Below are positions 1-59,946 of a DNA stretch of 59,946 nt, one piece after another. The stretch is from Anaerolineae bacterium (lineage in GTDB: Bacteria; Chloroflexota; Anaerolineae; Aggregatilineales; Phototrophicaceae). A program made the translations under genes and the position numbers. The stretch is from contig JALOOG010000026.1 of NCBI GenBank assembly GCA_025454525.1, positions 1 to 59,946 of the forward strand. Direction: 5' to 3'. Under the pieces are notes generated by a model. That model saw only the letters and a list, made by a program, of their open reading frames with translations. It did no database searches and was not told the origin of the DNA. The number at the start of each line of letters is the position of its first letter. Positions within the stretch are counted from its first letter, which is position 1.

Positions 1-2800
1 CCAATGGCCGGTATTTTGCATCTTTCGGCACATAATCTTGTAGCAATTTTAGACTAGTCGTGACCGCTGTCAGAGGACTCCGCAGATCATGCACAATCAT
101 GCGTGACAATTCCTCGCGTGCGCGTGCCAATTCTTCTTCTTCAGTTTTATTGTAAAAGACCAGCAATAACCCAATGATCTTATTTTCCTCTTGCCGCACC
201 GGGACAATTTGCCGCCGAATATGAAGTTCACCATGTTCACCACGCACCACGTAATTGACCGCCGGATATATCCGCGCTTGCGATAGGTTAACCACTAAAT
301 CTTCAACTTCTGCTTTTGAGGCAAACCCCGCCCGCTCCACCAATTCAAATGAAGGTTCTTCTAAAATCTCTAGAAGCGGCTTTTCCATCAGATCTTCATG
401 TCGCAATCCAATGAGGTCAATGCCTGGATTCGCCAAAGCGATCAGACCTTTTTCATCGATCAACATGATCGCTTCTTCCATGGCATCCAATAAAACTTGT
501 AACCGATCGCGTGCCTCGGTGATCCGATAAAATAATCGCGCATTGTCCAACGAAATCGCCGCCTGATTCGCAATTTGTGACACAAAATACGTATCTTCCG
601 GCGTAAATCCATTCAATCGCGAATTTTCTAAGGTGATCACCCCCAACGTGTCTTTACCGCGCACAATTGGCACTGATAACTGTGAGCGTACATGAGGCGC
701 AAGTTGGACATAATATTCATCATTGGCAACATCATTGGCCAAATACGTTTGCCCAGTGGCCCAAACACGACCTTGGATACCATCCTTAAACAAATCAAAA
801 TTAGCGAAGTCGTCTACTGTATATCCCCGTGATGAGACCACTTGAGGAATTTCGCCAATCTCATCGCGCAATACCACCATACCCACATCAACTTTAGTAG
901 ACTCGGTAGCATGGCCAAGCACCAATTCACAAATCACTTGAAAATCAATGGTTGAAGCCAATGAACGCCCAATCGCCGCCAACGCAAGCAACTGCTCTAC
1001 ACTCCGTTGGAATGCCTCATCCGTCATTGCGTACACCCGCGCATTAGTGATCGCTTGTGAGGCCTGATTCGCAAACGTCTTAAGCAATTCAACCTTATCT
1101 CCGGTAAATGTTTGAGGTTGATCGTAATACAAAACCAAAATCCCCAAACGCTCTTGACCTGTCACCAACGGCAACTCTACAAAAGCGCGCTTATTTTCAC
1201 GTTCCAAAATCGCTTCAATCGCGGCCGTCCGTTTATCCGTCCGCACATCACCTACGGTCAACGGAATATAAAATTGAGGCCCGTCATAACGAAACATCAA
1301 CGGATCAGGCGCATCAATCGTAAAATCATCGCTAAGTCCCGCACTTCTGACTAAGGGTAAAGTTTGTTTCGCATCATCCCAAAACAGATACACCCCTGCC
1401 GCAGTTGAATTTGCGATCATCGAAGCCGACGAGATCACCGCATCTAACACAGTTTCTGGTGACAGCGTTCCACTCAACAACGATGCAATCCGGTTCAATG
1501 TGATCAACTGTTCGGCGCGTTCCGTTTGTTGTTGATACAATTGCGCGTTTTCAATTGCAATACTACTACTTGCCGCAATCAAGTTAAGCAATCTTAGATC
1601 ATCACCGCTAAATGAGCGGTGCGAATCATAGTTATACACCACGATCGCACCCAATGTTCGACCGCCAGCCAATAACGGCACTCCCAACCATGAGTGAATG
1701 GGTGTATCTGGCACTTCTAACCCTAAATTTTTGGCTTCTCTTTCCACCCGACTTTCAATTAACAACGGTAAACCCGTAGTCAATACCCGCCCGATCAACG
1801 TATTTTGATAATCAACAATAATGTGTTTTGTCGTTTCTTCTTGACCTTGTTTGACCACCAATGGAAAATCAAGTTTTGCTTGACCGCTTTCGTTATCAAA
1901 TAGAGCGACCATGAAGTTATCAATATTTAACAGATGTGCAATCTGGATATAGATCGTTTTTAACAGTGAGGTTAAATCCAAATGCGCCCGCATGGCACGG
2001 GTAACAACCGCTAAGGTTCGCATCTCATCCAATTGCTTTCGCAATCGATATTCGTTTGTACTAAGTGCGTACAAACCTAAAATGATCAAAACGATCGCCA
2101 CAATCAAAATCACTTGCGAAGCATTGGACAGCGTATTTAACACCTCTGCCCCTAATACTCCAAATGGAATCGGCAGGATCAACACTACCACAATCCGTAG
2201 CAGATCATTACGGAATAACAAACCCACCGGGCGGCGATCAAGGTAAAATCCTAACAAGAAAATCGAAAAGTACAGCGTGACATATACCAAACTATAGGCG
2301 ATCAAAGACCAAAAAATGTCAGGACCTAAATTAGGTGGCAGTTGGCCTAAGGGTAACGCGCCCCCCAATGCCAAATACACTTGCGCCGGGGCCCAAAAAC
2401 TTAACGTGAGCCGTGAGATCACATAAACGCCTGTGCTGACATGAATAAACGCACGACGACGACCATCAGTTTCAATTTGCGCCCGTAATGCCCATGCTAT
2501 CGCACCAAATATCGCGCCGATAAAAATCGACCAAGTTGTCGCAGGTAAAACTTCCTCTGGCAGAGATAAAAATGCAAGAATACCCACCAAATGCGCCGGA
2601 CTTAGCTCACCTTCCGTAAGCAACACTCCAAAACTAAGCGCAAACGCCGTTAAAAATGCGAAGATCGTCAACCATTGAGCGTATTCGATCACGATTTCGT
2701 CAGCAGGAATATTCAATAGCAACACTAAACCTGTAAAAATTGCCAAGATCACAGGCGAAAATCTTAAAATCAATGACTTTGTGGGGCGCGATAAGGCCAT
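1..2800 (-). CDS. Membrane sensor histidine kinase with three GAF domains and a PAS domain (partial, 3' end outside window)
   Basis: The frame is open from the ATG at 2800 to the window edge, giving 933 codons without the C-terminus. The N-terminal ~225 residues are hydrophobic, with seven or so likely membrane spans. They are followed by three GAF-like modules (about 245-400, 410-570 and 575-735), each ending in the usual 'NQA..AI.NA' helix, and a PAS-like segment (about 740-860). The dimerisation/phosphoacceptor helix reads MIVHDLRSPLTAV with the phosphorylated His at residue 904. The ATPase domain would lie beyond base 1. The family autophosphorylates on His and passes phosphate to a response regulator. 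No cognate regulator is adjacent. The gene starts 26 bases past the stop of the next kinase on the same strand, so the two may be cotranscribed. The ligand is unknown. Family call is firm; signal and target are not inferable. Confidence 0.9.
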   Translation of the reverse strand, partial: MALSRPTKSLILRFSPVILAIFTGLVLLLNIPADEIVIEYAQWLTIFAFLTAFALSFGVLLTEGELSPAHLVGILAFLSLPEEVLPATTWSIFIGAIFGAIAWALRAQIETDGRRRAFIHVSTGVYVISRLTLSFWAPAQVYLALGGALPLGQLPPNLGPDIFWSLIAYSLVYVTLYFSIFLLGFYLDRRPVGLLFRNDLLRIVVVLILPIPFGVLGAEVLNTLSNASQVILIVAIVLIILGLYALSTNEYRLRKQLDEMRTLAVVTRAMRAHLDLTSLLKTIYIQIAHLLNIDNFMVALFDNESGQAKLDFPLVVKQGQEETTKHIIVDYQNTLIGRVLTTGLPLLIESRVEREAKNLGLEVPDTPIHSWLGVPLLAGGRTLGAIVVYNYDSHRSFSGDDLRLLNLIAASSSIAIENAQLYQQQTERAEQLITLNRIASLLSGTLSPETVLDAVISSASMIANSTAAGVYLFWDDAKQTLPLVRSAGLSDDFTIDAPDPLMFRYDGPQFYIPLTVGDVRTDKRTAAIEAILERENKRAFVELPLVTGQERLGILVLYYDQPQTFTGDKVELLKTFANQASQAITNARVYAMTDEAFQRSVEQLLALAAIGRSLASTIDFQVICELVLGHATESTKVDVGMVVLRDEIGEIPQVVSSRGYTVDDFANFDLFKDGIQGRVWATGQTYLANDVANDEYYVQLAPHVRSQLSVPIVRGKDTLGVITLENSRLNGFTPEDTYFVSQIANQAAISLDNARLFYRITEARDRLQVLLDAMEEAIMLIDEKGLIALANPGIDLIGLRHEDLMEKPLLEILEEPSFELVERAGFASKAEVEDLVVNLSQARIYPAVNYVVRGEHGELHIRRQIVPVRQEENKIIGLLLVFYNKTEEEELARAREELSRMIVHDLRSPLTAVTTSLKLLQDYVPKDAKYRPL

Positions 2801-2826
2801 CACTATTCCCTAACTTTTAATAACTT

Positions 2827-5800
2827 TTAATGAACCACAGGGAGCGTAAACGCAAAGCTGGCCCCAGACATCGGCGGCTCTGCCTCCACCCAAATCCGCT
2901 CACCATGCGCCTCTAATACCAACTTACAGAACGTCAACCCAATTCCCGTCCCTTTTCGACCGCGATTCGGTTTATTGTTCGCCACTTGTCGGAACTTCTC
3001 AAACACCCTGTCCCGTTCATCCGACGGAATCCCTCTCCCGCTATCCGCCACCCGCATCAATACCCGTTTAGCATGATCGATCACTCTTCCTTCGATCAAG
3101 ATCGTACCCCCTTGGGGTGAATATCGGATCGCATTATCTACCAAGTTTTGAATCACCCGCTGAATTTTATCTTCATCAATCAGCACATTCGGGAGCGTTT
3201 CCGGCAATTCTAACACCACCTTTAGCTCTGCGTCCTCTAACAAGCGTCCTGTTGCCTCTAACACTTTGTTGACCAAATCATTTAGGTTGACTGATGACCG
3301 ATTCAACGGGAGACTACGGTTTTCTAGCTTAGAAATATCCAACAAGCTGTCTACCAATGTCAGTAGCCCGCTGGTACTGTTAATCGCGACATCCAGCGCC
3401 GGAAGCAACATATCTTCGATCGATAGATCTTGTGGATCAAGCAAAATATCCTTGCTAAACGATAGACCGCTAAAAATCGCGGTTAGCGGCCCACGTAGAT
3501 CATGAATCACCATTTGAGTAATCTCTTCACGATAAGCTTCTAACAGTTTTTCTTCAGTAATATCGCGTAAGATGATCAAACGTCCCATCATACGATTATG
3601 GTTATCCCAAACCGGTGATGACACTTCCTCAATGTGCGTTAACTGACCCCGATGCCGAAGTTCAAATTGACGACGGATGATTTTTTCGGGTTCTAAACGC
3701 AAGATCCGCGCCATGTTGCGTAAACCTTCACTGGCATCCATCGTATCTTGATTTTCTTCGATCCGCCGTAGCAAAACCATCACAAAATTCTCGCCCACCG
3801 CGTCTGAAAGATCTAATTTTAAGATCGTTTCGGCGGTAGCGTTAGCTTGCACCAAGTTCCCTTGCTCATCTAAGAAAATAATCCCATCGCTTGAGGAGTC
3901 CAAAAAGACCTTCAAGCGCTGAGTGCTAGAGAGAACACGCTCATACAACAGGGTATTTTCAAGGTGTCCCGCCGATTGGATCGTCAATAATTCTAGCGTG
4001 TTCACTTCATAAGTGAGATCCGCCCGTGGACGTGCAAAGGCCACACATAACACCTCTCGCACCCGCCCACCATGTTTAATCGGCGCAGCAATGATCGACG
4101 TATAATCCAAGCTACTATCGGGAATTTCCTTAAAGCTTTCATGTCCACGGGTATTGTGAATCACATAGATTTCCCCTTTTTCAGCCGTAGTGATTGGAAT
4201 CACATCCGGCAAAAACGGAAACGCATTGATAAACCCGCTCTCTGTTCGTCGCATCCCACCAAATAAGGTAAGCTCTTCGCTATCCTCTGGATAACCATAA
4301 ATCACCGCGTATTCACTGTTTAAAACCGTCAACGTCGCTTGTAACACAGCATTGATCACGGTACGCCGATCGGTGTTACTAGATAATTTTAATGACAGAT
4401 GCCGTAAATGGGTTAGTGTCTCAATTTGACGTTGACGCTCTTGTAACAAACGGGCATTTTGGATACTGATCACCGCATGACCGGCCAAACTTTGTAAGAA
4501 GTCCGCGTGTTCATGCGTAAAAAAGTCCAACTGTGAACTTTCCAGATCTAACACGCCGATCACCTGATCGTCCTTCATCAACGGCACGACTAAGGACGAA
4601 AGATACATGCCTTGAGTAAACGTCGCGAGATAATCCTTCACTTGACGATTATCCGGGATCAAGATCACTTGGCGCGTTTTAGCCACCCGCCCCATCACAC
4701 CACTATGAGAGGCACGCTTTACCTGTTGTGTTTGCACCCGTCCATCGATGTTTTCTTGACCAATAATCTGAAAATCACCGTCATTATTGACCAATGCCAA
4801 CGCAGCCATATCCGCTTGTGTAGCGCGAATTGCCGCATCTAATACATTCCCAATCAACTGTTCGACATTCAACGCGCTTGAGATCTGACGCGCAATATCT
4901 TCAATAAACGCCAGTTGATGCAATCTCTTCTGGAGGGCTTCTTGTACAAATCGATATTGTAAGGCGTTATGGATCTGCACAGAGATTTGATTAGTGGTGA
5001 GTTCTAACAACCGGATCTGGCTTTCCCCAAACCGATGCGGTGTTCCCAACATCACCACGCCGATTCGTTTATTCTCCACCACCATCGGCGCGATCACCAA
5101 CGACTCATTATCGGTATCAATCATAAACCGCCCCAGATCACGAGACACATCTTCGCGCCCATAAAATTGAGGCATGACATCCAACTGACTTAATTCCGGG
5201 ACTTGCCGAATGTTAAGCCGATAACTGACACCATATAACCGGATGATCTGCTCATCTTCTTCATACAACCCAATATAAGCATGATCGACTTCCATCATAT
5301 GGCGCATCAAATCCAACACACCACCGATCACCTGTTCCAATTCCAAACTTGACGTAGAAATCCGCGAAAGATGTACCAGTTGCGCTTGTTCAGAAGCATA
5401 CACTTCTAACGCACGCAACAATTCCGCATTATCCAACGCAGCGGTAATTTGATACGACAACGCCTCCAACAAATCGATCTCTGAACTCCGATAATAATGC
5501 GGATTCTTGAAGTACAACACCATGACACCCACGGTCGCGTTTCCCGAACGTAACGCTAACTCTAATTTTGAGCGATACTCCCCTATCCGACCGTCGTCTT
5601 GTAATTCAGCATCCTCCACCATCATCACGTTCGTAACCGTTTTGATCAGTTCCGTCACCACTTGCGTGGCTTGGCCATTTGCGCTCAGTTGGGCCTCATG
5701 CTCAGGCAAAATATTGATTGTGTGCGTCAAACTAAGCTGTTGCCGATTATCCTCATTGAGATAAAACACAGCCATGCGATCTGCTTGTGAGATCTGCATC

Positions 5801-7146
5801 GCAACTTCACTCGCGGCCTTAATCGTGGTCAACACATCCGTGTTAAACACCACATTTTGAATAAATTGATTGATCCGCGCCAAATTTTTCGACATTTCAA
5901 GGCTACGGTTATATAAAACCGCATTCCGAATCGTTAAGCCCGCCTGATTCGTGACATTCTGCACCAAACTAATTTCATCAGAGGTAAAATTCGGCTTATT
6001 TCGCGATCCCAAACAGACCGCCCCTAGCAATTTTTCCCGTGCCATCAACGGCACGCCCAAAAACGACATATAATCGTTAGGCATTTTCAGCCCTTGCGCG
6101 GCATATTCCGCCCGATTTTCCATAGTGATATGGAGCATTAAGCCGCGCCCCGCTACAAAGTAAGTCATCGGGGATGTTTCTGGGGATGAAACAGTCGGAT
6201 CTTTCCGAACACCATCTTCAATTGCCAAAGGAAATTCCAACAGATTCAAATGTGGGTCATACAACACCACATAATAAAGCGACACATCCACAATCCGGCT
6301 GATTCGTTGATGAATCGCGATCAATACCTCATCAATATCCAGATTCGACGCAATATCTTTTCCAATCGTATCCAAAGTTGAAAGATGTTCGATCCGTTTA
6401 ATCAAGCTTTGTTGCGTCCGATAAACCTCAAAATATCGGAATGCTTGGATAGTCACCACCCACATCATCAATGAAAACGGAAATAGCCCTGAATTTAAGA
6501 GAAATACCCCCATCGCAGGCGCAACCATCAACAAGAGCAATTCTTGGAAGATCCGCCGCCGCTGCCCCACCGACCAAAATAACCGTGCGCGGATCTCCGG
6601 CGTGATCGGCACATACAACATCCCGATGATCTGCGTCATCATCAACCCACAGATCATCGCTACCCCCAATTGCAATGCCTCTAAGAGGTTGATCGCCACA
6701 TACGGGGTACTAGCCCCGATCCACCGCAACACTGTTTCAGCCGTGAGCATCCCCCACGCGACAATCGTAAACCGCCCTATCGCAGTAAAAACGATCTGCG
6801 ATCGCGGCACATGGTCATATTGCCAACGCCCCCCGATCACCAATCGCAACAGGGCCGTAACTGTGCATCCCACCGCGATCACGATCAGCGCAGGGAACAC
6901 CGCAATCGCCACCCAGATGATCAATGCCACAAAGTTGAGATAACCTGCCCACAAACCATTTTCAAGTTTTCCTGCCAAAACATCGGCAAACACAAATACC
7001 GCCGTTACGATCATGACCGCTAACAGCAATTCCGGTTGTGATACCCAAGCTTGATCCCCTGTGATTTCCCCCAGTGTGATCACCAACACCGGAATAACAC
7101 TCAACAGGAAACGACCAAAATTTTGGAGAGACGGGTTAATAGTCAA
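2827..7146 (-). CDS. Giant membrane sensor histidine kinase with five GAF domains, PAS, HisKA and HATPase
   Basis: A 1439-residue hybrid of membrane and cytosolic sensors. Residues 1-240 hold multiple hydrophobic spans. Five GAF-like modules follow (about 250-415, 425-580, 590-745, 760-910, 920-1070), then a PAS module opening 'DGIIFLDEQGNLVQANA' (about 1075-1200). HisKA has the H-box MVIHDLRGPLTAI with His1215. The HATPase domain shows the N box (DNAIRYSP), the G1 box (DSGRGIP) and the G2 box (KGTGIGLTFCK). The start used is a TTG at 7146, because there is no in-frame ATG nearby and a TATAAT box lies about 45 bases upstream; a slightly downstream start is possible. It shares its general plan with the kinase at 1-2800 but has two more GAF modules, suggesting an expanded tandem pair. 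Cyclic nucleotide, redox or small-molecule sensing by the GAFs is possible but not shown by the sequence. Confidence 0.92.
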   Translation of the reverse strand: MTINPSLQNFGRFLLSVIPVLVITLGEITGDQAWVSQPELLLAVMIVTAVFVFADVLAGKLENGLWAGYLNFVALIIWVAIAVFPALIVIAVGCTVTALLRLVIGGRWQYDHVPRSQIVFTAIGRFTIVAWGMLTAETVLRWIGASTPYVAINLLEALQLGVAMICGLMMTQIIGMLYVPITPEIRARLFWSVGQRRRIFQELLLLMVAPAMGVFLLNSGLFPFSLMMWVVTIQAFRYFEVYRTQQSLIKRIEHLSTLDTIGKDIASNLDIDEVLIAIHQRISRIVDVSLYYVVLYDPHLNLLEFPLAIEDGVRKDPTVSSPETSPMTYFVAGRGLMLHITMENRAEYAAQGLKMPNDYMSFLGVPLMAREKLLGAVCLGSRNKPNFTSDEISLVQNVTNQAGLTIRNAVLYNRSLEMSKNLARINQFIQNVVFNTDVLTTIKAASEVAMQISQADRMAVFYLNEDNRQQLSLTHTINILPEHEAQLSANGQATQVVTELIKTVTNVMMVEDAELQDDGRIGEYRSKLELALRSGNATVGVMVLYFKNPHYYRSSEIDLLEALSYQITAALDNAELLRALEVYASEQAQLVHLSRISTSSLELEQVIGGVLDLMRHMMEVDHAYIGLYEEDEQIIRLYGVSYRLNIRQVPELSQLDVMPQFYGREDVSRDLGRFMIDTDNESLVIAPMVVENKRIGVVMLGTPHRFGESQIRLLELTTNQISVQIHNALQYRFVQEALQKRLHQLAFIEDIARQISSALNVEQLIGNVLDAAIRATQADMAALALVNNDGDFQIIGQENIDGRVQTQQVKRASHSGVMGRVAKTRQVILIPDNRQVKDYLATFTQGMYLSSLVVPLMKDDQVIGVLDLESSQLDFFTHEHADFLQSLAGHAVISIQNARLLQERQRQIETLTHLRHLSLKLSSNTDRRTVINAVLQATLTVLNSEYAVIYGYPEDSEELTLFGGMRRTESGFINAFPFLPDVIPITTAEKGEIYVIHNTRGHESFKEIPDSSLDYTSIIAAPIKHGGRVREVLCVAFARPRADLTYEVNTLELLTIQSAGHLENTLLYERVLSSTQRLKVFLDSSSDGIIFLDEQGNLVQANATAETILKLDLSDAVGENFVMVLLRRIEENQDTMDASEGLRNMARILRLEPEKIIRRQFELRHRGQLTHIEEVSSPVWDNHNRMMGRLIILRDITEEKLLEAYREEITQMVIHDLRGPLTAIFSGLSFSKDILLDPQDLSIEDMLLPALDVAINSTSGLLTLVDSLLDISKLENRSLPLNRSSVNLNDLVNKVLEATGRLLEDAELKVVLELPETLPNVLIDEDKIQRVIQNLVDNAIRYSPQGGTILIEGRVIDHAKRVLMRVADSGRGIPSDERDRVFEKFRQVANNKPNRGRKGTGIGLTFCKLVLEAHGERIWVEAEPPMSGASFAFTLPVVH

Positions 7147-7188
7147 GGGGTTTACCCATTTATTAATCGTTGATGTGAAACACCCACT

Positions 7189-7216
7189 ATTATAAGCAGA
7201 AAATCGCGATTCTAAA
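7189..7216 (-). promoter_or_regulatory. Probable promoter of the five-GAF histidine kinase
   Basis: On the minus strand a perfect TATAAT occupies 7189-7194, with a weak -35-like TTTAGA at 7211-7216 (16-base spacer). It sits about 43 bases ahead of the TTG start at 7146. Only the -10 is convincing. Confidence 0.45.
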
Positions 7217-7269
7217 CGTGAAACATTTTATTTTTGATCCCGTAGCCCAATCGTTGAGTAACCGTCAAG

Positions 7270-7300
7270 TTACAGCGCATGTGGCACGCTATAGTATAAT
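7270..7300 (+). promoter_or_regulatory. Probable promoter of the PKD lipoprotein gene
   Basis: Plus strand TATAAT at 7295-7300 with TTACAG at 7270-7275 as a weak -35 (19-base spacer). Transcription would begin near 7307, just upstream of the ATG at 7339. This supports that start over the longer open frame beginning at 7306. Confidence 0.45.
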
Positions 7301-7338
7301 CGAGAATGTCGTTTTTAGCTTACTGCAAAGGATTCCCT

Positions 7339-10300
7339 ATGTCACTGTCTCGGACAATCCTAGCCCTTGTGCTAGTCGTGTTCTTGGCGGCCTGCAATCT
7401 GACGAGTTCGCCAGAGGAACCAATCGTGAACACCCCGGTTGCAACCAATACGGCGACGCTTGCGCTTACCCCAGGATCTACAGGCTTCCCGACCGCCATT
7501 ACGGTCACAAGCCTTCCCGGATTTACCCAACAAGCGCCCCCCACCTCGATCGGATTTGTCCCCACCGCCCAAATTTTGCCGACTGCCCAAGGCACGATCA
7601 GCATCTTTATCGTTTCACCCATCCCCGGTAACATCCTCGCGGGCAATGTGAACGTTTTAGGATCAGCGCTTCATCCCAACTTCCTCCAATATTATCTGGA
7701 ATATGGCCCTGATCCCAATCCTAATAACCTTTGGTACACCATCGGAGGCGCACGCCTTACACCCGTCTCCAATAGCTTATTAGGGATCTGGTCTACCAAC
7801 ACGATCCCCGATGGCCCCTATCAGTTGCGCTTGCGTGTATTCTTACGCGACGGCACGATCACCCAAACGGTGGTAAATAACTTGCGCGTTCAAAACACCG
7901 CGCCCACCCTTGCCCCGACTCCCACCCAAGCAAACTTGATCCCACGCCCCAACGCAGCCTTTAGCGCCAGTCAATACCAAGGCAAAGCACAATTTACCGT
8001 CAGCTTCACCAACTTCTCCAGCGGTAACATCACTGGTTATAGTTGGGATTTTGGGGATGGCACCACCAGCAATGAACGTAATCCCGTTCATACTTTCCGC
8101 AACCCCGGTGAGTACCTTGTCACCCTGGTCGCCTTTGGCCCCGGTGGACGATCGAACGCCGCCCAAGCCACGATCAACGTATTGAGCGCCGATCCACCCA
8201 TCGCTGACTTTACCGCCAACCCCACCACGGGTACAGCACCTTTACGGGTACAATTTACCAATCGTTCCAGTGGCCAAATTACCCGGTTTGTCTGGGATTT
8301 TGGAGACGGGGTTTCTAGTAACGAGCGTGATCCAGTCCACACTTTTGAATATCGTCCCGAAAATCAAGGCCAATACAACGTGATCTTGACCGCACGCGGC
8401 CCAGGCGGGGTTTCACGTAAACGTCTAACGATCACCGTGCAGAATCCGCGCCAACCCGCCCCCGTAGCCAACTTTGAGCCACGCACGGCCACCGGAAATG
8501 CACCCTTTACCGTTCAGTTTACCGACCGTTCCACAGGCGCGATCACCGGGTATACATGGGACTTTGGTGATAATACAGGCAGCACCTCCCAAAACCCTTC
8601 ACACACCTATGTCAGTGAAGGCACATACACCGTAACCTTGACCGTTTCAGGAGAAGGTGGATCAACCTCAATCACCGGGACGATCACCGTCACCCGTCCG
8701 CCACAGGCCCCCGACGCACAATTCACCATGAGTCCCTTAGAAGGCCCGGCCCCGCTAACCGTTCAATTTACCGACACCTCAGTCGGTACGGTAAACAGCC
8801 GCTTATGGGAATTTGGCAATGGGGAGACCAGCACCGTCCCCAACCCGCGCATCACCTTCACCAACCCCGGCTCATACACGATCCGCTTGACCGTGACGGG
8901 TGCAAACAACCTCTCTGATTTTACGACTCAAACGCTTTCGGTCTTTGAGCCGATCCGTCCGCCGAATGCTGATTTCACCGCCAATCCGCCAGAAGGCCCA
9001 GCTCCCTTAGACGTTACCTTTAACAACCTCTCGTCCGGTACAAACATCACCTACTTATGGAACTTTGGTGACGGCAATACCAGCACTGAGTCCGGTGCAA
9101 CGCTCATCCATCGTTACCAGAACGCCGGAGATTATTCCGTCACCTTAACCGTGACCAACGCGCAAGGACAAAGCGATACCCATCAACTCACCGTGCGCGT
9201 TTTGGCCGTCGCACCGCCGACCTCAACACCCGCCCCGGCCACTTCCACCGCTGAAATCCCAACCGCGACTTTCACAGTAGAAGCACCGACGGCAACGTTT
9301 ACGGTTGAGGCCCCAACCGCAACCTTTACACCTGAACCTCCCACGGCCACCGCGACCGCCGCCCCTGTCGCTCCGATCGCGGACTTCAGTTTCGGCAATC
9401 CTCCCGGTGATCCCTTAGTTTTCCAATTCACCGATCTCTCACAAGGCACGGTGACATCGCGGGTATGGACGTTCGGTGATCCAAATGGATCTACCAGCAC
9501 CGATCAAAATCCGTCTTTTGCCTATCCGGGGCCCGGGACTTACACAGTTACTTTAACGGTAGCAAACGACGGCGGATCAAACAGCATCTCTAAAGATGTG
9601 GTGATCATTGCACCGACCGCGACCACCGCCCCACCCCCAACCGCTGATTTCACCTTTGACAACAGCACGGACTTAACCGTTCAGTTCACCGACGCATCCA
9701 CAGGTGCATCTCCGATCGTCGCTTGGTCATGGGATTTTGGAGACGGTTCAGCGCTCAATACCGAACAAAACCCGCTTTACACTTTTAGCGCGGGTGGGAT
9801 CTATTCGGTCATTTTGACCATCACAGATCAAAACGGACAAACCGCTTCAATCACCCAAGAGGTAGAAGTCACCGAACCTCAAGACGATAGCATCGCCGAT
9901 ACGACCCCAGTCCTACCAGAGTTAGACTTAGGGACATTGGCCGGTATCGCCAGTGCCAATCCCGGTTTGAACCCGAATGCGTTTACCTTTGCTGGGGATG
10001 CAACCGTAGCCGATCCTGACTTCCTCCGCCCATTTGCCGACGGCGGTACGGTGGATGATCCGCGTAGCTATCTTGACCCGACCATTCAAGCGTTTATCGA
10101 TAGCGGCAGCTTTGCTCAAACCAGTGTTGCCTCTGGTTTCTTAGTCCGTCAACTGGTGCAAGACACCGCCGACGGATGCAACGGAGAAACCTTGTTCCAA
10201 TGTGAACTCACCCGCTCTAATGCAGCCGTTGTCGTGATCAGTGTCGGTTATCAAGATGCACGACAAGGCACCACACCAGAGGATTTCCGTGCCAATCTTG

Positions 10301-10620
10301 AGATCTTAGTCGATCAAGCCACCGCACGCGGGGTGATTCCGGTGTTACTCACCGTACAAAACCGCCCGGGCAACGAAGATTTGATCCGTCCGATCAACGA
10401 ACAGATCATCGAAGTCGCCGAATCGCGTGATTTACCCGTCGTCAACATCTGGCGTATGGTAAACGACATCAACGGACTTGACGGCAATGCACTAAGTGTT
10501 TTTGGAGGCGGCGCAGATGTATTAACCGCCGAAACCATCGACATTTACGGGCAAAACAGCCGTAATTTCTACGTCTTAGATGTTCTCCATGCCATCCGCC
10601 AACAAGTGTTAGGTCAATAA
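7339..10620 (+). CDS. Secreted lipoprotein with seven PKD repeats and a C-terminal SGNH-hydrolase-like domain
   Basis: The chosen ATG gives 1093 residues starting with a lipoprotein signal peptide: hydrophobic stretch then lipobox LAAC, lipidated Cys19. A longer frame from 7306 would bury this signal. An Ig-like module (about 80-190) is followed by seven PKD-type beta-sandwich repeats marked by W-D/E/N/T-F-G motifs, near bases 8044, 8290, 8560, 8808, 9058, 9466 and 9728. Repeats 5 and 6 are separated by a Pro/Thr-rich linker with a repeated 'PTATFTVEA' unit (bases ~9230-9365). The C-terminal ~200 residues resemble an SGNH/GDSL fold: a strand 'VVVISVGYQDA' where the family has GxND, then 'VIPVLLTVQ', then a final block ending '..LDVLHAI'. 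No clear GDS nucleophile motif is visible, so activity is doubtful. It is probably displayed at the cell surface for adhesion or glycan binding; that role is inference. Confidence 0.85.
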   Translation: MSLSRTILALVLVVFLAACNLTSSPEEPIVNTPVATNTATLALTPGSTGFPTAITVTSLPGFTQQAPPTSIGFVPTAQILPTAQGTISIFIVSPIPGNILAGNVNVLGSALHPNFLQYYLEYGPDPNPNNLWYTIGGARLTPVSNSLLGIWSTNTIPDGPYQLRLRVFLRDGTITQTVVNNLRVQNTAPTLAPTPTQANLIPRPNAAFSASQYQGKAQFTVSFTNFSSGNITGYSWDFGDGTTSNERNPVHTFRNPGEYLVTLVAFGPGGRSNAAQATINVLSADPPIADFTANPTTGTAPLRVQFTNRSSGQITRFVWDFGDGVSSNERDPVHTFEYRPENQGQYNVILTARGPGGVSRKRLTITVQNPRQPAPVANFEPRTATGNAPFTVQFTDRSTGAITGYTWDFGDNTGSTSQNPSHTYVSEGTYTVTLTVSGEGGSTSITGTITVTRPPQAPDAQFTMSPLEGPAPLTVQFTDTSVGTVNSRLWEFGNGETSTVPNPRITFTNPGSYTIRLTVTGANNLSDFTTQTLSVFEPIRPPNADFTANPPEGPAPLDVTFNNLSSGTNITYLWNFGDGNTSTESGATLIHRYQNAGDYSVTLTVTNAQGQSDTHQLTVRVLAVAPPTSTPAPATSTAEIPTATFTVEAPTATFTVEAPTATFTPEPPTATATAAPVAPIADFSFGNPPGDPLVFQFTDLSQGTVTSRVWTFGDPNGSTSTDQNPSFAYPGPGTYTVTLTVANDGGSNSISKDVVIIAPTATTAPPPTADFTFDNSTDLTVQFTDASTGASPIVAWSWDFGDGSALNTEQNPLYTFSAGGIYSVILTITDQNGQTASITQEVEVTEPQDDSIADTTPVLPELDLGTLAGIASANPGLNPNAFTFAGDATVADPDFLRPFADGGTVDDPRSYLDPTIQAFIDSGSFAQTSVASGFLVRQLVQDTADGCNGETLFQCELTRSNAAVVVISVGYQDARQGTTPEDFRANLEILVDQATARGVIPVLLTVQNRPGNEDLIRPINEQIIEVAESRDLPVVNIWRMVNDINGLDGNALSVFGGGADVLTAETIDIYGQNSRNFYVLDVLHAIRQQVLGQ

Positions 10621-10627
10621 CAGGCTT

Positions 10628-10652
10628 GGGGGTAAGCTTATCGTTTACCCCC
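10628..10652 (+). terminator. Hairpin after the PKD lipoprotein gene
   Basis: Inverted repeat GGGGGTAA (10628-10635) and TTACCCCC (10645-10652) with a 9-base loop, beginning 8 bases past the stop. There is no good T-tract, so termination strength is uncertain. It argues against the upstream TTG start of the next gene, which lies beside it. Confidence 0.5.
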
Positions 10653-10667
10653 ATCTCTATCAACTTT

Positions 10668-11693
10668 ATGCGACTTAAAAATCAACCTTGTGAAGCAGAA
10701 ATCGCCCCCGGACTTGAACCGATCGTCTCATCCGAATTAGCCGATGAATCGATCGCGATCACCCATACCGAAAAAGGCTTAATCCAATTCACCTACACGG
10801 GTGAATTAGCGGATTTACGCCAACTAAAAACCGTTAACGCCCTTTATTTACGCTATCAATTTCCCATTCCCCGCCCCAAGGCCTTGTTAGGGCATCAACA
10901 TTTTCAAATCCTACTCAATGCGATCACTCGCCTTCAGCAAGCTTACCCCCCCGAAACCTTTCGCACACTTGGCATTGATGCCGCCGGATCAGACTCATCC
11001 GTCATGCAACGCCTCAAAACGGAGTTAGCGACCGCCGCCCATCTCTACCCAGACACCGAAAAAGGCGATCTCTTGTTACGGATTCGCCGCACCCGTGATC
11101 AAGCTGAAGGGTGGGATGTCTTGATTCGCATCTCCCCCCGTCCATTAGCAACCCGTGCGTGGCGTGTACAAGATTACGAAGGCGCATTAAACGCCGCCGT
11201 CGCTCATGCCATGATCCGCTTGACCCGCCCCTCTCGTGAAGATCGTTACCTCAATCTCGCTTGCGGATCAGGCACGTTATTGATCGAACGATTGACCGCC
11301 GGCCGCGCCCAACAAGTGATCGGAATCGATCATGATCCGTTTGCCCTCTCTTTAGCGCAACGCAATAGCACCGCGTCCAAAGTCAAACCACAATTGCTAC
11401 AGGGTGATGTCCGTGCTTTGCCCTTATCCGATGCGAGTATCGATAAACTCACCGCAGATCTGCCTTTTGGCCAATTGGTCGGTACGCATGAAGCCAATCG
11501 CACCTTATACCCCGACCTACTACAGGAAGCCGCACGGGTGGCACGGATTGGCGCACCCTTTGTCCTCATCACCCATGAGATCCGACTGTTAGAGAACCTC
11601 TTACGCCAACAAAGCGCTTGGCATTTAGAAGATCTGGTTAAAATCACCCTAAACGGCCTTCATCCCCGCATTTACCTTCTACGGCGGGTGTGA
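10668..11693 (+). CDS. Putative RNA N2-guanine methyltransferase (THUMP/TrmN-RlmL-like)
   Basis: 341 residues from the ATG at 10668, where the MRLKNQPCEAEIAPGLE start lies past the hairpin. The C-terminal half is a Rossmann-type SAM methyltransferase: motif I 'NLACGSGTLLIERL' (about 200-213), an acidic residue in 'VIGIDHDPFAL', 'LLQGDVRALPL', and motif IV 'DLPFGQLVG' in place of the D/N-PPY/FG of nucleic-acid N-methylases. The D-L-P-F-G form is typical of the Trm11/TrmN/RlmL class that makes N2-methylguanosine in tRNA or 23S rRNA. The N-terminal half is consistent with a divergent THUMP-like RNA-binding region. Which RNA is modified cannot be read from sequence. The following small ORF and flavoprotein lie close behind on the same strand. 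Confidence 0.75.
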   Translation: MRLKNQPCEAEIAPGLEPIVSSELADESIAITHTEKGLIQFTYTGELADLRQLKTVNALYLRYQFPIPRPKALLGHQHFQILLNAITRLQQAYPPETFRTLGIDAAGSDSSVMQRLKTELATAAHLYPDTEKGDLLLRIRRTRDQAEGWDVLIRISPRPLATRAWRVQDYEGALNAAVAHAMIRLTRPSREDRYLNLACGSGTLLIERLTAGRAQQVIGIDHDPFALSLAQRNSTASKVKPQLLQGDVRALPLSDASIDKLTADLPFGQLVGTHEANRTLYPDLLQEAARVARIGAPFVLITHEIRLLENLLRQQSAWHLEDLVKITLNGLHPRIYLLRRV

Positions 11694-11750
11694 TATGCTT
11701 TTCGCCGAACTTGGAACGCAACAAAATCACGAATACTTCAAGGGAAACCC

Positions 11751-12017
11751 ATGAATACTTCAGCCGAAGCACTTAAACAATTAGAGGCCGCCTTAACCAA
11801 TGCCAAACAGGCCGCTAAAACGATTGAAGACCTGATCACCGCACACGATTATCAGGATGTCGCTCACTTAACCGCCTCGGCCGCGGTGCGACTGTTAGAG
11901 GCAACCGCCGCCTTTATGCGTTCCTCCGATGAAGAAGCACTTGGAGCAATGGAAAGCGCCGATGATTACCTTGATGAAGTCTATGGCATCATTGAAGGCG
12001 ATCTAGACGACGAGTAA
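11751..12017 (+). CDS. Small acidic helical protein, unknown function
   Basis: 88 residues, rich in Ala, Glu and Asp and predicted by eye to be almost all helix (heptad-like Leu/Ala pattern in 'EALKQLEAALTNAKQ'). The C-terminus is strongly acidic (EGDLDDE). An AAGGGAA ribosome site precedes the ATG by about seven bases. The stop is three bases before the ATG of the flavoprotein gene, so the two are probably cotranscribed. I do not recognise the family; it could be a partner or chaperone of a neighbour. Confidence 0.65.
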   Translation: MNTSAEALKQLEAALTNAKQAAKTIEDLITAHDYQDVAHLTASAAVRLLEATAAFMRSSDEEALGAMESADDYLDEVYGIIEGDLDDE

Positions 12018-12020
12018 AGT

Positions 12021-13241
12021 ATGGATCTTGCGATCATCGGGGCCGGGGCTGCGGGCTTAACTGCTGCGATCTGGGCTGGGCGTACCTTTCCCCATGCTCA
12101 GATCGCACTTTTGGATAGCGCACAGAAACTTGGCGCAAAAATTCTCGTTTCGGGTGGGACACGTTGTAATGTCACCCATGATCAAGTAGACGAAACCGCT
12201 TATGCCGGGTCATCACGCAATAGTATCAAAAAAGTCTTAAAGCGTTTTGATGTCCCCCAAACGATCAACTTTTTTCGTGAATTAGGGGTTGCGCTCAAAC
12301 GTGAAGAAACCGGGAAATTATTTCCCACCACCGATAACGCCCGTACTGTGGTCAATGCGCTACTCAATGAGATCGATCGTCACAATATTGATTTATTACA
12401 TCCCCGCCGCGTTGAACAACTCATTCATACACCCACCGGCTTTCAGCTGATCGGTTCATGGGGACAATTCACCGCCCAACGGGTGATCTTAGCCACAGGG
12501 GGCAAAAGTTTACCCAAAAGCGGTTCAGATGGCCATGGGTATCAACTAGCACGCGCTTTAGGTCATCAACCCACCGATCGCGTTTTTCCCGCCTTAGTGC
12601 CGCTCACTTTACCCAAAGATCACTTTATCTGTGGCTTAAGTGGGCTTACCTTACCGACCACGTTAGAAGTACGATCAGGCAATGGCAAAAAGATCGCCTC
12701 ATTTACCGATTCAACCTTATGTACTCATTTTGGGCTTTCGGGGCCATCAATCTTAGACATCAGCCGTTATTACACCGCCGCCAAATTTGATGACCCCAAC
12801 GCGCAATTGGTGATCAATTGGCTACCAGACCTCACCCAACAAACTTTAGATCACACGCTACAAAAACTAGGCAAGACCACCCTCTTAAGACATTTTTCAC
12901 CGCTGTTACCGGAACGACTTTTACGCACATTATGCGCCGCTATCCACCTAGAGCCGGGCTTGCCCGCTGATCGGTTGACTCGTGAACAACGCCGCGCTTT
13001 GGTGATGATGTTGACTGATACCCCCCTACCGATCACTGGAGACCGCGGTTATCAATATGCTGAAGTGACGGCCGGTGGTATCCCCTTAAGTGAAATCCGT
13101 TTAGAGACAATGGAATCCCGAATCACCCCCGGCCTCTATTTTTGTGGCGAAATTTGCGATGTAGACGGTCGCATCGGCGGTTATAACTTTCAATGGGCAT
13201 GGGCCAGTGGGTATGTTGCGGGTATTTCGGCGTTAAAGTAA
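12021..13241 (+). CDS. BaiN/YhiN (HI0933)-family flavoprotein
   Basis: 406 residues, a normal length for this family of FAD-dependent oxidoreductases of poorly defined substrate. It begins with a dinucleotide-binding motif 'IIGAGAAGLTAAIWAG' and continues with 'GAKILVSGGTRCNVTH', the family signature. An inner segment 'VILATGGKSLPKSGSDG' follows, and the C-terminus reads 'GLYFCGEICDVDGRIGGYNFQWAWASG', the second FAD contact. Some members reduce unsaturated rings or lipids, but nothing here identifies the substrate. It follows the small acidic protein by three bases and is followed by a 338-base intergenic region holding the first copy of the dispersed cassette. Confidence 0.88.
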   Translation: MDLAIIGAGAAGLTAAIWAGRTFPHAQIALLDSAQKLGAKILVSGGTRCNVTHDQVDETAYAGSSRNSIKKVLKRFDVPQTINFFRELGVALKREETGKLFPTTDNARTVVNALLNEIDRHNIDLLHPRRVEQLIHTPTGFQLIGSWGQFTAQRVILATGGKSLPKSGSDGHGYQLARALGHQPTDRVFPALVPLTLPKDHFICGLSGLTLPTTLEVRSGNGKKIASFTDSTLCTHFGLSGPSILDISRYYTAAKFDDPNAQLVINWLPDLTQQTLDHTLQKLGKTTLLRHFSPLLPERLLRTLCAAIHLEPGLPADRLTREQRRALVMMLTDTPLPITGDRGYQYAEVTAGGIPLSEIRLETMESRITPGLYFCGEICDVDGRIGGYNFQWAWASGYVAGISALK

Positions 13242-13250
13242 GAAAAATAG

Positions 13251-13549
13251 AACAAATGATTCAATTTTCACACGAAGGGTGTTATACTGATAAGGTGTGG
13301 AGTTTGTCGAAATACGCAGTCATCTCAGAAAAATACCCCACTACTGGAGACATACGCGGGCCGACTCCCTCCCGATGTATGGCTGAGGGCTAGGGTGGGG
13401 TTGGGCGCAAGAAACTTTCCTGTGCCTACTGAGGAATGTGCCTTTCCAATCTTACGATCCCTCTAACCACGCTGCTGCTGTCGCCGAATTTATTTTTTGG
13501 TCTTAGCCGCCGCGTGGACTCTCTAGCACATCTCCCCATCGCATGTTAA
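13251..13549 (+). repeat. Dispersed intergenic cassette, copy 1
   Basis: This fills most of the 338-base gap 13242-13579. A promoter-like block at 13251-13288 (ACAAATGATTC…TTTTC…GTGTTATACT) resembles the box shared by copies 2 and 3 but is diverged. The core at 13447-13490 matches copy 2 at 39 of 44 positions. An open frame from ATG 13436 (GAGGA directly before it) to TAA 13549 encodes 37 residues including LTTLLLSPNLFFGLSRR. Unlike the other copies, about 60 extra bases of strongly self-complementary sequence separate promoter and core. Whether the unit acts as RNA, peptide gene or mobile repeat is unknown. Confidence 0.6.
13290..13430 (+). ncRNA. Candidate structured RNA inside cassette copy 1
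   Basis: Following the TATACT box at 13283-13288, the sequence can fold as ACCCCAC…GTGGGGT enclosing a hairpin CATAC-G-CGGG / CCCG-AT-GTATG, then a second small hairpin GGCGCA…TGTGCC. This is more pairing than expected by chance in an intergenic stretch. I tested it by eye against 6S RNA, RNase P, tmRNA and SRP RNA landmarks and none fits convincingly. Confidence 0.25.
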
Positions 13550-13579
13550 CATGGGCGAACTTGTGCATCTTGACGAGTA

Positions 13580-15178
13580 ATGCCGATGAAACCGATTTAT
13601 TTAGTCATTTTTTTACTAACACTAATATCAACCGCCTGTGGCCCGACTCCCACAACATCCCAGATCCGCGTCACGATCATCGTAGACGGGCGCACCCAGA
13701 GTTACGGCTATGATGAGCCGATTCCGGTAGGTCAATTCTTAGACGAGATCAATATTGAGTTAGGCGAACTTGATCGTGTCAACCCACCGCAATATACCCA
13801 GATCAGCGATGAAATGTTGATCCAAGTCGTGCGCGTCCAAGAGACCGAAGAATGCCGCGATGAGACCATTCCCTTTGAGGAACGTCGGGTCTATGACGAA
13901 AGCGTGAATCCGGGTGAGGAATTTTTAGTAAAAAAAGGCGTAAACGGCACACAACGCCTCTGTTTCCGTACTGAAATTGTAGACGGTGTTTCCGGCACCC
14001 CTGTGCAGATCGGGCAACCGGTGGTCATCACGCCCGCGCAAGAGGAATTGATCTATATTGCACCCCCGACCTCGCTAGATCCAGTGGAGATCGTCGGGAC
14101 ATTAGCTTATATCAGCAAAGGCAACGCTTGGGTGATGCGTGGGAGCAGCCAACCTCCAAATCGCCGTGCGATCACCAACAGTGGGGATTTAGACGGGCGG
14201 GTATTTAGCCTCTCATTCGATGGCCGTCAATTATTGATGTCCCGTGAGATCGATCCAAGTGGTGATTTTAACAATGAGCTTTGGCTATTACCGGATGTTC
14301 ACGCGCCTGAACCACGCCCGATCAAGTTACGCCCTTCCAACTTGCTTTACGCAGACTGGGTGCCAGGCCGTCCGAACACGATCGCCTATTCCCGTGCCGA
14401 ACCGCGTGCCACTAGCCCAGGTTGGAAGGCACTTAATGATTTACGGTTAAGCATCATCGACCCTCAAACGGGTGAAGAAATTGACGTTGAGCCGCTCCTA
14501 GATGAAAATGCAGGCGGCCCTTATGGTTGGTGGGGGACAAAGTTCTCATGGTCTCCTGATGGTCAACGCCTCGCTTGGGTGCAAGCCGATGCAGTGGGTT
14601 TATTAGATCTACAAAGCAAGGAATTTCAACCCCTTGTGACCTACAGCATCTTCACGCCCTACAGTGATTGGTCATGGACGACCTCGGTATCATGGTCTCC
14701 AGACAGCCAATTACTCGCGACCACGGTTCACGGCCCACCGATCAGCACCGAAGCACCGGAGCGTAGTCCGGTGTTTAACATTGCCGTATTATCGGTTGAA
14801 GCCTCTTTTAGTGCCGAAATTGTCACCCGTGCTGGCATCTGGTCGAGTCCAAAGTTTTCGCCACAAGTAGAGCCGAATGACGGTTTATATCCACAAGTGT
14901 ATCTGGCTTACCTGCTTGCACGTCAACCTCTTGATAGCGTAAGCGATACAGCAGAATACGATCTATATGTGGCGGATCGCGATGGCAGTAATGCCCGTCG
15001 GATCTTTCCACAAGACGGGCAACGCGGCATTTTAACCCGTGATTATGTCTGGAGTCCTGATGGCCGTCAGATCGCGCTTGTCTATCAAGGCAATTTATGG
15101 ATCGTCGATGTCATCACGGGCAATGCGCGTCAAATCACATTAGACGGAAACGTGTCTAATCCGGTGTGGACGCGCTAA
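13580..15178 (+). CDS. Lipoprotein with DUF348-like and G5 domains and a WD40/TolB-like propeller
   Basis: 532 residues (a second ATG at 13586 would remove two). The signal peptide ends at a lipobox-like ISTAC, making this a probable lipoprotein. Residues ~28-80 match the DUF348 pattern (VTIIVDGRTQSY…VGQFLDEINIEL…DEMLIQVVRV). Residues ~82-133 match a G5 domain: 'ETIPFEERRVYDESVNPGEE' and 'VKKGVNGTQRL…VDG'. The rest carries blade-like repeats with 'SWSPDGQRLAWV', 'SWSPDSQLLATT' and 'VWSPDGRQIALVY', a six-bladed TolB/WD40-like propeller. G5 domains bind cell-wall glycans in other bacteria, so surface anchoring near carbohydrate is plausible. It sits three bases before the GH/O-antigen-ligase fusion, suggesting a shared transcript. 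Confidence 0.85.
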   Translation: MPMKPIYLVIFLLTLISTACGPTPTTSQIRVTIIVDGRTQSYGYDEPIPVGQFLDEINIELGELDRVNPPQYTQISDEMLIQVVRVQETEECRDETIPFEERRVYDESVNPGEEFLVKKGVNGTQRLCFRTEIVDGVSGTPVQIGQPVVITPAQEELIYIAPPTSLDPVEIVGTLAYISKGNAWVMRGSSQPPNRRAITNSGDLDGRVFSLSFDGRQLLMSREIDPSGDFNNELWLLPDVHAPEPRPIKLRPSNLLYADWVPGRPNTIAYSRAEPRATSPGWKALNDLRLSIIDPQTGEEIDVEPLLDENAGGPYGWWGTKFSWSPDGQRLAWVQADAVGLLDLQSKEFQPLVTYSIFTPYSDWSWTTSVSWSPDSQLLATTVHGPPISTEAPERSPVFNIAVLSVEASFSAEIVTRAGIWSSPKFSPQVEPNDGLYPQVYLAYLLARQPLDSVSDTAEYDLYVADRDGSNARRIFPQDGQRGILTRDYVWSPDGRQIALVYQGNLWIVDVITGNARQITLDGNVSNPVWTR

Positions 15179-15181
15179 TCG

Positions 15182-18100
15182 ATGTTTCTATTTCGTTCAC
15201 GCTATCCGTTTTTGTTTTTATGCGCGTGTTTCGCCTTTTTAGGTAGTCTCACCGCGTTACTAGGGACAAGCCTTCAACGCGATCAAAACCTTCGCGGTTA
15301 CGTTGATCCCACGCAAACGCAGGATCTCCCCTTTCGCATCCCGCGTTTAGGGGTCAATGCAGAGTTAACGCAATACAACGCGACAGAGCTTCCACGGCAA
15401 TTCGCGTTAATGCAAGCAGCGAAGATCACTTGGGTGCGTCAAGTTGCCTATTGGGATCAAATTGAGCCATTACAAGGGGAATTTGATTGGTCAGTATGGG
15501 ATCGCATCACTTCAGCGCTTACTGACTTCCCAGATCTAAGGTTAGTGGTGGTATTCATGCACAGCCCTGAATGGGCGCGCACCTTACCCGATGATCCGAC
15601 CACCCCACCTGATGATCCGGCCGCCTTTGCCCGTTTTGTGCGTATATTTGCAGAACGTTATGGTTCATCAATCGATCACTATCAGATCTGGGATGAACCG
15701 AATTTACAAAGCGCTTGGGGGGGGCGTGAACCGCGTGTAGCCGATTATTTTGCCTTGCTACAAGCAGGTTATAACTCCATTCACGCAATCGATCCCGGCG
15801 CAACGGTGATCAGCGCATCGCTTGCGCCCACCACCGAGACTCGTGGCTTAAACATCAGTGATTGGCGTTACCTCAATGATCTATACGCGCTAGGCGCAGC
15901 CGATTACATGGATGCCGTTGCAGGTAAACCTTATGGGTTCAACAGCGATCCAAACGAACGGATGGTTTCAGAAGATACCCTCAATTTTTCCCGTGTGATC
16001 GGGTTACGTGAAGTGATGACCGACTATCAAGACGGTCAAACCGCGTTATGGGCGACTCATTGGGGATGGAACAGTCTACCCACTGATTGGAACGGGAATC
16101 CGTCAATTTGGGGAAGTGTCGATCAAACCACCCAGATCACTTATACCTTGGCAGCCTTAGATCGCGCCGATCGCGAATGGCCATGGTTAGGCGCTATGAT
16201 CTTGTTTCATTGGCAGCCGGATGCTCCATTGGACGATCCATTATGGGGTTTTACCTTGATTGATCCCGAAGATCGCCCCACACCGCTTTATGAGGCATTG
16301 GTCAATTACACCCCAATCGAACATCCTTCTAATGGGTTATATCCGGCCGCGAACCCATACACCGAATACAGTGGAGTATGGACATTTAGCGATCTGGGTG
16401 CAGATATTGGTTGGTTACGCGATAGTCGTTTTAGCTTCAATTTCTACGGAAGCGATGTTGGCCTGATCTTACGCAAAGATGATTATATCGCCTATCTCTA
16501 TCCACAGATCAACGGTGCGCCGGCGAATGCCCTTCCCCGTGATGGAAGTGGAAACAGTTATCTCATTTTACAAAGTGGTAGCCTTGAACCAGAGTTAGGC
16601 GTGATCAAAGTCGCTGAAAACCTACCCATACAAACGCACACCTTAACCGCCGTAGCCGATCGCGGTTTCGATCGATGGGCGCTAGTCGGTTATGCGGTGA
16701 GTTCAGGCGATCTCTACCTCCCCTATCAACGTCAGATCGCCGTGGCATCGCTGACCACCGCGCTAAGTTTGATCGCGGTGATCGTGATGGGGACTCAAGT
16801 TGCGTGGCGTAAAACGCCTTTCATGGCGTTCTGGAATGCGTTAAGCGCGCTCACCCAACTGATCATCACGATCATCACCTCTGTAGCGCTGTTAATCGGA
16901 TTTTATCTGACATGGGGGGAAGCGACTCCGACATTTATCCGACGTGAACCGATCCAATTAGGGTTATCGATTTTAACGGCCGGACTTATCTACCTAAATC
17001 CCGCCCTTCCCTTGACAATTTTTGCGACGATCGTTCTGTTTGTGATTCTCTACAATCGTCCCGCTTTTGGGCTTGCGTTGACGCTGTTTTACGCACCCTT
17101 TTTCCTCTTTCCTATTGAGCTATTTGTATTTGCATTCCCAATGGCCGAATTGGTGCTTTTGATCACCTTTGCGGCATGGGCATTACATCAGCTAGTCGCT
17201 TGGGGAAAATTGCGCCGTAGTGATCCAACTTATCACCCTTTCAAACACCTCCAGTTATCTTTACTGGATTATGCGGTGATGACTTGGGTGATTTTAGGCG
17301 CATTCACCCTCTTTTGGGTGGAACAGCGCGGACTTGCGATCACTGAACTCCGCACTTTGATCATTGAACCCGCCCTGTTATATCTGATGTTTCGCACCTT
17401 ACGCTTAACCCAAGCGGACTTGTTACGGGTGATCGATGCGTTATTAGCGGCAGGTTTTATGGTGGCGATCATCGGTTTAGCCCTCTATTTGCGGAGTGAA
17501 GGGATCATCACCGCCGAAGATTCAGCGCGCCGTTTAGCCAGTGTCTACGGATCGCCCAATAATGTGGCCTTGTTTTTAGGGCGTTGTATCCCCTTCGCCC
17601 TAGCGATGCTTCTTTTACCCCTAAATCGGACTCGTCGTATGTTAGCTGCGCTCTGTTTAGGGGTGATGTTATTGGCAGCGGGGTTAACTCAAAGCGTAGG
17701 CGGGTTATTTATCGGGATTCCAGCAGCGATCGGCGCAGTTTTAATCGTCACCTATGGGCGTAAAGCGTTGCTCCCATTGATCGCCTTGATCCTATTAGGG
17801 GGAGTCGCGTTCGGTGTGTTAGCGACTCAATCCGAACGTTTTGCCCGTGCCGTAGACTTTACGCAAGGCACAAATCTGATACGGATTCGCCTATGGCAAA
17901 GCTCTCTAGAGATGATCGCCGACCGCCCTATCACGGGATTAGGATTAGATCAATTCCTCTACCAATATCGTGGCACTTATATCAAACCCGATGCAGAGGC
18001 CGATCCGAATCTCTCGCATCCTCATAACTACTTGTTCGATTTTTGGTTACGCCTTGGCATCATGGGAGTCGCGCTATTTTTTACATTCCAGTGGGGATTT

Positions 18101-18310
18101 TGGCGTTCAGTTTTACGTTTACGTGCCATTTCCCTTGATATATGGGGTCAAGCGATCTTGATAGGTCTCATCGGCAGTATGGTTAACCTACTCGCACATG
18201 GCTTAATCGACAACAGCGTTTATGTGTTGGATCTCGCTTATGTCTTTGCTTTTCAATTGGCATTAGCAAACATGCGTTCTATTGACGCTAAACCGGATCA
18301 AATGGTGTAA
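15182..18310 (+). CDS. Fusion of a GH-A-clan glycosidase-like domain with an O-antigen ligase (Wzy_C) membrane domain
   Basis: 1042 residues. A signal-anchor opens the protein. Residues ~55-380 form a TIM-barrel glycosidase-like domain of the GH5/GH39 type: 'ITWVRQVAYWDQIEPLQGEF' and the acid/base motif 'YQIWDEPN' with Glu172. The expected nucleophile strand reads 'LWATHWGWNS', with His293 where a Glu is normal (TEFGW), so hydrolysis may be lost. From ~510 onward there are a dozen hydrophobic spans and an O-antigen ligase/polymerase core with 'ASVYGSPNNVALFLGR' and 'PITGLGLDQF…SHPHNYLFDFWLRLG', the loop containing the conserved H-N. The likely role is polymerising or attaching a surface glycan at the cytoplasmic membrane, with the barrel perhaps binding the glycan outside. 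Fusion of these two modules is uncommon. Confidence 0.85.
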   Translation: MFLFRSRYPFLFLCACFAFLGSLTALLGTSLQRDQNLRGYVDPTQTQDLPFRIPRLGVNAELTQYNATELPRQFALMQAAKITWVRQVAYWDQIEPLQGEFDWSVWDRITSALTDFPDLRLVVVFMHSPEWARTLPDDPTTPPDDPAAFARFVRIFAERYGSSIDHYQIWDEPNLQSAWGGREPRVADYFALLQAGYNSIHAIDPGATVISASLAPTTETRGLNISDWRYLNDLYALGAADYMDAVAGKPYGFNSDPNERMVSEDTLNFSRVIGLREVMTDYQDGQTALWATHWGWNSLPTDWNGNPSIWGSVDQTTQITYTLAALDRADREWPWLGAMILFHWQPDAPLDDPLWGFTLIDPEDRPTPLYEALVNYTPIEHPSNGLYPAANPYTEYSGVWTFSDLGADIGWLRDSRFSFNFYGSDVGLILRKDDYIAYLYPQINGAPANALPRDGSGNSYLILQSGSLEPELGVIKVAENLPIQTHTLTAVADRGFDRWALVGYAVSSGDLYLPYQRQIAVASLTTALSLIAVIVMGTQVAWRKTPFMAFWNALSALTQLIITIITSVALLIGFYLTWGEATPTFIRREPIQLGLSILTAGLIYLNPALPLTIFATIVLFVILYNRPAFGLALTLFYAPFFLFPIELFVFAFPMAELVLLITFAAWALHQLVAWGKLRRSDPTYHPFKHLQLSLLDYAVMTWVILGAFTLFWVEQRGLAITELRTLIIEPALLYLMFRTLRLTQADLLRVIDALLAAGFMVAIIGLALYLRSEGIITAEDSARRLASVYGSPNNVALFLGRCIPFALAMLLLPLNRTRRMLAALCLGVMLLAAGLTQSVGGLFIGIPAAIGAVLIVTYGRKALLPLIALILLGGVAFGVLATQSERFARAVDFTQGTNLIRIRLWQSSLEMIADRPITGLGLDQFLYQYRGTYIKPDAEADPNLSHPHNYLFDFWLRLGIMGVALFFTFQWGFWRSVLRLRAISLDIWGQAILIGLIGSMVNLLAHGLIDNSVYVLDLAYVFAFQLALANMRSIDAKPDQMV

Positions 18311-18342
18311 TTAGACATAAACGACTTGCGGAGATGCGGGTG

Positions 18343-18903
18343 ATGAAGGCTAAAATCAACAAGATCACCATTCAAATCCTACAGGGAGATCTTTTTGCGC
18401 TCCCAGTGAATGGGATTGTAACGGTTACAGATCCCAATCTGCATGTTGATCCCATACTTGCTAAGCGCGCCGGCCCCGCCCTTCAGACGCAAACCGAGTC
18501 GATTCGCTGGAGCGATGTCGGTACAGCGGTGATCACCGATGCTGGAAATTTAAAGCACCTCAAAAAGATTATTCATGCGGTTGGGCCGCGTTGGGGTGAT
18601 GAAAGCGCCCGCGCTAAGCTAGGGTTAGTGACATGGGAGAGTTTATCACTTGCCGAACAACATGAGTTGAAGGCGATCGCCCTACCCCCAATTTCAGTAG
18701 GGGCATTAGGGTATCCGTTGGAAAATTGCGCCAAGACCATGTTAGAACAGATCATTGATTTCACCTTTGAGCAGTTAAAATCGTTGCGAACGGTGATCCT
18801 ATGTGTCGAAGATGCGCGGGCTTTTGCCATTTTTGAAGCTGAATTTCAAACACAACTTGAGACGTTGAAAGAAACAGGTGACGGTGAAGTCGTCCTCGTT
18901 TAG
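18343..18903 (+). CDS. Macro-domain (ADP-ribose-binding) protein
   Basis: 186 residues from ATG 18343, nine bases after a GCGGAG ribosome site; two in-frame starts (18334 ATG, 18340 GTG) sit too close to that site. 'ITIQILQGDLFALPVNGIVT' fits the macro-domain opening (GDI/L…DAIVN) with the usual Asn replaced. 'GTAVITDAGNLKHLKKIIHAVGP' matches the glycine-rich loop and strand, and 'AIALPPISVGALGYPLENCA' matches the second phosphate-binding loop (S-x-G-x-x-G-x-P). Macro domains bind or hydrolyse ADP-ribose derivatives. The gene lies between polysaccharide genes with no obvious partner such as an ADP-ribosyltransferase, so its role here is open. Confidence 0.82.
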   Translation: MKAKINKITIQILQGDLFALPVNGIVTVTDPNLHVDPILAKRAGPALQTQTESIRWSDVGTAVITDAGNLKHLKKIIHAVGPRWGDESARAKLGLVTWESLSLAEQHELKAIALPPISVGALGYPLENCAKTMLEQIIDFTFEQLKSLRTVILCVEDARAFAIFEAEFQTQLETLKETGDGEVVLV

Positions 18904-18964
18904 CCTGACACTTTATGGTAGACTTTGTTGCGGTTTCAAGGCAATGTAACGAGGGGGTTTTGAA

Positions 18965-19909
18965 TTGCGTGTATTGATCACGGGCGGCGCGGGGTTTGTG
19001 GGATCGCACTTATGTGATCGCTTTTTGGCTGAAGGCCATCAAGTGATCGCGGTCGATAGTCTGCTCACTGGCAACCTTCGCAATATTGCCCATCTTACCA
19101 ATAATCCTAATTTTACTTTTCTCCATCAAGACATTACACAAACGCTACAAATCGCGGGTGATCTAGATGCAGTTTTAAATTTCGCCTCCCCTGCCAGCCC
19201 GATCGACTATCTTAAATACCCGATCGAAACCTTACGGGTAGGATCAGTGGGTACAGAAAATACGTTAAAGTTAGCTTTAGAGAAAAATGCCCGTTATTTA
19301 CTTGCCTCCACTTCTGAAATTTACGGTGATCCTTTAGAACATCCGCAACGTGAGACCTACGCGGGGAATGTGGACATTGTAGGCCCGCGGGCCGTGTATG
19401 ATGAGGCGAAGCGTTACGCCGAGGCCGTCACCTTGGCATATCATCGCGCCTATCAACTCAAAACCCATATCGTGCGGATTTTTAACACTTACGGGCCCCG
19501 AATGCGCTTAGACGACGGTCGGGTTGTGCCGAACTTTATCGACCAAGCGCTTAAAGGAATTGCCTTGACTGTGTACGGAAACGGGCAACAAACGCGCAGT
19601 TTCCAATATGTGGATGATTTGGTGGAAGGGGTCTATCGTTTACTTTTTTCCGATTATTCCGAACCTGTCAACATTGGCAACCCCCACGAATTGACGATTA
19701 TTCAATTCGCCGAGGTGATTAACGAGTTAACGGATAACCCCGCAGGTATCGTATACAAACCCGACTTACGGATCAAAGGTGATCCTCAAACACGCCGCCC
19801 AGACATCGGACGTGCGCGTGAAATTCTCAACTGGGAGCCAAAAGTCCCACTTGCAGAAGGATTACAAAAGACGATCCAATATTTTCAACAACTCAGTGAA
19901 CCGACTTAA
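18965..19909 (+). CDS. NAD-dependent sugar epimerase/dehydratase, UDP-glucuronate decarboxylase-like
   Basis: 314 residues from a TTG start, supported by GAGGGGG at 18951-18957 seven bases upstream. The extended-SDR fold is clear: '[18 protein letters not shown]' binds NAD, '[10 protein letters not shown]' holds the catalytic Ser/Thr, and '[11 protein letters not shown]' supplies the YxxxK pair. The segments '[20 protein letters not shown]' and '[16 protein letters not shown]' are typical of UDP-xylose synthase/UDP-glucuronate decarboxylases and dTDP-glucose dehydratase relatives. It most likely makes a nucleotide-sugar donor (UDP-xylose) for the adjacent glycan machinery. The next gene starts inside its last codons, indicating coupled translation. 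Confidence 0.85.
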
Positions 19910-21326
19910 CCCTGCCCTCTTTGCCTCGGTTGTGTTAGGAATTTTGATCGCTACACAACCGATTTTAACCACCCTCGCGATCGGCGCAGCGGCCTTGATC
20001 TTCTTGGCGCTGTTTCATCCGATCACCGGCGTGATCATCATGTTGGTGTTAGCCCCTCTGCGGACATTATTAGAAACCGAAGCCGCTTTTCGACTCCCCT
20101 TAGAGATTGGGCAGTTAACCGTTCTATTAGCGCTCACATTATGGGCAATCTATCGGATCGCACGCGGTCAACGCTTGATCAGTTGGACATGGAGTCCCGT
20201 TTATCTTCCAGTGTTAGTGTTTTTTAGCGCAATCAGTTTCACCATGTTCACGCCGATCTCAATGGGCGCATGGTTGAGCGAGTGGTTAAAATGGGCGATC
20301 ATCCTTGTTTTAATCACCTTTGTCCTCAATTTACGCCATTGGCAATGGTTAGTCTTTGGTTTAGTGATCGCGGGATGTGCCAATGCGCTGATCGGTCTAT
20401 ATATTTTTCTGGGTGGGAGCGGCGCGCTCCATTTATTGGTTGAAGATCGATTTTTTCGCGCTTTTGGTACATTCGGACAACCTAACCCATTTGGTGGATT
20501 TATGGGATTGCTTGCCCCTCTTGCGTATGGGGCAGCCTTAGGTTATCTGCTTCGACTATGGCAACATTACCGACGCACCCAAACACTCGCACGGCATGAT
20601 CTAATGGCGTGCATTTTTTACGGTCTAGCTGGGGCAATCTTAAGCGTTGGTGTGATCATTTCATGGAGTCGCGGAGCTTGGTTAGGGTTCGGAGTCGCAA
20701 TGATGATCTTTGTGATCGCGATTCCGCGTCGTTTATGGCAAAGCGGGGTTGTATTATCGGTGATTGCGATCTTAACCTTAGCATTATGGACATCGGGGCG
20801 GCTTCCCGCCTCAATTGTAGATCGGATCAACAGCGCCACTACCGAATTATTTGCCTTTCGTGATGTACGTGGGATTGATGTCACACCTGCCAATTATGCA
20901 GTGATCGAACGGCTAGCGCATTGGCAGGCCGCGGTCAACATGGCCGAGGGCAATTTTTGGTTAGGGGTGGGTTTAGGCAATTACGAATTTGCCTATGGAC
21001 AATATCGTTTGATCGTATGGCGTGAACCCCTCGGACACGCCCATAACTACTACTTGAATATTTTTGGGGAGACTGGCATTATTGGTTTAGGAGCTTATCT
21101 CACTTTATGGATCGGTATTGTTTATTTAACGTGGCGGGCGCGCGCACACCCAGATAATCTTGCGCGTTCGGTGGTGATTGGTTTACTGGGGACATGGGTG
21201 TATCTGGCAACACATAGTTTGACCGATAATCTCTATGTCAACAACCTGTTTTTACATATCGGGGTTATGTTTGGCATCCTTGCGGTACTGTATCGCCAAG
21301 TTTGGCATCACACAAATTTTAGGTAA
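19896..21326 (+). CDS. O-antigen ligase/polymerase (Wzy_C) membrane protein
   Basis: The open frame extends back to 19779 but that part is the epimerase gene in another frame. The best start is GTG 19896, overlapping the epimerase stop by 14 bases, giving 476 residues. It has about eleven hydrophobic spans and the O-antigen ligase core: '[21 protein letters not shown]', then after a long loop '[12 protein letters not shown]' and '[18 protein letters not shown]', the periplasmic loop with the conserved His-Asn pair. The same layout occurs in the C-terminal half of the 15182-18310 fusion, so the locus has two ligase/polymerase enzymes. It probably transfers or polymerises lipid-linked glycan. 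Confidence 0.85.
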
Positions 21327-21329
21327 ATC

Positions 21330-21974
21330 ATGACAACAAGTACATCAACCAGCACATTAGAACCCACCGAAAACACGGAAGAAATCAATGAAGTGGTAGA
21401 AGTCACTAAACGGGTATTCCGGAATCCTTTAGACACCCCGATCAAGCTAATCGCAGCGCGTTTTGGTGCAAAATCCAAAGAGGTCGAGCGTTTCCTTAAA
21501 TTTGCCGTTGTTGGCATCAGCGGCGCGGTGATTGACCTTGGGTTGGTCATCATCCTACAGGCAACCGTGCTTCCTCCTAAACATGATGAGGCAGCGATCG
21601 ATCCGCGAGTGGCATTGGTCTCTCTGATTGCGTTTACGACGGCCGTTTTAAGCAATTTTATCTGGACACGCCTTTGGGTATATCCTGAATCGCGTTCCAA
21701 ATCGATCCGCCGTCAATTAGCCTCATTCACCTTTATCAGTTTTGTCGGGGGTGCAGGACGCACAGTTTGGGTAACCGTGGCGCATAGCTTTTTGGGCCAA
21801 TTTGCCCTGCCCTTCTTATTGCCATTGATTCAACTGCTCCGACCCAATTACACGCCCGGCCCAGTCGCTGCTGAAAAGATTGGGACACTGATCGCCACTT
21901 TGATCGCGATGGCCGTCGTGATGCTTTGGAACTTCTTCGCCAATCGTTACTGGACATACAACGACGTAAAGTAA
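21330..21974 (+). CDS. GtrA-like membrane protein
   Basis: 214 residues with a charged N-terminal tail of ~50 residues then four hydrophobic spans. The family hallmarks are 'RFLKFAVVGISGAVIDLGLV' at the first span, 'FTTAVLSNFIWTRLWVY' and the terminal 'WNFFANRYWTYND'. GtrA proteins assist flipping of polyprenyl-phosphate-linked sugars for surface glycan modification. An unusual insertion lengthens the segment between spans 3 and 4 (about residues 140-185). The gene starts three bases after the O-antigen ligase stop and ends this plus-strand polysaccharide run at a strong hairpin. Confidence 0.85.
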   Translation: MTTSTSTSTLEPTENTEEINEVVEVTKRVFRNPLDTPIKLIAARFGAKSKEVERFLKFAVVGISGAVIDLGLVIILQATVLPPKHDEAAIDPRVALVSLIAFTTAVLSNFIWTRLWVYPESRSKSIRRQLASFTFISFVGGAGRTVWVTVAHSFLGQFALPFLLPLIQLLRPNYTPGPVAAEKIGTLIATLIAMAVVMLWNFFANRYWTYNDVK

Positions 21975-21982
21975 TCATTACG

Positions 21983-22011
21983 ATCCCCCGTTAAACAGAT
22001 CAACGGGGGAT
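21983..22011. terminator. Bidirectional terminator between convergent genes
   Basis: Ten-base perfect stem ATCCCCCGTT (21983-21992) / AACGGGGGAT (22002-22011) with a 9-base loop, followed by TTATCT. It lies between the convergent GtrA and acyl-AMP ligase genes. Confidence 0.8.
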
Positions 22012-22015
22012 TTAT

Positions 22016-23686
22016 CTATTGCAACGATTGACTTTGCAACCATTTTTGGCGATTCGCCCCGCGTGCGATCTTACCGCTAGATGTTTTAATCAACCATTTT
22101 TCGTTGACTAACGCTACATAAGTCACACTCACGGTTGTTTTTTGAGCCACCGCCAACCGAATCGCGCTCTTGATCCGTTGTAATTCGGTTGGATCATCGC
22201 TATGGACTTCAGCGATCACCGCGATCAATTCAGTTCCTTCACGTTCATCCGGCACACCAAAAGCCACCACCCGCCCCGTATGAACCCCATCAACCGTATT
22301 GACGACTGCTTCAATATCTTGGGGATAGACGTTTTTTCCGGCATTGATGATCAAGTCTTTACTCCGGCCGACGATAAACACCTCCCCATCAACCAAATAG
22401 CCGCGATCGCCAGTCAGATACCAACCCTCGCTAAACGGTTGCAGATCCGGCCGTTGATAGTATTCGGTCAAAAGGCAATCACTTTTGATCGCGATCTCCC
22501 CTACCCCCCGATCTGCTAAAACTTCACCCTTTGCGCCCATGATTCGTATTTGTGTTCCGTTGATCGCCGCCCCACATGAGACCTGCGTCAACGGGTTGAC
22601 TGTGGTCTCATCAATAGGTTGAGCGTATAACCGCTGTTCTAAGACATCGCGATCAATCAGATCTAAACGGGCAGGTTGTCCGGGGGGAGTCTGTGTTACG
22701 GCAAACGTATTTTCGGCCATCGCATAACACACACTTAGCTTATCTAAGGGGACTCCGAAGCGCTCTGAAAACAGGACATGGCTATGATGATGAACGGGTT
22801 CAGAACAATTAATCAACATGCGTAAACTCTCCAGAGACAGGCCATCGCTATCTCGTTGACGAATGCGCCGCGCACAATGGTGATAGGCAAAATTCGGCAG
22901 CCAACACAACGTCCCGTGATAGTCATGGATCGCCTTCAGCAACATCACAGGTGATTTGACCCAATCAAACGGGGACATCAATACCAACGGAATCCCTTGA
23001 ATCAGCGGCATCAAAAAGCCCGCGATCAAGCCCATGTCATGATACAAAGGCAACCAACTGACGATCACATCATCGCTATTCAACGCGATCGCGTCGCTAT
23101 AATGTGCAAGTTGGTTTAATACCGCTTGATGCGAAAGTGCGACCCCTTTTTGCAGGCCGGTCGTACCGCTAGAGTGCTGTAAAAATGCGATCTCATGCGA
23201 ATCGGCTTGGATGTATTGAAAGTTTTCCCGATCCCCTTGTCGCAATATTTCAGAGGAATAGATCGGACAATCGATCCGCTCTTGTAGAGTCATCTGAAAC
23301 GCAGCGGTCGTTAGGATCGCCTTCACTCCCGAAAGTTTGACCAGTTCCTCTAAACTTTGCATATAAATTTCGGGATCAAGTTTTTCGGTTAATGTAGGCA
23401 TCATTGAGGGAATCGCCCCCACGAATAACGCCGCCCAAAATGCGAAAATGCTCTCTAGATTTTGGGTGTGTGCGATGATCACCAGATCACGCGATTGAAT
23501 ACCCGCTTGTTGTAATGCAGCTGCATACTGCATACAAGCATCGCGAAATTCACGCCGAGATACCATGAGCGGAGGATCTTCAGGCGACAAATAGACGATC
23601 GCAAAGCGAGGATCGTCTAAATGAGTCAGCGTATGTGCATCTAATAACGTTTGAAACTGGGCCCGTGTCGAAGATGACAATCTCAT
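22016..23686 (-). CDS. Fatty acyl-AMP ligase / AMP-dependent acyl synthetase
   Basis: 556 residues, the usual length for a FAAL. The adenylate-forming signature is present: P-loop 'HSSGTTGLQKGV' (171-182), 'WLPLYHDMGLIAGFL' (a FAAL-type A4 region), 'GWYLTGDRGYLVDGEVFIVG' (A7), 'SKDLIINAGKNVYPQDIE' (A8), and a C-terminal 'TSSGKIAR' Lys. FAALs activate a fatty acid as acyl-AMP and load it on an acyl carrier protein rather than CoA. The carrier protein gene directly upstream overlaps it by four bases (ATGA), which fits that reaction. It could prime a polyketide/PUFA-type synthase such as the one at 40.7-56.7 kb, but this link is inference. Confidence 0.88.
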   Translation of the reverse strand: MRLSSSTRAQFQTLLDAHTLTHLDDPRFAIVYLSPEDPPLMVSRREFRDACMQYAAALQQAGIQSRDLVIIAHTQNLESIFAFWAALFVGAIPSMMPTLTEKLDPEIYMQSLEELVKLSGVKAILTTAAFQMTLQERIDCPIYSSEILRQGDRENFQYIQADSHEIAFLQHSSGTTGLQKGVALSHQAVLNQLAHYSDAIALNSDDVIVSWLPLYHDMGLIAGFLMPLIQGIPLVLMSPFDWVKSPVMLLKAIHDYHGTLCWLPNFAYHHCARRIRQRDSDGLSLESLRMLINCSEPVHHHSHVLFSERFGVPLDKLSVCYAMAENTFAVTQTPPGQPARLDLIDRDVLEQRLYAQPIDETTVNPLTQVSCGAAINGTQIRIMGAKGEVLADRGVGEIAIKSDCLLTEYYQRPDLQPFSEGWYLTGDRGYLVDGEVFIVGRSKDLIINAGKNVYPQDIEAVVNTVDGVHTGRVVAFGVPDEREGTELIAVIAEVHSDDPTELQRIKSAIRLAVAQKTTVSVTYVALVNEKWLIKTSSGKIARGANRQKWLQSQSLQ

Positions 23687-23943
23687 GTCGCTTGATCGCG
23701 CATGACTCGCGCTATCATCTGATCGAGTGTATCCATTTTGGCCACAGTCAAATCCGGATCAGGGATATACACCCCAAATTCTTTTTCAACATACACCGCC
23801 AATTCTGCCAATGCAAACGAGTCGATCAATCCTCCGGTGATAATGCCTTCTTGATCTGTGAGTTGATAACTGGGATCACGCATCAAATCTCGCACAATAA
23901 ATTGTCGGATCTGCTCTCTAACGGTGGTTGCATCCATATCCAT
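23683..23943 (-). CDS. Acyl carrier protein dedicated to the acyl-AMP ligase
   Basis: 86 residues. The phosphopantetheine attachment motif is 'GGLIDSFAL', with Ser42 on the D-S motif at the start of helix II. This is the L-I-D-S form seen in stand-alone carrier proteins partnered with adenylating enzymes; the housekeeping form (A-D-S-L-D) is at 27038-27274. An AGGGGAGGGG ribosome site lies just upstream. Its stop overlaps the start of the ligase gene by four bases, so the two are translationally coupled and probably act as a pair. Confidence 0.88.
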   Translation of the reverse strand: MDMDATTVREQIRQFIVRDLMRDPSYQLTDQEGIITGGLIDSFALAELAVYVEKEFGVYIPDPDLTVAKMDTLDQMIARVMRDQAT

Positions 23944-23961
23944 TTCCCCTCCCCTTTGGTT

Positions 23962-24324
23962 TTATTCCGCTTCTCCACACCATTTCCACTCGCCGTCCTC
24001 TTGCACCACCCCATACGCGCCTAATGGAAACTCTTGTTCTTCTGTGCCATAAGTCGCAACAATCCGACCCTCACAACGCACAAGGTTATCTCCTCTACTT
24101 TGACAAGCCATATCTTCGATCCGTGCTTCGATCGACGCAAAAGACATTTGTAACTGTAATTGACTTTCCAAAGGCGAACAGAGCAAACGCCGCATTTCAG
24201 TTTCGTTGGTTTCCACTTTTGCCTGTAAATATTGTTCTACGGCGCGTGCGGCCGCATCCTCTCCTGTCGCAGCACAGGCGCTTAACACCAATAAGATCAA
24301 ACACATCCCTAAGATCAAACGCAT
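23962..24324 (-). CDS. Small lipoprotein, unknown function
   Basis: 120 residues with a clear lipoprotein signal (MRLILGMCLILLVLSAC, lipobox LSAC, Cys17). The mature part starts 'AATGEDAAARAVEQYLQAK', then an alpha/beta segment with four further Cys residues and the C-terminal 'VVQEDGEWKWCGEAE'. The pattern resembles DUF4878/NTF2-like lipoproteins, which pair a helical start with a final 'dG.WKi' strand; that family assignment is tentative. A GAGAGGA ribosome site is present. It lies 18 bases upstream of the ACP-ligase pair and could share its transcript. Confidence 0.7.
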   Translation of the reverse strand: MRLILGMCLILLVLSACAATGEDAAARAVEQYLQAKVETNETEMRRLLCSPLESQLQLQMSFASIEARIEDMACQSRGDNLVRCEGRIVATYGTEEQEFPLGAYGVVQEDGEWKWCGEAE

Positions 24325-24363
24325 TAGATTGTCCTCTCGTGTCTAACCGCGCAATTCTACAAA

Positions 24364-24418
24364 TCTCTGTGTAAATGTACAGAGAATTTACCTAATTTTT
24401 ACAGACCGACCCTATAAT
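24364..24418. promoter_or_regulatory. Divergent promoter region with operator-like inverted repeat
   Basis: Inverted repeat TCTCTGT (24364-24370) / ACAGAGA (24379-24385), 8-base spacer, between two divergent genes. Plus-strand -10 TATAAT is at 24413-24418 for the gene at 24451. On the minus strand TGTACA and TAGAAT (16-base spacer) overlap the repeat for the lipoprotein gene. A regulator bound there could affect both directions. Confidence 0.45.
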
Positions 24419-24450
24419 AACACTTTGACACCCAACATCAGGAGATTTTC

Positions 24451-24699
24451 ATGTCCTCTCTAAGCATACATAACTTTGCCGAGGCGATGCGGCTACTCTC
24501 ACAACTCTATGTGGAGACCTCCTCACATGAACCCTCCGAAGACTTTATTGAAGAGACCCAGGGTAAAATCTTGGCGATCATTGACCGAGAAACCCGTGAT
24601 GATGGCGAAAGCGCTATCTCCGTTCGGTTTGAGGATCGTCAAACAGGAGCCATTCGCGAGATCACGATGACCATGACCTCATCGGAAAACGAATTTTAA
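24451..24699 (+). CDS. Small hypothetical protein
   Basis: 82 residues, acidic, with a helical N-terminal half (FAEAMRLLSQLYVET) and a beta-like C-terminal half (AISVRFEDRQTGAIREITMTM). Ribosome site AGGAGA at 24440-24445, five bases before the ATG. It has its own TATAAT promoter and its own terminator, so it is a single-gene transcript. I do not recognise the family. Confidence 0.65.
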   Translation: MSSLSIHNFAEAMRLLSQLYVETSSHEPSEDFIEETQGKILAIIDRETRDDGESAISVRFEDRQTGAIREITMTMTSSENEF

Positions 24700-24706
24700 G
24701 CTTTTC

Positions 24707-24736
24707 GGGGACAACGCCTTGCGCTTGTCCCTTTTT
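24707..24736 (+). terminator. Intrinsic terminator
   Basis: Stem GGGACAA (24708-24714) / TTGTCCC (24725-24731), 10-base loop, followed by TTTTTG. It begins eight bases after the 24699 stop. Confidence 0.8.
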
Positions 24737-24755
24737 GTTTATCCCCCCCTACCGC

Positions 24756-24761
24756 TATAAT
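24756..24761 (+). promoter_or_regulatory. -10 box of the thioesterase-BchI operon
   Basis: TATAAT directly after the terminator; its last bases form part of an in-frame ATG at 24760. Transcription from here would begin near 24768 and exclude that ATG as the translation start. No strong -35 is visible. Confidence 0.4.
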
Positions 24762-24795
24762 GCCTTCACTTGACCCAAAAATTAGGATGTATCGC

Positions 24796-25281
24796 ATGAC
24801 CGATCAACAGGCAAAATCAATCGCAGAATCACGAGTAACACTTAGCGCCATGATGGGCCCACAAGATACCAACGCCCTTGGCAATGTGCATGGCGGGGTG
24901 ATTATGAAAATGGTGGATGAAGTCGGCGGATTGGCCGCGATGCGTCACGCCCGCGCCCCAGTCGTCACAGTGGTGATCGACTCGATGACCTTTGTCGAAC
25001 CCGTGCGTGTCGGAAATTTGGTGCAATGTAGCGCCGAATTGACTTACGCCGGTCGGACATCCATGGAAGTCCGTGTAGAGGTGTTGACGGAAAACCCGAT
25101 CACAGGTACGTCTAGCATCACCAATACCGCTTATTTGGTCTATGTCGCTTTAGATCCTGAAGGCCGCCCAACCCCTGTCCCCCCCCTACTCTATACAAGT
25201 GATGAACAACGCGAACGCGCTCAACGCGCCCAAGAACGTCAAGCCTATCGCAAGGCGCAACGTGCAAAGGAACACGCATGA
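24796..25281 (+). CDS. Hot-dog acyl-CoA thioesterase (YciA/BACH-like)
   Basis: 161 residues from ATG 24796, preceded by TTAGGAT. Earlier in-frame ATGs at 24760 and 24787 are less likely because a -10 box overlaps the first. The single hot-dog domain carries 'DTNALGNVHGGVIMKMVDEVGG', with the N-x-x-G-x-x-H-G-G pattern and Asp of acyl-CoA hydrolases, followed by 'DSMTFVEPVRVGNLVQCSAEL' and 'TSMEVRVEVLTEN'. A basic, charged C-terminal tail (~25 residues, ERAQRAQERQAYRKAQ) is extra. It hydrolyses fatty acyl-CoA thioesters in the cytosol; chain preference is unknown. Its stop overlaps the start of the next gene by four bases (ATGA). Confidence 0.88.
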   Translation: MTDQQAKSIAESRVTLSAMMGPQDTNALGNVHGGVIMKMVDEVGGLAAMRHARAPVVTVVIDSMTFVEPVRVGNLVQCSAELTYAGRTSMEVRVEVLTENPITGTSSITNTAYLVYVALDPEGRPTPVPPLLYTSDEQRERAQRAQERQAYRKAQRAKEHA

Positions 25282-26441
25282 GCGATCAAGCGCAAGAACA
25301 ACCGAAATCTTCCGCTCTCTTAGAGATCCTCAATCGCTCAAATGCACGCCGCATTTTGAGCCTCCCCGCTCAAGATGTTGGATTAGCTGAACATCGCCCC
25401 TATCCTTTTGTCGCGATCGTTGGACAAGTTGAAATGCGGATCGCGTTGCTCTTGGCTGTGATCAATCCGAACATCGGTGGAGTCTTGCTGATCGGCCCGC
25501 GTGGCACAGGGAAAACCACGGCCGTTCGTAGCGTTACCGGAATTTTACCCGATGTCGAAGTCAGCGATTGTGAAGAAGGGGTCTTGGCCGAAGATCTACA
25601 ATCCGAAGAGTCGCGCTGGCTTTACCCCGATTGTTATGAAAAGTATCATGCGGGTGGGCAGATTTCACACTATGAACCCGTGAAATTGGTCGAATTGCCA
25701 TTGAATGCCCGACTTGAGGATGTGGTCGGTGGGGTCAATGAGCGCATCGCGGTGAATCGTAATGTGATCCGCTTGGAACGCGGGATTTTAGCACGGGCCG
25801 ATAACAACCTGCTGTATGTCGATGAAGTAAATCTATTAGACGATCAGATTGTGGATGCGATTTTAGATGCAGCCGCACAAGGTCAATATACGGTCCGACG
25901 CGGTGCGATGGCCGGCACCTATCGCTCACGGTTTGTCTTGATCGGATCTATGAATCCCGAAGAAGGCCGGTTGCGTCCGCAAATCTTGGATCGGTTTGGG
26001 TTACGAGTCAATGTGCGCGGTTTAACCCGCTTGGATGAGCGCATGGAAGTATATCAACGGATGCGTGCTTATCGACGTAATCCGACGGGTTTTATCCACC
26101 AATGGGAGTTGAACACCGCTGAAACCTTAGAAGAAGTGGTAACAGCACGCGAACGCATCAAAGAAACCCAGATCCCGGATCAAGCGCTTCAAATCGGTCT
26201 ACAGTTGGTCGAAATGCTCAAAATTGACTCACATCGTGCGGATTACACCTTGTTTGAGGCCGCCCGGGCTTATGCCGCAGCCGATAGTCGCACGCAAGTC
26301 ACCGTTGATGATATTCGGGCCGTGGCCCCTTTAGCTTTGCGTCAACGCCGTAGTGAATTTATGGATACCTTCTTTGAAAGTCAGCAAACCGAAGATGAAC
26401 ACATTCAAAAATGTTTGGATACCCTCACCACGCCCGCGTAA
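25278..26441 (+). CDS. bchI: BchI/ChlI-type magnesium chelatase AAA+ ATPase
   Basis: 387 residues. 'PYPFVAIVGQVEMRIALLLA' opens the AAA+ domain, Walker A is GPRGTGKTT (73-81), Walker B is 'NNLLYVDEVNLL'. The family inserts 'VELPLNARLEDVVGGVN' and 'GSMNPEEGRLRPQILDRFGL' (sensor/arginine region) are present, and the lid domain ends 'VAPLALRQRR'. In (bacterio)chlorophyll synthesis the I subunit hexamer drives Mg insertion with BchD and BchH. Neither partner, nor any other photosynthesis gene, is in the window. The gene is coupled to a thioesterase and a membrane protein instead. It may be a true BchI of a phototroph, or an orphan relative that remodels another VWA-domain partner. Family sure, pathway not. 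Confidence 0.85.
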   Translation: MSDQAQEQPKSSALLEILNRSNARRILSLPAQDVGLAEHRPYPFVAIVGQVEMRIALLLAVINPNIGGVLLIGPRGTGKTTAVRSVTGILPDVEVSDCEEGVLAEDLQSEESRWLYPDCYEKYHAGGQISHYEPVKLVELPLNARLEDVVGGVNERIAVNRNVIRLERGILARADNNLLYVDEVNLLDDQIVDAILDAAAQGQYTVRRGAMAGTYRSRFVLIGSMNPEEGRLRPQILDRFGLRVNVRGLTRLDERMEVYQRMRAYRRNPTGFIHQWELNTAETLEEVVTARERIKETQIPDQALQIGLQLVEMLKIDSHRADYTLFEAARAYAAADSRTQVTVDDIRAVAPLALRQRRSEFMDTFFESQQTEDEHIQKCLDTLTTPA

Positions 26442-27018
26442 TCTATGGTTAATCCTGCTGATTCTAGGTGCGTTCATCGGGTATCTGCTCCCATGGATCG
26501 TACAGAGCAGTAGTAGCCTCACGTTCGGCGCGTATGATCTGGCCGAATGGATCACATTACGCTTGCCCGATCGTCCGATGCAAGTCGTCCTATTATTACG
26601 CTTGCCCCCAGTTTGCATAGCGCTGATCATCGCTTTAGCGTTGGCACGCCCCCGTTTTCAAGCGAGGTGGTGGGTTGCACTTGGGACGGTCATCCTAATC
26701 GCATTTGCCCTACTCCCCCCGCTTGAGTTTATCAATCAGCGCGGTGATGTGAATTATGGTCAACAATTCCAACTGGCGATCATCGCCTTGATCGGCGGGG
26801 TGATCGGGTTATCCGGTTTACTCCATGCGTGGCGCGCTTATCTCATTGCGATTTTAGGTTTGATCAGCGCCGGAGTCAGCATGATCGGTTATCTGCAAGC
26901 GGTTGAGATCGTGCAAGGGTTGGGACTTAATCCTCAATTAGGGTTTGGCATGATCGTGTTCGTGGGCGCGAGTTTACTTCTTAGCCTGTACGGGATCAGA
27001 ACACACAGAGGATCATGA
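26395..27018 (+). CDS. Integral membrane protein, unknown function
   Basis: 207 residues from ATG 26395, which overlaps the BchI gene by 47 bases; an earlier in-frame ATG (26353) overlaps by 89. A basic N-terminal tail is followed by about six hydrophobic spans (LWLILLILGAFIGYLLPWI near the start, LLLSLYGIR near the end). I see no recognisable catalytic motif. The last six codons and stop lie inside a perfect 30-base palindrome. Its overlap suggests coexpression with the ATPase. Confidence 0.65.
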   Translation: MNTFKNVWIPSPRPRNLWLILLILGAFIGYLLPWIVQSSSSLTFGAYDLAEWITLRLPDRPMQVVLLLRLPPVCIALIIALALARPRFQARWWVALGTVILIAFALLPPLEFINQRGDVNYGQQFQLAIIALIGGVIGLSGLLHAWRAYLIAILGLISAGVSMIGYLQAVEIVQGLGLNPQLGFGMIVFVGASLLLSLYGIRTHRGS

Positions 27019-27030
27019 TCCTCTGTGTGT
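27001..27030. terminator. Perfect 30-base palindrome between convergent genes
   Basis: Arms ACACACAGAGGATCA / TGATCCTCTGTGTGT meet with no loop, spanning the TGA stop at 27016-27018. It sits between the convergent membrane-protein and acpP genes. There is no T-tract on either side, so it could be a terminator of both transcripts or a protein-binding site. Confidence 0.55.
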
Positions 27031-27037
27031 TGAGGCC

Positions 27038-27274
27038 TTATTTCGCTTTTGATTTGATATAGTCGATCGCTTGACCCACAGTTTCAATTTTCTGTGCGTC
27101 TTCATCGGTGATCTCCCCACCGAACCCTTTTTCAAATTCCATGATAAGTTCAACTAAATCTAATGAGTCCGCTTCTAGATCATCGCGAAAATGTGCATCC
27201 AAGGTGACTTTATCCGACTCCACCCCTAACACATCGACTACAATCTTTTTTACACGTTCTGCAATTTCGTCCAT
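27038..27274 (-). CDS. acpP: Acyl carrier protein of fatty acid synthesis
   Basis: 78 residues, the standard AcpP length. The motif '[21 protein letters not shown]' has the phosphopantetheine Ser37 in D-S-L at the start of helix II. The chain is very acidic and ends '[14 protein letters not shown]', as in housekeeping ACPs. A GGAAGG ribosome site precedes the ATG. It carries growing acyl chains for the type II fatty acid synthase in the cytosol. No other fab genes are adjacent. Confidence 0.93.
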
Positions 27275-27317
27275 AGAGAACCTTCCATACTAGGTGCTTT
27301 CCGAGTCAACGACAGTC

Positions 27318-27345
27318 ATTATATCGCTAACGCATTACCCTGCCA
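27318..27345 (-). promoter_or_regulatory. Promoter of acpP
   Basis: Minus-strand TATAAT at 27318-27323 with TGGCAG at 27340-27345 as the -35 (16-base spacer). It lies about 45 bases upstream of the ATG at 27274. Confidence 0.5.
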
Positions 27346-27355
27346 GTTACAGTTG

Positions 27356-27383
27356 TTGACAGTCTACAGGTTCATGGTACGAT
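27356..27383 (+). promoter_or_regulatory. Promoter of fni
   Basis: Consensus TTGACA at 27356-27361, 16-base spacer, TACGAT at 27378-27383. It lies 37 bases upstream of the fni ATG and back to back with the acpP promoter. Confidence 0.6.
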
Positions 27384-27419
27384 TTATCCCTGTCTAACGT
27401 AAGTAAGGAACACCAATTC

Positions 27420-28460
27420 ATGAGTCAAGTCACGGAAACACCTACGACTGAAAGCCGTAAAGTCGATCACATTCGCATCAATCTCGATAAAGACGTTCAA
27501 TTTCCCCGTTTAACCACCGGCCTAGAACGCTATCGCTTTCTGCATCAAGCGCTTCCAGAGATCGATCTTGCCGAAATCGATACCCGTGTCCATTTGCTAG
27601 GCCACTTGATCAACGTGCCGATCTTGATCTCATCCATGACCGGAGGGACGGAAATGGCGAGTCGGTTAAATCGTAACCTCGCCGAAGCCGCTCAACATCA
27701 CCAGATTCCGATGGGAGTCGGGTCACAACGCGCCGCAGTTGAAAGTCTTGAACTTGCCAAAAGCTATCAAATTCGCGATGTTGCACCGGATATTTTGCTG
27801 TTTGCCAACATCGGCGCGGTTCAATTGAACTATGGCTACGGCGTAGATCAATGCCGTCGGGCAGTTGATATGCTAGAGGCAAACGCGCTTATCTTACATT
27901 TTAACGTGTTGCAAGAAGCGGTACAACCTGAAGGCGATACCAATTTCGCCGGATTACTCGCTAAAGTCGAACACATTTGCACTCATGTCGGCGTTCCTGT
28001 GATCGCCAAAGAAGTCGGTTGGGGCTTTAGCGAAAAGAATTGCCGTGACCTCAAAAATGTCGGTGTTTCTGCGATCGATGTGGCCGGCGCAGGCGGCACT
28101 TCATGGAGCGAAGTTGAATATCATCGCGCTCCGACCGCCTTCCATGCCCGTGTAGCCCGTAGCTTTGCCGATTGGGGTATCCCAACCGCCGATGCGATTC
28201 AATACGCGGTCAAAGGCGCGCCTGATCTCGATATTATCGCGAGTGGCGGGTTACGAGATGGGATCGACATCGCGAAATGTATCGCGCTGGGTGCAAAAGT
28301 CGGAGGGATCGCAGCCTCATTCCTCAAAGCAGCCGATGAATCCGTTGAAGCGGTGGATCAACTGATCCGCGAACTAAGCAGCCAGATCCGCATTGCCATG
28401 TTATGTAGCGGTGCGCGCACCATTTCTGACCTTCAAAACACCCCCCTTCTCAAAGATTGA
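27420..28460 (+). CDS. fni: Type 2 isopentenyl-diphosphate delta-isomerase
   Basis: 346 residues, typical for the FMN-dependent type 2 enzyme that interconverts IPP and DMAPP. Signature stretches are 'RKVDHIRINLDKDVQF' near the N-terminus, 'LISSMTGGTEMASRLNRNLA', 'MGVGSQRAAVE', 'VIAKEVGWGFS', 'AIDVAGAGGTSWSEVE' and 'IASGGLRDGIDIAKCIALGA', together outlining the TIM barrel with FMN phosphate and substrate sites. It acts in the cytosol at the start of isoprenoid chain elongation. The gene immediately downstream is a polyprenyl diphosphate synthase, so the pair supplies and extends isoprenoid precursors. Confidence 0.95.
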   Translation: MSQVTETPTTESRKVDHIRINLDKDVQFPRLTTGLERYRFLHQALPEIDLAEIDTRVHLLGHLINVPILISSMTGGTEMASRLNRNLAEAAQHHQIPMGVGSQRAAVESLELAKSYQIRDVAPDILLFANIGAVQLNYGYGVDQCRRAVDMLEANALILHFNVLQEAVQPEGDTNFAGLLAKVEHICTHVGVPVIAKEVGWGFSEKNCRDLKNVGVSAIDVAGAGGTSWSEVEYHRAPTAFHARVARSFADWGIPTADAIQYAVKGAPDLDIIASGGLRDGIDIAKCIALGAKVGGIAASFLKAADESVEAVDQLIRELSSQIRIAMLCSGARTISDLQNTPLLKD

Positions 28461-28471
28461 AAGGTGTAGCC

Positions 28472-29488
28472 ATGTTACAAGAACTCATGGGACGTTACCT
28501 TGAAGCCATTGATCTCAATATGCGTGAAATGGTCAATGCGGCCCCCGTCGAAACCCCAGGTTATGGGATGATGCTCCGTTACCCGTTCGGTTGGGTCGAT
28601 GAACAAGGCAATCCCTATAATAAATCCACCGGTAAGCGGATTCGTCCGATCCTACTCTTGTTATGTACCGAGGCCGCGGGAGGTGATTGGCAAACCGCGC
28701 TTCCAGCAGCCTCCGCAGTTGAAATTTTGCATAACTTCTCGTTGATCCATGATGACATCCAAGACAATAGCCCCGTTCGCCATAACCGCCCTACCCTTTG
28801 GAAAGTTTGGGGGGTCGCAAACGGCATTAATGCGGGTGATGCGCTGTTCACGCTCTCGTTTGTCGCACTTAGTAAATTGACCGAACGCGGCGTTTCAGCA
28901 GAAATTGCCTTACAATGCTTGCGTGTCTTTAGCAACATGGCGCTTGAACTCACCCGCGGTCAACATCTTGATATGCGCTTTGAGCATCAAGGCACCGTCA
29001 CCGCTGAAGAATACATCTCCATGATCAGCGGGAAAACCTCCGCCTTGCTTTCCGCTTGCGCGGAAATGGGTGCATTGATCGGATGTGGTGACTCCAAAAT
29101 TGCCGCAAAATACGCCGATTTTGGCTTGAATCTGGGCATCTCGTTTCAGATCCGCGATGATATTCTTGGGATCTGGGGCGATGCAGAAGTGACCGGAAAA
29201 TCCGCTGCAACTGACATCCTCTCGCGTAAAAAATCGCTTCCGGTGATCTATGGCTTAGAGCGTAGCAACGCCCTCGCCGATCTCTATAACCGCGAAACGT
29301 TTGGTGAAGCAGATGTGCAACCCGCGGTAGAACTGCTCAACTCGGTTGGTGCGCGTGAATATGCCCACCAACAAGAGACCAAATTTTACCAACGTGCGAT
29401 CGAATCCTTGAATGATGCACAACCCCAAGGTACCGCCGCGCAAGCCCTAAACGCACTGATCGATCTGCTGTTTCAACGCACTTCCTAA
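28472..29488 (+). CDS. Polyprenyl (geranylgeranyl-type) diphosphate synthase
   Basis: 338 residues from ATG 28472, which follows GAAAGGTG by six bases; a TTG at 28457 would overlap fni by four. The two Asp-rich motifs are 'LIHDDIQDNSP' (DDxxD) and 'QIRDDILGIWGD' (second Mg site), with 'GKRIRPILLLLC' and 'GKTSALLSACAEMGAL' as family markers. The residues before the first DDxxD (AAAVEILHNFS-like, small and aromatic mix) suggest a short to medium chain such as C15-C20, but chain length cannot be settled by eye. It condenses IPP onto allylic diphosphates and forms a unit with fni. Confidence 0.9.
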   Translation: MLQELMGRYLEAIDLNMREMVNAAPVETPGYGMMLRYPFGWVDEQGNPYNKSTGKRIRPILLLLCTEAAGGDWQTALPAASAVEILHNFSLIHDDIQDNSPVRHNRPTLWKVWGVANGINAGDALFTLSFVALSKLTERGVSAEIALQCLRVFSNMALELTRGQHLDMRFEHQGTVTAEEYISMISGKTSALLSACAEMGALIGCGDSKIAAKYADFGLNLGISFQIRDDILGIWGDAEVTGKSAATDILSRKKSLPVIYGLERSNALADLYNRETFGEADVQPAVELLNSVGAREYAHQQETKFYQRAIESLNDAQPQGTAAQALNALIDLLFQRTS

Positions 29489-29497
29489 ACTACCCCG

Positions 29498-29523
29498 TTG
29501 GGGAAAGATCCACCTTTCCCCAA
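29498..29523 (+). terminator. Terminator of the fni operon
   Basis: Ten-base stem TTGGGGAAAG (29498-29507) / CTTTCCCCAA (29514-29523), six-base loop, ten bases after the stop. The sequence following is only mildly T-rich. Confidence 0.7.
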
Positions 29524-29609
29524 TGATTTGATCTTTATCATCAATCAAGCGTTGAATTACAAAAACCCTTAAGGTATCGTTAAAATAACAACAATGAACT
29601 TGATCATTT

Positions 29610-29840
29610 TTAATGACAATGAAAGGCAAGATGTAATTTTTTGGTCTTTCGAGAGATAAGGACAAACAGCGCGTCATTCGGTGCGCTCTTAACCGAACTT
29701 AGGTGAGTGCGGCGGCTGCGGTAGCAACCAAGAAAAAAATAATTCGGCGACAGCGGCAACGTGGTTAGATTGACCGTAAGATTGAAATTGTGAGCGCGCC
29801 AATGCCAAAAATCAAAATCAAGGCAAAACAGCGCTTTCAT
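29610..29840 (-). CDS. Candidate small protein of the dispersed cassette (copy 2)
   Basis: 76 codons from ATG 29840, preceded by AAGGAG seven bases upstream and by an extended -10 (TGC-TATAAT) at 29879-29884 on the minus strand. The peptide is aromatic and hydrophobic at its start (CLDFDFWHW), then NLTVNLTTLPLSPNYFF…RSRR, then a polar tail. The central LT-[IV]-x-LT…LSPxxFF…RR pattern recurs in the same frame in copies 1 and 3, with synonymous-type changes and three-base-multiple indels, which supports translation. Copies 1 and 3 do not conserve this start codon, and only copy 2 has a good ribosome site. No known family recognised. Confidence 0.35.
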   Translation of the reverse strand: MKALFCLDFDFWHWRAHNFNLTVNLTTLPLSPNYFFLGCYRSRRTHLSSVKSAPNDALFVLISRKTKKLHLAFHCH

Positions 29841-29916
29841 CGGATACTCCTTAGGGTCGATTCGGTCATATTGAGTGGATTATAGCACAGATGAGCGAAA
29901 AATTCGTAACAAATGT
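29690..29916 (-). repeat. Dispersed intergenic cassette, copy 2
   Basis: It occupies much of the 534-base gap 29489-30022. The 38-base promoter box (29879-29916, minus strand) is identical at 35 positions to copy 3. The core (29741-29784) matches copy 1 at 39 of 44 positions. The distance from -10 to core is about 125 bases, close to copy 3. The remainder of the gap holds the fni terminator and, at 29921-30022, an AT-rich leader of the next kinase gene in which I see no strong promoter. Confidence 0.7.
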
Positions 29917-29920
29917 TACG
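29905..29920. promoter_or_regulatory. Palindromic operator-like site at the cassette promoter
   Basis: Perfect 16-base palindrome with arms CGTAACA / TGTTACG and a two-base centre, overlapping the -35 region of the cassette copy 2 promoter. Copy 3 keeps the inner ACA-TT-TGT and the right arm. A dimeric repressor or activator site is the simplest reading. Confidence 0.45.
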
Positions 29921-30022
29921 TCTTTTAGCCGATGCCTTTTGCTATCCCCTATCGCTTATGCTCTTTATTTCCGATTATATCTCGTTTAAAATTTACTTTT
30001 TCCATTAAAGACGATAGACAAC

Positions 30023-33000
30023 ATGGGCTTTAACCAACGTTATTTGTTGCAAAACTTGATCGGTGCTGGCGGTATGGGCGCGGTTTATCAGGCTATTGAT
30101 CGACTCACAGGAGAGACGATCGCGCTTAAACAAGTCCCGAATCATTTAAACGCTAATTCACGCGATGCTGCCTATACACAACACGATCGTTTGATATTGA
30201 CTCGCGAGTTTCGTACCTTAGCAGGGTTACGTCACCCTCACATTGTGAATGTGTTAGATTATGGGTTTGACCTTGATCGTCAACCCTTTTTTACCATGGA
30301 GTTGTTACAAAACGCGCAAACGATCCTTGAGATCGGGGTTGATTTATCACGACGCGATCAAATTCAATTGCTGATTCAAGTCTTACAGGCTTTGGCTTAT
30401 CTGCATCGTCGTCAGATCATCCACCGCGATCTCAAACCTGCTAATATCCTCGTGATCGAAGGTCATGAGGTGAAATTGGTCGATTTTGGGTTGGCTACCC
30501 CGGTTTATCATACGGATGCGGCAATTTCCGGCACAATCCATTATGTCGCACCGGAGATCTTGCAAGGAAAATCAATTTCAACTGCTTCAGATTTGTATAG
30601 CGTCGGTGTGATCGCTTATGAATTGCTCTTGGGACGCTATCCGTTTAATGATGAGCAGGCGAATGTGTTAGTGGCACAAATTTTGATCGCTGAACCCGAT
30701 CTAAGCGATCTAGAAGCGCCTTTCGTACCGATTTTAAGCCGTTTATTGGCAAAATCACCGGATGAACGCTATCACGACTCGGATGAGGTCATTCGGGATC
30801 TGTGTCAAGCGATAGGATTGCCCTTGCCAACGGAAAACCCGATCATCCGACAAAGTTATCTGCAAACCGCGCAATTTGTGGGACGGGAGGCGGAATTAAC
30901 GCAATTGATCGAGGCTTTAGATCGTCCTCAAGGGAGTTTTTGGTTGATTGGAGGGGAAAGTGGCATTGGAAAATCTCGCTTAGCAGAAGAATTACGGATT
31001 CAAGCGTTGGTGCGTGGGATATTGGTAGCGCGTGGCCAAGCAATGGAAACCAATGCCCTCCCCTATCAAACTTTACGGCAAGTGTTCCGACTGTTAACGC
31101 TGACGGGTGACACAAACGATCTAGACATTCTACAAGAGATCATCTCCGATCTTCATGAGTTAACGGGAAAACCGATTGCACCACTGGGTCTACTTGATCG
31201 CGGAGTCCGACAACAACGCTTGTTGAAAGCCTTGGTTGATCTCTTAAAGAGTCAATCCCAACCTGTGTTGATGATCTTAGAGGATCTGCATTGGTCGGAG
31301 GAAAGCTTACCCCTCTTAAAAAGTTTGATTGCGGAAATTGCGTCATTACCGGTGATGATCGTTGGGACGTATCGTAACGATGAACGTGCAGATTTACCGA
31401 ATGAGTTACCGGGTGCAAAAGTGATCTCGTTAAATCGTCTGGATCAAGCGAGTATTTCAACCTTAAGTGAATCCATTTTAGGGCGTTATGATGAAAGAGT
31501 GATCGATCTCTTGATGAAAGAAACCGAAGGTAACGCCTTTTTCATCGTCGAGGTGATCCAAGCCTTAGCCGAAAATTCTGGCAATTTAAGCGAGATCGGC
31601 TTACGTACCTTACCGGAACATCTGTTTGTGGGTGGAATACAACAGATTATCGGTCAACGCTTGGCCCGAATTTCATCAGAAGCGTTGGAAATACTCAAAG
31701 TCGCAGCGGTTTATGGGCAGGTGATCGATCTAGAGGTGCTAACATCGATTTACCCACAGCATGATCTGGAAACATGGTTGACGATCTGTGCAAATGCCGC
31801 AATTTTGGCACGTCAAGATGAACAATGGCAATTCACCCATGCCAAAATCCGCTATCACCTGTTATCCCAGTTGGATACCATCGAAAAACAACACTATCAC
31901 CGGGCAATCGCCCATACTTTAGAACAGTTGCACTCGAATACTCAGGTTGAAGCTTTGGCCTACCATTGGGGCGAAGTGGGTGAAAGCGAGAAAGAAGCCC
32001 AGTATCTCGTTCCGGCGGGTGAGCGGGCAAGCGCGAACAGCGCCTATCTACGAGCGCAACGGTATCTTGAGCGGGCCTTGACCTTAGAGACTCACTTATC
32101 AGCCATAAATCAAGCCAAAGTCCGGTTATTGTTAGGGGATATTCGTTACGCGCTTGGGGATTATGTGAGTGCCAAAACCTACCTAAACCAGAGCGTTGAA
32201 CTCACGCAAAATGCGAATGATGCTGCGGGTTTGGCACGCTCTTTAAATTTATTAGGCAATATTGCACTCGCATTGGGCGATAAAAACGAGGCAAAGCTCT
32301 ATCTAGAGCAGAGCCTTACGATCGGACAACAAAACGGTGATCTCTTAGAAGTCGGAAAATCAATGCGTTCTTTGGGCGTGATCGCTAAAACCAATGGCGA
32401 TTTTAGCGAGGCGAAACGCTTGTTTCAGAGCAGTTTAGCGTTGCTCTCTAGCGTCGGAGATCAAATGGGTGTGGCGGGATCCTTGACCAATTTAGGCGAG
32501 ATCATGAAATATGAAGGTGATCTGCACGCTTCGCGATCCTATTATGAGCAGGCGATCCAACAATTTGAGGCGATCAACTTCCAATGGGGGATCGCCTATA
32601 CGTTGACCACCCTAGGGCTTACCCAAGCAAAACTCGCCGATTATTCAGCGGCCCAACAAAGCCATGAACGGGCTTTACAAATTTGTCAGACCATTCAACA
32701 TCGTTGGGGTGCGGCGTATAGCGAAAATAACCTCGCGGCAACCTTAATCTATCATGGCGATCTGATCGGCGCATGGACTCATCTGATCAATGCGCTAAAA
32801 ACCGCGTGGGAGATTCAAACGATCCCGTTGGTATTAGACATGCTGATCACGTTGGCAAGCTTGCATCTAGAGTCAGATAATCGCACCGACGCATTGCCTT
32901 TAATCACCTTGGTTGAACAGGACTCCCGCGCCGATCCAGAGACCTTTGAGATGTTACGCGATCTCAAACAACGCTATCAGATCACCAGTCAGCCTAGCGA

Positions 33001-33046
33001 GGCCCTTCCAGATTTAAAAGCAATCGTGGAAGGGATCATCGGCTAG
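30023..33046 (+). CDS. Ser/Thr protein kinase fused to an AAA/STAND ATPase and TPR repeats
   Basis: 1007 residues, no membrane span. Residues ~5-270 are a Hanks-type kinase: glycine loop 'LIGAGGMGAVYQA', Lys in 'IALKQV', catalytic loop 'HRDLKPANILV', 'VDFGLA', and 'GTIHYVAPEIL'. Then 'QFVGREAELTQLIEAL' opens an AAA_16 module with Walker A GGESGIGKS and a Walker-B-like 'VLMILEDLHWS'. From ~640 on there are at least seven TPR-like repeats (e.g. 'GDIRYALGDYVSAKTYLNQS', 'ARSLNLLGNIALALGDKNEA'). PknK- and MalT-like proteins share this ATPase-TPR plan, where the TPRs sense a ligand or partner and the ATPase acts as a switch. It is cytosolic; the signal is unknown. Its end overlaps hemW by four bases, convergently. 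Confidence 0.9.
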   Translation: MGFNQRYLLQNLIGAGGMGAVYQAIDRLTGETIALKQVPNHLNANSRDAAYTQHDRLILTREFRTLAGLRHPHIVNVLDYGFDLDRQPFFTMELLQNAQTILEIGVDLSRRDQIQLLIQVLQALAYLHRRQIIHRDLKPANILVIEGHEVKLVDFGLATPVYHTDAAISGTIHYVAPEILQGKSISTASDLYSVGVIAYELLLGRYPFNDEQANVLVAQILIAEPDLSDLEAPFVPILSRLLAKSPDERYHDSDEVIRDLCQAIGLPLPTENPIIRQSYLQTAQFVGREAELTQLIEALDRPQGSFWLIGGESGIGKSRLAEELRIQALVRGILVARGQAMETNALPYQTLRQVFRLLTLTGDTNDLDILQEIISDLHELTGKPIAPLGLLDRGVRQQRLLKALVDLLKSQSQPVLMILEDLHWSEESLPLLKSLIAEIASLPVMIVGTYRNDERADLPNELPGAKVISLNRLDQASISTLSESILGRYDERVIDLLMKETEGNAFFIVEVIQALAENSGNLSEIGLRTLPEHLFVGGIQQIIGQRLARISSEALEILKVAAVYGQVIDLEVLTSIYPQHDLETWLTICANAAILARQDEQWQFTHAKIRYHLLSQLDTIEKQHYHRAIAHTLEQLHSNTQVEALAYHWGEVGESEKEAQYLVPAGERASANSAYLRAQRYLERALTLETHLSAINQAKVRLLLGDIRYALGDYVSAKTYLNQSVELTQNANDAAGLARSLNLLGNIALALGDKNEAKLYLEQSLTIGQQNGDLLEVGKSMRSLGVIAKTNGDFSEAKRLFQSSLALLSSVGDQMGVAGSLTNLGEIMKYEGDLHASRSYYEQAIQQFEAINFQWGIAYTLTTLGLTQAKLADYSAAQQSHERALQICQTIQHRWGAAYSENNLAATLIYHGDLIGAWTHLINALKTAWEIQTIPLVLDMLITLASLHLESDNRTDALPLITLVEQDSRADPETFEMLRDLKQRYQITSQPSEALPDLKAIVEGIIG

Positions 33047-34224
33047 ACTAAATCGCGGAAAATGAGGTTGCTTAACATGCGCCCTTGTTGGGTAATGCGG
33101 ACGCACGAGTCGCTGACCTCTAGGAGTCCATGCGTTTGATACTTAGTAATCACCTCATGATGCAGATCCACCAGATCAACGCCGAACCGTTGCTGAAAAG
33201 CGGCCCGATCGATCCCTTCAACGGTTAAACGGAGTCCCATGATGAGCGTTTCGGCGATCTCATTAGCACGATCGACTTGCACCTCATCTACTGTGGCGGG
33301 GGTCGATGGAAAAGGATAATGCCGCTCCAAGGGTGTTTGTAATGCTTTGATGTAACGTTGGGGGGAGAGAAGGGTCGCATAACGTACCCCATTGGCATAA
33401 CCATGCGCGCCGGGGCCCAATCCGAGATACGGCCAATTGCGCCAATATTGCAGATTATGACGTGAAGCCTGTCCGGGCTGACTCCAATTGCTGATTTCGT
33501 ATTGCTGATACCCCCCTACCCCTAGTAACTCGGTGGCCAATTCATACATATCGGCTGCCAGATCATCATCGGGGGTTGGCACACGTCCGGTTTCGACCCA
33601 TTCTTTCAGCGGGGTATTTTCTTCTAAGCCTAAGGCATAAAGCGAGATATGCTCTGGCGCAAGTTCTAAAGTGCGCGTCAAGGTATCGTGCCAAGTGGCT
33701 AAGGATTGATAAGGCGCGCCATAAATGAGATCTAGATTAACATTTTTAAATTCCGCTTGTCGTACTAAGGGCATGATCTCGGTAACGGTTGCATAATCAT
33801 GCCGACGGGCGAATAACTTCAACTCTTGGGCATTGGCAGATTGCATCCCAATGCTAAGCCGATTAAAACCGGCGGCACGTAACCCCTGTAAATATGAGAG
33901 GTTAAGGTCATTGGGATTGGCCTCAGTGGTGATCTCGGCATCTGAAGTGATCTCAAAACGTTGGTGCAAGGTGTCTAAAATTTGCCCTAATTGCGCGGGA
34001 GTCAATAAAGTAGGCGTACCTCCCCCAAAAAACACACTATGGGCGGGTAAGCGTATTTCTGCTCCGTCAGCGACGATCTGGATCTCACGGATCAACGCCT
34101 CGACAAAGGCCGGGATCAGCGTTTCGAGATGGGTATAGGTATTAAAGGCACAATAGGTGCATTTGGTGGTACAAAACGGAATATGAAGGTAGATCGAAAT
34201 TGGTGTATTCGTCATCAGGGACAT
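33043..34224 (-). CDS. hemW: HemW-type radical SAM protein (heme chaperone / coproporphyrinogen oxidase-like)
   Basis: 393 residues from ATG 34224; a second ATG at 34215 is equally plausible. The frame opens further to 34284, but a divergent promoter lies there. 'ISIYLHIPFCTTKCTYCAF' carries the radical-SAM CxxxCxxC with the aromatic residue typical of HemW. 'FFGGGTPTLL', 'EANPNDLNLSYLQGLRAAG', 'RLSIGMQSANAQELKLFAR' and 'NVNLDLIYGAPYQS' are further family stretches, and the C-terminal HemN_C domain follows. The family binds heme and delivers it to apoproteins; earlier annotation called it oxygen-independent coproporphyrinogen oxidase. True HemN has an extra Cys and an N-terminal extension that are absent here. 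Confidence 0.88.
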   Translation of the reverse strand: MSLMTNTPISIYLHIPFCTTKCTYCAFNTYTHLETLIPAFVEALIREIQIVADGAEIRLPAHSVFFGGGTPTLLTPAQLGQILDTLHQRFEITSDAEITTEANPNDLNLSYLQGLRAAGFNRLSIGMQSANAQELKLFARRHDYATVTEIMPLVRQAEFKNVNLDLIYGAPYQSLATWHDTLTRTLELAPEHISLYALGLEENTPLKEWVETGRVPTPDDDLAADMYELATELLGVGGYQQYEISNWSQPGQASRHNLQYWRNWPYLGLGPGAHGYANGVRYATLLSPQRYIKALQTPLERHYPFPSTPATVDEVQVDRANEIAETLIMGLRLTVEGIDRAAFQQRFGVDLVDLHHEVITKYQTHGLLEVSDSCVRITQQGRMLSNLIFRDLV

Positions 34225-34237
34225 TAACTGTAACTCA

Positions 34238-34266
34238 TTGCAGTAAACCGACAGCTTTACTATAAT
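34238..34266 (+). promoter_or_regulatory. Promoter of the kinase-PQQ gene
   Basis: TTGCAG at 34238-34243, 17-base spacer, TATAAT at 34261-34266, about 44 bases upstream of the ATG at 34310. It overlaps the would-be N-terminal extension of hemW on the other strand. Confidence 0.65.
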
Positions 34267-34309
34267 AGCTAAAGAAGGTGCCATATTTTACCCTCAATCA
34301 TCAAAAAAC

Positions 34310-36322
34310 ATGATCAATCAGCAGATGGGATTCGCTGGTATGCCTGAGACAACTCAATTCAGCGGTACAGAGAACACAAACCACATCGAAGGAACGCTCA
34401 AAGCTAACACCATGCTGATGGAGCGCTATCGGATCATGGGGATCGCGGGTGGTGGCGGGATGGGAACGGTGTATCAAGCTCGCGATACGCGCTTTCCAGA
34501 TGCGAAACGCATGGTTGCCATTAAAGAGATGGTGATCCCCAACACCAATGAACAAGTGCGACAATCGGCGCTGAAAAACTTCAAACGCGAGTCTGACATC
34601 CTTGCGAGTTTAAGTCATCCGGCGATTCCCAAGATCTTTGACATCAGTGATGAAAACGATCGCGCCTATTTGATCATGGAATTTATCAACGGTAGCGATC
34701 TCGAAATGATCTTAAACAAAACGCGGGAATTGCCGATCGAGAAGATCCTTGAATGGGCGATCGATCTGTGCGATGTGCTGGAATATCTGCATAGTCATAA
34801 ACCCGATCCGATCATCTTCCGAGATCTGAAACCCGCTAACATCATGATCGATAGCTTGGGCAAGGTGCGGTTGATCGACTTCGGGATCGCAAAGCTGTTC
34901 ACCACCGATCACCGTAAACACACCATGATCGGTACAGAAGGCTATTCCGCGCCAGAACAATACAAAGGGGATGTGAACCCCCTAAGCGATATTTATGGTC
35001 TTGGGGCGACATTACACCATGTCTTGACGCGGCGCGATCCCCGTTTAGAGCCTCCGTTTAGCTTCAATGAACGCCCGATCCGTGAGATCAATCCAAAAGT
35101 CCCACCCAGCTTTATCGCGGTGGTCGAAAAGTCCTTAGAATTAAAACCAGAAAACCGCTTCCAATCGTGCGGAGAGATGAAAGCCGCGCTAGAGGCGGTG
35201 CGCTCACGTCCCAGTATGTCCGCGCCTTCGGTGTCAAATGCGGCGGGCGGCGGACAAAACACCATGTTGATCGGTCAGAATACCCCTGCCCCCGCCCCCC
35301 AATCGACCAGTTTTTTTGATGATATGGGTGGACAAGCGCCAAGTGGGTTACTTGAGCCGCGTTGGAAGTTTAAAACTGAGGACGAGATCCGCGGCGGCCC
35401 CAGCGCCTATAAAGGGTTGGTATTCGTGGGATCGTATGATACGAATATGTGGGCGGTGAATCTGGAGGACGGAAAACAGGTTTGGAAACATCATACCGAA
35501 GGCGGGATCGCCGCTACCCCCGTCGTGGATAGTTCATCGGGATTGGTCTTTTTTGGGTCGGAAGATCAAGTATTTCGGGCGGTGGATCATCGTTCAGGTC
35601 GGATCAACTGGACGTTTCCTACCAAAGGTCGCATCCGGAGTTCAGCCACATTAGCACATGATCATGTCTTTTTTGGGAGCGATGACGGCAAAGTGTACGC
35701 GCTGTTTGGGGCGAATGGGCGTTTGTTGTGGGAATATGATCTCGGTGCGCCGGTGCGAGTGCGCCCGTTTGTCACGAATGAAGTGGTGATCGCCGCTTCT
35801 GATGAAGGTGATATTGTGGCGATTGAACTTTCTGGCAAGCGCAAATGGGCCACACGCGCTAAACGGAGTATTAACTCTTCACCCTTTGTCGATATGAAAC
35901 AGAATATCTGTTACTATGGTTCATTTGACGGCTTTCTATATGCGTCTGATGCCAGCAGCGGGTATTCGATCTGGCGCTTCCGTACCAACGCGCCGATCGT
36001 GTCGTCACCATTGGTACAAGACAATACCGTCTATTTTGGGTCCGTGGATGGTACATTCTTCGCGTTAAATGCGGAAAACGCGAAAGAACGTTGGCGATAT
36101 ACCTTAGAAAAACCGATCGTCGGTTCTCCCGTTTTGCGCGAAAACAACGTGTATTTCGGTGGGACAGACGGATTCTTCTACTGCTTAGATGCTAAGAGCG
36201 GGCGCGAATTGTGGAAGTTTGAAACCAAAGGGCAAATTACCTCCGCACCTTTCATCATCGACAATATGATCTTAGTTGCGTCCATGGATAAAACCCTGTA
36301 CGCCTTGCCCTTGTTTAGCTAA
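34310..36322 (+). CDS. Ser/Thr protein kinase with C-terminal PQQ-type beta-propeller
   Basis: 670 residues. After a ~35-residue lead, the kinase domain shows 'IAGGGGMGTVYQARD', Lys in 'VAIKEM', 'FRDLKPANIMI' (Phe instead of the usual His before R-D), 'LIDFGIAKLF' and 'GTEGYSAPEQY'. A ~70-residue polar linker without a membrane span leads to a propeller of PQQ-like blades (residues ~345-670), each ending in 'W.fkT' or 'W.y': 'LYASDASSGYSIWRFRT' is one example. Most bacterial propeller-kinases have a membrane span between the two halves; here both would be cytosolic. The start lacks a clear ribosome site, so 34325 or 34340 is possible. The PP2C phosphatase follows, separated by a terminator. 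Confidence 0.9.
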   Translation: MINQQMGFAGMPETTQFSGTENTNHIEGTLKANTMLMERYRIMGIAGGGGMGTVYQARDTRFPDAKRMVAIKEMVIPNTNEQVRQSALKNFKRESDILASLSHPAIPKIFDISDENDRAYLIMEFINGSDLEMILNKTRELPIEKILEWAIDLCDVLEYLHSHKPDPIIFRDLKPANIMIDSLGKVRLIDFGIAKLFTTDHRKHTMIGTEGYSAPEQYKGDVNPLSDIYGLGATLHHVLTRRDPRLEPPFSFNERPIREINPKVPPSFIAVVEKSLELKPENRFQSCGEMKAALEAVRSRPSMSAPSVSNAAGGGQNTMLIGQNTPAPAPQSTSFFDDMGGQAPSGLLEPRWKFKTEDEIRGGPSAYKGLVFVGSYDTNMWAVNLEDGKQVWKHHTEGGIAATPVVDSSSGLVFFGSEDQVFRAVDHRSGRINWTFPTKGRIRSSATLAHDHVFFGSDDGKVYALFGANGRLLWEYDLGAPVRVRPFVTNEVVIAASDEGDIVAIELSGKRKWATRAKRSINSSPFVDMKQNICYYGSFDGFLYASDASSGYSIWRFRTNAPIVSSPLVQDNTVYFGSVDGTFFALNAENAKERWRYTLEKPIVGSPVLRENNVYFGGTDGFFYCLDAKSGRELWKFETKGQITSAPFIIDNMILVASMDKTLYALPLFS

Positions 36323-36331
36323 GTGTTATCT

Positions 36332-36371
36332 CTCTGGGGAGATTGATCCGCTCATCCCCCCAGAGGCTTTT
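36332..36371 (+). terminator. Terminator after the kinase-PQQ gene
   Basis: Stem CTCTGGGG (36332-36339) / CCCCAGAG (36358-36365) with an 18-base loop, then GCTTTT. Partial read-through into the phosphatase gene is possible. Confidence 0.6.
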
Positions 36372-36407
36372 GATTAATCGCGTGTTGAACTCACGGAGTC
36401 TGCTCTC

Positions 36408-37430
36408 ATGGATCTATTTCGCCGCTTATTTGGTAAGTCAGAAGAAGAATTAAAAACGATGGACGCTGAGGAAAAAACGCAACCATTGTCGCAACCCCTT
36501 CCCGCGCCAGTGGTAAAGGAGGGAGCAGTCGTGGATATTGACTCGATGGAAACAGATAAACTTCCTAAAACGGTGCAAAAATCAACCCAAACGGGGAATC
36601 TGCCTTCGATTCCGGATGGTGCAACCCGTCCCCTCGCGCCTGAAAAAGCGATCACCAGCTTTAACCAACATTTGTTATTCGGTCAATCCACCGATGTCGG
36701 CATGATCCGTAGCAACAATCAAGACGCAGCCTACTCGTTTTTTGTCACCAATCGGAGCGCGGAAGAACGCCCCGATTTTGGTTTATTTGTGGTGGCAGAT
36801 GGCATGGGCGGGCATCATGACGGCGAAAAGGCCTCCGCTATCAGTACCCGGATGGTCGCCTCTCAAATTATCAACAGCGTCTATATCCCGATCTTGACCG
36901 GGATGAACGACATGGATCGCACACCCATCACCGAGGCGTTGATCGCGGCGGTACAACGGGCCAATTTAGAAGTGCTAAATATGGTGCCAGAAGGTGGAAC
37001 CACGCTCACTGTGGTCGCTGTGATCGGCGATCTGGCGCATGTGGCCCATGTGGGCGATAGTCGAGCGTATTTGATCACCCATGAAGGCGCAGAACAAATG
37101 ACCCGCGATCATTCACTGGTGCAACGCTTGATCGAACTCGATCAATTAACTCCAGAAGAAGCCCCGGATCATCCTCAAACCAATGTTTTGTATCGTGCGC
37201 TTGGACAAAGTGAAAACCTTGAGGTCGATACCATTACCCGCCGCTTACCGGCCAATTCGCGGGTATTATTGTGTAGTGATGGGCTGTGGGGCGCGGTAAA
37301 TAACCATGAGTTGGTTTCGATCACGATGGAATATTCACCTCAAGAAGCGTGTGATAAGTTGGTCGCATTGGCAAATACTCGCGGCGGACGTGACAACATC
37401 ACAGCGATCGTTCTTAAAATCCCGAAATAG
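36408..37430 (+). CDS. PP2C-family Ser/Thr protein phosphatase
   Basis: 340 residues. A ~90-residue acidic, Pro-containing lead precedes the catalytic domain. Metal-binding motifs are present: 'SNNQDAAY', 'FVVADGMGGHHDGEKAS', 'VAHVGDSRAYLI', 'SDGLW' and the terminal 'GGRDNITAIVL'. It removes phosphate from Ser/Thr in a Mn/Mg-dependent reaction and most likely opposes the adjacent kinase. Ribosome site ACGGAG at 36393-36398. The DnaJ-VWA and FHA genes lie within 20-60 bases downstream in the same direction. Confidence 0.92.
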   Translation: MDLFRRLFGKSEEELKTMDAEEKTQPLSQPLPAPVVKEGAVVDIDSMETDKLPKTVQKSTQTGNLPSIPDGATRPLAPEKAITSFNQHLLFGQSTDVGMIRSNNQDAAYSFFVTNRSAEERPDFGLFVVADGMGGHHDGEKASAISTRMVASQIINSVYIPILTGMNDMDRTPITEALIAAVQRANLEVLNMVPEGGTTLTVVAVIGDLAHVAHVGDSRAYLITHEGAEQMTRDHSLVQRLIELDQLTPEEAPDHPQTNVLYRALGQSENLEVDTITRRLPANSRVLLCSDGLWGAVNNHELVSITMEYSPQEACDKLVALANTRGGRDNITAIVLKIPK

Positions 37431-37449
37431 ATTGAGAAGATAGGCTGTT

Positions 37450-38946
37450 ATGGCATTCGATTTCGATCCATACAATATCTTGGGTGTCAGTCCTAGCGCT
37501 GACCTTGAGCAGATTAAAAATGCGTATCGCAAGTTGGCACGACGCTTACATCCAGACACCAATGCGAATAATCCCGGCGCGGTGCGTCAATTGCAAGATG
37601 TGACCGCTGCTCATGAGATCCTTGCCGATAGCAATAAACGGCGTGGATATGATGAGCGGATGAAACAAATCAGCGAAGAACTTCGCTTTAACATACGAGT
37701 AACACCGAGTCGTCGGACTGTGGTGAGTGTCCCAGAACAACAAGTGATCTATTTGTTAGCTGATATCACCTCCGATCTCCGTGCGGTTGAACGTCAAGAA
37801 CAAAGCGTCGCACGACTCAATCTAACCTTGGTTTTGGATCACAGTAACTCCATGAACGGGGTACGCCTAGAAAAGGTCAAAACAGCCGCACATCAGATCA
37901 TCGATAGCCTTAACCCCAGTGACATCATCTCGGTGGTGATCTTTAATGACCGCGCTCAAGTGTTGATCCCGGCCACCCCGGTTAAAGACAAGATGATGCT
38001 AAAAGCGCGGATTACTTTGATGGATGCGTCGGGTGGTACCGAGATCTATCATGGTTTATCCACAGGAGTCGAACAAAATCGGCTGTATGCGAGTCCTAAA
38101 TTGGTTAACCATGTGATCCTGCTAACCGACGGGCGGACGTTCGGAGATGAAGAGCAATCGCTTAATTTGGCTGATAAGGCCGCTAAAGACGGAATCACGA
38201 TCAGCGCGATGGGGTTAGGTAACGAATGGAATGATATTTTCCTAGATGAATTGGTGGGCAAAACGGGCGGCTCATCCATGTATATCAATTCGGCCAGCCA
38301 AGTCGTGCGTTTTCTTAACGATCATGTGCGTGGCTTGGTGAAAACTTTCGCCGAACGGATGCGAATTTCGATTGCACCAGAAGCGGATGTCATCTTAGAA
38401 CAAGTTTTTAAGTTATCCCCACATCCACAACCGCTTCAGTTGGAAAATGGCGAATTGGTGTTAGGGAGTTTACCCGGTAATCGTTCGATCAGTGTGTTAT
38501 TCCAAATTCAATTGCCCGCCAACCTTCAAAAGGGACTGCGCTCCATTGCCCGGTTAGTCGCAGAAGGCGATATTTTGGAAAATAAACATCAACAATATCG
38601 CATGGCAGCGGATATTGAGATCGAAGTGGTTGAATTTGCGGTAAATGACCCTCCCCCAACGATGATCATTGATGCCTTAAGTAAATTGACCTTGTATCGC
38701 CTGCAAGAACGCGCCCAAGAAGCCTTAGCGCGTGGGGATTATACCGAAGCAACCCGTCGCCTTGAACATCTTGCGACACGGCTGTTAGAAATGGGTGAAA
38801 ACGAACTGGCCAATCAAGCCTTGTCAGAGGCGCGACGTGTCGCTCATACCAACGGTTTGTCCGATAAAGGACGGATGACCATTAAGTATCAAACGCGCTA
38901 CCTGCTGTTAGGGCCGGGTCAAAAAGATGTAAATAACGATGAATAA
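37450..38946 (+). CDS. DnaJ-domain / von Willebrand A-domain fusion protein
   Basis: 498 residues. Residues 7-72 are a J domain with the HPD triad in 'ARRLHPDTNANN'. A VWA domain (about 115-300) has the MIDAS motif D-x-S-x-S in 'LVLDHSNSMNG', then 'SGGTEIYHGL' and 'LLTDG'. The remaining ~200 residues hold a beta-rich region and a helical C-terminus (EATRRLEHLATRLLEMG). J domains stimulate DnaK ATPase and VWA domains mediate metal-dependent binding, so this may recruit Hsp70 to a bound partner. It sits between the phosphatase and the FHA gene, pointing to the phospho-signalling module. This fusion is uncommon. Confidence 0.88.
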   Translation: MAFDFDPYNILGVSPSADLEQIKNAYRKLARRLHPDTNANNPGAVRQLQDVTAAHEILADSNKRRGYDERMKQISEELRFNIRVTPSRRTVVSVPEQQVIYLLADITSDLRAVERQEQSVARLNLTLVLDHSNSMNGVRLEKVKTAAHQIIDSLNPSDIISVVIFNDRAQVLIPATPVKDKMMLKARITLMDASGGTEIYHGLSTGVEQNRLYASPKLVNHVILLTDGRTFGDEEQSLNLADKAAKDGITISAMGLGNEWNDIFLDELVGKTGGSSMYINSASQVVRFLNDHVRGLVKTFAERMRISIAPEADVILEQVFKLSPHPQPLQLENGELVLGSLPGNRSISVLFQIQLPANLQKGLRSIARLVAEGDILENKHQQYRMAADIEIEVVEFAVNDPPPTMIIDALSKLTLYRLQERAQEALARGDYTEATRRLEHLATRLLEMGENELANQALSEARRVAHTNGLSDKGRMTIKYQTRYLLLGPGQKDVNNDE

Positions 38947-39002
38947 CGGGTAAAATAGGCAGTACATCATGGGTCGTGTTCATAATCACTAAGGAATTAG
39001 CT

Positions 39003-39506
39003 ATGCGTATATGCCCGTTCTGCGGTCACAAAAATCGGGAGGGATTATTCTTCTGTGAAGACTGCGGACAGAACCTCAATGATGAACGATTAGGGACAAC
39101 CCTACCAACACGGCGTTTTGAGCAACAACCTAACGAACTTTCGGCGAAAGCAACTTGGGGAACGGCCCGCTTTCGTCAAGGTGCAACGGTACTGTTGCAT
39201 ATTCGTGATGCCAATGAGCCGCTGATACTGCAACCGGCTAAGCGGACTATTTTAGGGCGTGCAGATACAACCAGTCCTTCTCAACCAGATCTTGATCTCA
39301 CCCCTTATGGTGCATTAGAGAAAGGGGTTTCACGAATTCATGCAGTAGTGGAACGAAGTGAGGATACTTTGACCCTGATCGATATGGGTAGTTCCAATGG
39401 GACACATCTCAACGGCCAACGGCTTATGCCGGATCAGCCACGAGTTTTACGAGATGGGGATGAAATTCGATTAGGTAAACTGATCGCGCACATTTATTTC
39501 AAATAG
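39003..39506 (+). CDS. Zinc-ribbon and FHA-domain protein
   Basis: 167 residues from ATG 39003, six bases after AAGGAA; a GTG at 38976 is in frame but has no such site. The N-terminus is a zinc ribbon, CPFCGHKNREGLFFCEDCG, with four Cys. The C-terminal ~95 residues are an FHA domain: 'RTILGRAD', 'VSRIHAVVERSEDTLTLIDM', 'SSNGTHLNGQRL'. FHA domains bind phosphothreonine, here probably a target of the neighbouring Ser/Thr kinases. The protein is soluble and may act as an adaptor. Confidence 0.9.
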   Translation: MRICPFCGHKNREGLFFCEDCGQNLNDERLGTTLPTRRFEQQPNELSAKATWGTARFRQGATVLLHIRDANEPLILQPAKRTILGRADTTSPSQPDLDLTPYGALEKGVSRIHAVVERSEDTLTLIDMGSSNGTHLNGQRLMPDQPRVLRDGDEIRLGKLIAHIYFK

Positions 39507-39521
39507 AGGAGTAATCATGCT

Positions 39522-39770
39522 ATGGCTGTAACGTTATTGTTACACGTTTCCAACTCTGAACCGATTAAAGTGGATGTTGATGAGATGCCAAAACCCACTG
39601 ACATTGTGATCATCGGTAAAAATCCGCGTGAACGGAGTGATAAAGAGGTTTCGTTTTTAGATGAAGGTGTGACCACGGTGATTTTTCCGTGGTGGCGGAT
39701 CAATTATGTCCAAGTGCTTCCAAGTGGTGATGATGAAATGGAATTCCCGCTGCCCTTCCGCGAAGATTAA
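39522..39770 (+). CDS. Small hypothetical protein in the phospho-signalling operon
   Basis: 82 residues, acidic. It begins with a strand 'AVTLLLHVSNSEPIKVDVDE' and has an aromatic patch 'VIFPWWRINYVQVLP'. Ribosome site GAGGAG at 39506-39511. It lies 15 bases after the FHA gene stop and before the response regulator. I recognise no family; the all-beta look and fixed position suggest a small accessory subunit. Confidence 0.65.
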   Translation: MAVTLLLHVSNSEPIKVDVDEMPKPTDIVIIGKNPRERSDKEVSFLDEGVTTVIFPWWRINYVQVLPSGDDEMEFPLPFRED

Positions 39771-39813
39771 AGTTATCTCGGAGTGGGTTTGTCAACTTGT
39801 CGGAGGGTGTTAA

Positions 39814-40568
39814 ATGACGACTAGGGTTCCGAAAAATACCCCACGCGATGGACGGTTGATCCTCGTGGTGGATGATGAACCGCGCATGATTGGTTTTATC
39901 CGCATGAACCTTGAACTAGAGGGACATCGGGTGATCGAAGCGCACAACGGACTAGGCGCGCTAGAGGCGATCCGTACCAAACTGCCTGATCTGGTCTTAT
40001 TGGATGTGATGATGCCAGAGTTAGACGGTTTTGAGACCTTGCGAATGTTGCGCGAGTTTTCTAGCATTCCGGTGATCATGTTGACCGCTAAAGGTGAGGA
40101 AAACGATAAGGTTTACGGGTTAGAATTAGGGGCCGACGATTACATTACCAAACCGTTCGGGCCGCGTGAACTCACAAGCCGGATTAAAGCAGTGTTGCGT
40201 CGTGCTGAAATGCCGTCATCTTCACCCGATCAAGCTCTTCACCCGATCAAGCAGTGCTGAAGATTGATGATCGACTCCAAGTAGACTTTAACCGTCGTGA
40301 AGTGATCGTCGAAGGTGAACATCTTAAGCTCCGCCCTACCGAGTATCGCCTGTTGTATCATTTGATCGAAAATGCGGGTTGGACGGTGCCGCATGATCAA
40401 TTGTTGGCGAAAGTTTGGGGATATGAGTATCGCGATGAAGCGCACTATGTCCGCTTATATGTGAACTATTTGCGCGAAAAAATTGAAGAAGACCCCGCCA
40501 ATCCTAAATACATCCTCACGGAACGCGGGGTTGGCTATCGCTTCGTTGATTTCAAACGCCCAAGTTGA
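39814..40568 (+). pseudogene. OmpR-type response regulator split by a frameshift
   Basis: The first frame (39814-40260) is a receiver domain: 'LILVVDDEPRMI', phosphoacceptor Asp64 in 'LLDVMMPELDGF', 'VIMLTAKG', and 'GADDYITKPF'. The second (GTG 40254-40568) is the winged-helix output domain: '[17 protein letters not shown]', '[15 protein letters not shown]', '[11 protein letters not shown]'. The frames differ because TCTTCACCCGATCAAGC occurs twice in tandem at the junction; removing one 17-base copy restores one continuous ~245-residue OmpR-type protein. Ribosome site GGAGG precedes the ATG. Coupled re-initiation at GTG 40254 (GTGCTGA overlap) could still yield separate domains. A sequencing or assembly error is another possibility. 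Confidence 0.85.
40219..40252 (+). repeat. 17-bp tandem duplication inside the response regulator gene
   Basis: TCTTCACCCGATCAAGC at 40219-40235 is repeated exactly at 40236-40252. Seventeen is not a multiple of three, so the reading frame shifts. Confidence 0.95.
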
Positions 40569-40623
40569 TTCCGCAACTTTTTGTACGATCTGGGTTGTAA
40601 CAATTACACAAACACACACATCA

Positions 40624-40641
40624 CCCCTACAAACGTAGGGG
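40624..40641 (+). terminator. Hairpin between the signalling block and the Pfa operon
   Basis: CCCCTAC (40624-40630) / GTAGGGG (40635-40641) with an AAAC loop, followed by ATTTCGTGTT. It probably ends the response-regulator transcript; the 139-base gap otherwise shows no strong promoter. Confidence 0.55.
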
Positions 40642-40707
40642 ATTTCGTGTTAAAACAAGTGCGGCTTTATTGATCGTTCGTTAAAGAGTCATTTAGGAAA
40701 AAATTCC

Positions 40708-43700
40708 GTGACACTGAATACACAACTCCGCCATAATCCAATTGCCATCATCGGCATGGGGGCGCTATTCCCACAGGCACGCAATTTACGTGAGTTTTGG
40801 AACAATATCATCGGGAAGGTCGATTCGATCACCGATGTCCCCGAAACCCATTGGAAAATTGAAGATTATTACGATCCCGATCCCACCACCCCCGATAAAA
40901 CCTATTGCAAACGGGGTGGTTTCTTGCCAGAGGTAGACTTTGATCCGATGGAGTTTGGTTTACCCCCGAACATCCTTGAAGTGACCGATGTCTCACAAAT
41001 GTTAGGGCTTTTGGTCGCTAAAGAGGCCTTACAAGACGCGGGTTATCTGAACACCACGCCGGAAGTCCGCGAACGGATGGGGATCGTCTTAGGGGTCGGC
41101 GGCGGTCAAAAGCAGATCGTCCCACTCTCATCACGTCTGCAATATCCGGTCTGGCGTGAGGTGTTATTGGCCAGCGGTGTCTCGGAACAAGACGCGGAAA
41201 CGATTATCGAAAAGATCAAACTCGCTTACATCCGTTGGGAAGAAAACTCGTTCCCCGGCATGTTGGGCAACGTGATCGCGGGTCGGATCGCGAATCGTTT
41301 TGACCTTGGCGGGATCAATTGTGTCACCGATGCTGCGTGCGCCAGTTCCATGAGCGCGCTCAAATTGGCGCTTAGCGAATTAACAGAAGGCCGCGCCGAT
41401 ATGATGATCACGGGCGGCGTAGACACCGATAACTCGATCGTGATGTACATGAACTTCAGCAAAACCCCGGCCTTCACCAGAGGTGATGTGCCGCGTCCAT
41501 TTGACGCAAAATCAGATGGCATGATGGTTGGTGAAGGGATTGGCATGATCATCCTAAAACGTCTGGACGATGCGATCCGCGATGGTGATAAGATCTACGC
41601 AGTGATCAAAGGGATCGGCTCATCCAGTGATGGACGTTTTAAGAGCATTTACGCGCCCCGCGGCGAAGGCCAAGAAAAAGCACTAAAACGCGCCTATGAG
41701 GATGCGGGATTCTCTGCCTCTACCGTTGCGTTATTTGAAGCCCATGGGACAGGCACAATCGCGGGTGATACGACGGAAGTTACGACGGCCGTTCGTTACC
41801 TCAACAGTATCGATCCCCGTAAACAACACATCGCCTTAGGCAGCGTAAAATCCCAGATCGGACATACAAAAGCGGCGGCCGGCGCGGCGGGCTTGATCAA
41901 AGTGGCCTTAGCGTTACACCATAAGACGATCCCCCCGACTCTCAATGTTACCGAACCAAATCCAAAATTTGATCTCGAAACATCGGCGTTCTATATCAAT
42001 ACGGAAAGCCGTCCCTGGGTGCGTGAAGGGGATACACCACGCCGCGCCGGGGTGAGTTCATTCGGTTTTGGTGGGACAAATTTCCATGTGGTCTTAGAAG
42101 AATACACGGGTGATCATCAAGGTGCGTATCGTTTGCATCAAAACGCGCAAATGGTCATTTTCCATGCACCTTCCCCTGCTCACTTGCAAACGACGATCGC
42201 GGAAGCGATGCAAGCCCTCAAAGGTGATGACGCGGATCGCCATTTCCTGAATTATGTGCAAGCTTCCCGCCAACCGAACATCCCCACGCAAAATGCCCGC
42301 GTTGGGTTTGTGGCAAGCGATCCCGCTGAAGCGGTGACTTTGTTAAGCGCGGCGGCGGATCTGCTAAAATCGAAGGCGGATGCGGACGAATGGCAACATC
42401 CCAAAGGGGTATTTTATCGTCGTAATAGCTTAAACTTGGCTGGCCGCGTCGTGGCGTTATTTGCGGGTCAAGGATCGCAATACTTGGAAATGGGGCGTGA
42501 ATTGGCCTTGAACTTCCCAGATATGCGTGAAGCGTTCGGGCAAATTGACACCTTGTTAGAACGTGACGGTAAAACCACCCTATCAAATGTGGTCTATCCC
42601 CGTCCGGCGTTTAGCGACACCGAAAAACAGACCCAAGAAGCCCAACTGCAAAGCACCGATTACGCGCAACCGTCGATCGGCGCGATCAGCGCAGGTATGT
42701 TTAAGATCTTACAACGTGCGGGTTTCCGTCCCGATTTCACGGCCGGTCATAGCTTCGGTGAAGTATCAGCGTTATGGGCGGCGGGGGTTCTCAACGATGC
42801 CGATTATTACACCTTAGTCAAGGCGCGTGGCGCGGCGATGGCCCGTCCGAATGATCCGCATTTTGACGCGGGGACGATGTTGGCCGTTACGGGGGATGTG
42901 CCAGCAATTGAACGCGAGGCCGCTAACTTGGCTGGGATCAAAGTGGCCAACCGCAATTCACGGACGCAAGTGGTTTTAGCAGGCGCAACCAAAGATATTC
43001 TGAATGCCGAGGCCGCCCTCAAAGCCAAGGGGTATCGCACGGTATTACTGAATGTAGCGGCCGCTTTCCATACCCCCCTAGTGGGACACGCGCAAAAACC
43101 GTTCGCGCAAGCGATCAACAACGTGACGTTTAATGCGCCGAAAAGCAAAGTTTATGCGAATGCGACTGCACAACCCTATCCGGCAGATCCCGCGCAAATG
43201 AAACAAATGTTAGGGGATCATATCCTGCAATCGGTCTTGTTCCGTGATCAGATCGAAAATATCTATGCAGCGGGTGGGTATCTGTTTGTCGAATTTGGGC
43301 CGCGGAATGTCCTCACCAACTTGGTAAAAGACATCCTTACGGATAAACCCCATGTCGCGATTGCCTTGAATCCGAGTCGGCAAAAAGACAGCGATCGGCA
43401 ATTCCGTGAAGGTGTGGTGCAGTTGGCGGTGTTAGGCTTAAACCTCAATAACATCGATCCGTATCACCAAGATCCGGAATATCCGGCCAAAAAGAAGGCG
43501 ATGACCGTCAAGTTAAACGGTGCGGCTTTTATCAGTGATAAGACCCGTCAAGCGTACCAAAATGCCTTGAGCGATGGTTTCCAAGTGGTGACTCCGGTGT
43601 CACAAGATCAAACACCGACGTTCCCGCAACCACAACCGATGCCCATGCCACAACCGCAAACCGTGCCGTCACCGCAAATTGAGCCGTTGCCACAACCGGA

Positions 43701-46686
43701 CATTGAACCGTTACCCGATCCGAATCAACCGGATAGCAGCGCATTGCTACAAAGTTTAGAGATCGCCTTGAATCAATTGCGTGATCATCAACATGAGACG
43801 CAACAAGCGCAAGAACAATTCCAACAGAATCAAGCGGAATATTTCCGCATCTTCTTCCAACTGACCCAACAGCAACAGCAGATGATGGGGAGCGTTTCGC
43901 CGCAAGTGATGGACTCGATCACCCAAAGCATGATGCGTTTCCATGATCACCAAGCGGAAACACTCCGGTTACATGAGCGTTTTGTGCAAGAACAATCCAC
44001 CATCGCGCACACCCTGTTAGAGGTGATCCGACAACAATATGCGGCCCTAGCCCATGCGCCGGCCGTCGCTGTGCCGACCTTGACTCGTCCAGCGATCGTT
44101 AAACCCGCGCCGGCCCCAGTCCAACCCGTGACTCAAGCGATCGTTCCCACGCCTGCTCCGGTGGTGAGCGCGCCCATTGCGCCTAGCGCACCTGTGACTG
44201 TAGCTGTCTCAAGCGGTGGCGTTGACCTCAAAGCATTAGAATCCGCGATGTTACGGATTGTCGGTGATAAAACTGGTTATCCGATGGACATGCTAGAACT
44301 TGACATGGACATGGAAGCGGACTTGGGCATCGACTCGATCAAACGGGTGGAGATCTTGGGCGCGATGCGCGATGATTTCCCGAATTTACCGCAATTCAGT
44401 CCAGAAGAATTAGGCGAATTACGTACCTTACGGCAAATTGTCGATTACATGCGCGCATCAGTGAGCGGTCAACCGACTCCGCCCCCCGCGCCACAAGGCG
44501 GTCATCCCCCAGTGAAAGTCGAAGTTACACCGACTCCAGTCCATGCGGCTGTTCCAGTGAGTGCGGCAAGTACAGGGGGAGTCAATTTACAAGCGCTAGA
44601 ATCCGCGATGTTACGGATCGTCGGTGATAAAACCGGCTACCCGTCGGACATGCTTGAGCTTGACATGGATATGGAAGCGGATCTCGGAATCGACTCGATC
44701 AAACGGGTCGAGATCTTAGGCGCGATGCGCGATGATTTCCCGAATCTACCGCAATTCAGTCCAGAAGAATTAGGTGAATTACGCACCTTACGGCAAATTG
44801 TCGATTACATGCGCGCTTCAGTGAGTGGACATGCCACGCCCATGCCGACTCCGGTGATCACCCCGATAACACCGCCGCCAGCACCTACTCCCACCCCTGT
44901 AGCCAGTGGGGTGAATGGGAGCGGAGTCAACGCGCAAGCGTTAGAAGCCGCGATGTTACGGATTGTCGCCGATAAAACCGGGTATCCATCGGATATGCTA
45001 GAGTTAACGATGGACATGGAAGCAGATCTTGGCATCGACTCGATCAAGCGCGTAGAGATCTTAGGCGCGATGCGTGATGAGTTTCCACAATTGCCGCAAT
45101 TCAGCCCGGAAGAATTAGGTGAATTACGCACCTTAGGCCAAATCGTCGATTACATGCGTCAAGCGGTCAACGCAGGCCATAGCCAACCTGTCAACACGCC
45201 TGTTACCGCCCCGGCACCCGTAGGGACGATCGCCGCTCCTTCTCACGATGGAGTCAATGCACAAGCGCTAGAATCCGCGATGTTACGGATCGTGGCCGAT
45301 AAAACCGGTTATCCGGCGGACATGCTAGAGTTAACGATGGACATGGAAGCCGATCTTGGCATCGACTCGATCAAGCGCGTGGAGATCTTAGGCGCGATGC
45401 GTGATGAGTTCCCACAATTGCCGCAATTCAGCCCGGAAGAATTAGGCGAATTACGCACTTTGGGTCAAATTGTCGATTACATGCGTCAAGCGGTCAACGG
45501 CGGTCATCAACCTACCCCCACACCCACACCAAGCGCCCCCGCGCCACAAACTGCTAACGCGCCTGTTAATGCGGTGAGCGCACCGAATGGCAACGGATCG
45601 CCAAGTGGTGGTGGTATTGACTTGAGCGCGTTACAAGCGGCGATGTTGCGGATCGTGGCCGATAAAACCGGTTATCCGGCGGACATGCTAGAGTTAACGA
45701 TGGACATGGAAGCCGATCTTGGGATCGACTCCATCAAGCGCGTGGAGATCTTAGGCGCGATGCGTGATGAGTTCCCACAATTGCCGCAATTCAGCCCGGA
45801 AGAATTAGGCGAATTACGCACTTTGGGTCAGATTGTGGATTATATGCGGGCTTCTATGCAGGAGGTGAAAGGCGCTGATCACAGTGCCACCTTTCGTGCC
45901 GAATCCGCATTGATGGACATGACTCATAACCAAGTCAACGAGCTGTTGCCTGTAACCCCCATGCCCACCGATCACGGCATTCAACGGAGTGTCGTTGAGC
46001 GGCGTTACTTGCCGACTCCTGATTGGTTTGATTTTTCGATAGCACCCGGTAGTGTATGTGTGATCACGGATGAAGGGACACCCTTAACCGCCGAAATTGC
46101 ACAACAGATACGCGCTCAAGGGTGGCAAGTTGTGGTTTTAAGCTTCCCGCAAACCTTGATCGCGACACAAGCATCGTTACCACAAGGTGTTACCCGCATG
46201 ACCTTAGCGGATATGAGCGAGACGGCCTTGCAGACCACCTTGAAACAGATCGGGAATATCGGGGCGTTTGTCCACCTGAATCCGACCGCTAACCTCCATA
46301 ACGGCACACTGTTTATCCAACATGAAAAAGCGATCGTTAAACACGTTTTCTTGATCGCGAAGCATCTCAAAGCGGCCCTAAATGCCAATCAAAGCGGCCG
46401 TAAAGCGTTTATCACACTCACCCGTTTAGATGGCGCACTTGGCACCGATGCCTCCAACGCTTACGGCACGATCACCGGGGGGTTGTTCGGGTTGGTGAAA
46501 ACGCTCAACTTGGAATGGGAACAGGTCTTTTGTCGTGCCTTAGACTTTACACCGACGGCCGCGGCAAACCAAATCGCACAAGACCTGATCGCCGAATTAC
46601 ACGATCCAAATCGCCTAATTACTGAAGTGGCTTATGGGCCACAGGGACGTGCGACCTTAATCGCACGCAAAACCGAGTTCGCTTAA
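40708..46686 (+). CDS. pfaA: PfaA-like polyunsaturated fatty acid synthase subunit: KS-AT-5xACP-half KR
   Basis: 1992 residues from GTG 40708, after TTAGGAAA. The ketosynthase (8-455) has Cys211 (DAACASS), His346 (EAHGTGT) and His386 (SQIGHTKAAAG). The acyltransferase (about 575-880) has Ser682 in GHSFGEVSALWAAG, the PfaA-type motif for malonyl transfer. A Pro/Gln-rich region with coiled-coil character (925-1165) is followed by five near-identical ACPs with G-I-D-S-I-K and serines 1210, 1330, 1445, 1554 and 1675. The last ~270 residues match the structural, non-catalytic half of a ketoreductase. Known PfaA proteins continue through the catalytic KR and a DH; here those are in the next gene. 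The system would elongate malonyl units iteratively in the cytosol. The product (PUFA, or another long lipid as in hgl-type synthases) cannot be read from sequence. Confidence 0.93.
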   Translation: MTLNTQLRHNPIAIIGMGALFPQARNLREFWNNIIGKVDSITDVPETHWKIEDYYDPDPTTPDKTYCKRGGFLPEVDFDPMEFGLPPNILEVTDVSQMLGLLVAKEALQDAGYLNTTPEVRERMGIVLGVGGGQKQIVPLSSRLQYPVWREVLLASGVSEQDAETIIEKIKLAYIRWEENSFPGMLGNVIAGRIANRFDLGGINCVTDAACASSMSALKLALSELTEGRADMMITGGVDTDNSIVMYMNFSKTPAFTRGDVPRPFDAKSDGMMVGEGIGMIILKRLDDAIRDGDKIYAVIKGIGSSSDGRFKSIYAPRGEGQEKALKRAYEDAGFSASTVALFEAHGTGTIAGDTTEVTTAVRYLNSIDPRKQHIALGSVKSQIGHTKAAAGAAGLIKVALALHHKTIPPTLNVTEPNPKFDLETSAFYINTESRPWVREGDTPRRAGVSSFGFGGTNFHVVLEEYTGDHQGAYRLHQNAQMVIFHAPSPAHLQTTIAEAMQALKGDDADRHFLNYVQASRQPNIPTQNARVGFVASDPAEAVTLLSAAADLLKSKADADEWQHPKGVFYRRNSLNLAGRVVALFAGQGSQYLEMGRELALNFPDMREAFGQIDTLLERDGKTTLSNVVYPRPAFSDTEKQTQEAQLQSTDYAQPSIGAISAGMFKILQRAGFRPDFTAGHSFGEVSALWAAGVLNDADYYTLVKARGAAMARPNDPHFDAGTMLAVTGDVPAIEREAANLAGIKVANRNSRTQVVLAGATKDILNAEAALKAKGYRTVLLNVAAAFHTPLVGHAQKPFAQAINNVTFNAPKSKVYANATAQPYPADPAQMKQMLGDHILQSVLFRDQIENIYAAGGYLFVEFGPRNVLTNLVKDILTDKPHVAIALNPSRQKDSDRQFREGVVQLAVLGLNLNNIDPYHQDPEYPAKKKAMTVKLNGAAFISDKTRQAYQNALSDGFQVVTPVSQDQTPTFPQPQPMPMPQPQTVPSPQIEPLPQPDIEPLPDPNQPDSSALLQSLEIALNQLRDHQHETQQAQEQFQQNQAEYFRIFFQLTQQQQQMMGSVSPQVMDSITQSMMRFHDHQAETLRLHERFVQEQSTIAHTLLEVIRQQYAALAHAPAVAVPTLTRPAIVKPAPAPVQPVTQAIVPTPAPVVSAPIAPSAPVTVAVSSGGVDLKALESAMLRIVGDKTGYPMDMLELDMDMEADLGIDSIKRVEILGAMRDDFPNLPQFSPEELGELRTLRQIVDYMRASVSGQPTPPPAPQGGHPPVKVEVTPTPVHAAVPVSAASTGGVNLQALESAMLRIVGDKTGYPSDMLELDMDMEADLGIDSIKRVEILGAMRDDFPNLPQFSPEELGELRTLRQIVDYMRASVSGHATPMPTPVITPITPPPAPTPTPVASGVNGSGVNAQALEAAMLRIVADKTGYPSDMLELTMDMEADLGIDSIKRVEILGAMRDEFPQLPQFSPEELGELRTLGQIVDYMRQAVNAGHSQPVNTPVTAPAPVGTIAAPSHDGVNAQALESAMLRIVADKTGYPADMLELTMDMEADLGIDSIKRVEILGAMRDEFPQLPQFSPEELGELRTLGQIVDYMRQAVNGGHQPTPTPTPSAPAPQTANAPVNAVSAPNGNGSPSGGGIDLSALQAAMLRIVADKTGYPADMLELTMDMEADLGIDSIKRVEILGAMRDEFPQLPQFSPEELGELRTLGQIVDYMRASMQEVKGADHSATFRAESALMDMTHNQVNELLPVTPMPTDHGIQRSVVERRYLPTPDWFDFSIAPGSVCVITDEGTPLTAEIAQQIRAQGWQVVVLSFPQTLIATQASLPQGVTRMTLADMSETALQTTLKQIGNIGAFVHLNPTANLHNGTLFIQHEKAIVKHVFLIAKHLKAALNANQSGRKAFITLTRLDGALGTDASNAYGTITGGLFGLVKTLNLEWEQVFCRALDFTPTAAANQIAQDLIAELHDPNRLITEVAYGPQGRATLIARKTEFA

Positions 46687-46702
46687 ATCACAGCAATACA
46701 AC

Positions 46703-46730
46703 AGGGGCGGGTATCAGAAAACCCGCCCCT
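46703..46730 (+). other. Intercistronic hairpin between the two halves of the PfaA-like synthase
   Basis: Ten-base GC-rich stem AGGGGCGGGT (46703-46712) / ACCCGCCCCT (46721-46730), eight-base loop, no T-tract. The ribosome site GGGAG of the next gene starts six bases later. It may tune read-through or mRNA stability rather than end the transcript. Confidence 0.7.
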
Positions 46731-46749
46731 TCACTGGGAGATTGTTTTC

Positions 46750-48480
46750 ATGCCAAAGATCAATTCCTCAACCGTCTTTATCGTTAGCGGTGGTGCAAAA
46801 GGCATCACCGCTCGTTGTGTGGTTGAGTTAGCCAAATTTTACCGCTGTAAATTTATCCTTTTGGGGCGTTCTGCCCTCAAAGACAGCGAACCCGCATGGG
46901 CGCAAGGGGTTCAGACCGACGCAGAACTCAAAAAGCGGGCAATGGCCGATATGCAAGGGCGTGGTGAAAAACCCACCCCTGCCGCGGTCAATAAAGCGAT
47001 CAATGCGGTTTATTCACAACGCGAGATCGTCGATACTTTACAAGACATTCAAGCGGCCGGTGGACAAGCGATCTACCTAAGCGCCGATATTACCGATGCG
47101 AACGCCGTTAAAACCGCTGTACAGTCCGCGTCCCATTTTGGGCAAATTAGCGGCATTATCCATGGCGCAGGCAATTTAGCCGATAAGTTGATCGAAAACA
47201 AAAGTGAAGCCGATTTTGAGTGGGTTTATTCTGCCAAGGTAGACGGACTCGAACACTTACTCAACGCGATCGCCCCTTCACAATTGGATTATCTGGTGTT
47301 GTTCTCCTCTGTGGCCGGCTTTTATGGCAACATTGGACAAGCCGATTATGCCTTAGCCAATGAGATCCTCAATAAAACCGCGCATCGTTTCCAAGCCCTT
47401 TATCCCCATACCCGCGTGGTTTCGATCAATTGGGGACCATGGGACGGCGGCATGGTGACACAACAACTACGGGATTATTTCAACAAACTCAACATCAAAA
47501 TTATCCCCGTTGAAGTCGGGACACGCATGTTGATCCACGAATTAGAGGCCGAACCTAAGGCGACTCAAGTGGTGATCGGAAGTCCGATCGTTGCGCCCCC
47601 CACCCCACAAAGCCCGGAATTGATCACACATCAGATCAAACGTAAATTAGCGCTAAAGGCGAGTCCGTTCTTACAAGATCATGTGGTGGATGAAAAAGCG
47701 GTGTTGCCAATGGTTGCAGCGATGTCTTGGATGTCTAGCACCGCCGAAGGGATCTATCGCGGTTATCGTTATTACGGTTTTGACCATTACAAAGTCCTCA
47801 AAGGCATTGTCTTTGACCAGACCCTCGCGGATGAGTATGTGCTGGATCTAAAAGAAGTGAGTAAATCACCGGAAAAAATCGTGCTTGAGGCGATGATCCG
47901 TAGCGAACAAAACGGTAAACCGCGTTTCCATTACAGCGCACAACTCACCTTACTTCAAGAGATCCCCGTCCCACCACGCCATGAAATCCCACAATATGCC
48001 GACGCGAATCGCACACCGATCCCCGGTCAAGTGTTGTATAACAATGGAACTTTGTTTCATCGTTTTAGCTTTCAGGGTGTGCAGGAAGTCACGATGATCA
48101 GCCGTGAAGGATTAACGATGCGTTGCTCTTTAGAGCCGATCGATCTGCGCTATCAAGGTCAATTTCCGGTGCAGGCCTTTAACTACTTCATGGCCGATAT
48201 TGGTTTACAAGCGATTGGGATTTATGCCCGACATTTCTATGACGCGGGCAGTTTACCCTTGCGCGCCATGCACGGCGAACATTTTATGAATGTGGACTTT
48301 GGCCAAACCTTTTTTGTGACCATGCGGGTCTTGTCTGCTACCTCCACCGATATTTCGGCGGAGATCATCCTCTACGATGAGCATCAGCGCATCTATATGA
48401 TCGTCTCCGATATTGCCGTGACCATGAGTAAAAACTTGAATCCGATGTTTTTACGCAATCGGTTGCCGGAAACGCTTTGA
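46750..48480 (+). CDS. Ketoreductase-dehydratase subunit (C-terminal part of a PfaA-like synthase)
   Basis: 576 residues. It begins directly with the catalytic KR Rossmann domain: 'VFIVSGGAKGITARCVVELA', 'LLGRSAL', 'GQISGIIHGAG', Ser in 'VLFSSVAGFYGNIGQ', Tyr in 'ADYALANEILN', and 'SINWGPWDGGMV'. From ~300 to the end is a PKS-DH-like hot-dog region: 'SPFLQDHVVDEKAVLPMVAA' matches the 'DH….VLP' dehydratase entry seen at the C-terminus of PfaA. Together with the end of the previous gene it makes one complete KR, so the two products must associate. It reduces the beta-keto intermediate with NADPH and likely begins dehydration. GGGAG at 46736-46740 shows it is a separate, translated gene and not a frameshift. 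Confidence 0.9.
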   Translation: MPKINSSTVFIVSGGAKGITARCVVELAKFYRCKFILLGRSALKDSEPAWAQGVQTDAELKKRAMADMQGRGEKPTPAAVNKAINAVYSQREIVDTLQDIQAAGGQAIYLSADITDANAVKTAVQSASHFGQISGIIHGAGNLADKLIENKSEADFEWVYSAKVDGLEHLLNAIAPSQLDYLVLFSSVAGFYGNIGQADYALANEILNKTAHRFQALYPHTRVVSINWGPWDGGMVTQQLRDYFNKLNIKIIPVEVGTRMLIHELEAEPKATQVVIGSPIVAPPTPQSPELITHQIKRKLALKASPFLQDHVVDEKAVLPMVAAMSWMSSTAEGIYRGYRYYGFDHYKVLKGIVFDQTLADEYVLDLKEVSKSPEKIVLEAMIRSEQNGKPRFHYSAQLTLLQEIPVPPRHEIPQYADANRTPIPGQVLYNNGTLFHRFSFQGVQEVTMISREGLTMRCSLEPIDLRYQGQFPVQAFNYFMADIGLQAIGIYARHFYDAGSLPLRAMHGEHFMNVDFGQTFFVTMRVLSATSTDISAEIILYDEHQRIYMIVSDIAVTMSKNLNPMFLRNRLPETL

Positions 48481-48495
48481 TTTTTGCCCATCGGC

Positions 48496-48517
48496 GGGAC
48501 GAGAGGCTTCTCGTCCC
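48496..48517 (+). other. Second intercistronic hairpin in the Pfa operon
   Basis: Nine-base perfect stem GGGACGAGA (48496-48504) / TCTCGTCCC (48509-48517), four-base loop, followed by TGCCTC rather than T. It lies between the KR-DH and PfaC-like genes. GACGAGAAG recurs just downstream next to the start. Confidence 0.7.
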
Positions 48518-48547
48518 TGCCTCACATGACGAGAAGTGTTTAGATCC

Positions 48548-51500
48548 ATGACTATGAGTGCCTATCACGATAAAATTGCAATTATCGGGGTGGCGTGCCT
48601 ATTTCCCGGTGCGTCTACCCCTCAAGAATTTTGGCAAAACCTCGTTGAGGGGAAAAATGTCACCTCGGCCGCGAGTGCGACCGAATTTCGCGAGCTTTAT
48701 TATGATCCGGCTAAACAACGCCGCGATACCTCCTATTTCACCCGTGGCGGTTATGTCCGTCAATTTGACCCGAATAACCCATTAGATCGTGCCTTTCAAT
48801 GGTCATTATATGTGGCCGAAGAAGCCCTTAAAGACAGTGGTTATCGGCAGCGCGGCGATCTGTTGGCGCGCACGGGCTTGATTTTAGGCAATTTGTCTTT
48901 TCCAACCCGCGACTCACATCAATTGTTTGCATCGTTATACGATCAACCGATGACCGAGGCGATCGCCGCCCTGTTAGATCGTCCTGTAACATTGAACAAT
49001 GTCACCGATACCCGTCAAGTGGATCTGTTGAATGCCTTGACCGCGGGTTTACCCGCCGCCTATGTCAGCCAACGGATCGGCTTAGGGGTGACTGAATTTG
49101 CGATCGATGCCGCTTGTGCTTCTTCACTTTATGCGATGGGACTCGCCTGTGATTATTTAGGCGCGGGCAAAGCGGATCTGATGTTAGCCGGAGCGGTCAG
49201 TGCCGCCGATCCCTTATTTGTCAACATGGGTTTTACCAATTTTGGCGCATATCCGGATAAAAATGACTCGCGTCCGTTAGACTCGAATTCAGGCGGTTTG
49301 ATCTCAGGTGAAGGCGCGGGCATGTTTGTCTTAAAACGCTATAGCGACGCGCTCCGCGATGGAGATCGCATTTACGCGGTGATCACCGGAGTCGGCTTAG
49401 CCAACGATGGGCGCGGTAAACACCCCTTGACCCCGAATCCCCGTGGCCAAATTTTGGCCTTTCAGCGCGCTTATGCCAATGGTGATCTTGATCCCGCCTT
49501 GGTGCAATATGTCGAATGCCATGCCAGCGGCACCCCCCTAGGTGATAAAACCGAGATCAACTCATTAGATGACTTTTTCGGCGGGCGTGGTTCAAAAGCA
49601 CCGTTGATCGGGTCGGTGAAGTCAAATATGGGCCATCTGCTCACTACGGCCGGCATGGCCAGTATGCTTAAAGTTATTTTGAGTATGCACCATGGACTGA
49701 TTCCGGCTACGATCGGCGTAACACAACCGCTTACTTCGCAAAATCATACCTTTGGCACAGGGCAAATTGTCGCACAAAATACCCCTTGGGCCGTCGATAA
49801 TCGGATCGCCGGAGTCAATGCTTTTGGCTTTGGGGGGGTGAGCGCGCACTTGGTTTTGACACAATCGGCACAACCTTACCCTACCCCCGCCTATCGTCCG
49901 GCCAAACTAGCGGTGATCGGCATGGATGCTCATTTCGGGCCGGTAGAAGGTGTGAAAGCATTCGCCCAAACGATCTACAACGGCACACAACATTTTATCC
50001 CCTTGCCGCCGAAACGTTGGAAAGGGATGCACACCGCTGAGGCACCATTAGGCGCGTATATTGACTCGTTTGATGTCGATTTTATGCGCTTTAAAGTCCC
50101 ACCGAAAGAGGATGATCAACCGATCCCCCAACAACTGCTGTTGTTAAAAGTGGCCGATCAAGCGGTACAAGATGCTGGTTTACATGAAGGCGATAATGTG
50201 GCGGTGATCGTCGCTGTCGGGACAGAGTTAAGCTTACATCAATACCGCGGCCGTCTCGACCTCTCTTGGAAATTACCAGACGCACTTGCACAATCTGGGA
50301 TCGCGCTGCCACATGAGCAGTACGATGCACTTGAAGGCATTGCCAAAGACGCACTCAACCCACCCGCGCAAGTGAATCAGTACACAAGCGCGATCGGAAA
50401 CATCGTAAGCAGTCGAGTATCGGCGTTATGGAACTTCTCTGGCCCGGCGTTTACGCTCTCATCGGAAGAAAATTCGACGTTTAAGGCCTTAGAAGTAGCG
50501 GGGTTACTTCTGGCAGATGATGCGATCGACGCGGTGGTGATCGGCGCGGTAGATCTGGCCGGCGGGTTAGAAAGTGTCATGTTGCGTCGGGAATTGCATC
50601 CGATCAACAGCGGAACACAAACCTTAAGTTTTGATCAAAACGTCAACGGTTGGATGGTCGGTGAAGGCGCGGGCGCGATCGTCTTAAAACGTGCCGATCG
50701 GGTTCGCAAAGAAGATCAAGTTTATGCGGTGATCGATAGTGTGGCCTTGGTCAAAGGGGGTGACACCGCCATTGAACAAGCTGCCGGACGTGCCATGAGC
50801 GAAGCGCAAATCACCGTTGATCAGATCGGCTATGTTGAAGCGCATGGAAGCGGGATTACCGAAGAAGATCGCGCCGAGATCATCGGGTTAAATCGAGTCT
50901 ATCGCGGTCAACGGGAACACATCGCGATCGGGAGTATCAAAGCGAACATCGGGAACACCTTCGCCGCATCGGGCATGGCGAGTTTGATCAAGTCGATTTT
51001 ATGTCTGTACTATCGCATGATCCCACAAACGCCGAATTGGTCAACACCAAAACAAGCCGATATGTGGTCAGAGACGTTCTATGTTCCCCAAGAGTCGCGT
51101 ACATGGATCAGCAATGGTCGGCGTTATGCCGCGATCAACGGCTTAGGCATAGATGGGACGGCCGCGCATGTGATCTTATCCGAAGGCACACATCATCGCG
51201 ATCTTGATTACCTACAAAGCAAACCGCTCCAATTGATCTTGATCGATGGTGATACCAAAGCGGGCCTGATGGGTCGTTTAGGTCAAATGGAAACCGCGCT
51301 GAATGAAGGAAACGCCTTGCCCATTTTAGCGAGACGTGCCTTTAACGTTTACCGTAATCGATCCTTTGTCTTGGCTTTAGTCTCTAAAGATCGGGATGGA
51401 TTGCGGAAAGAGATCGAAGCGGCCAAAAAAGCCTTGATGCAAGCGGATGAGTGGCAAACGCCCGCCGGAAGTTATTTCACGGCAAATCCGGTGGGACAAG

Positions 51501-54115
51501 ACGGTGGGATCGCCTTTGTATACCCCGGCGCGTTTAATTCCTATCCGGGACTCGGCCAAGAGTGGTTGCATTTGTTCCCAACCGCCCATGATCATCTGTT
51601 ATCAATCACACAAGATGCGGTCAGTTCCGTTGCCGATCCCTTTTTGTATCAACGTAGCTTAGCGGCCCCTTCACGGGCTGAAGTGCGTGCGTTCCGGGCG
51701 CGGATAGCCGAAGATCAAGCGGCGATGATGGCCTCTGGCACAACTTTTGCGGTTTTATTCACCTATGTCATGCGTGAGGTATTCAAGATCAAGCCAACCT
51801 CGGCCTTTGGTTATAGCATCGGCGAAGGCAGCATGTTATGGGCGATGGGCGTATGGTATGAAGGCGATAAAGGCAATCAACGCCTCTTGAATTCAGAGCT
51901 ATTCAAAACGCGCTTGTATGGGCGCAAGCAAGCGGTGCGCGAAATGTGGGGATTACCCGAATCGGCCAGTGATGACTTTTGGGCCTCATATGTGCTTACA
52001 ACCTCAATGGACAAGGTAATCACTGCCCTATCAGGTGAGGCGCGGGTCTATTTAACCCACGTCAACACGCCTAACGAAACCGTGATCGCGGGTGATCCGG
52101 TGGCATGTGAGCGGGTGATCGCCAAAATTGGATGTAATTCCTTGCGTGCGCCGTTTGAAGTGGTGATCCACAATGAAGCGATGATCTCTGAATATCATCA
52201 ATTCTACGAATTGCATCATTACGCGGTGAACCCGGCCGTACAAGCGCAAAATGTGACCTTTTACTCCGCGGCGGACTACCTCCCGATCCAACTCAATAGC
52301 GAGGTGATCGCCCGAAATGTAGCGCGAGTCTCTTGTAAAACAGTGGATTTCCCGCGTTTGATTCAGCGTGCTTATCAAGACGGCGCTCGGATCTTTATTG
52401 AACTCGGGCCGGGTAGCACTTGCGCCCGTTGGGTCAGCGATACGTTAGCGGATCATCCTCATTTAGCCGTTTCGATCGACAACCTACGCGCCGATGATCA
52501 CACCGCTTTAATCAAGATGTTAGCACGATTAGCGAGTCATCGCGTTTCGATGGATCTGGCACCGTTATACCAAGATCTCAACACCGAGTCGGCGGATCGT
52601 AAATCACTCCTTAAATCGATCACCTTGGGCGGAGAACGGATCGAAGAAGTGATCGTGACCGATCACAACCGCCGCCGCATCAGCGGAGCGACCGAACGCA
52701 CCCTATCATCAGAGCGCGCTATTCCTGCATCAGGAGGCGTTACTTCTCCCGCCATGTATGGAACAGAAACTCACACATCTACTACTCCTGCCATGTATGG
52801 AACGGAAGCTCACACATCTACTCCCCTCTCCATGTATGGAGAGGCGTCGGGGGTGAGGTCACGCCTCGACTCCCTCCGCGAAATCGGCGCAGCCATCGCC
52901 GCACAACTTCAAGCGCCCCATGAAGTGACGATCATGCCACCGACTCCGGTTAAGCCGACTCCCCCACCCGCCACCAATCGCTTTACGCCGAGTCGGGCGA
53001 TCTTTGATACTGTCAAGATCGATCAATTCGCCCGCTTGCGGATCGCGGATTGTTTTGGTGAGGAATATGCGATCTATGATCACAAACGCGCACCTCGCAT
53101 CCCAAACACCGATCTGATGTTGGTATCGCGTGCGATTCAACTCAACGCCACACGCTTGATCACCAAGGCCGGAAGTAGCTTAGTGATGGAATACGATGTC
53201 CCCGCCGATATGTGGTTTTACGGTGATAATAGCTACCCGATCGCCCCTTATTCGATGTTGATGGAAATGGCATTACAACCCTGCGGGTTCTTATCGGCGT
53301 ATATGGGCCCCACGTTTGACTTCCCCGACATTGATTTTTACTTCCGTAACTTAGACGGTGTAGGACATCTTACTGAAGATGTCGATTTACGTGGACGCAC
53401 GCTCACCAACCGCGTTGAGTTGGTCAGTTCCACCACGCTACAAGGGATCATCATCCAAAAATACTTGTTTGACATGACCCTAGACGGAAAATCGTTCTAC
53501 ACCGGAAATTCGACGTTCGGTTACTTCACTTTACAAGCGCTATCCAGTCAAGCCGGCCTAGACATGGGTAAACCGCCCGCGAAATGGCACGAGGCGAATC
53601 CGGCGCATCCGCTCACCGCCTTGAAAGGCAATCGGGCCGGACAAATGTTAGATGACTCCGGTTATATGAACTTGCCGCAGGGTCAATTGGCATTTGTGGA
53701 TGATTTACAACTCACCTTGAATGGCGGATCCAAGGGCTTAGGTTATGTGTGGGCGACCAGCAATGTCGATCCGCGTGATTGGTTCTTTAAATGCCATTTC
53801 CACCAAGACCCAGTGATGCCTGGATCACTTGGGTTAGAGACAATCACCCAAGCGATCCAAGCTTACGCGATTCAGGCCAATTTAGGCAAAGGGTTCAAAC
53901 AACCACGCTTTGCCAACGCGGAAGATCACAAGATGATCTGGAAATATCGCGGCCAAGTCTTGAGCGATAGCAAATTGATCAACGTAGAAGTGGACATCAC
54001 CGGGATCGAACGCAAAGGGGATCAATTGGTGATTACCGCCAACGCGAGTCTTTGGAAAGGTGCGCTCCGCATTTACGAATTTAAAAACGTCGCGATCGCG
54101 ATCGAAGAAGGTTGA
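48548..54115 (+). CDS. pfaC: PfaC-like subunit fused to an acyltransferase: KS-CLF-AT-DH-DH
   Basis: About 1855 residues; ATG 48548 or 48554 follow GAGAAG, while the frame opens at a GTG at 48536. The first KS (to ~445) has Cys190 (DAACASS) with 'VECHASGT' and 'GSVKSNMGHLLTTAG'. The second KS-like unit (~450-890) is a chain-length factor, with 'SGPAFTLSSEENSTFKALE' lacking the Cys. The AT (~985-1310) has Ser1090 in GYSIGEGSM, the PfaB-like form. After a linker, two FabA-like hot-dogs follow: the first with 'YPIAPYSMLMEMALQPCG', the second with 'CHFHQDPVMPGSLGLE', which has the catalytic His. Gammaproteobacterial systems keep PfaB and PfaC separate; this fused order matches the myxobacterial Pfa3 layout without its terminal acyltransferase. 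The dehydratase/isomerase pair is what would place double bonds. Confidence 0.92.
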   Translation: MTMSAYHDKIAIIGVACLFPGASTPQEFWQNLVEGKNVTSAASATEFRELYYDPAKQRRDTSYFTRGGYVRQFDPNNPLDRAFQWSLYVAEEALKDSGYRQRGDLLARTGLILGNLSFPTRDSHQLFASLYDQPMTEAIAALLDRPVTLNNVTDTRQVDLLNALTAGLPAAYVSQRIGLGVTEFAIDAACASSLYAMGLACDYLGAGKADLMLAGAVSAADPLFVNMGFTNFGAYPDKNDSRPLDSNSGGLISGEGAGMFVLKRYSDALRDGDRIYAVITGVGLANDGRGKHPLTPNPRGQILAFQRAYANGDLDPALVQYVECHASGTPLGDKTEINSLDDFFGGRGSKAPLIGSVKSNMGHLLTTAGMASMLKVILSMHHGLIPATIGVTQPLTSQNHTFGTGQIVAQNTPWAVDNRIAGVNAFGFGGVSAHLVLTQSAQPYPTPAYRPAKLAVIGMDAHFGPVEGVKAFAQTIYNGTQHFIPLPPKRWKGMHTAEAPLGAYIDSFDVDFMRFKVPPKEDDQPIPQQLLLLKVADQAVQDAGLHEGDNVAVIVAVGTELSLHQYRGRLDLSWKLPDALAQSGIALPHEQYDALEGIAKDALNPPAQVNQYTSAIGNIVSSRVSALWNFSGPAFTLSSEENSTFKALEVAGLLLADDAIDAVVIGAVDLAGGLESVMLRRELHPINSGTQTLSFDQNVNGWMVGEGAGAIVLKRADRVRKEDQVYAVIDSVALVKGGDTAIEQAAGRAMSEAQITVDQIGYVEAHGSGITEEDRAEIIGLNRVYRGQREHIAIGSIKANIGNTFAASGMASLIKSILCLYYRMIPQTPNWSTPKQADMWSETFYVPQESRTWISNGRRYAAINGLGIDGTAAHVILSEGTHHRDLDYLQSKPLQLILIDGDTKAGLMGRLGQMETALNEGNALPILARRAFNVYRNRSFVLALVSKDRDGLRKEIEAAKKALMQADEWQTPAGSYFTANPVGQDGGIAFVYPGAFNSYPGLGQEWLHLFPTAHDHLLSITQDAVSSVADPFLYQRSLAAPSRAEVRAFRARIAEDQAAMMASGTTFAVLFTYVMREVFKIKPTSAFGYSIGEGSMLWAMGVWYEGDKGNQRLLNSELFKTRLYGRKQAVREMWGLPESASDDFWASYVLTTSMDKVITALSGEARVYLTHVNTPNETVIAGDPVACERVIAKIGCNSLRAPFEVVIHNEAMISEYHQFYELHHYAVNPAVQAQNVTFYSAADYLPIQLNSEVIARNVARVSCKTVDFPRLIQRAYQDGARIFIELGPGSTCARWVSDTLADHPHLAVSIDNLRADDHTALIKMLARLASHRVSMDLAPLYQDLNTESADRKSLLKSITLGGERIEEVIVTDHNRRRISGATERTLSSERAIPASGGVTSPAMYGTETHTSTTPAMYGTEAHTSTPLSMYGEASGVRSRLDSLREIGAAIAAQLQAPHEVTIMPPTPVKPTPPPATNRFTPSRAIFDTVKIDQFARLRIADCFGEEYAIYDHKRAPRIPNTDLMLVSRAIQLNATRLITKAGSSLVMEYDVPADMWFYGDNSYPIAPYSMLMEMALQPCGFLSAYMGPTFDFPDIDFYFRNLDGVGHLTEDVDLRGRTLTNRVELVSSTTLQGIIIQKYLFDMTLDGKSFYTGNSTFGYFTLQALSSQAGLDMGKPPAKWHEANPAHPLTALKGNRAGQMLDDSGYMNLPQGQLAFVDDLQLTLNGGSKGLGYVWATSNVDPRDWFFKCHFHQDPVMPGSLGLETITQAIQAYAIQANLGKGFKQPRFANAEDHKMIWKYRGQVLSDSKLINVEVDITGIERKGDQLVITANASLWKGALRIYEFKNVAIAIEEG
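52752..52844 (+). repeat. 39-bp tandem repeat in the PfaC-like linker, ending in a palindrome
   Basis: CCATGTATGG recurs at 52752, 52791 and 52830, spaced exactly 39 bases (13 codons). The encoded units are PAMYGTETHTST, PAMYGTEAHTST and PLSMYGEASG. The third unit is the palindrome CCTCTCC-ATGTAT-GGAGAGG (52825-52844) followed by GGGGGTGAGG, resembling an intergenic-type repeat element inserted in frame in the AT-DH linker. Confidence 0.75.
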
Positions 54116-54148
54116 TTCAACTACGCACATACGGGAAGGTAGATCACC

Positions 54149-55765
54149 ATGCAGGATAACGGTTTAAGTGCCAATACCTCAGCACGTTCATGGAGCGGCA
54201 ACCCCGCTTCTCTCGTTTATGATGAGACGGGGATCAAGTCCCGCCTCAATGACCTCTCACAACCGATCTATCTCGTCCAACACAACGGGCAGATCGGCGC
54301 AACTCATGAAGGACAACTCACCGTTGGCGGGCAATATCCCTTGGCCGCAATGGGTGATCCGATCGCGCCAGAGCAATTCGGGGATCATCGCTTTCAACAA
54401 GATTATGGGGTGCGCTATTCGTATACTTCGGGTGCAATGGCCGGTGGGATCGCATCTGCCGATCTGGTGATCGCGATGGGACAAGCCGGCTTTTTGGGTA
54501 TTTTTGGGGCGGCGGGGGTGGTAAGCACCCGCGTTGAAGATGCGATCCGCCGCATTCAAACAGAATTACCTCATCAAGCCTATGGCTTTAACTTGATCCA
54601 TAGCCCTAGCGAAGAAGCGATGGAACGGCGAGCGGTCGAGTTATATCTCCAATACGGTGTTACGATCGTTGAAGCATCCGCTTTTCTTGACCTCACCCCT
54701 CACATTGTGCGCTATCGTGCCGCTGGACTTAGCTTAGGTGCAAATGGTGAAGTCGTGATCAAAAATCGGGTGATCGCGAAAGTTTCACGGCGTGAAGTCG
54801 CTACCAAATTTATGGAGCCGGCCCCAGATCGTCTGCTACAACCATTGGTCGCACAAGGGCTAATCACCGCGCAACAAGCCGAATTGGCGAAGCGCGTCCC
54901 AGTGGCGGATGATGTCACAGTGGAGGCAGATTCCGGCGGTCACACCGATAATCGTCCCTTAGTTGGGATCTTGCCTTCGATCATGAGCTTGCGCGATGAA
55001 TTGCAAGCGAAACATCGTTTTAAGACTCCCGTTCGTGTCGGCGGCGGCGGCGGCATCGGCACCCCTTCGGCGGCATTGGCGGCATTTATGATGGGTGCGG
55101 CTTATATCGTCACCGGTTCGATCAATCAAGCGTGTGTTGAGGCCGGCACATCGGCACACACGAAGAAATTGTTGGCACAAGCGGATATGGCTGATGTGAT
55201 GATGGCCCCCGCCGCTGATATGTTTGAGATGGGTGTAAAAGTCCAATTGTTGAAACGTGGCACGATGTTCCCAATGCGCGCCCAACGTCTGTATGAACTC
55301 TATCGCCAATACAACTCAATTGACGAAATTCCGTCCGATGAACGCGAAAAACTTGAAAAACAAGTCCTTAAGCGCCCCATGGAAGACATTTGGCAAGACA
55401 CCGTTAACTATTTCATGGAACGCGATCCCGAACAAATTCACCGCGCTAAAGACAATCCGAAGCGCAAAATGGCGTTGATCTTCCGGTGGTATCTAGGTTT
55501 ATCCTCACGGTGGTCAACCAGTGGCGAAAAAGGCCGTGAAGCCGATTATCAGATCTGGTGTGGACCAGCCATGGGTGCTTTTAACAATTGGTCAGCGGGA
55601 TCTTATTTAGAACAACCGGAAAATCGGCGTGTTGCTGAAGTGGCTTATCACATGATGCGCGGCGCGGCTTATCTCTATCGGATGCAGCAACTCCGTTTAC
55701 AGGGGTTACAATTCACCCCTGCTTATGGAGTCTATCTACCGTCACCTGTGGTAAGCCATGCGTAA
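54149..55765 (+). CDS. pfaD: PfaD enoyl reductase of PUFA synthase
   Basis: 538 residues, the normal PfaD length. The FMN-binding TIM barrel is of the 2-nitropropane dioxygenase type: 'YSYTSGAMAGGIASADLVIA', 'GFLGIFGAAGV', 'YGFNLIHSPSEEAMERR', 'TVEADSGGHTDNRP', 'PVRVGGGGGIGTPSA', 'AAYIVTGSINQACVEAGTS'. The C-terminal PfaD part reads 'FRWYLGLSSRWS' and 'WCGPAMGAFNNW'. It reduces enoyl-ACP in those cycles where saturation is needed, acting in trans on the megasynthase. Ribosome site GGGAAGG about nine bases upstream. The next gene overlaps its stop by eight bases. Confidence 0.95.
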   Translation: MQDNGLSANTSARSWSGNPASLVYDETGIKSRLNDLSQPIYLVQHNGQIGATHEGQLTVGGQYPLAAMGDPIAPEQFGDHRFQQDYGVRYSYTSGAMAGGIASADLVIAMGQAGFLGIFGAAGVVSTRVEDAIRRIQTELPHQAYGFNLIHSPSEEAMERRAVELYLQYGVTIVEASAFLDLTPHIVRYRAAGLSLGANGEVVIKNRVIAKVSRREVATKFMEPAPDRLLQPLVAQGLITAQQAELAKRVPVADDVTVEADSGGHTDNRPLVGILPSIMSLRDELQAKHRFKTPVRVGGGGGIGTPSAALAAFMMGAAYIVTGSINQACVEAGTSAHTKKLLAQADMADVMMAPAADMFEMGVKVQLLKRGTMFPMRAQRLYELYRQYNSIDEIPSDEREKLEKQVLKRPMEDIWQDTVNYFMERDPEQIHRAKDNPKRKMALIFRWYLGLSSRWSTSGEKGREADYQIWCGPAMGAFNNWSAGSYLEQPENRRVAEVAYHMMRGAAYLYRMQQLRLQGLQFTPAYGVYLPSPVVSHA

Positions 55766-56084
55766 CGACATCATTTTTACCGATCATGCCCGCGAACGCT
55801 TGAAGCTTCGCAAGATCAGTGAGCAGATGGTGTTCACCACGCTTAAAAATCCCGAACGCACTGAAAATGAGGCGGACGGGGACACCAAATTTATCAAAAC
55901 CGTGCAGAAGCGTAATGTGCAGGTGATCGCCCGTTACTTGCCCGATCAAAAGAAATGGTTGATCGTCAGCGCTTGGGTGCGTGGTGAAGAAGATCCGATC
56001 CCGTTATGGAAACGGATCTTGTTATGGCCGTGGCGGTGGTTACGCGGCCGTTCTAAAACACGAGGGACTCGGCGTGACCGTTGA
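55758..56084 (+). CDS. DUF4258-like small protein in the Pfa operon
   Basis: 108 residues. 'IIFTDHARERLKLRKISEQM' and 'TTLKNPERTENEADGDTKFIKT…VQVIARYLPDQKKWLIVSAW' fit the DUF4258 pattern (H-A-x-x-R-x-x-x-R…, beta hairpins), a fold related to BrnT/RelE-like toxins. A basic, Trp-rich tail (WKRILLWPWRWLRGR) is added. It overlaps pfaD by eight bases and the phosphopantetheinyl transferase by eleven, so all three are translated together. No antitoxin-like gene accompanies it; a helper role in the lipid system is possible but unproven. Confidence 0.75.
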   Translation: MRNDIIFTDHARERLKLRKISEQMVFTTLKNPERTENEADGDTKFIKTVQKRNVQVIARYLPDQKKWLIVSAWVRGEEDPIPLWKRILLWPWRWLRGRSKTRGTRRDR

Positions 56085-56718
56085 TTTATGGCGGATTCCG
56101 TTAGATCGGAATCCGCTTTCGATCGATACCCTATCCCATGATGAGCAGATTCGTGCCGATCGGTACAAAATCCCGACGGCACGTTCCCGATTTATCGCCA
56201 CCCGTAGCGCCTTGCGTTTGATCCTTGCAGGTTACACCGGCCAATCCCCAACCTCGTTGATCTTTCACGACAATGATTTTGGCAAACCGTCGTTAGGCGA
56301 TTCCCCGATTCATTTTAACCTCTCCCATAGCGCCGATCTGGCGTTGCTAGTGATCGCGAATGTCCCGATCGGTGTTGATCTGGAACAAATACGCCCGATC
56401 GATCTCAAAGCGATCGCGCCAACGGTATTCACCCGTCCAGAGCGAGAATATTTAGACACCCTCACCGGAAAAGATCAGATCGAAGCCTTTTTCCGCTTAT
56501 GGACGCTGAAAGAGGCATGGATGAAAGCACGCGGTGAAGGGTTTCGCCTAGCGCATCGCTTTTCGATCGATCTCACCGGGCCACGTTTGTTTCACCCTGA
56601 GTCGCCTGATTGGTCATTAGGTGAGCTGTCCCTCGCATCGCCTTATGTAGGTGCGTTCGCGCTTCACTCCCCCGCTCTACCCGATGTCCAGACATTTGAT
56701 TTTAAGCAAAGTTTGTAA
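56074..56718 (+). CDS. pfaE: Sfp-type 4'-phosphopantetheinyl transferase
   Basis: 214 residues from GTG 56074, seven bases after GAGGGA (56062-56067); the frame opens further upstream only through the overlapping gene. Motifs: 'FGKPSLGDSPIHFNLSHSAD' (P1/P2), Mg ligands in 'IGVDLEQI' (Asp102, Glu104), and 'FFRLWTLKEAWMKARGEG' (Trp143, Lys146, Glu147). It transfers phosphopantetheine from CoA to the conserved Ser of carrier proteins, here most likely the five ACPs of the PfaA-like subunit. Its place at the end of the operon matches a PfaE role. It may also serve the ACP at 23683-23943. Confidence 0.93.
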   Translation: MTVDLWRIPLDRNPLSIDTLSHDEQIRADRYKIPTARSRFIATRSALRLILAGYTGQSPTSLIFHDNDFGKPSLGDSPIHFNLSHSADLALLVIANVPIGVDLEQIRPIDLKAIAPTVFTRPEREYLDTLTGKDQIEAFFRLWTLKEAWMKARGEGFRLAHRFSIDLTGPRLFHPESPDWSLGELSLASPYVGAFALHSPALPDVQTFDFKQSL

Positions 56719-56725
56719 TTTCAAA

Positions 56726-56809
56726 TGAAAAAATTTCGACTTTTACTAGGCTTTTGGTTTACACTGACTCTATCGGGGTGTGAGACGCTTTGGTTTCATC
56801 ATCACTAGG
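56726..56809 (+). CDS. Candidate 27-residue mini-lipoprotein
   Basis: ATG 56726 lies seven bases after the PPTase stop, so translation could be coupled; no separate ribosome site is seen. The peptide is MKKFRLLLGFWFTLTLSGC followed by ETLWFHHH: a basic start, a hydrophobic run, lipobox LSGC with Cys19, and a nine-residue mature part (counting the Cys) ending in three His. This is a complete lipoprotein signal in so short an ORF that chance is possible but unlikely. It recalls entericidin-like tiny lipoproteins. A His cluster at the membrane could bind metal; that is speculation. Confidence 0.5.
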
Positions 56810-56846
56810 GTTTGATTGTGTAGCAAAAATCAACCCGAAAAAGGGG

Positions 56847-57076
56847 ACATTTGTTACGATTTTTTCGCTCATTTGTGCTATGATGATCGCAACGATTTTA
56901 GATCTTGACGGCAGTTGGTGGGAGATGTCAGTTGTCTTGCTTATGAATATGTGGTTTTTCTGAGATGCGTGACATTGATCCTTACAATTTATCTTACCTT
57001 GCCGCTATCGCCGAAAAAATTTTTTTCTTTGCGCCGCCATGCAACATTCTCAGGAATTGATCGGTTTGCACCCTAA
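56847..57076 (+). repeat. Dispersed intergenic cassette, copy 3
   Basis: It fills most of the gap 56719-57135. The promoter box 56847-56884 (ACATTTGTTACGA…TGTGCTATGAT) is identical to copy 2 at 35 of 38 positions. The core runs 56981-57015 (CTTACAATT…TATCGCCGAA). The conserved frame, open from a possible GTG 56969 to TAA 57076, encodes LTIYLTLPLSPKKFFSLRR and a short tail. No ATG starts this frame; an ATG with GGGAG at 56926 opens a different frame that stops after 12 codons. The copy may be decayed, or the unit may be an RNA. Confidence 0.7.
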
Positions 57077-57091
57077 AAGCTAAAAATTCGT

Positions 57092-57097
57092 TATAAT
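57092..57097 (+). promoter_or_regulatory. -10 box of the beta-helix protein gene
   Basis: TATAAT 39 bases upstream of the GTG at 57136; the -35 is weak (TTGCAC at 57066, 20-base spacer). Confidence 0.4.
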
Positions 57098-57135
57098 CTC
57101 AACTGGTTTTAAACGGTTAACTGTGGATAAATGAC

Positions 57136-59862
57136 GTGACTCGATTTTCGCCTACCCATGCTGTAACACTTCTAGCGGCCCTACTGGTGGTCTTGCTGAT
57201 CATTTTGCTTCGTCCGGTGGAACTTCCGGCCGGTATCGTGGTCAACAGTTTAGCGGATAACACCCTTGTAGACGGCAACTGTACTTTCCGCGAGGCGATT
57301 TTAACCAGTAATGGCACAGGTAATGGCGATTGTCCGGGCATCACCACCTTGATCACATTTTCTGCATCCGGCACGATCACCGTAACGAGTGCGCTCCCTT
57401 CATTGACGGCCGGTGGGGTGACAATTGACGGTGACATCGGAAACGATGAGACTTTAGACATCATCCTTGATGGGGTGAGTTTAACAGGGGGCGAAAACGG
57501 CCTTAGAATTACCTCACCCAACAACACGATCCGTTGGTTAGCGATCGTGCGCTTTCCAGCCAATGGGCTGCTCTTAACCGGAAGCAATGCGAACAACAAT
57601 CAAATCATCGCGAACATGATAGGGACAATTGACGCACCAATGCCCTTCACCGATTACGGAAATAACTTAAGCGGGATTCGCATCGAAGGGGGCGCGCACA
57701 CCAATCAGATCGGCGGCCAGTTTGTCGCCATTCGAGCAGGAAACACGATTTCACAAAACAATCAACACGGGGTCTTGATCCAAGGAATCGGCACAGGCGA
57801 TCCGTTGACAGAAACCCGTGGGAACGTGATCATCGGAAATGACATCGGACTCGCTTTTGTTGGGCCGTTGGATGAAGGCAATACCTCTGATGGAATCGCG
57901 ATCTTTAACGGGGCGATCAATAACAGGATCGGCGGTGCTGCAAATGAGCGTAACGTGATCGGCTTTAGCGGGATTCATGGGATTCATCTTGCCGATCCAC
58001 AAACGCAAAACAATACCATTAGCAGAAACTTTATCGGTGTTACGACTTCTCTTTTAGCCATTCCTAACACCAATGGGATTGTGATCACCAATAGCGCCAA
58101 TAACAATCTGGTCAATAACGCGAATGTGATCGGGCGGAACATCAATGCGGGGATTCTGCTCACCACAAGCGCCAATAACAACACCATTACCGGCAATTTA
58201 ATCGGTGAAGCCCCTTTAGGCAGTATCCCCAACAGCACGGGAATTAACCTATTGAGCGGGGCCAATAACAACACCATTAACAGCAATACGATCAATACCA
58301 ACCAAATCCATGGTGTGGCCATTGCAGGGTTAAACACCAATAACAATCAGATTATCCTCAATACGATCGAGGGCAATCTAGGTGACGGGGTGAATCTGGT
58401 TGGTAGCAATATCGGCAATCTCATCTCGCAAAATGTGATGCTCGGCAATGGCAATCTTGGAATTGATCTCAACAATGACGGGTTAACACCGAATGATCTA
58501 CAAGACATCGACAACGGCCCCAACCGTTTACAAAATTTTCCGGTATTAAGCGCGGCCTTTTCAGATGGAGTGGCGACTCGGATCGATGGGACGTTCAACA
58601 GCGTCCCGAATCTGACCTTCACGATCGAATTTTTTGCAAACGCGGCAGCCGATCCTTCTGGCTTTGGTGAAGGTGAGATCTACCTTGGAAGCGCTACGGT
58701 GACGACAGATAGCGCGGGGGATACGACTTTTGTCACAACATTAGGGGTAAGCACATTAGGTCAATTGATTACAGCAACTGCCAGTCGGGTGAATGGGGAC
58801 ACATCAGAATTTTCAAACGCGATCCCCGTGATCCCCGGCATCGATCTAGAGATCACGAAGGCGGATGCGCCTGATCCGGTGAATGTAGGCAATACGATCA
58901 CCTATACATTGACTGTTACCAACCTCTCCACAGCCAATGCGACCAATGTCAGCATTACAGACACCTTACCCGCGCAAGTTACTTTTGTGAGCGCGAGTCC
59001 CGGTTGTACTCACAACACCGGGGTGGTGACTTGTACGATCGCAACTATCGGCGCAAATCTCACAGTCAATCGCACCATCACCGTACAAGCGGATGTTGCT
59101 GGAAATGCCGTGAATAATGCCTCTGTTGATGCAAATGAAACCGATGTTGACCTTAGCAACAATACGGCGACGATCAGCACGACCATTCTTGATAATCCGA
59201 CTCCCACACCAAGCAACACGCCGATCCCATTAACCAGCACCAACACAGCGATCCCGCCGACCAGTACCAACACACCGATCGCCTCCTTAACCTTCACCCC
59301 ATCTCCGACTGTAACGTTGACGGCAAGCCGAACGCCTTCACAGACTCCATCGGCGACTTTAACACCGACTATCACCCTGAGTCCGACTGCAACAGCGACA
59401 CGCACTCCCCTACCTAGTGCGACGCATACGGCCTCACCAACCGCAACCTTAACGGCGACTCCATCACAAACGCTCACCCCATCGTTGACCCCATCGCTCA
59501 CGGCAACCGTAACACCGTCGTTGACCCTTACGCTAAGCCCAACGGTGATTCCACCCACCGCAACTCGCGTTCCGGCGATCGATATTGACAAAGAACAAAC
59601 CGACGATGATGAGATCACGATCACGATCGAAAATCGTGGTGAGGACATCGACAACCTTGTGGTCGAAGAACAGCTTGAGCCAGAGGTGATTTATCTGTCG
59701 TCAAGTCCCGGCAATCCGTTATGTCAAGAAGTTGCGGGGGTGATCACCTGTACTTTAGGCTCATTGGATAGCGGTGAATCGACCAGTGTCACAATCATCG
59801 TAGACAGTGACAACGCGGATATTTTTGGGACGATTGAGGACTTAGAGCAGCGTTTAGGTTGA
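57136..59862 (+). CDS. Secreted parallel beta-helix protein with DUF11 domains and a Thr/Pro-rich stalk
   Basis: 908 residues from GTG 57136. A signal-anchor (LLAALLVVLLIILL) leads to a CSLREA-type start, 'VNSLADNTLVDGNCTFREAI', where such adhesin-like proteins begin the helix. Residues ~115-430 are NosD/PbH1 rungs rich in 'SANNNxI' turns. About 575-690 is a DUF11 domain ('DLEITKADAPDPVNVGNTIT', 'FVSASPGC…GVVTCTI'). A ~130-residue Thr/Pro/Ser stalk follows, then a second, diverged DUF11-like domain. No LPxTG or lipid anchor is seen at the C-terminus, so attachment may be by the N-terminal span. It is probably a large surface or filament protein. The low-complexity stalk creates a long mirror ORF on the other strand, which is not a gene. 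Confidence 0.85.
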   Translation: MTRFSPTHAVTLLAALLVVLLIILLRPVELPAGIVVNSLADNTLVDGNCTFREAILTSNGTGNGDCPGITTLITFSASGTITVTSALPSLTAGGVTIDGDIGNDETLDIILDGVSLTGGENGLRITSPNNTIRWLAIVRFPANGLLLTGSNANNNQIIANMIGTIDAPMPFTDYGNNLSGIRIEGGAHTNQIGGQFVAIRAGNTISQNNQHGVLIQGIGTGDPLTETRGNVIIGNDIGLAFVGPLDEGNTSDGIAIFNGAINNRIGGAANERNVIGFSGIHGIHLADPQTQNNTISRNFIGVTTSLLAIPNTNGIVITNSANNNLVNNANVIGRNINAGILLTTSANNNTITGNLIGEAPLGSIPNSTGINLLSGANNNTINSNTINTNQIHGVAIAGLNTNNNQIILNTIEGNLGDGVNLVGSNIGNLISQNVMLGNGNLGIDLNNDGLTPNDLQDIDNGPNRLQNFPVLSAAFSDGVATRIDGTFNSVPNLTFTIEFFANAAADPSGFGEGEIYLGSATVTTDSAGDTTFVTTLGVSTLGQLITATASRVNGDTSEFSNAIPVIPGIDLEITKADAPDPVNVGNTITYTLTVTNLSTANATNVSITDTLPAQVTFVSASPGCTHNTGVVTCTIATIGANLTVNRTITVQADVAGNAVNNASVDANETDVDLSNNTATISTTILDNPTPTPSNTPIPLTSTNTAIPPTSTNTPIASLTFTPSPTVTLTASRTPSQTPSATLTPTITLSPTATATRTPLPSATHTASPTATLTATPSQTLTPSLTPSLTATVTPSLTLTLSPTVIPPTATRVPAIDIDKEQTDDDEITITIENRGEDIDNLVVEEQLEPEVIYLSSSPGNPLCQEVAGVITCTLGSLDSGESTSVTIIVDSDNADIFGTIEDLEQRLG

Positions 59863-59946
59863 AATCCGCAAGCACAACAAGCCATGATAGGCAACCCCGC
59901 GGGCTGGTCTGCTCCAACGACGATCCGCACAATCCAGACACGGTCT

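Follow-up and report, generated by a model that had tools for sequence, protein, structure and literature searches.

The ketoreductase (KR) of a PfaA-type synthase from an Anaerolineae bacterium, the domain for reduction of the nascent polyunsaturated-type fatty acid, is divided between two neighboring genes. Its structural half (KRs) is encoded at the end of the first gene and its catalytic half (KRc) at the start of the second, and the split is real. We consider it very probable that this PUFA-synthase-type KR is a two-protein enzyme, in which a dead SDR half and an active one come together in trans. The window, that is, the whole stretch of 59,946 nt that was analyzed, contains the following features:

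40708..46686, + strand: pfaA-N (gene 1), KS-AT-helical linker-5 ACP with KRs at the C-terminus; TIGR02813, 2215 bits; PP-binding matches in 5 stretches
45925..46683, + strand: KRs and its lead-in, an SDR-like structural KR subdomain, apparently catalytically dead; 275 bits with a KRs HMM built in this analysis, the seed of which includes the window sequence itself
46684..46686, + strand: TAA stop of gene 1, in the same frame as gene 2
46687..46749, + strand: intercistronic gap of exactly 63 nt
46703..46730, + strand: GC-rich hairpin with a 10-bp stem, without a T-run on the + strand
46736..46740, + strand: GGGAG, ribosome-binding-like, 9 nt upstream of the ATG at 46750
46750..48480, + strand: pfaA-C (gene 2), KRc (about aa 1-285) and a DH-like C-terminal region
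48536..54115, + strand: pfaBC fusion, KS-second KS (CLF-like)-PfaB-type AT-FabA-like DH
54149..55765, + strand: pfaD enoyl reductase; TIGR02814, 693.7 bits
55981..56718, + strand: 4′-phosphopantetheinyl transferase (ACPS family), start codon uncertain

Genes 1 and 2 encode 1992 and 576 aa, respectively. Gene 1 alone scores above the cut-off (1010.1 bits) of TIGR02813, the NCBIfam profile for PfaA, while gene 2 alone reaches 484.8 bits, below that cut-off, and covers profile positions 1993-2582 of 2582. Since the pair covers the profile to its end, the two genes together constitute one PfaA. A typical PfaA carries the whole KR on a single polypeptide; here, and likewise in the relatives, KRs and KRc are on separate ORFs. 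The Pfam KR profile matches gene 2 at residues 9-232; gene 1 has no match to it at E ≤ 0.001, and its final 253 aa gave a single weak SDR match (PF13561, E = 3.4e-4, 20.7 bits, cut-off 27). PKS_DH_N on gene 2 scored 24.4 bits, also under its cut-off of 27. The HMM and profile results bear out an earlier note on this DNA, which placed the split at the KR subdomain boundary with KRs on gene 1 and KRc on gene 2. The stop, 63-base gap, hairpin and ribosome site that it described between the genes were all located, at 46684-46749.

Distribution of the cut among relatives

In homologues in which the two halves are fused (n = 51), KRs and KRc are joined by a linker of 16-50 residues, 17 or 18 residues long in 34 of the 51, and the split position is this linker. 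A search of 400 evenly drawn Chloroflexota genomes yielded 12 matches at E ≤ 1e-50, 11 of them PfaA-type. All 10 of the PfaA-type matches that could be tested, our own included, are split; the 11th is cut by a contig end, and the 12th match, with 36% identity, belongs to a paralogue type in which the halves are fused. The earlier note proposed looking for the split in orthologous clusters, and it is present there: four genomes (G042, with 66% identity, G047, G006 and G087) have the arrangement ACP-KRs followed by KRc-DH, and a fifth (G066) has three genes, ending respectively with ACP, consisting of KRs (264 codons) and encoding KRc-DH.

Among 80 public loci, 32 were adjacent splits and 46 were fused, one had no KRs nearby (L041) and one was cut (L057). 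The same KR cut is present in five phyla. KRs is a gene of its own in 16 of the 32 split public loci, a stand-alone KRs being defined as a short ORF without an ACP match; L039, in which a separate KRs ORF is present, was counted among these. Fourteen of the 16 were viewed as whole loci (all except L032 and L049). A further class, in which the ACP gene is followed by KRs-KRc-DH, comprises nine loci, three of them viewed as whole loci (L035, L040 and L104). Because KRs and KRc are fused in L040, the nearest fused locus labeled as Chloroflexota, which is 45% identical and falls outside the seven-row clade around the window, the split is not universal even within Chloroflexota. Fused orthologues in close relatives, which the earlier note named as evidence against its reading, are absent from that clade: its five rows with KRs in view (the window included) are all split, and the remaining two are without fused KRs.

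A tree was calculated without L057 and L117, which are short, and without duplicate short loci. The split and fused states require six changes on this tree, with no fewer than two reversions to the fused form even when a re-fusion is costed three times as high as a split. A single split clade was rejected with a p-AU of 0.00039, the label being taken from gene structure and the test made after the tree had been seen. Since 46 of the 88 inner branches are starred and 24 are open, and since L106, L087 and the outgroup are long, the six changes, their direction and the rejection of one split clade constitute moderate evidence. Judging by the tree, evolution at the KRs-KRc point seems to have included both gene fission and gene fusion.

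Junctions, separated halves and rival explanations

An 83-nt stretch containing the hairpin folds with −27.5 kcal/mol, compared with a mean of −16.15 for shuffled sequences (z = −3.97). A hairpin scan places the junction hairpin on the − strand. A conserved regulatory hairpin is unsupported, since the junctions of the two nearest relatives (−8 and +4 nt) are too short for the hairpin of the window and its 8-bp-arm pattern has one further exact match in the 5.24-Mb genome. The 38 adjacent split junctions between them show each of the three relative frames, their spacing ranges from −11 to +294 nt, and every KRc gene has an identifiable start codon. The two genes overlap or lie ≤11 nt apart at 19 of the 38, and the sequences suggest translational coupling at about half of the split junctions.

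In four relatives (G017, G002, G034 and G101), all of them draft assemblies and two of them (G017 and G034) from one genus, KRs and KRc are not adjacent. A DNA methylase gene directly follows the KRs stop in G017, where pfaD and pfaBC are on the other strand; in G002 a D12 methylase gene is followed by KRc at a distance of 9 nt. KRc lies behind an unrelated divergent gene in G034 and G101. In the latter, KRs is a single gene on a different contig and carries a helical segment of about 100 aa that shares 36% identity with the AT-ACP linker in the PfaA of the same genome. KRs was sought in 10 genomes and was not found in G002 and G034, whose pfaA-N genes run off contig ends. Because relatives keep the cut, some of them with the halves in different places in the genome, we regard the arrangement as an enduring one rather than as the remains of a broken gene.

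The TAA of gene 1 and the downstream ATG share one frame, a point absent from the earlier note, which required us to rule out a single nonsense codon. That a recent nonsense mutation or an assembly error broke a single gene in this genome would agree with the single in-frame stop that separates the halves here, but those close orthologues in which both halves can be seen have the same split position and the identical cut occurs in five phyla, which leaves this explanation a negligible probability. Nonsense mutation, frameshift and assembly error alike are ruled out by the relatives, with their three relative frames and non-adjacent halves, and the earlier note was thus right that this is not a simple frameshift. 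Stop read-through or programmed frameshifting could instead produce some fused PfaA from one recoded gene. The 21 open codons from TAA to ATG in the window, in one frame, and the strong hairpin just 3′ of the stop speak for such recoding. However, a same-frame, stop-free gap of 21 codons is expected by chance in about 1 of 8 cases (1/3 × 0.37, an estimate that assumes even base use), and neither the variety of frames and spacings at the 38 junctions, each with its own KRc start codon, nor the four relatives with non-adjacent halves agree with recoding, which we therefore consider very improbable.

Another explanation is that KRs is a leftover and that KRc alone acts as a FabG-like reductase, with no trans assembly needed. 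The catalytic residues are all on KRc, single-domain SDR reductases exist, and KRs was not found in 2 of the 10 genomes searched. In both of these, however, pfaA-N is cut by contig ends. Moreover, KRs is conserved, with 46-60% identity to that of the window in six relatives and G101 and with 23 invariant positions among 25 sequences, and it is retained as a gene of its own, even unlinked. A reductase that dispenses with KRs thus appears improbable. The earlier note also suggested that the split sets the ratio of KR-DH to KS-AT-ACP. The 63 nt, hairpin and separate ribosome-binding-like site of the window would fit such a role, and KRc-DH appears to begin its own unit in G017, G034 and G101. The suggestion is not supported, since half of the 38 junctions overlap or are within 11 nt and the hairpin stem is not shared, there being no room for it at the junctions of the nearest relatives; we consider ratio control unlikely.

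Residues, structure model and assembly

In KRc, the residues K, S, Y and N, which we take to be the catalytic tetrad of the PfaA-type KR family, are invariant in all 37 split rows and all 51 fused rows. In the corresponding columns of KRs, picked by eye in 88 rows, the Tyr column is variable and the Lys column contains no K. The distance matrices of KRs and KRc correlate in both split (r = 0.861) and fused rows (r = 0.873), largely accounted for by shared ancestry. The residue and distance counts leave out L062, L004 and L113 in addition to the loci omitted from the tree. The letters of the KR tetrad are those given in PMC5331325.

For structure prediction the two halves were read as one chain through the stop. 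The resulting model has a pLDDT of 92.5 and a pTM of 0.93 and superimposes on EryKR1 (2fr0) with a Z of 35.3 and an rmsd of 3.3 Å for 440 residues over model positions 15..560. Structural and catalytic subdomains are packed in this one-chain model as in type I PKS/FAS-type ketoreductases, and in it the joined halves form a complete PKS-type KR. Because it was built as one chain and its 77 input rows include 35 fused homologues, the model demonstrates that the halves fit together but is no evidence of binding in trans. The folded alignment drew on 35 of the 46 fused stretches, on 21 of the 32 with KRs only and on 20 of the 32 with KRc only. In a split-only alignment MAFFT aligned the KRs rows to KRc (12-19% identity), which makes it unfit as a structure control. 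A fold search with the stand-alone KRs ranked general SDR enzymes such as FabG first, and one KR-containing synthase, 6ulw_D (671..895), was among the best 50 matches. A sequence search of solved structures likewise gave FabG-like SDRs as the best matches, with PksJ far down. The predicted fold fits a pseudo-SDR, while the matches alone do not name it as part of a KR.

Because the split is real, lies at the KR subdomain boundary and is not a frameshift, a functional KR would need assembly in trans, as the earlier note argued; we infer that the physical complex exists, that it is active and that KRs is the attachment point. In such a two-protein KR, the KR structural subdomain would be formed by the last ~230 residues of the KS-AT-ACP5 protein, in an SDR-like fold that no longer has its active-site residues. 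The first ~285 residues of the gene 2 protein would form the NADPH-binding catalytic subdomain, followed by the DH-like region. The two would pack in trans as in the ketoreductases of single-chain polyketide synthases, and this packing would tie the KR-DH protein to the ACP-bearing protein. A more tentative view, to which we give somewhat less than an even chance, is that the KR is an obligate heterodimer of a dead SDR and an active SDR-DH, in which KRs serves as an address label that replaces a docking domain and recruits a mobile KR-DH to the tandem-ACP scaffold. The free KRs of Chloroflexaceae UBA1466 (G101), with its linker-like helical segment, would then be the next stage. Since two or more reversions to the fused state are needed on the tree, the KR of the well-known marine gammaproteobacterial PfaA may have arisen by renewed fusion of genes that had been separate.

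Relation to known systems and implications

The PfaA proteins of Moritella, Colwellia and Psychromonas have the same order (KS-AT-ACPn-KRs-KRc-DH) and the same catalytic residues as that of the window, but in those loci KRs and KRc are on one chain, whereas in the window they are on two, with the cut between them. A split pfaA is known from Types D and H of Shulse and Allen 2011 (PMC3098273) and from the Aureispira pfa cluster (PMC4882568); like the window, these have pfaA in two genes and AT/pfaB fused to pfaC. In Type D the cut is ahead of the whole KR, giving pfaA1 (KS-AT-ACP5) and pfaA2 (KR) (PMC3098273), while in the window KRs sits on gene 1. For Type H the text states just ‘split pfaA’ (Shulse and Allen 2011). 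Cyanobacterial clade II hybrid clusters, which probably correspond to Type G of Shulse and Allen, have a pfaA in two parts, separated by a Rossmann-fold gene without known function, and a pfaBC without CLF, in Microcystis also without KS (PMC13291983, 2026). In the Nostoc and Microcystis loci we found KS-AT-ACP, KRs and KRc-DH as successive genes and a pfaBC of the make-up described in PMC13291983. Cyanobacterial KRs is 45-50% identical to that of the window in Nostoc, Microcystis and Cyanothece and 39% identical in Vasconcelosia. Judged from the place of its gene in the cluster, the cyanobacterial Rossmann protein is probably a stand-alone KRs.

In animal FAS and reducing PKS, a pseudo-KR and a KR make up one KR although a long stretch of chain separates them; unlike in the window, the halves stay on one chain. 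The domain inserted between them is the ER. Of the joined-chain model, 347 residues align with positions 1109..2112 of human FASN (8eyi_E) and 439 residues with positions 1180..1999 of the MAS-like 5bp4_G, and by the model the cut lies where animal FAS carries its inserted domain. BbsCD (7pcs) and human ketoacyl reductase (4cql), both among the fold matches of the stand-alone KRs through the general SDR fold only, are SDR enzymes made from two different gene products, but, unlike the KR of the window, they do not belong to a type I synthase. In heteromeric SDR reductases, one of the partners can be inactive.

A split PfaA was already known. Among the open-licence papers searched we found no text that describes a cut inside the KR itself; Fig. 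1 of PMC3098273, Fig. S4 of PMC13291983 or other figures and supplements may show one, and passages of PMC12895367, PMC13311796 and PMC10308959 contain nothing on a cut KR. None of three stand-alone KRs tested had a Pfam match, which is a warning for annotators. The finding offers an identity for the ‘unknown function’ gene in the cyanobacterial hybrid lipid clusters and a natural, testable trans-complementing cut point for the engineering of PUFA and polyketide synthases. It also opens a way to ask what the structural subdomain does: whether it aids folding, acts as partner in a dimer or serves for docking. It indicates that the KR domain of a type I synthase can come as two proteins, and that a two-protein KR has been kept by evolution in several phyla, in some genomes with halves that are no longer adjacent.

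Gene organization and the junction within the ketoreductase

A complete-looking pfa-type cluster lies on the + strand of the window.

40708-46686, +, gene 1, KS-AT-5 ACP and a C-terminal stretch
46684-46686, +, TAA stop of gene 1
46703-46730, +, 10-bp hairpin in the gap
46750-48480, +, gene 2, Pfam KR
48536-54115, +, pfaBC fusion
54149-55765, +, pfaD
55981-56718, +, phosphopantetheinyl transferase

Gene 1 scored 2215 bits on TIGR02813 (PfaA, 2582 positions), and gene 2 covers positions 1993-2582 of this profile. The earlier note had proposed that the PfaA ketoreductase (KR) is split, with its structural subdomain (KRs) ending gene 1 and its catalytic subdomain (KRc) beginning gene 2. This is confirmed: Pfam found KR on gene 2 only, and relatives show the same split order. 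Gene 2 and KRs each gave one match in the window's genome (E<=0.001). The two genes are in one frame, with 21 open codons in the 63 nt between the stop of gene 1 and the ATG of gene 2 (46750). GGGAG lies nine bases 5′ of this ATG, and no T-run follows the hairpin on the + strand. Apart from the gap, nothing supported the suggestion that the split sets the ratio of KR-DH to KS-AT-ACP.

In 51 fused sequences, 16-50 residues separate the end of the KRs profile from the start of the KRc profile, and 34 of these linkers measure 17 or 18 residues. Upstream proteins of split loci run on for 2-18 residues beyond the KRs profile (8 for the window; longest in loci L063, L111 and L106), and most downstream proteins begin a few residues ahead of the first KRc strand. 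Spacing at 38 adjacent split junctions was -11 to +11 nt in 19 and 42 to 294 nt in the other 19, with start codons chosen by rule, so that single values (e.g. L033, L062, L115) are possibly wrong. All three relative frames are represented.

Other features of the region were also observed. Within the AT-ACP linker of the window's PfaA (43735-44157; residues ∼1010-1150 of gene 1) lies a Q-rich, probably helical stretch carrying an internal repeat, and a homologous segment occurs in PfaA of Chloroflexaceae UBA1466. Immediately upstream of pfaA, an OmpR-type response regulator (39814-40568) is broken into two ORFs, one for the receiver (39814-40260) and one for DNA binding (40254-40568). At the break the frame is shifted by a perfect 17-bp tandem duplication (40219-40252), which may reflect genuine inactivation, switching by slippage or an artefact of assembly. 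A DUF4258 ORF (55758-56084) and the 5′ end of the phosphopantetheinyl transferase ORF share 104 nt; where the transferase actually starts is uncertain.

Distribution and evolution of split and fused forms

We surveyed 101 genomes, the window's own and 100 relatives. A PfaA-type KRc-DH match was present in nine, own included; in genome G017 the match is limited to 89 aa at the edge of a contig. The halves lie on adjacent genes as ACP-KRs and KRc-DH in G000, G042, G047, G006 and G087, and as ACP, KRs and KRc-DH in G066. Fused matches in the same taxonomic order (G060, G036, G025, G009 and a second G087 locus) belong to a different paralogue type, 33-35% identical. A broken gene as the origin of the split is ruled out by the same split in relatives' genomes. 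In a census of 400 evenly drawn Chloroflexota genomes, 12 matched at E<=1e-50. Eleven matches were PfaA-type, 10 of them split (own included) and one cut by a contig end; the twelfth was a fused paralogue (36% identity).

The census phylum was identified as Chloroflexota from loci that match named public ones (e.g. L156 = L037 and L159 = L061, 100% identity), and five census loci therefore recur among the best 80 of 582 public loci. Of these 80, 32 were adjacent split and 46 fused, L041 had no KRs nearby and L057 was cut (Table).

Table. Split and fused loci by taxonomic label among the best 80 of 582 public loci
Chloroflexota (22 loci): 20 adjacent split, L041, 1 fused (L040)
Cyanobacteriota: 8 split (Nostoc, Microcystis, Cyanothece, Vasconcelosia), 3 fused
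Acidobacteriota: 1 split, a second locus fused
Gemmatimonadota, Actinomycetota (Actinoallomurus), Gracilibacteria-labelled MAG: 1 split each
Pseudomonadota: all fused

In the 32 split loci, KRs was its own gene in 16 and on the ACP protein in 15; L063 was cut upstream. Of the 46 fused loci, nine encode KRs-KRc-DH on an ORF that lacks ACP, an organization known as Type D. In L038, L039, L042 and L062 (Thermoflexus-like and other Chloroflexota) PfaA occupies four genes, KS-AT, ACP, KRs and KRc-DH, and is close to a dissociated synthase. The cluster in L047, from the MAG labelled Candidatus Gracilibacteria, branches with those of cyanobacteria in the tree and is either mis-binned or transferred.

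On a tree of 91 KRc-DH sequences, split and fused states require at least six changes. A single clade of all split sequences was rejected (p-AU 0.00039). With the tree rooted on fused paralogues, and with modest backbone support, equal costs gave a tentative scenario of one early split and five re-fusions; a threefold re-fusion cost gave one of four splits and two re-fusions, the latter being L040 and a 50-member clade of cyanobacterial, proteobacterial and other sequences.

Halves that are no longer adjacent

In G017, TAG GTG ATG at the end of the ACP-KRs gene leads directly into an N6/N4 DNA methylase gene, then an ORF without Pfam match; pfaBC and pfaD are on the opposite strand, and on another contig a Uma2-type ORF precedes KRc. 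A divergent YwiC-like gene stands in front of KRc-DH in G034, of the same genus, and a D12-class adenine methylase gene lies 9 nt ahead of it in G002. KRs was not found in G002 or G034, where the KS-AT-ACP-bearing gene runs off contig ends; for these two the finding is therefore limited to the absence of KRs immediately upstream of KRc. In G101 (UBA1466) a divergent cytochrome c peroxidase gene stands in front of KRc-DH, and KRs forms a single gene of 393 codons on a different contig (L150 5485-6663), flanked by genes of the opposite strand. The first ∼100 residues of this KRs protein are 36% identical (E 2.8e-16) to the AT-ACP linker segment of the PfaA in the same genome. This N-terminal part, a helical repeat with homology to that linker, is a possible docking element. 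All of these cases come from draft assemblies, and a single event may account for both G017 and G034; even so, recoding of one gene is hard to reconcile with them.

DNA methylase genes located directly beside KRs or KRc in two relatives lie at the usual meeting point of the halves, as if the junction were an insertion site.

L153 3989-6650, N6_N4_Mtase gene and neighbouring ORF without Pfam match
L113 11924-12730, MethyltransfD12 gene

Prior descriptions, structure and proposed assembly

Split pfaA is already described: Type D has pfaA1 (KS-AT-ACP5) and pfaA2 (KR) (PMC3098273), A. marina has a KR region apart from pfaA (PMC4882568), and cyanobacteria have pfaA as two genes that flank a Rossmann-fold gene of unknown function (PMC13291983). 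The two KR subdomains are likewise described (PMC5331325, PMC9899208). Compared with the clusters in PMC13291983, our Nostoc and Microcystis loci carry KRs at the position of the Rossmann-fold gene and have the same odd pfaBC make-up; we therefore infer that this gene is KRs. No published cut inside KR was found in the main text of open-licence papers.

The halves were folded as one 560-residue chain read through the stop, using an alignment of 77 sequences (query, 35 fused, 21 KRs-only, 20 KRc-only). The model (pLDDT 92.5, pTM 0.93) was of low confidence at both ends and across the untranslated linker. Its top fold matches were PKS ketoreductases spanning both halves, including 5d2e (Z 36.8, 3.5 Å, 446 residues) and 2fr0 (Z 35.3, 3.3 Å, 440 residues). 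Human FASN (8eyi_E) aligned over 1109..2112 with 347 residues, so that a large insertion, the ER, falls between the same two halves. The stand-alone KRs of Nostoc L031 folded alone (pLDDT 90.6, pTM 0.87) and matched SDR enzymes (Z 18-19). In KRc, K, S, Y and N were invariant in 88 of 88 sequences. In 88 KRs sequences, at columns picked by eye against the SDR motif, the tyrosine position varied (F 31, A 20, S 9, Y 8, others) and K was absent from the lysine position (Q 32, S 21, G 16, A 11, T 4, H 2, P 2).

Assembly of the halves in trans, as the earlier note proposed, is strongly supported as a proposed complex, and the KR split is wider and more stable than that note could know. Gene 1 would encode a KS-AT-ACP5 protein bearing a KRs knob and gene 2 a KRc-DH enzyme, and the two would pair via the interface used by single-chain PKS ketoreductases. 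Because KRs has no recognisable active site, it would likely stabilise KRc and anchor it to the scaffold. Such pairing would place reduction and dehydration beside the tandem ACPs.
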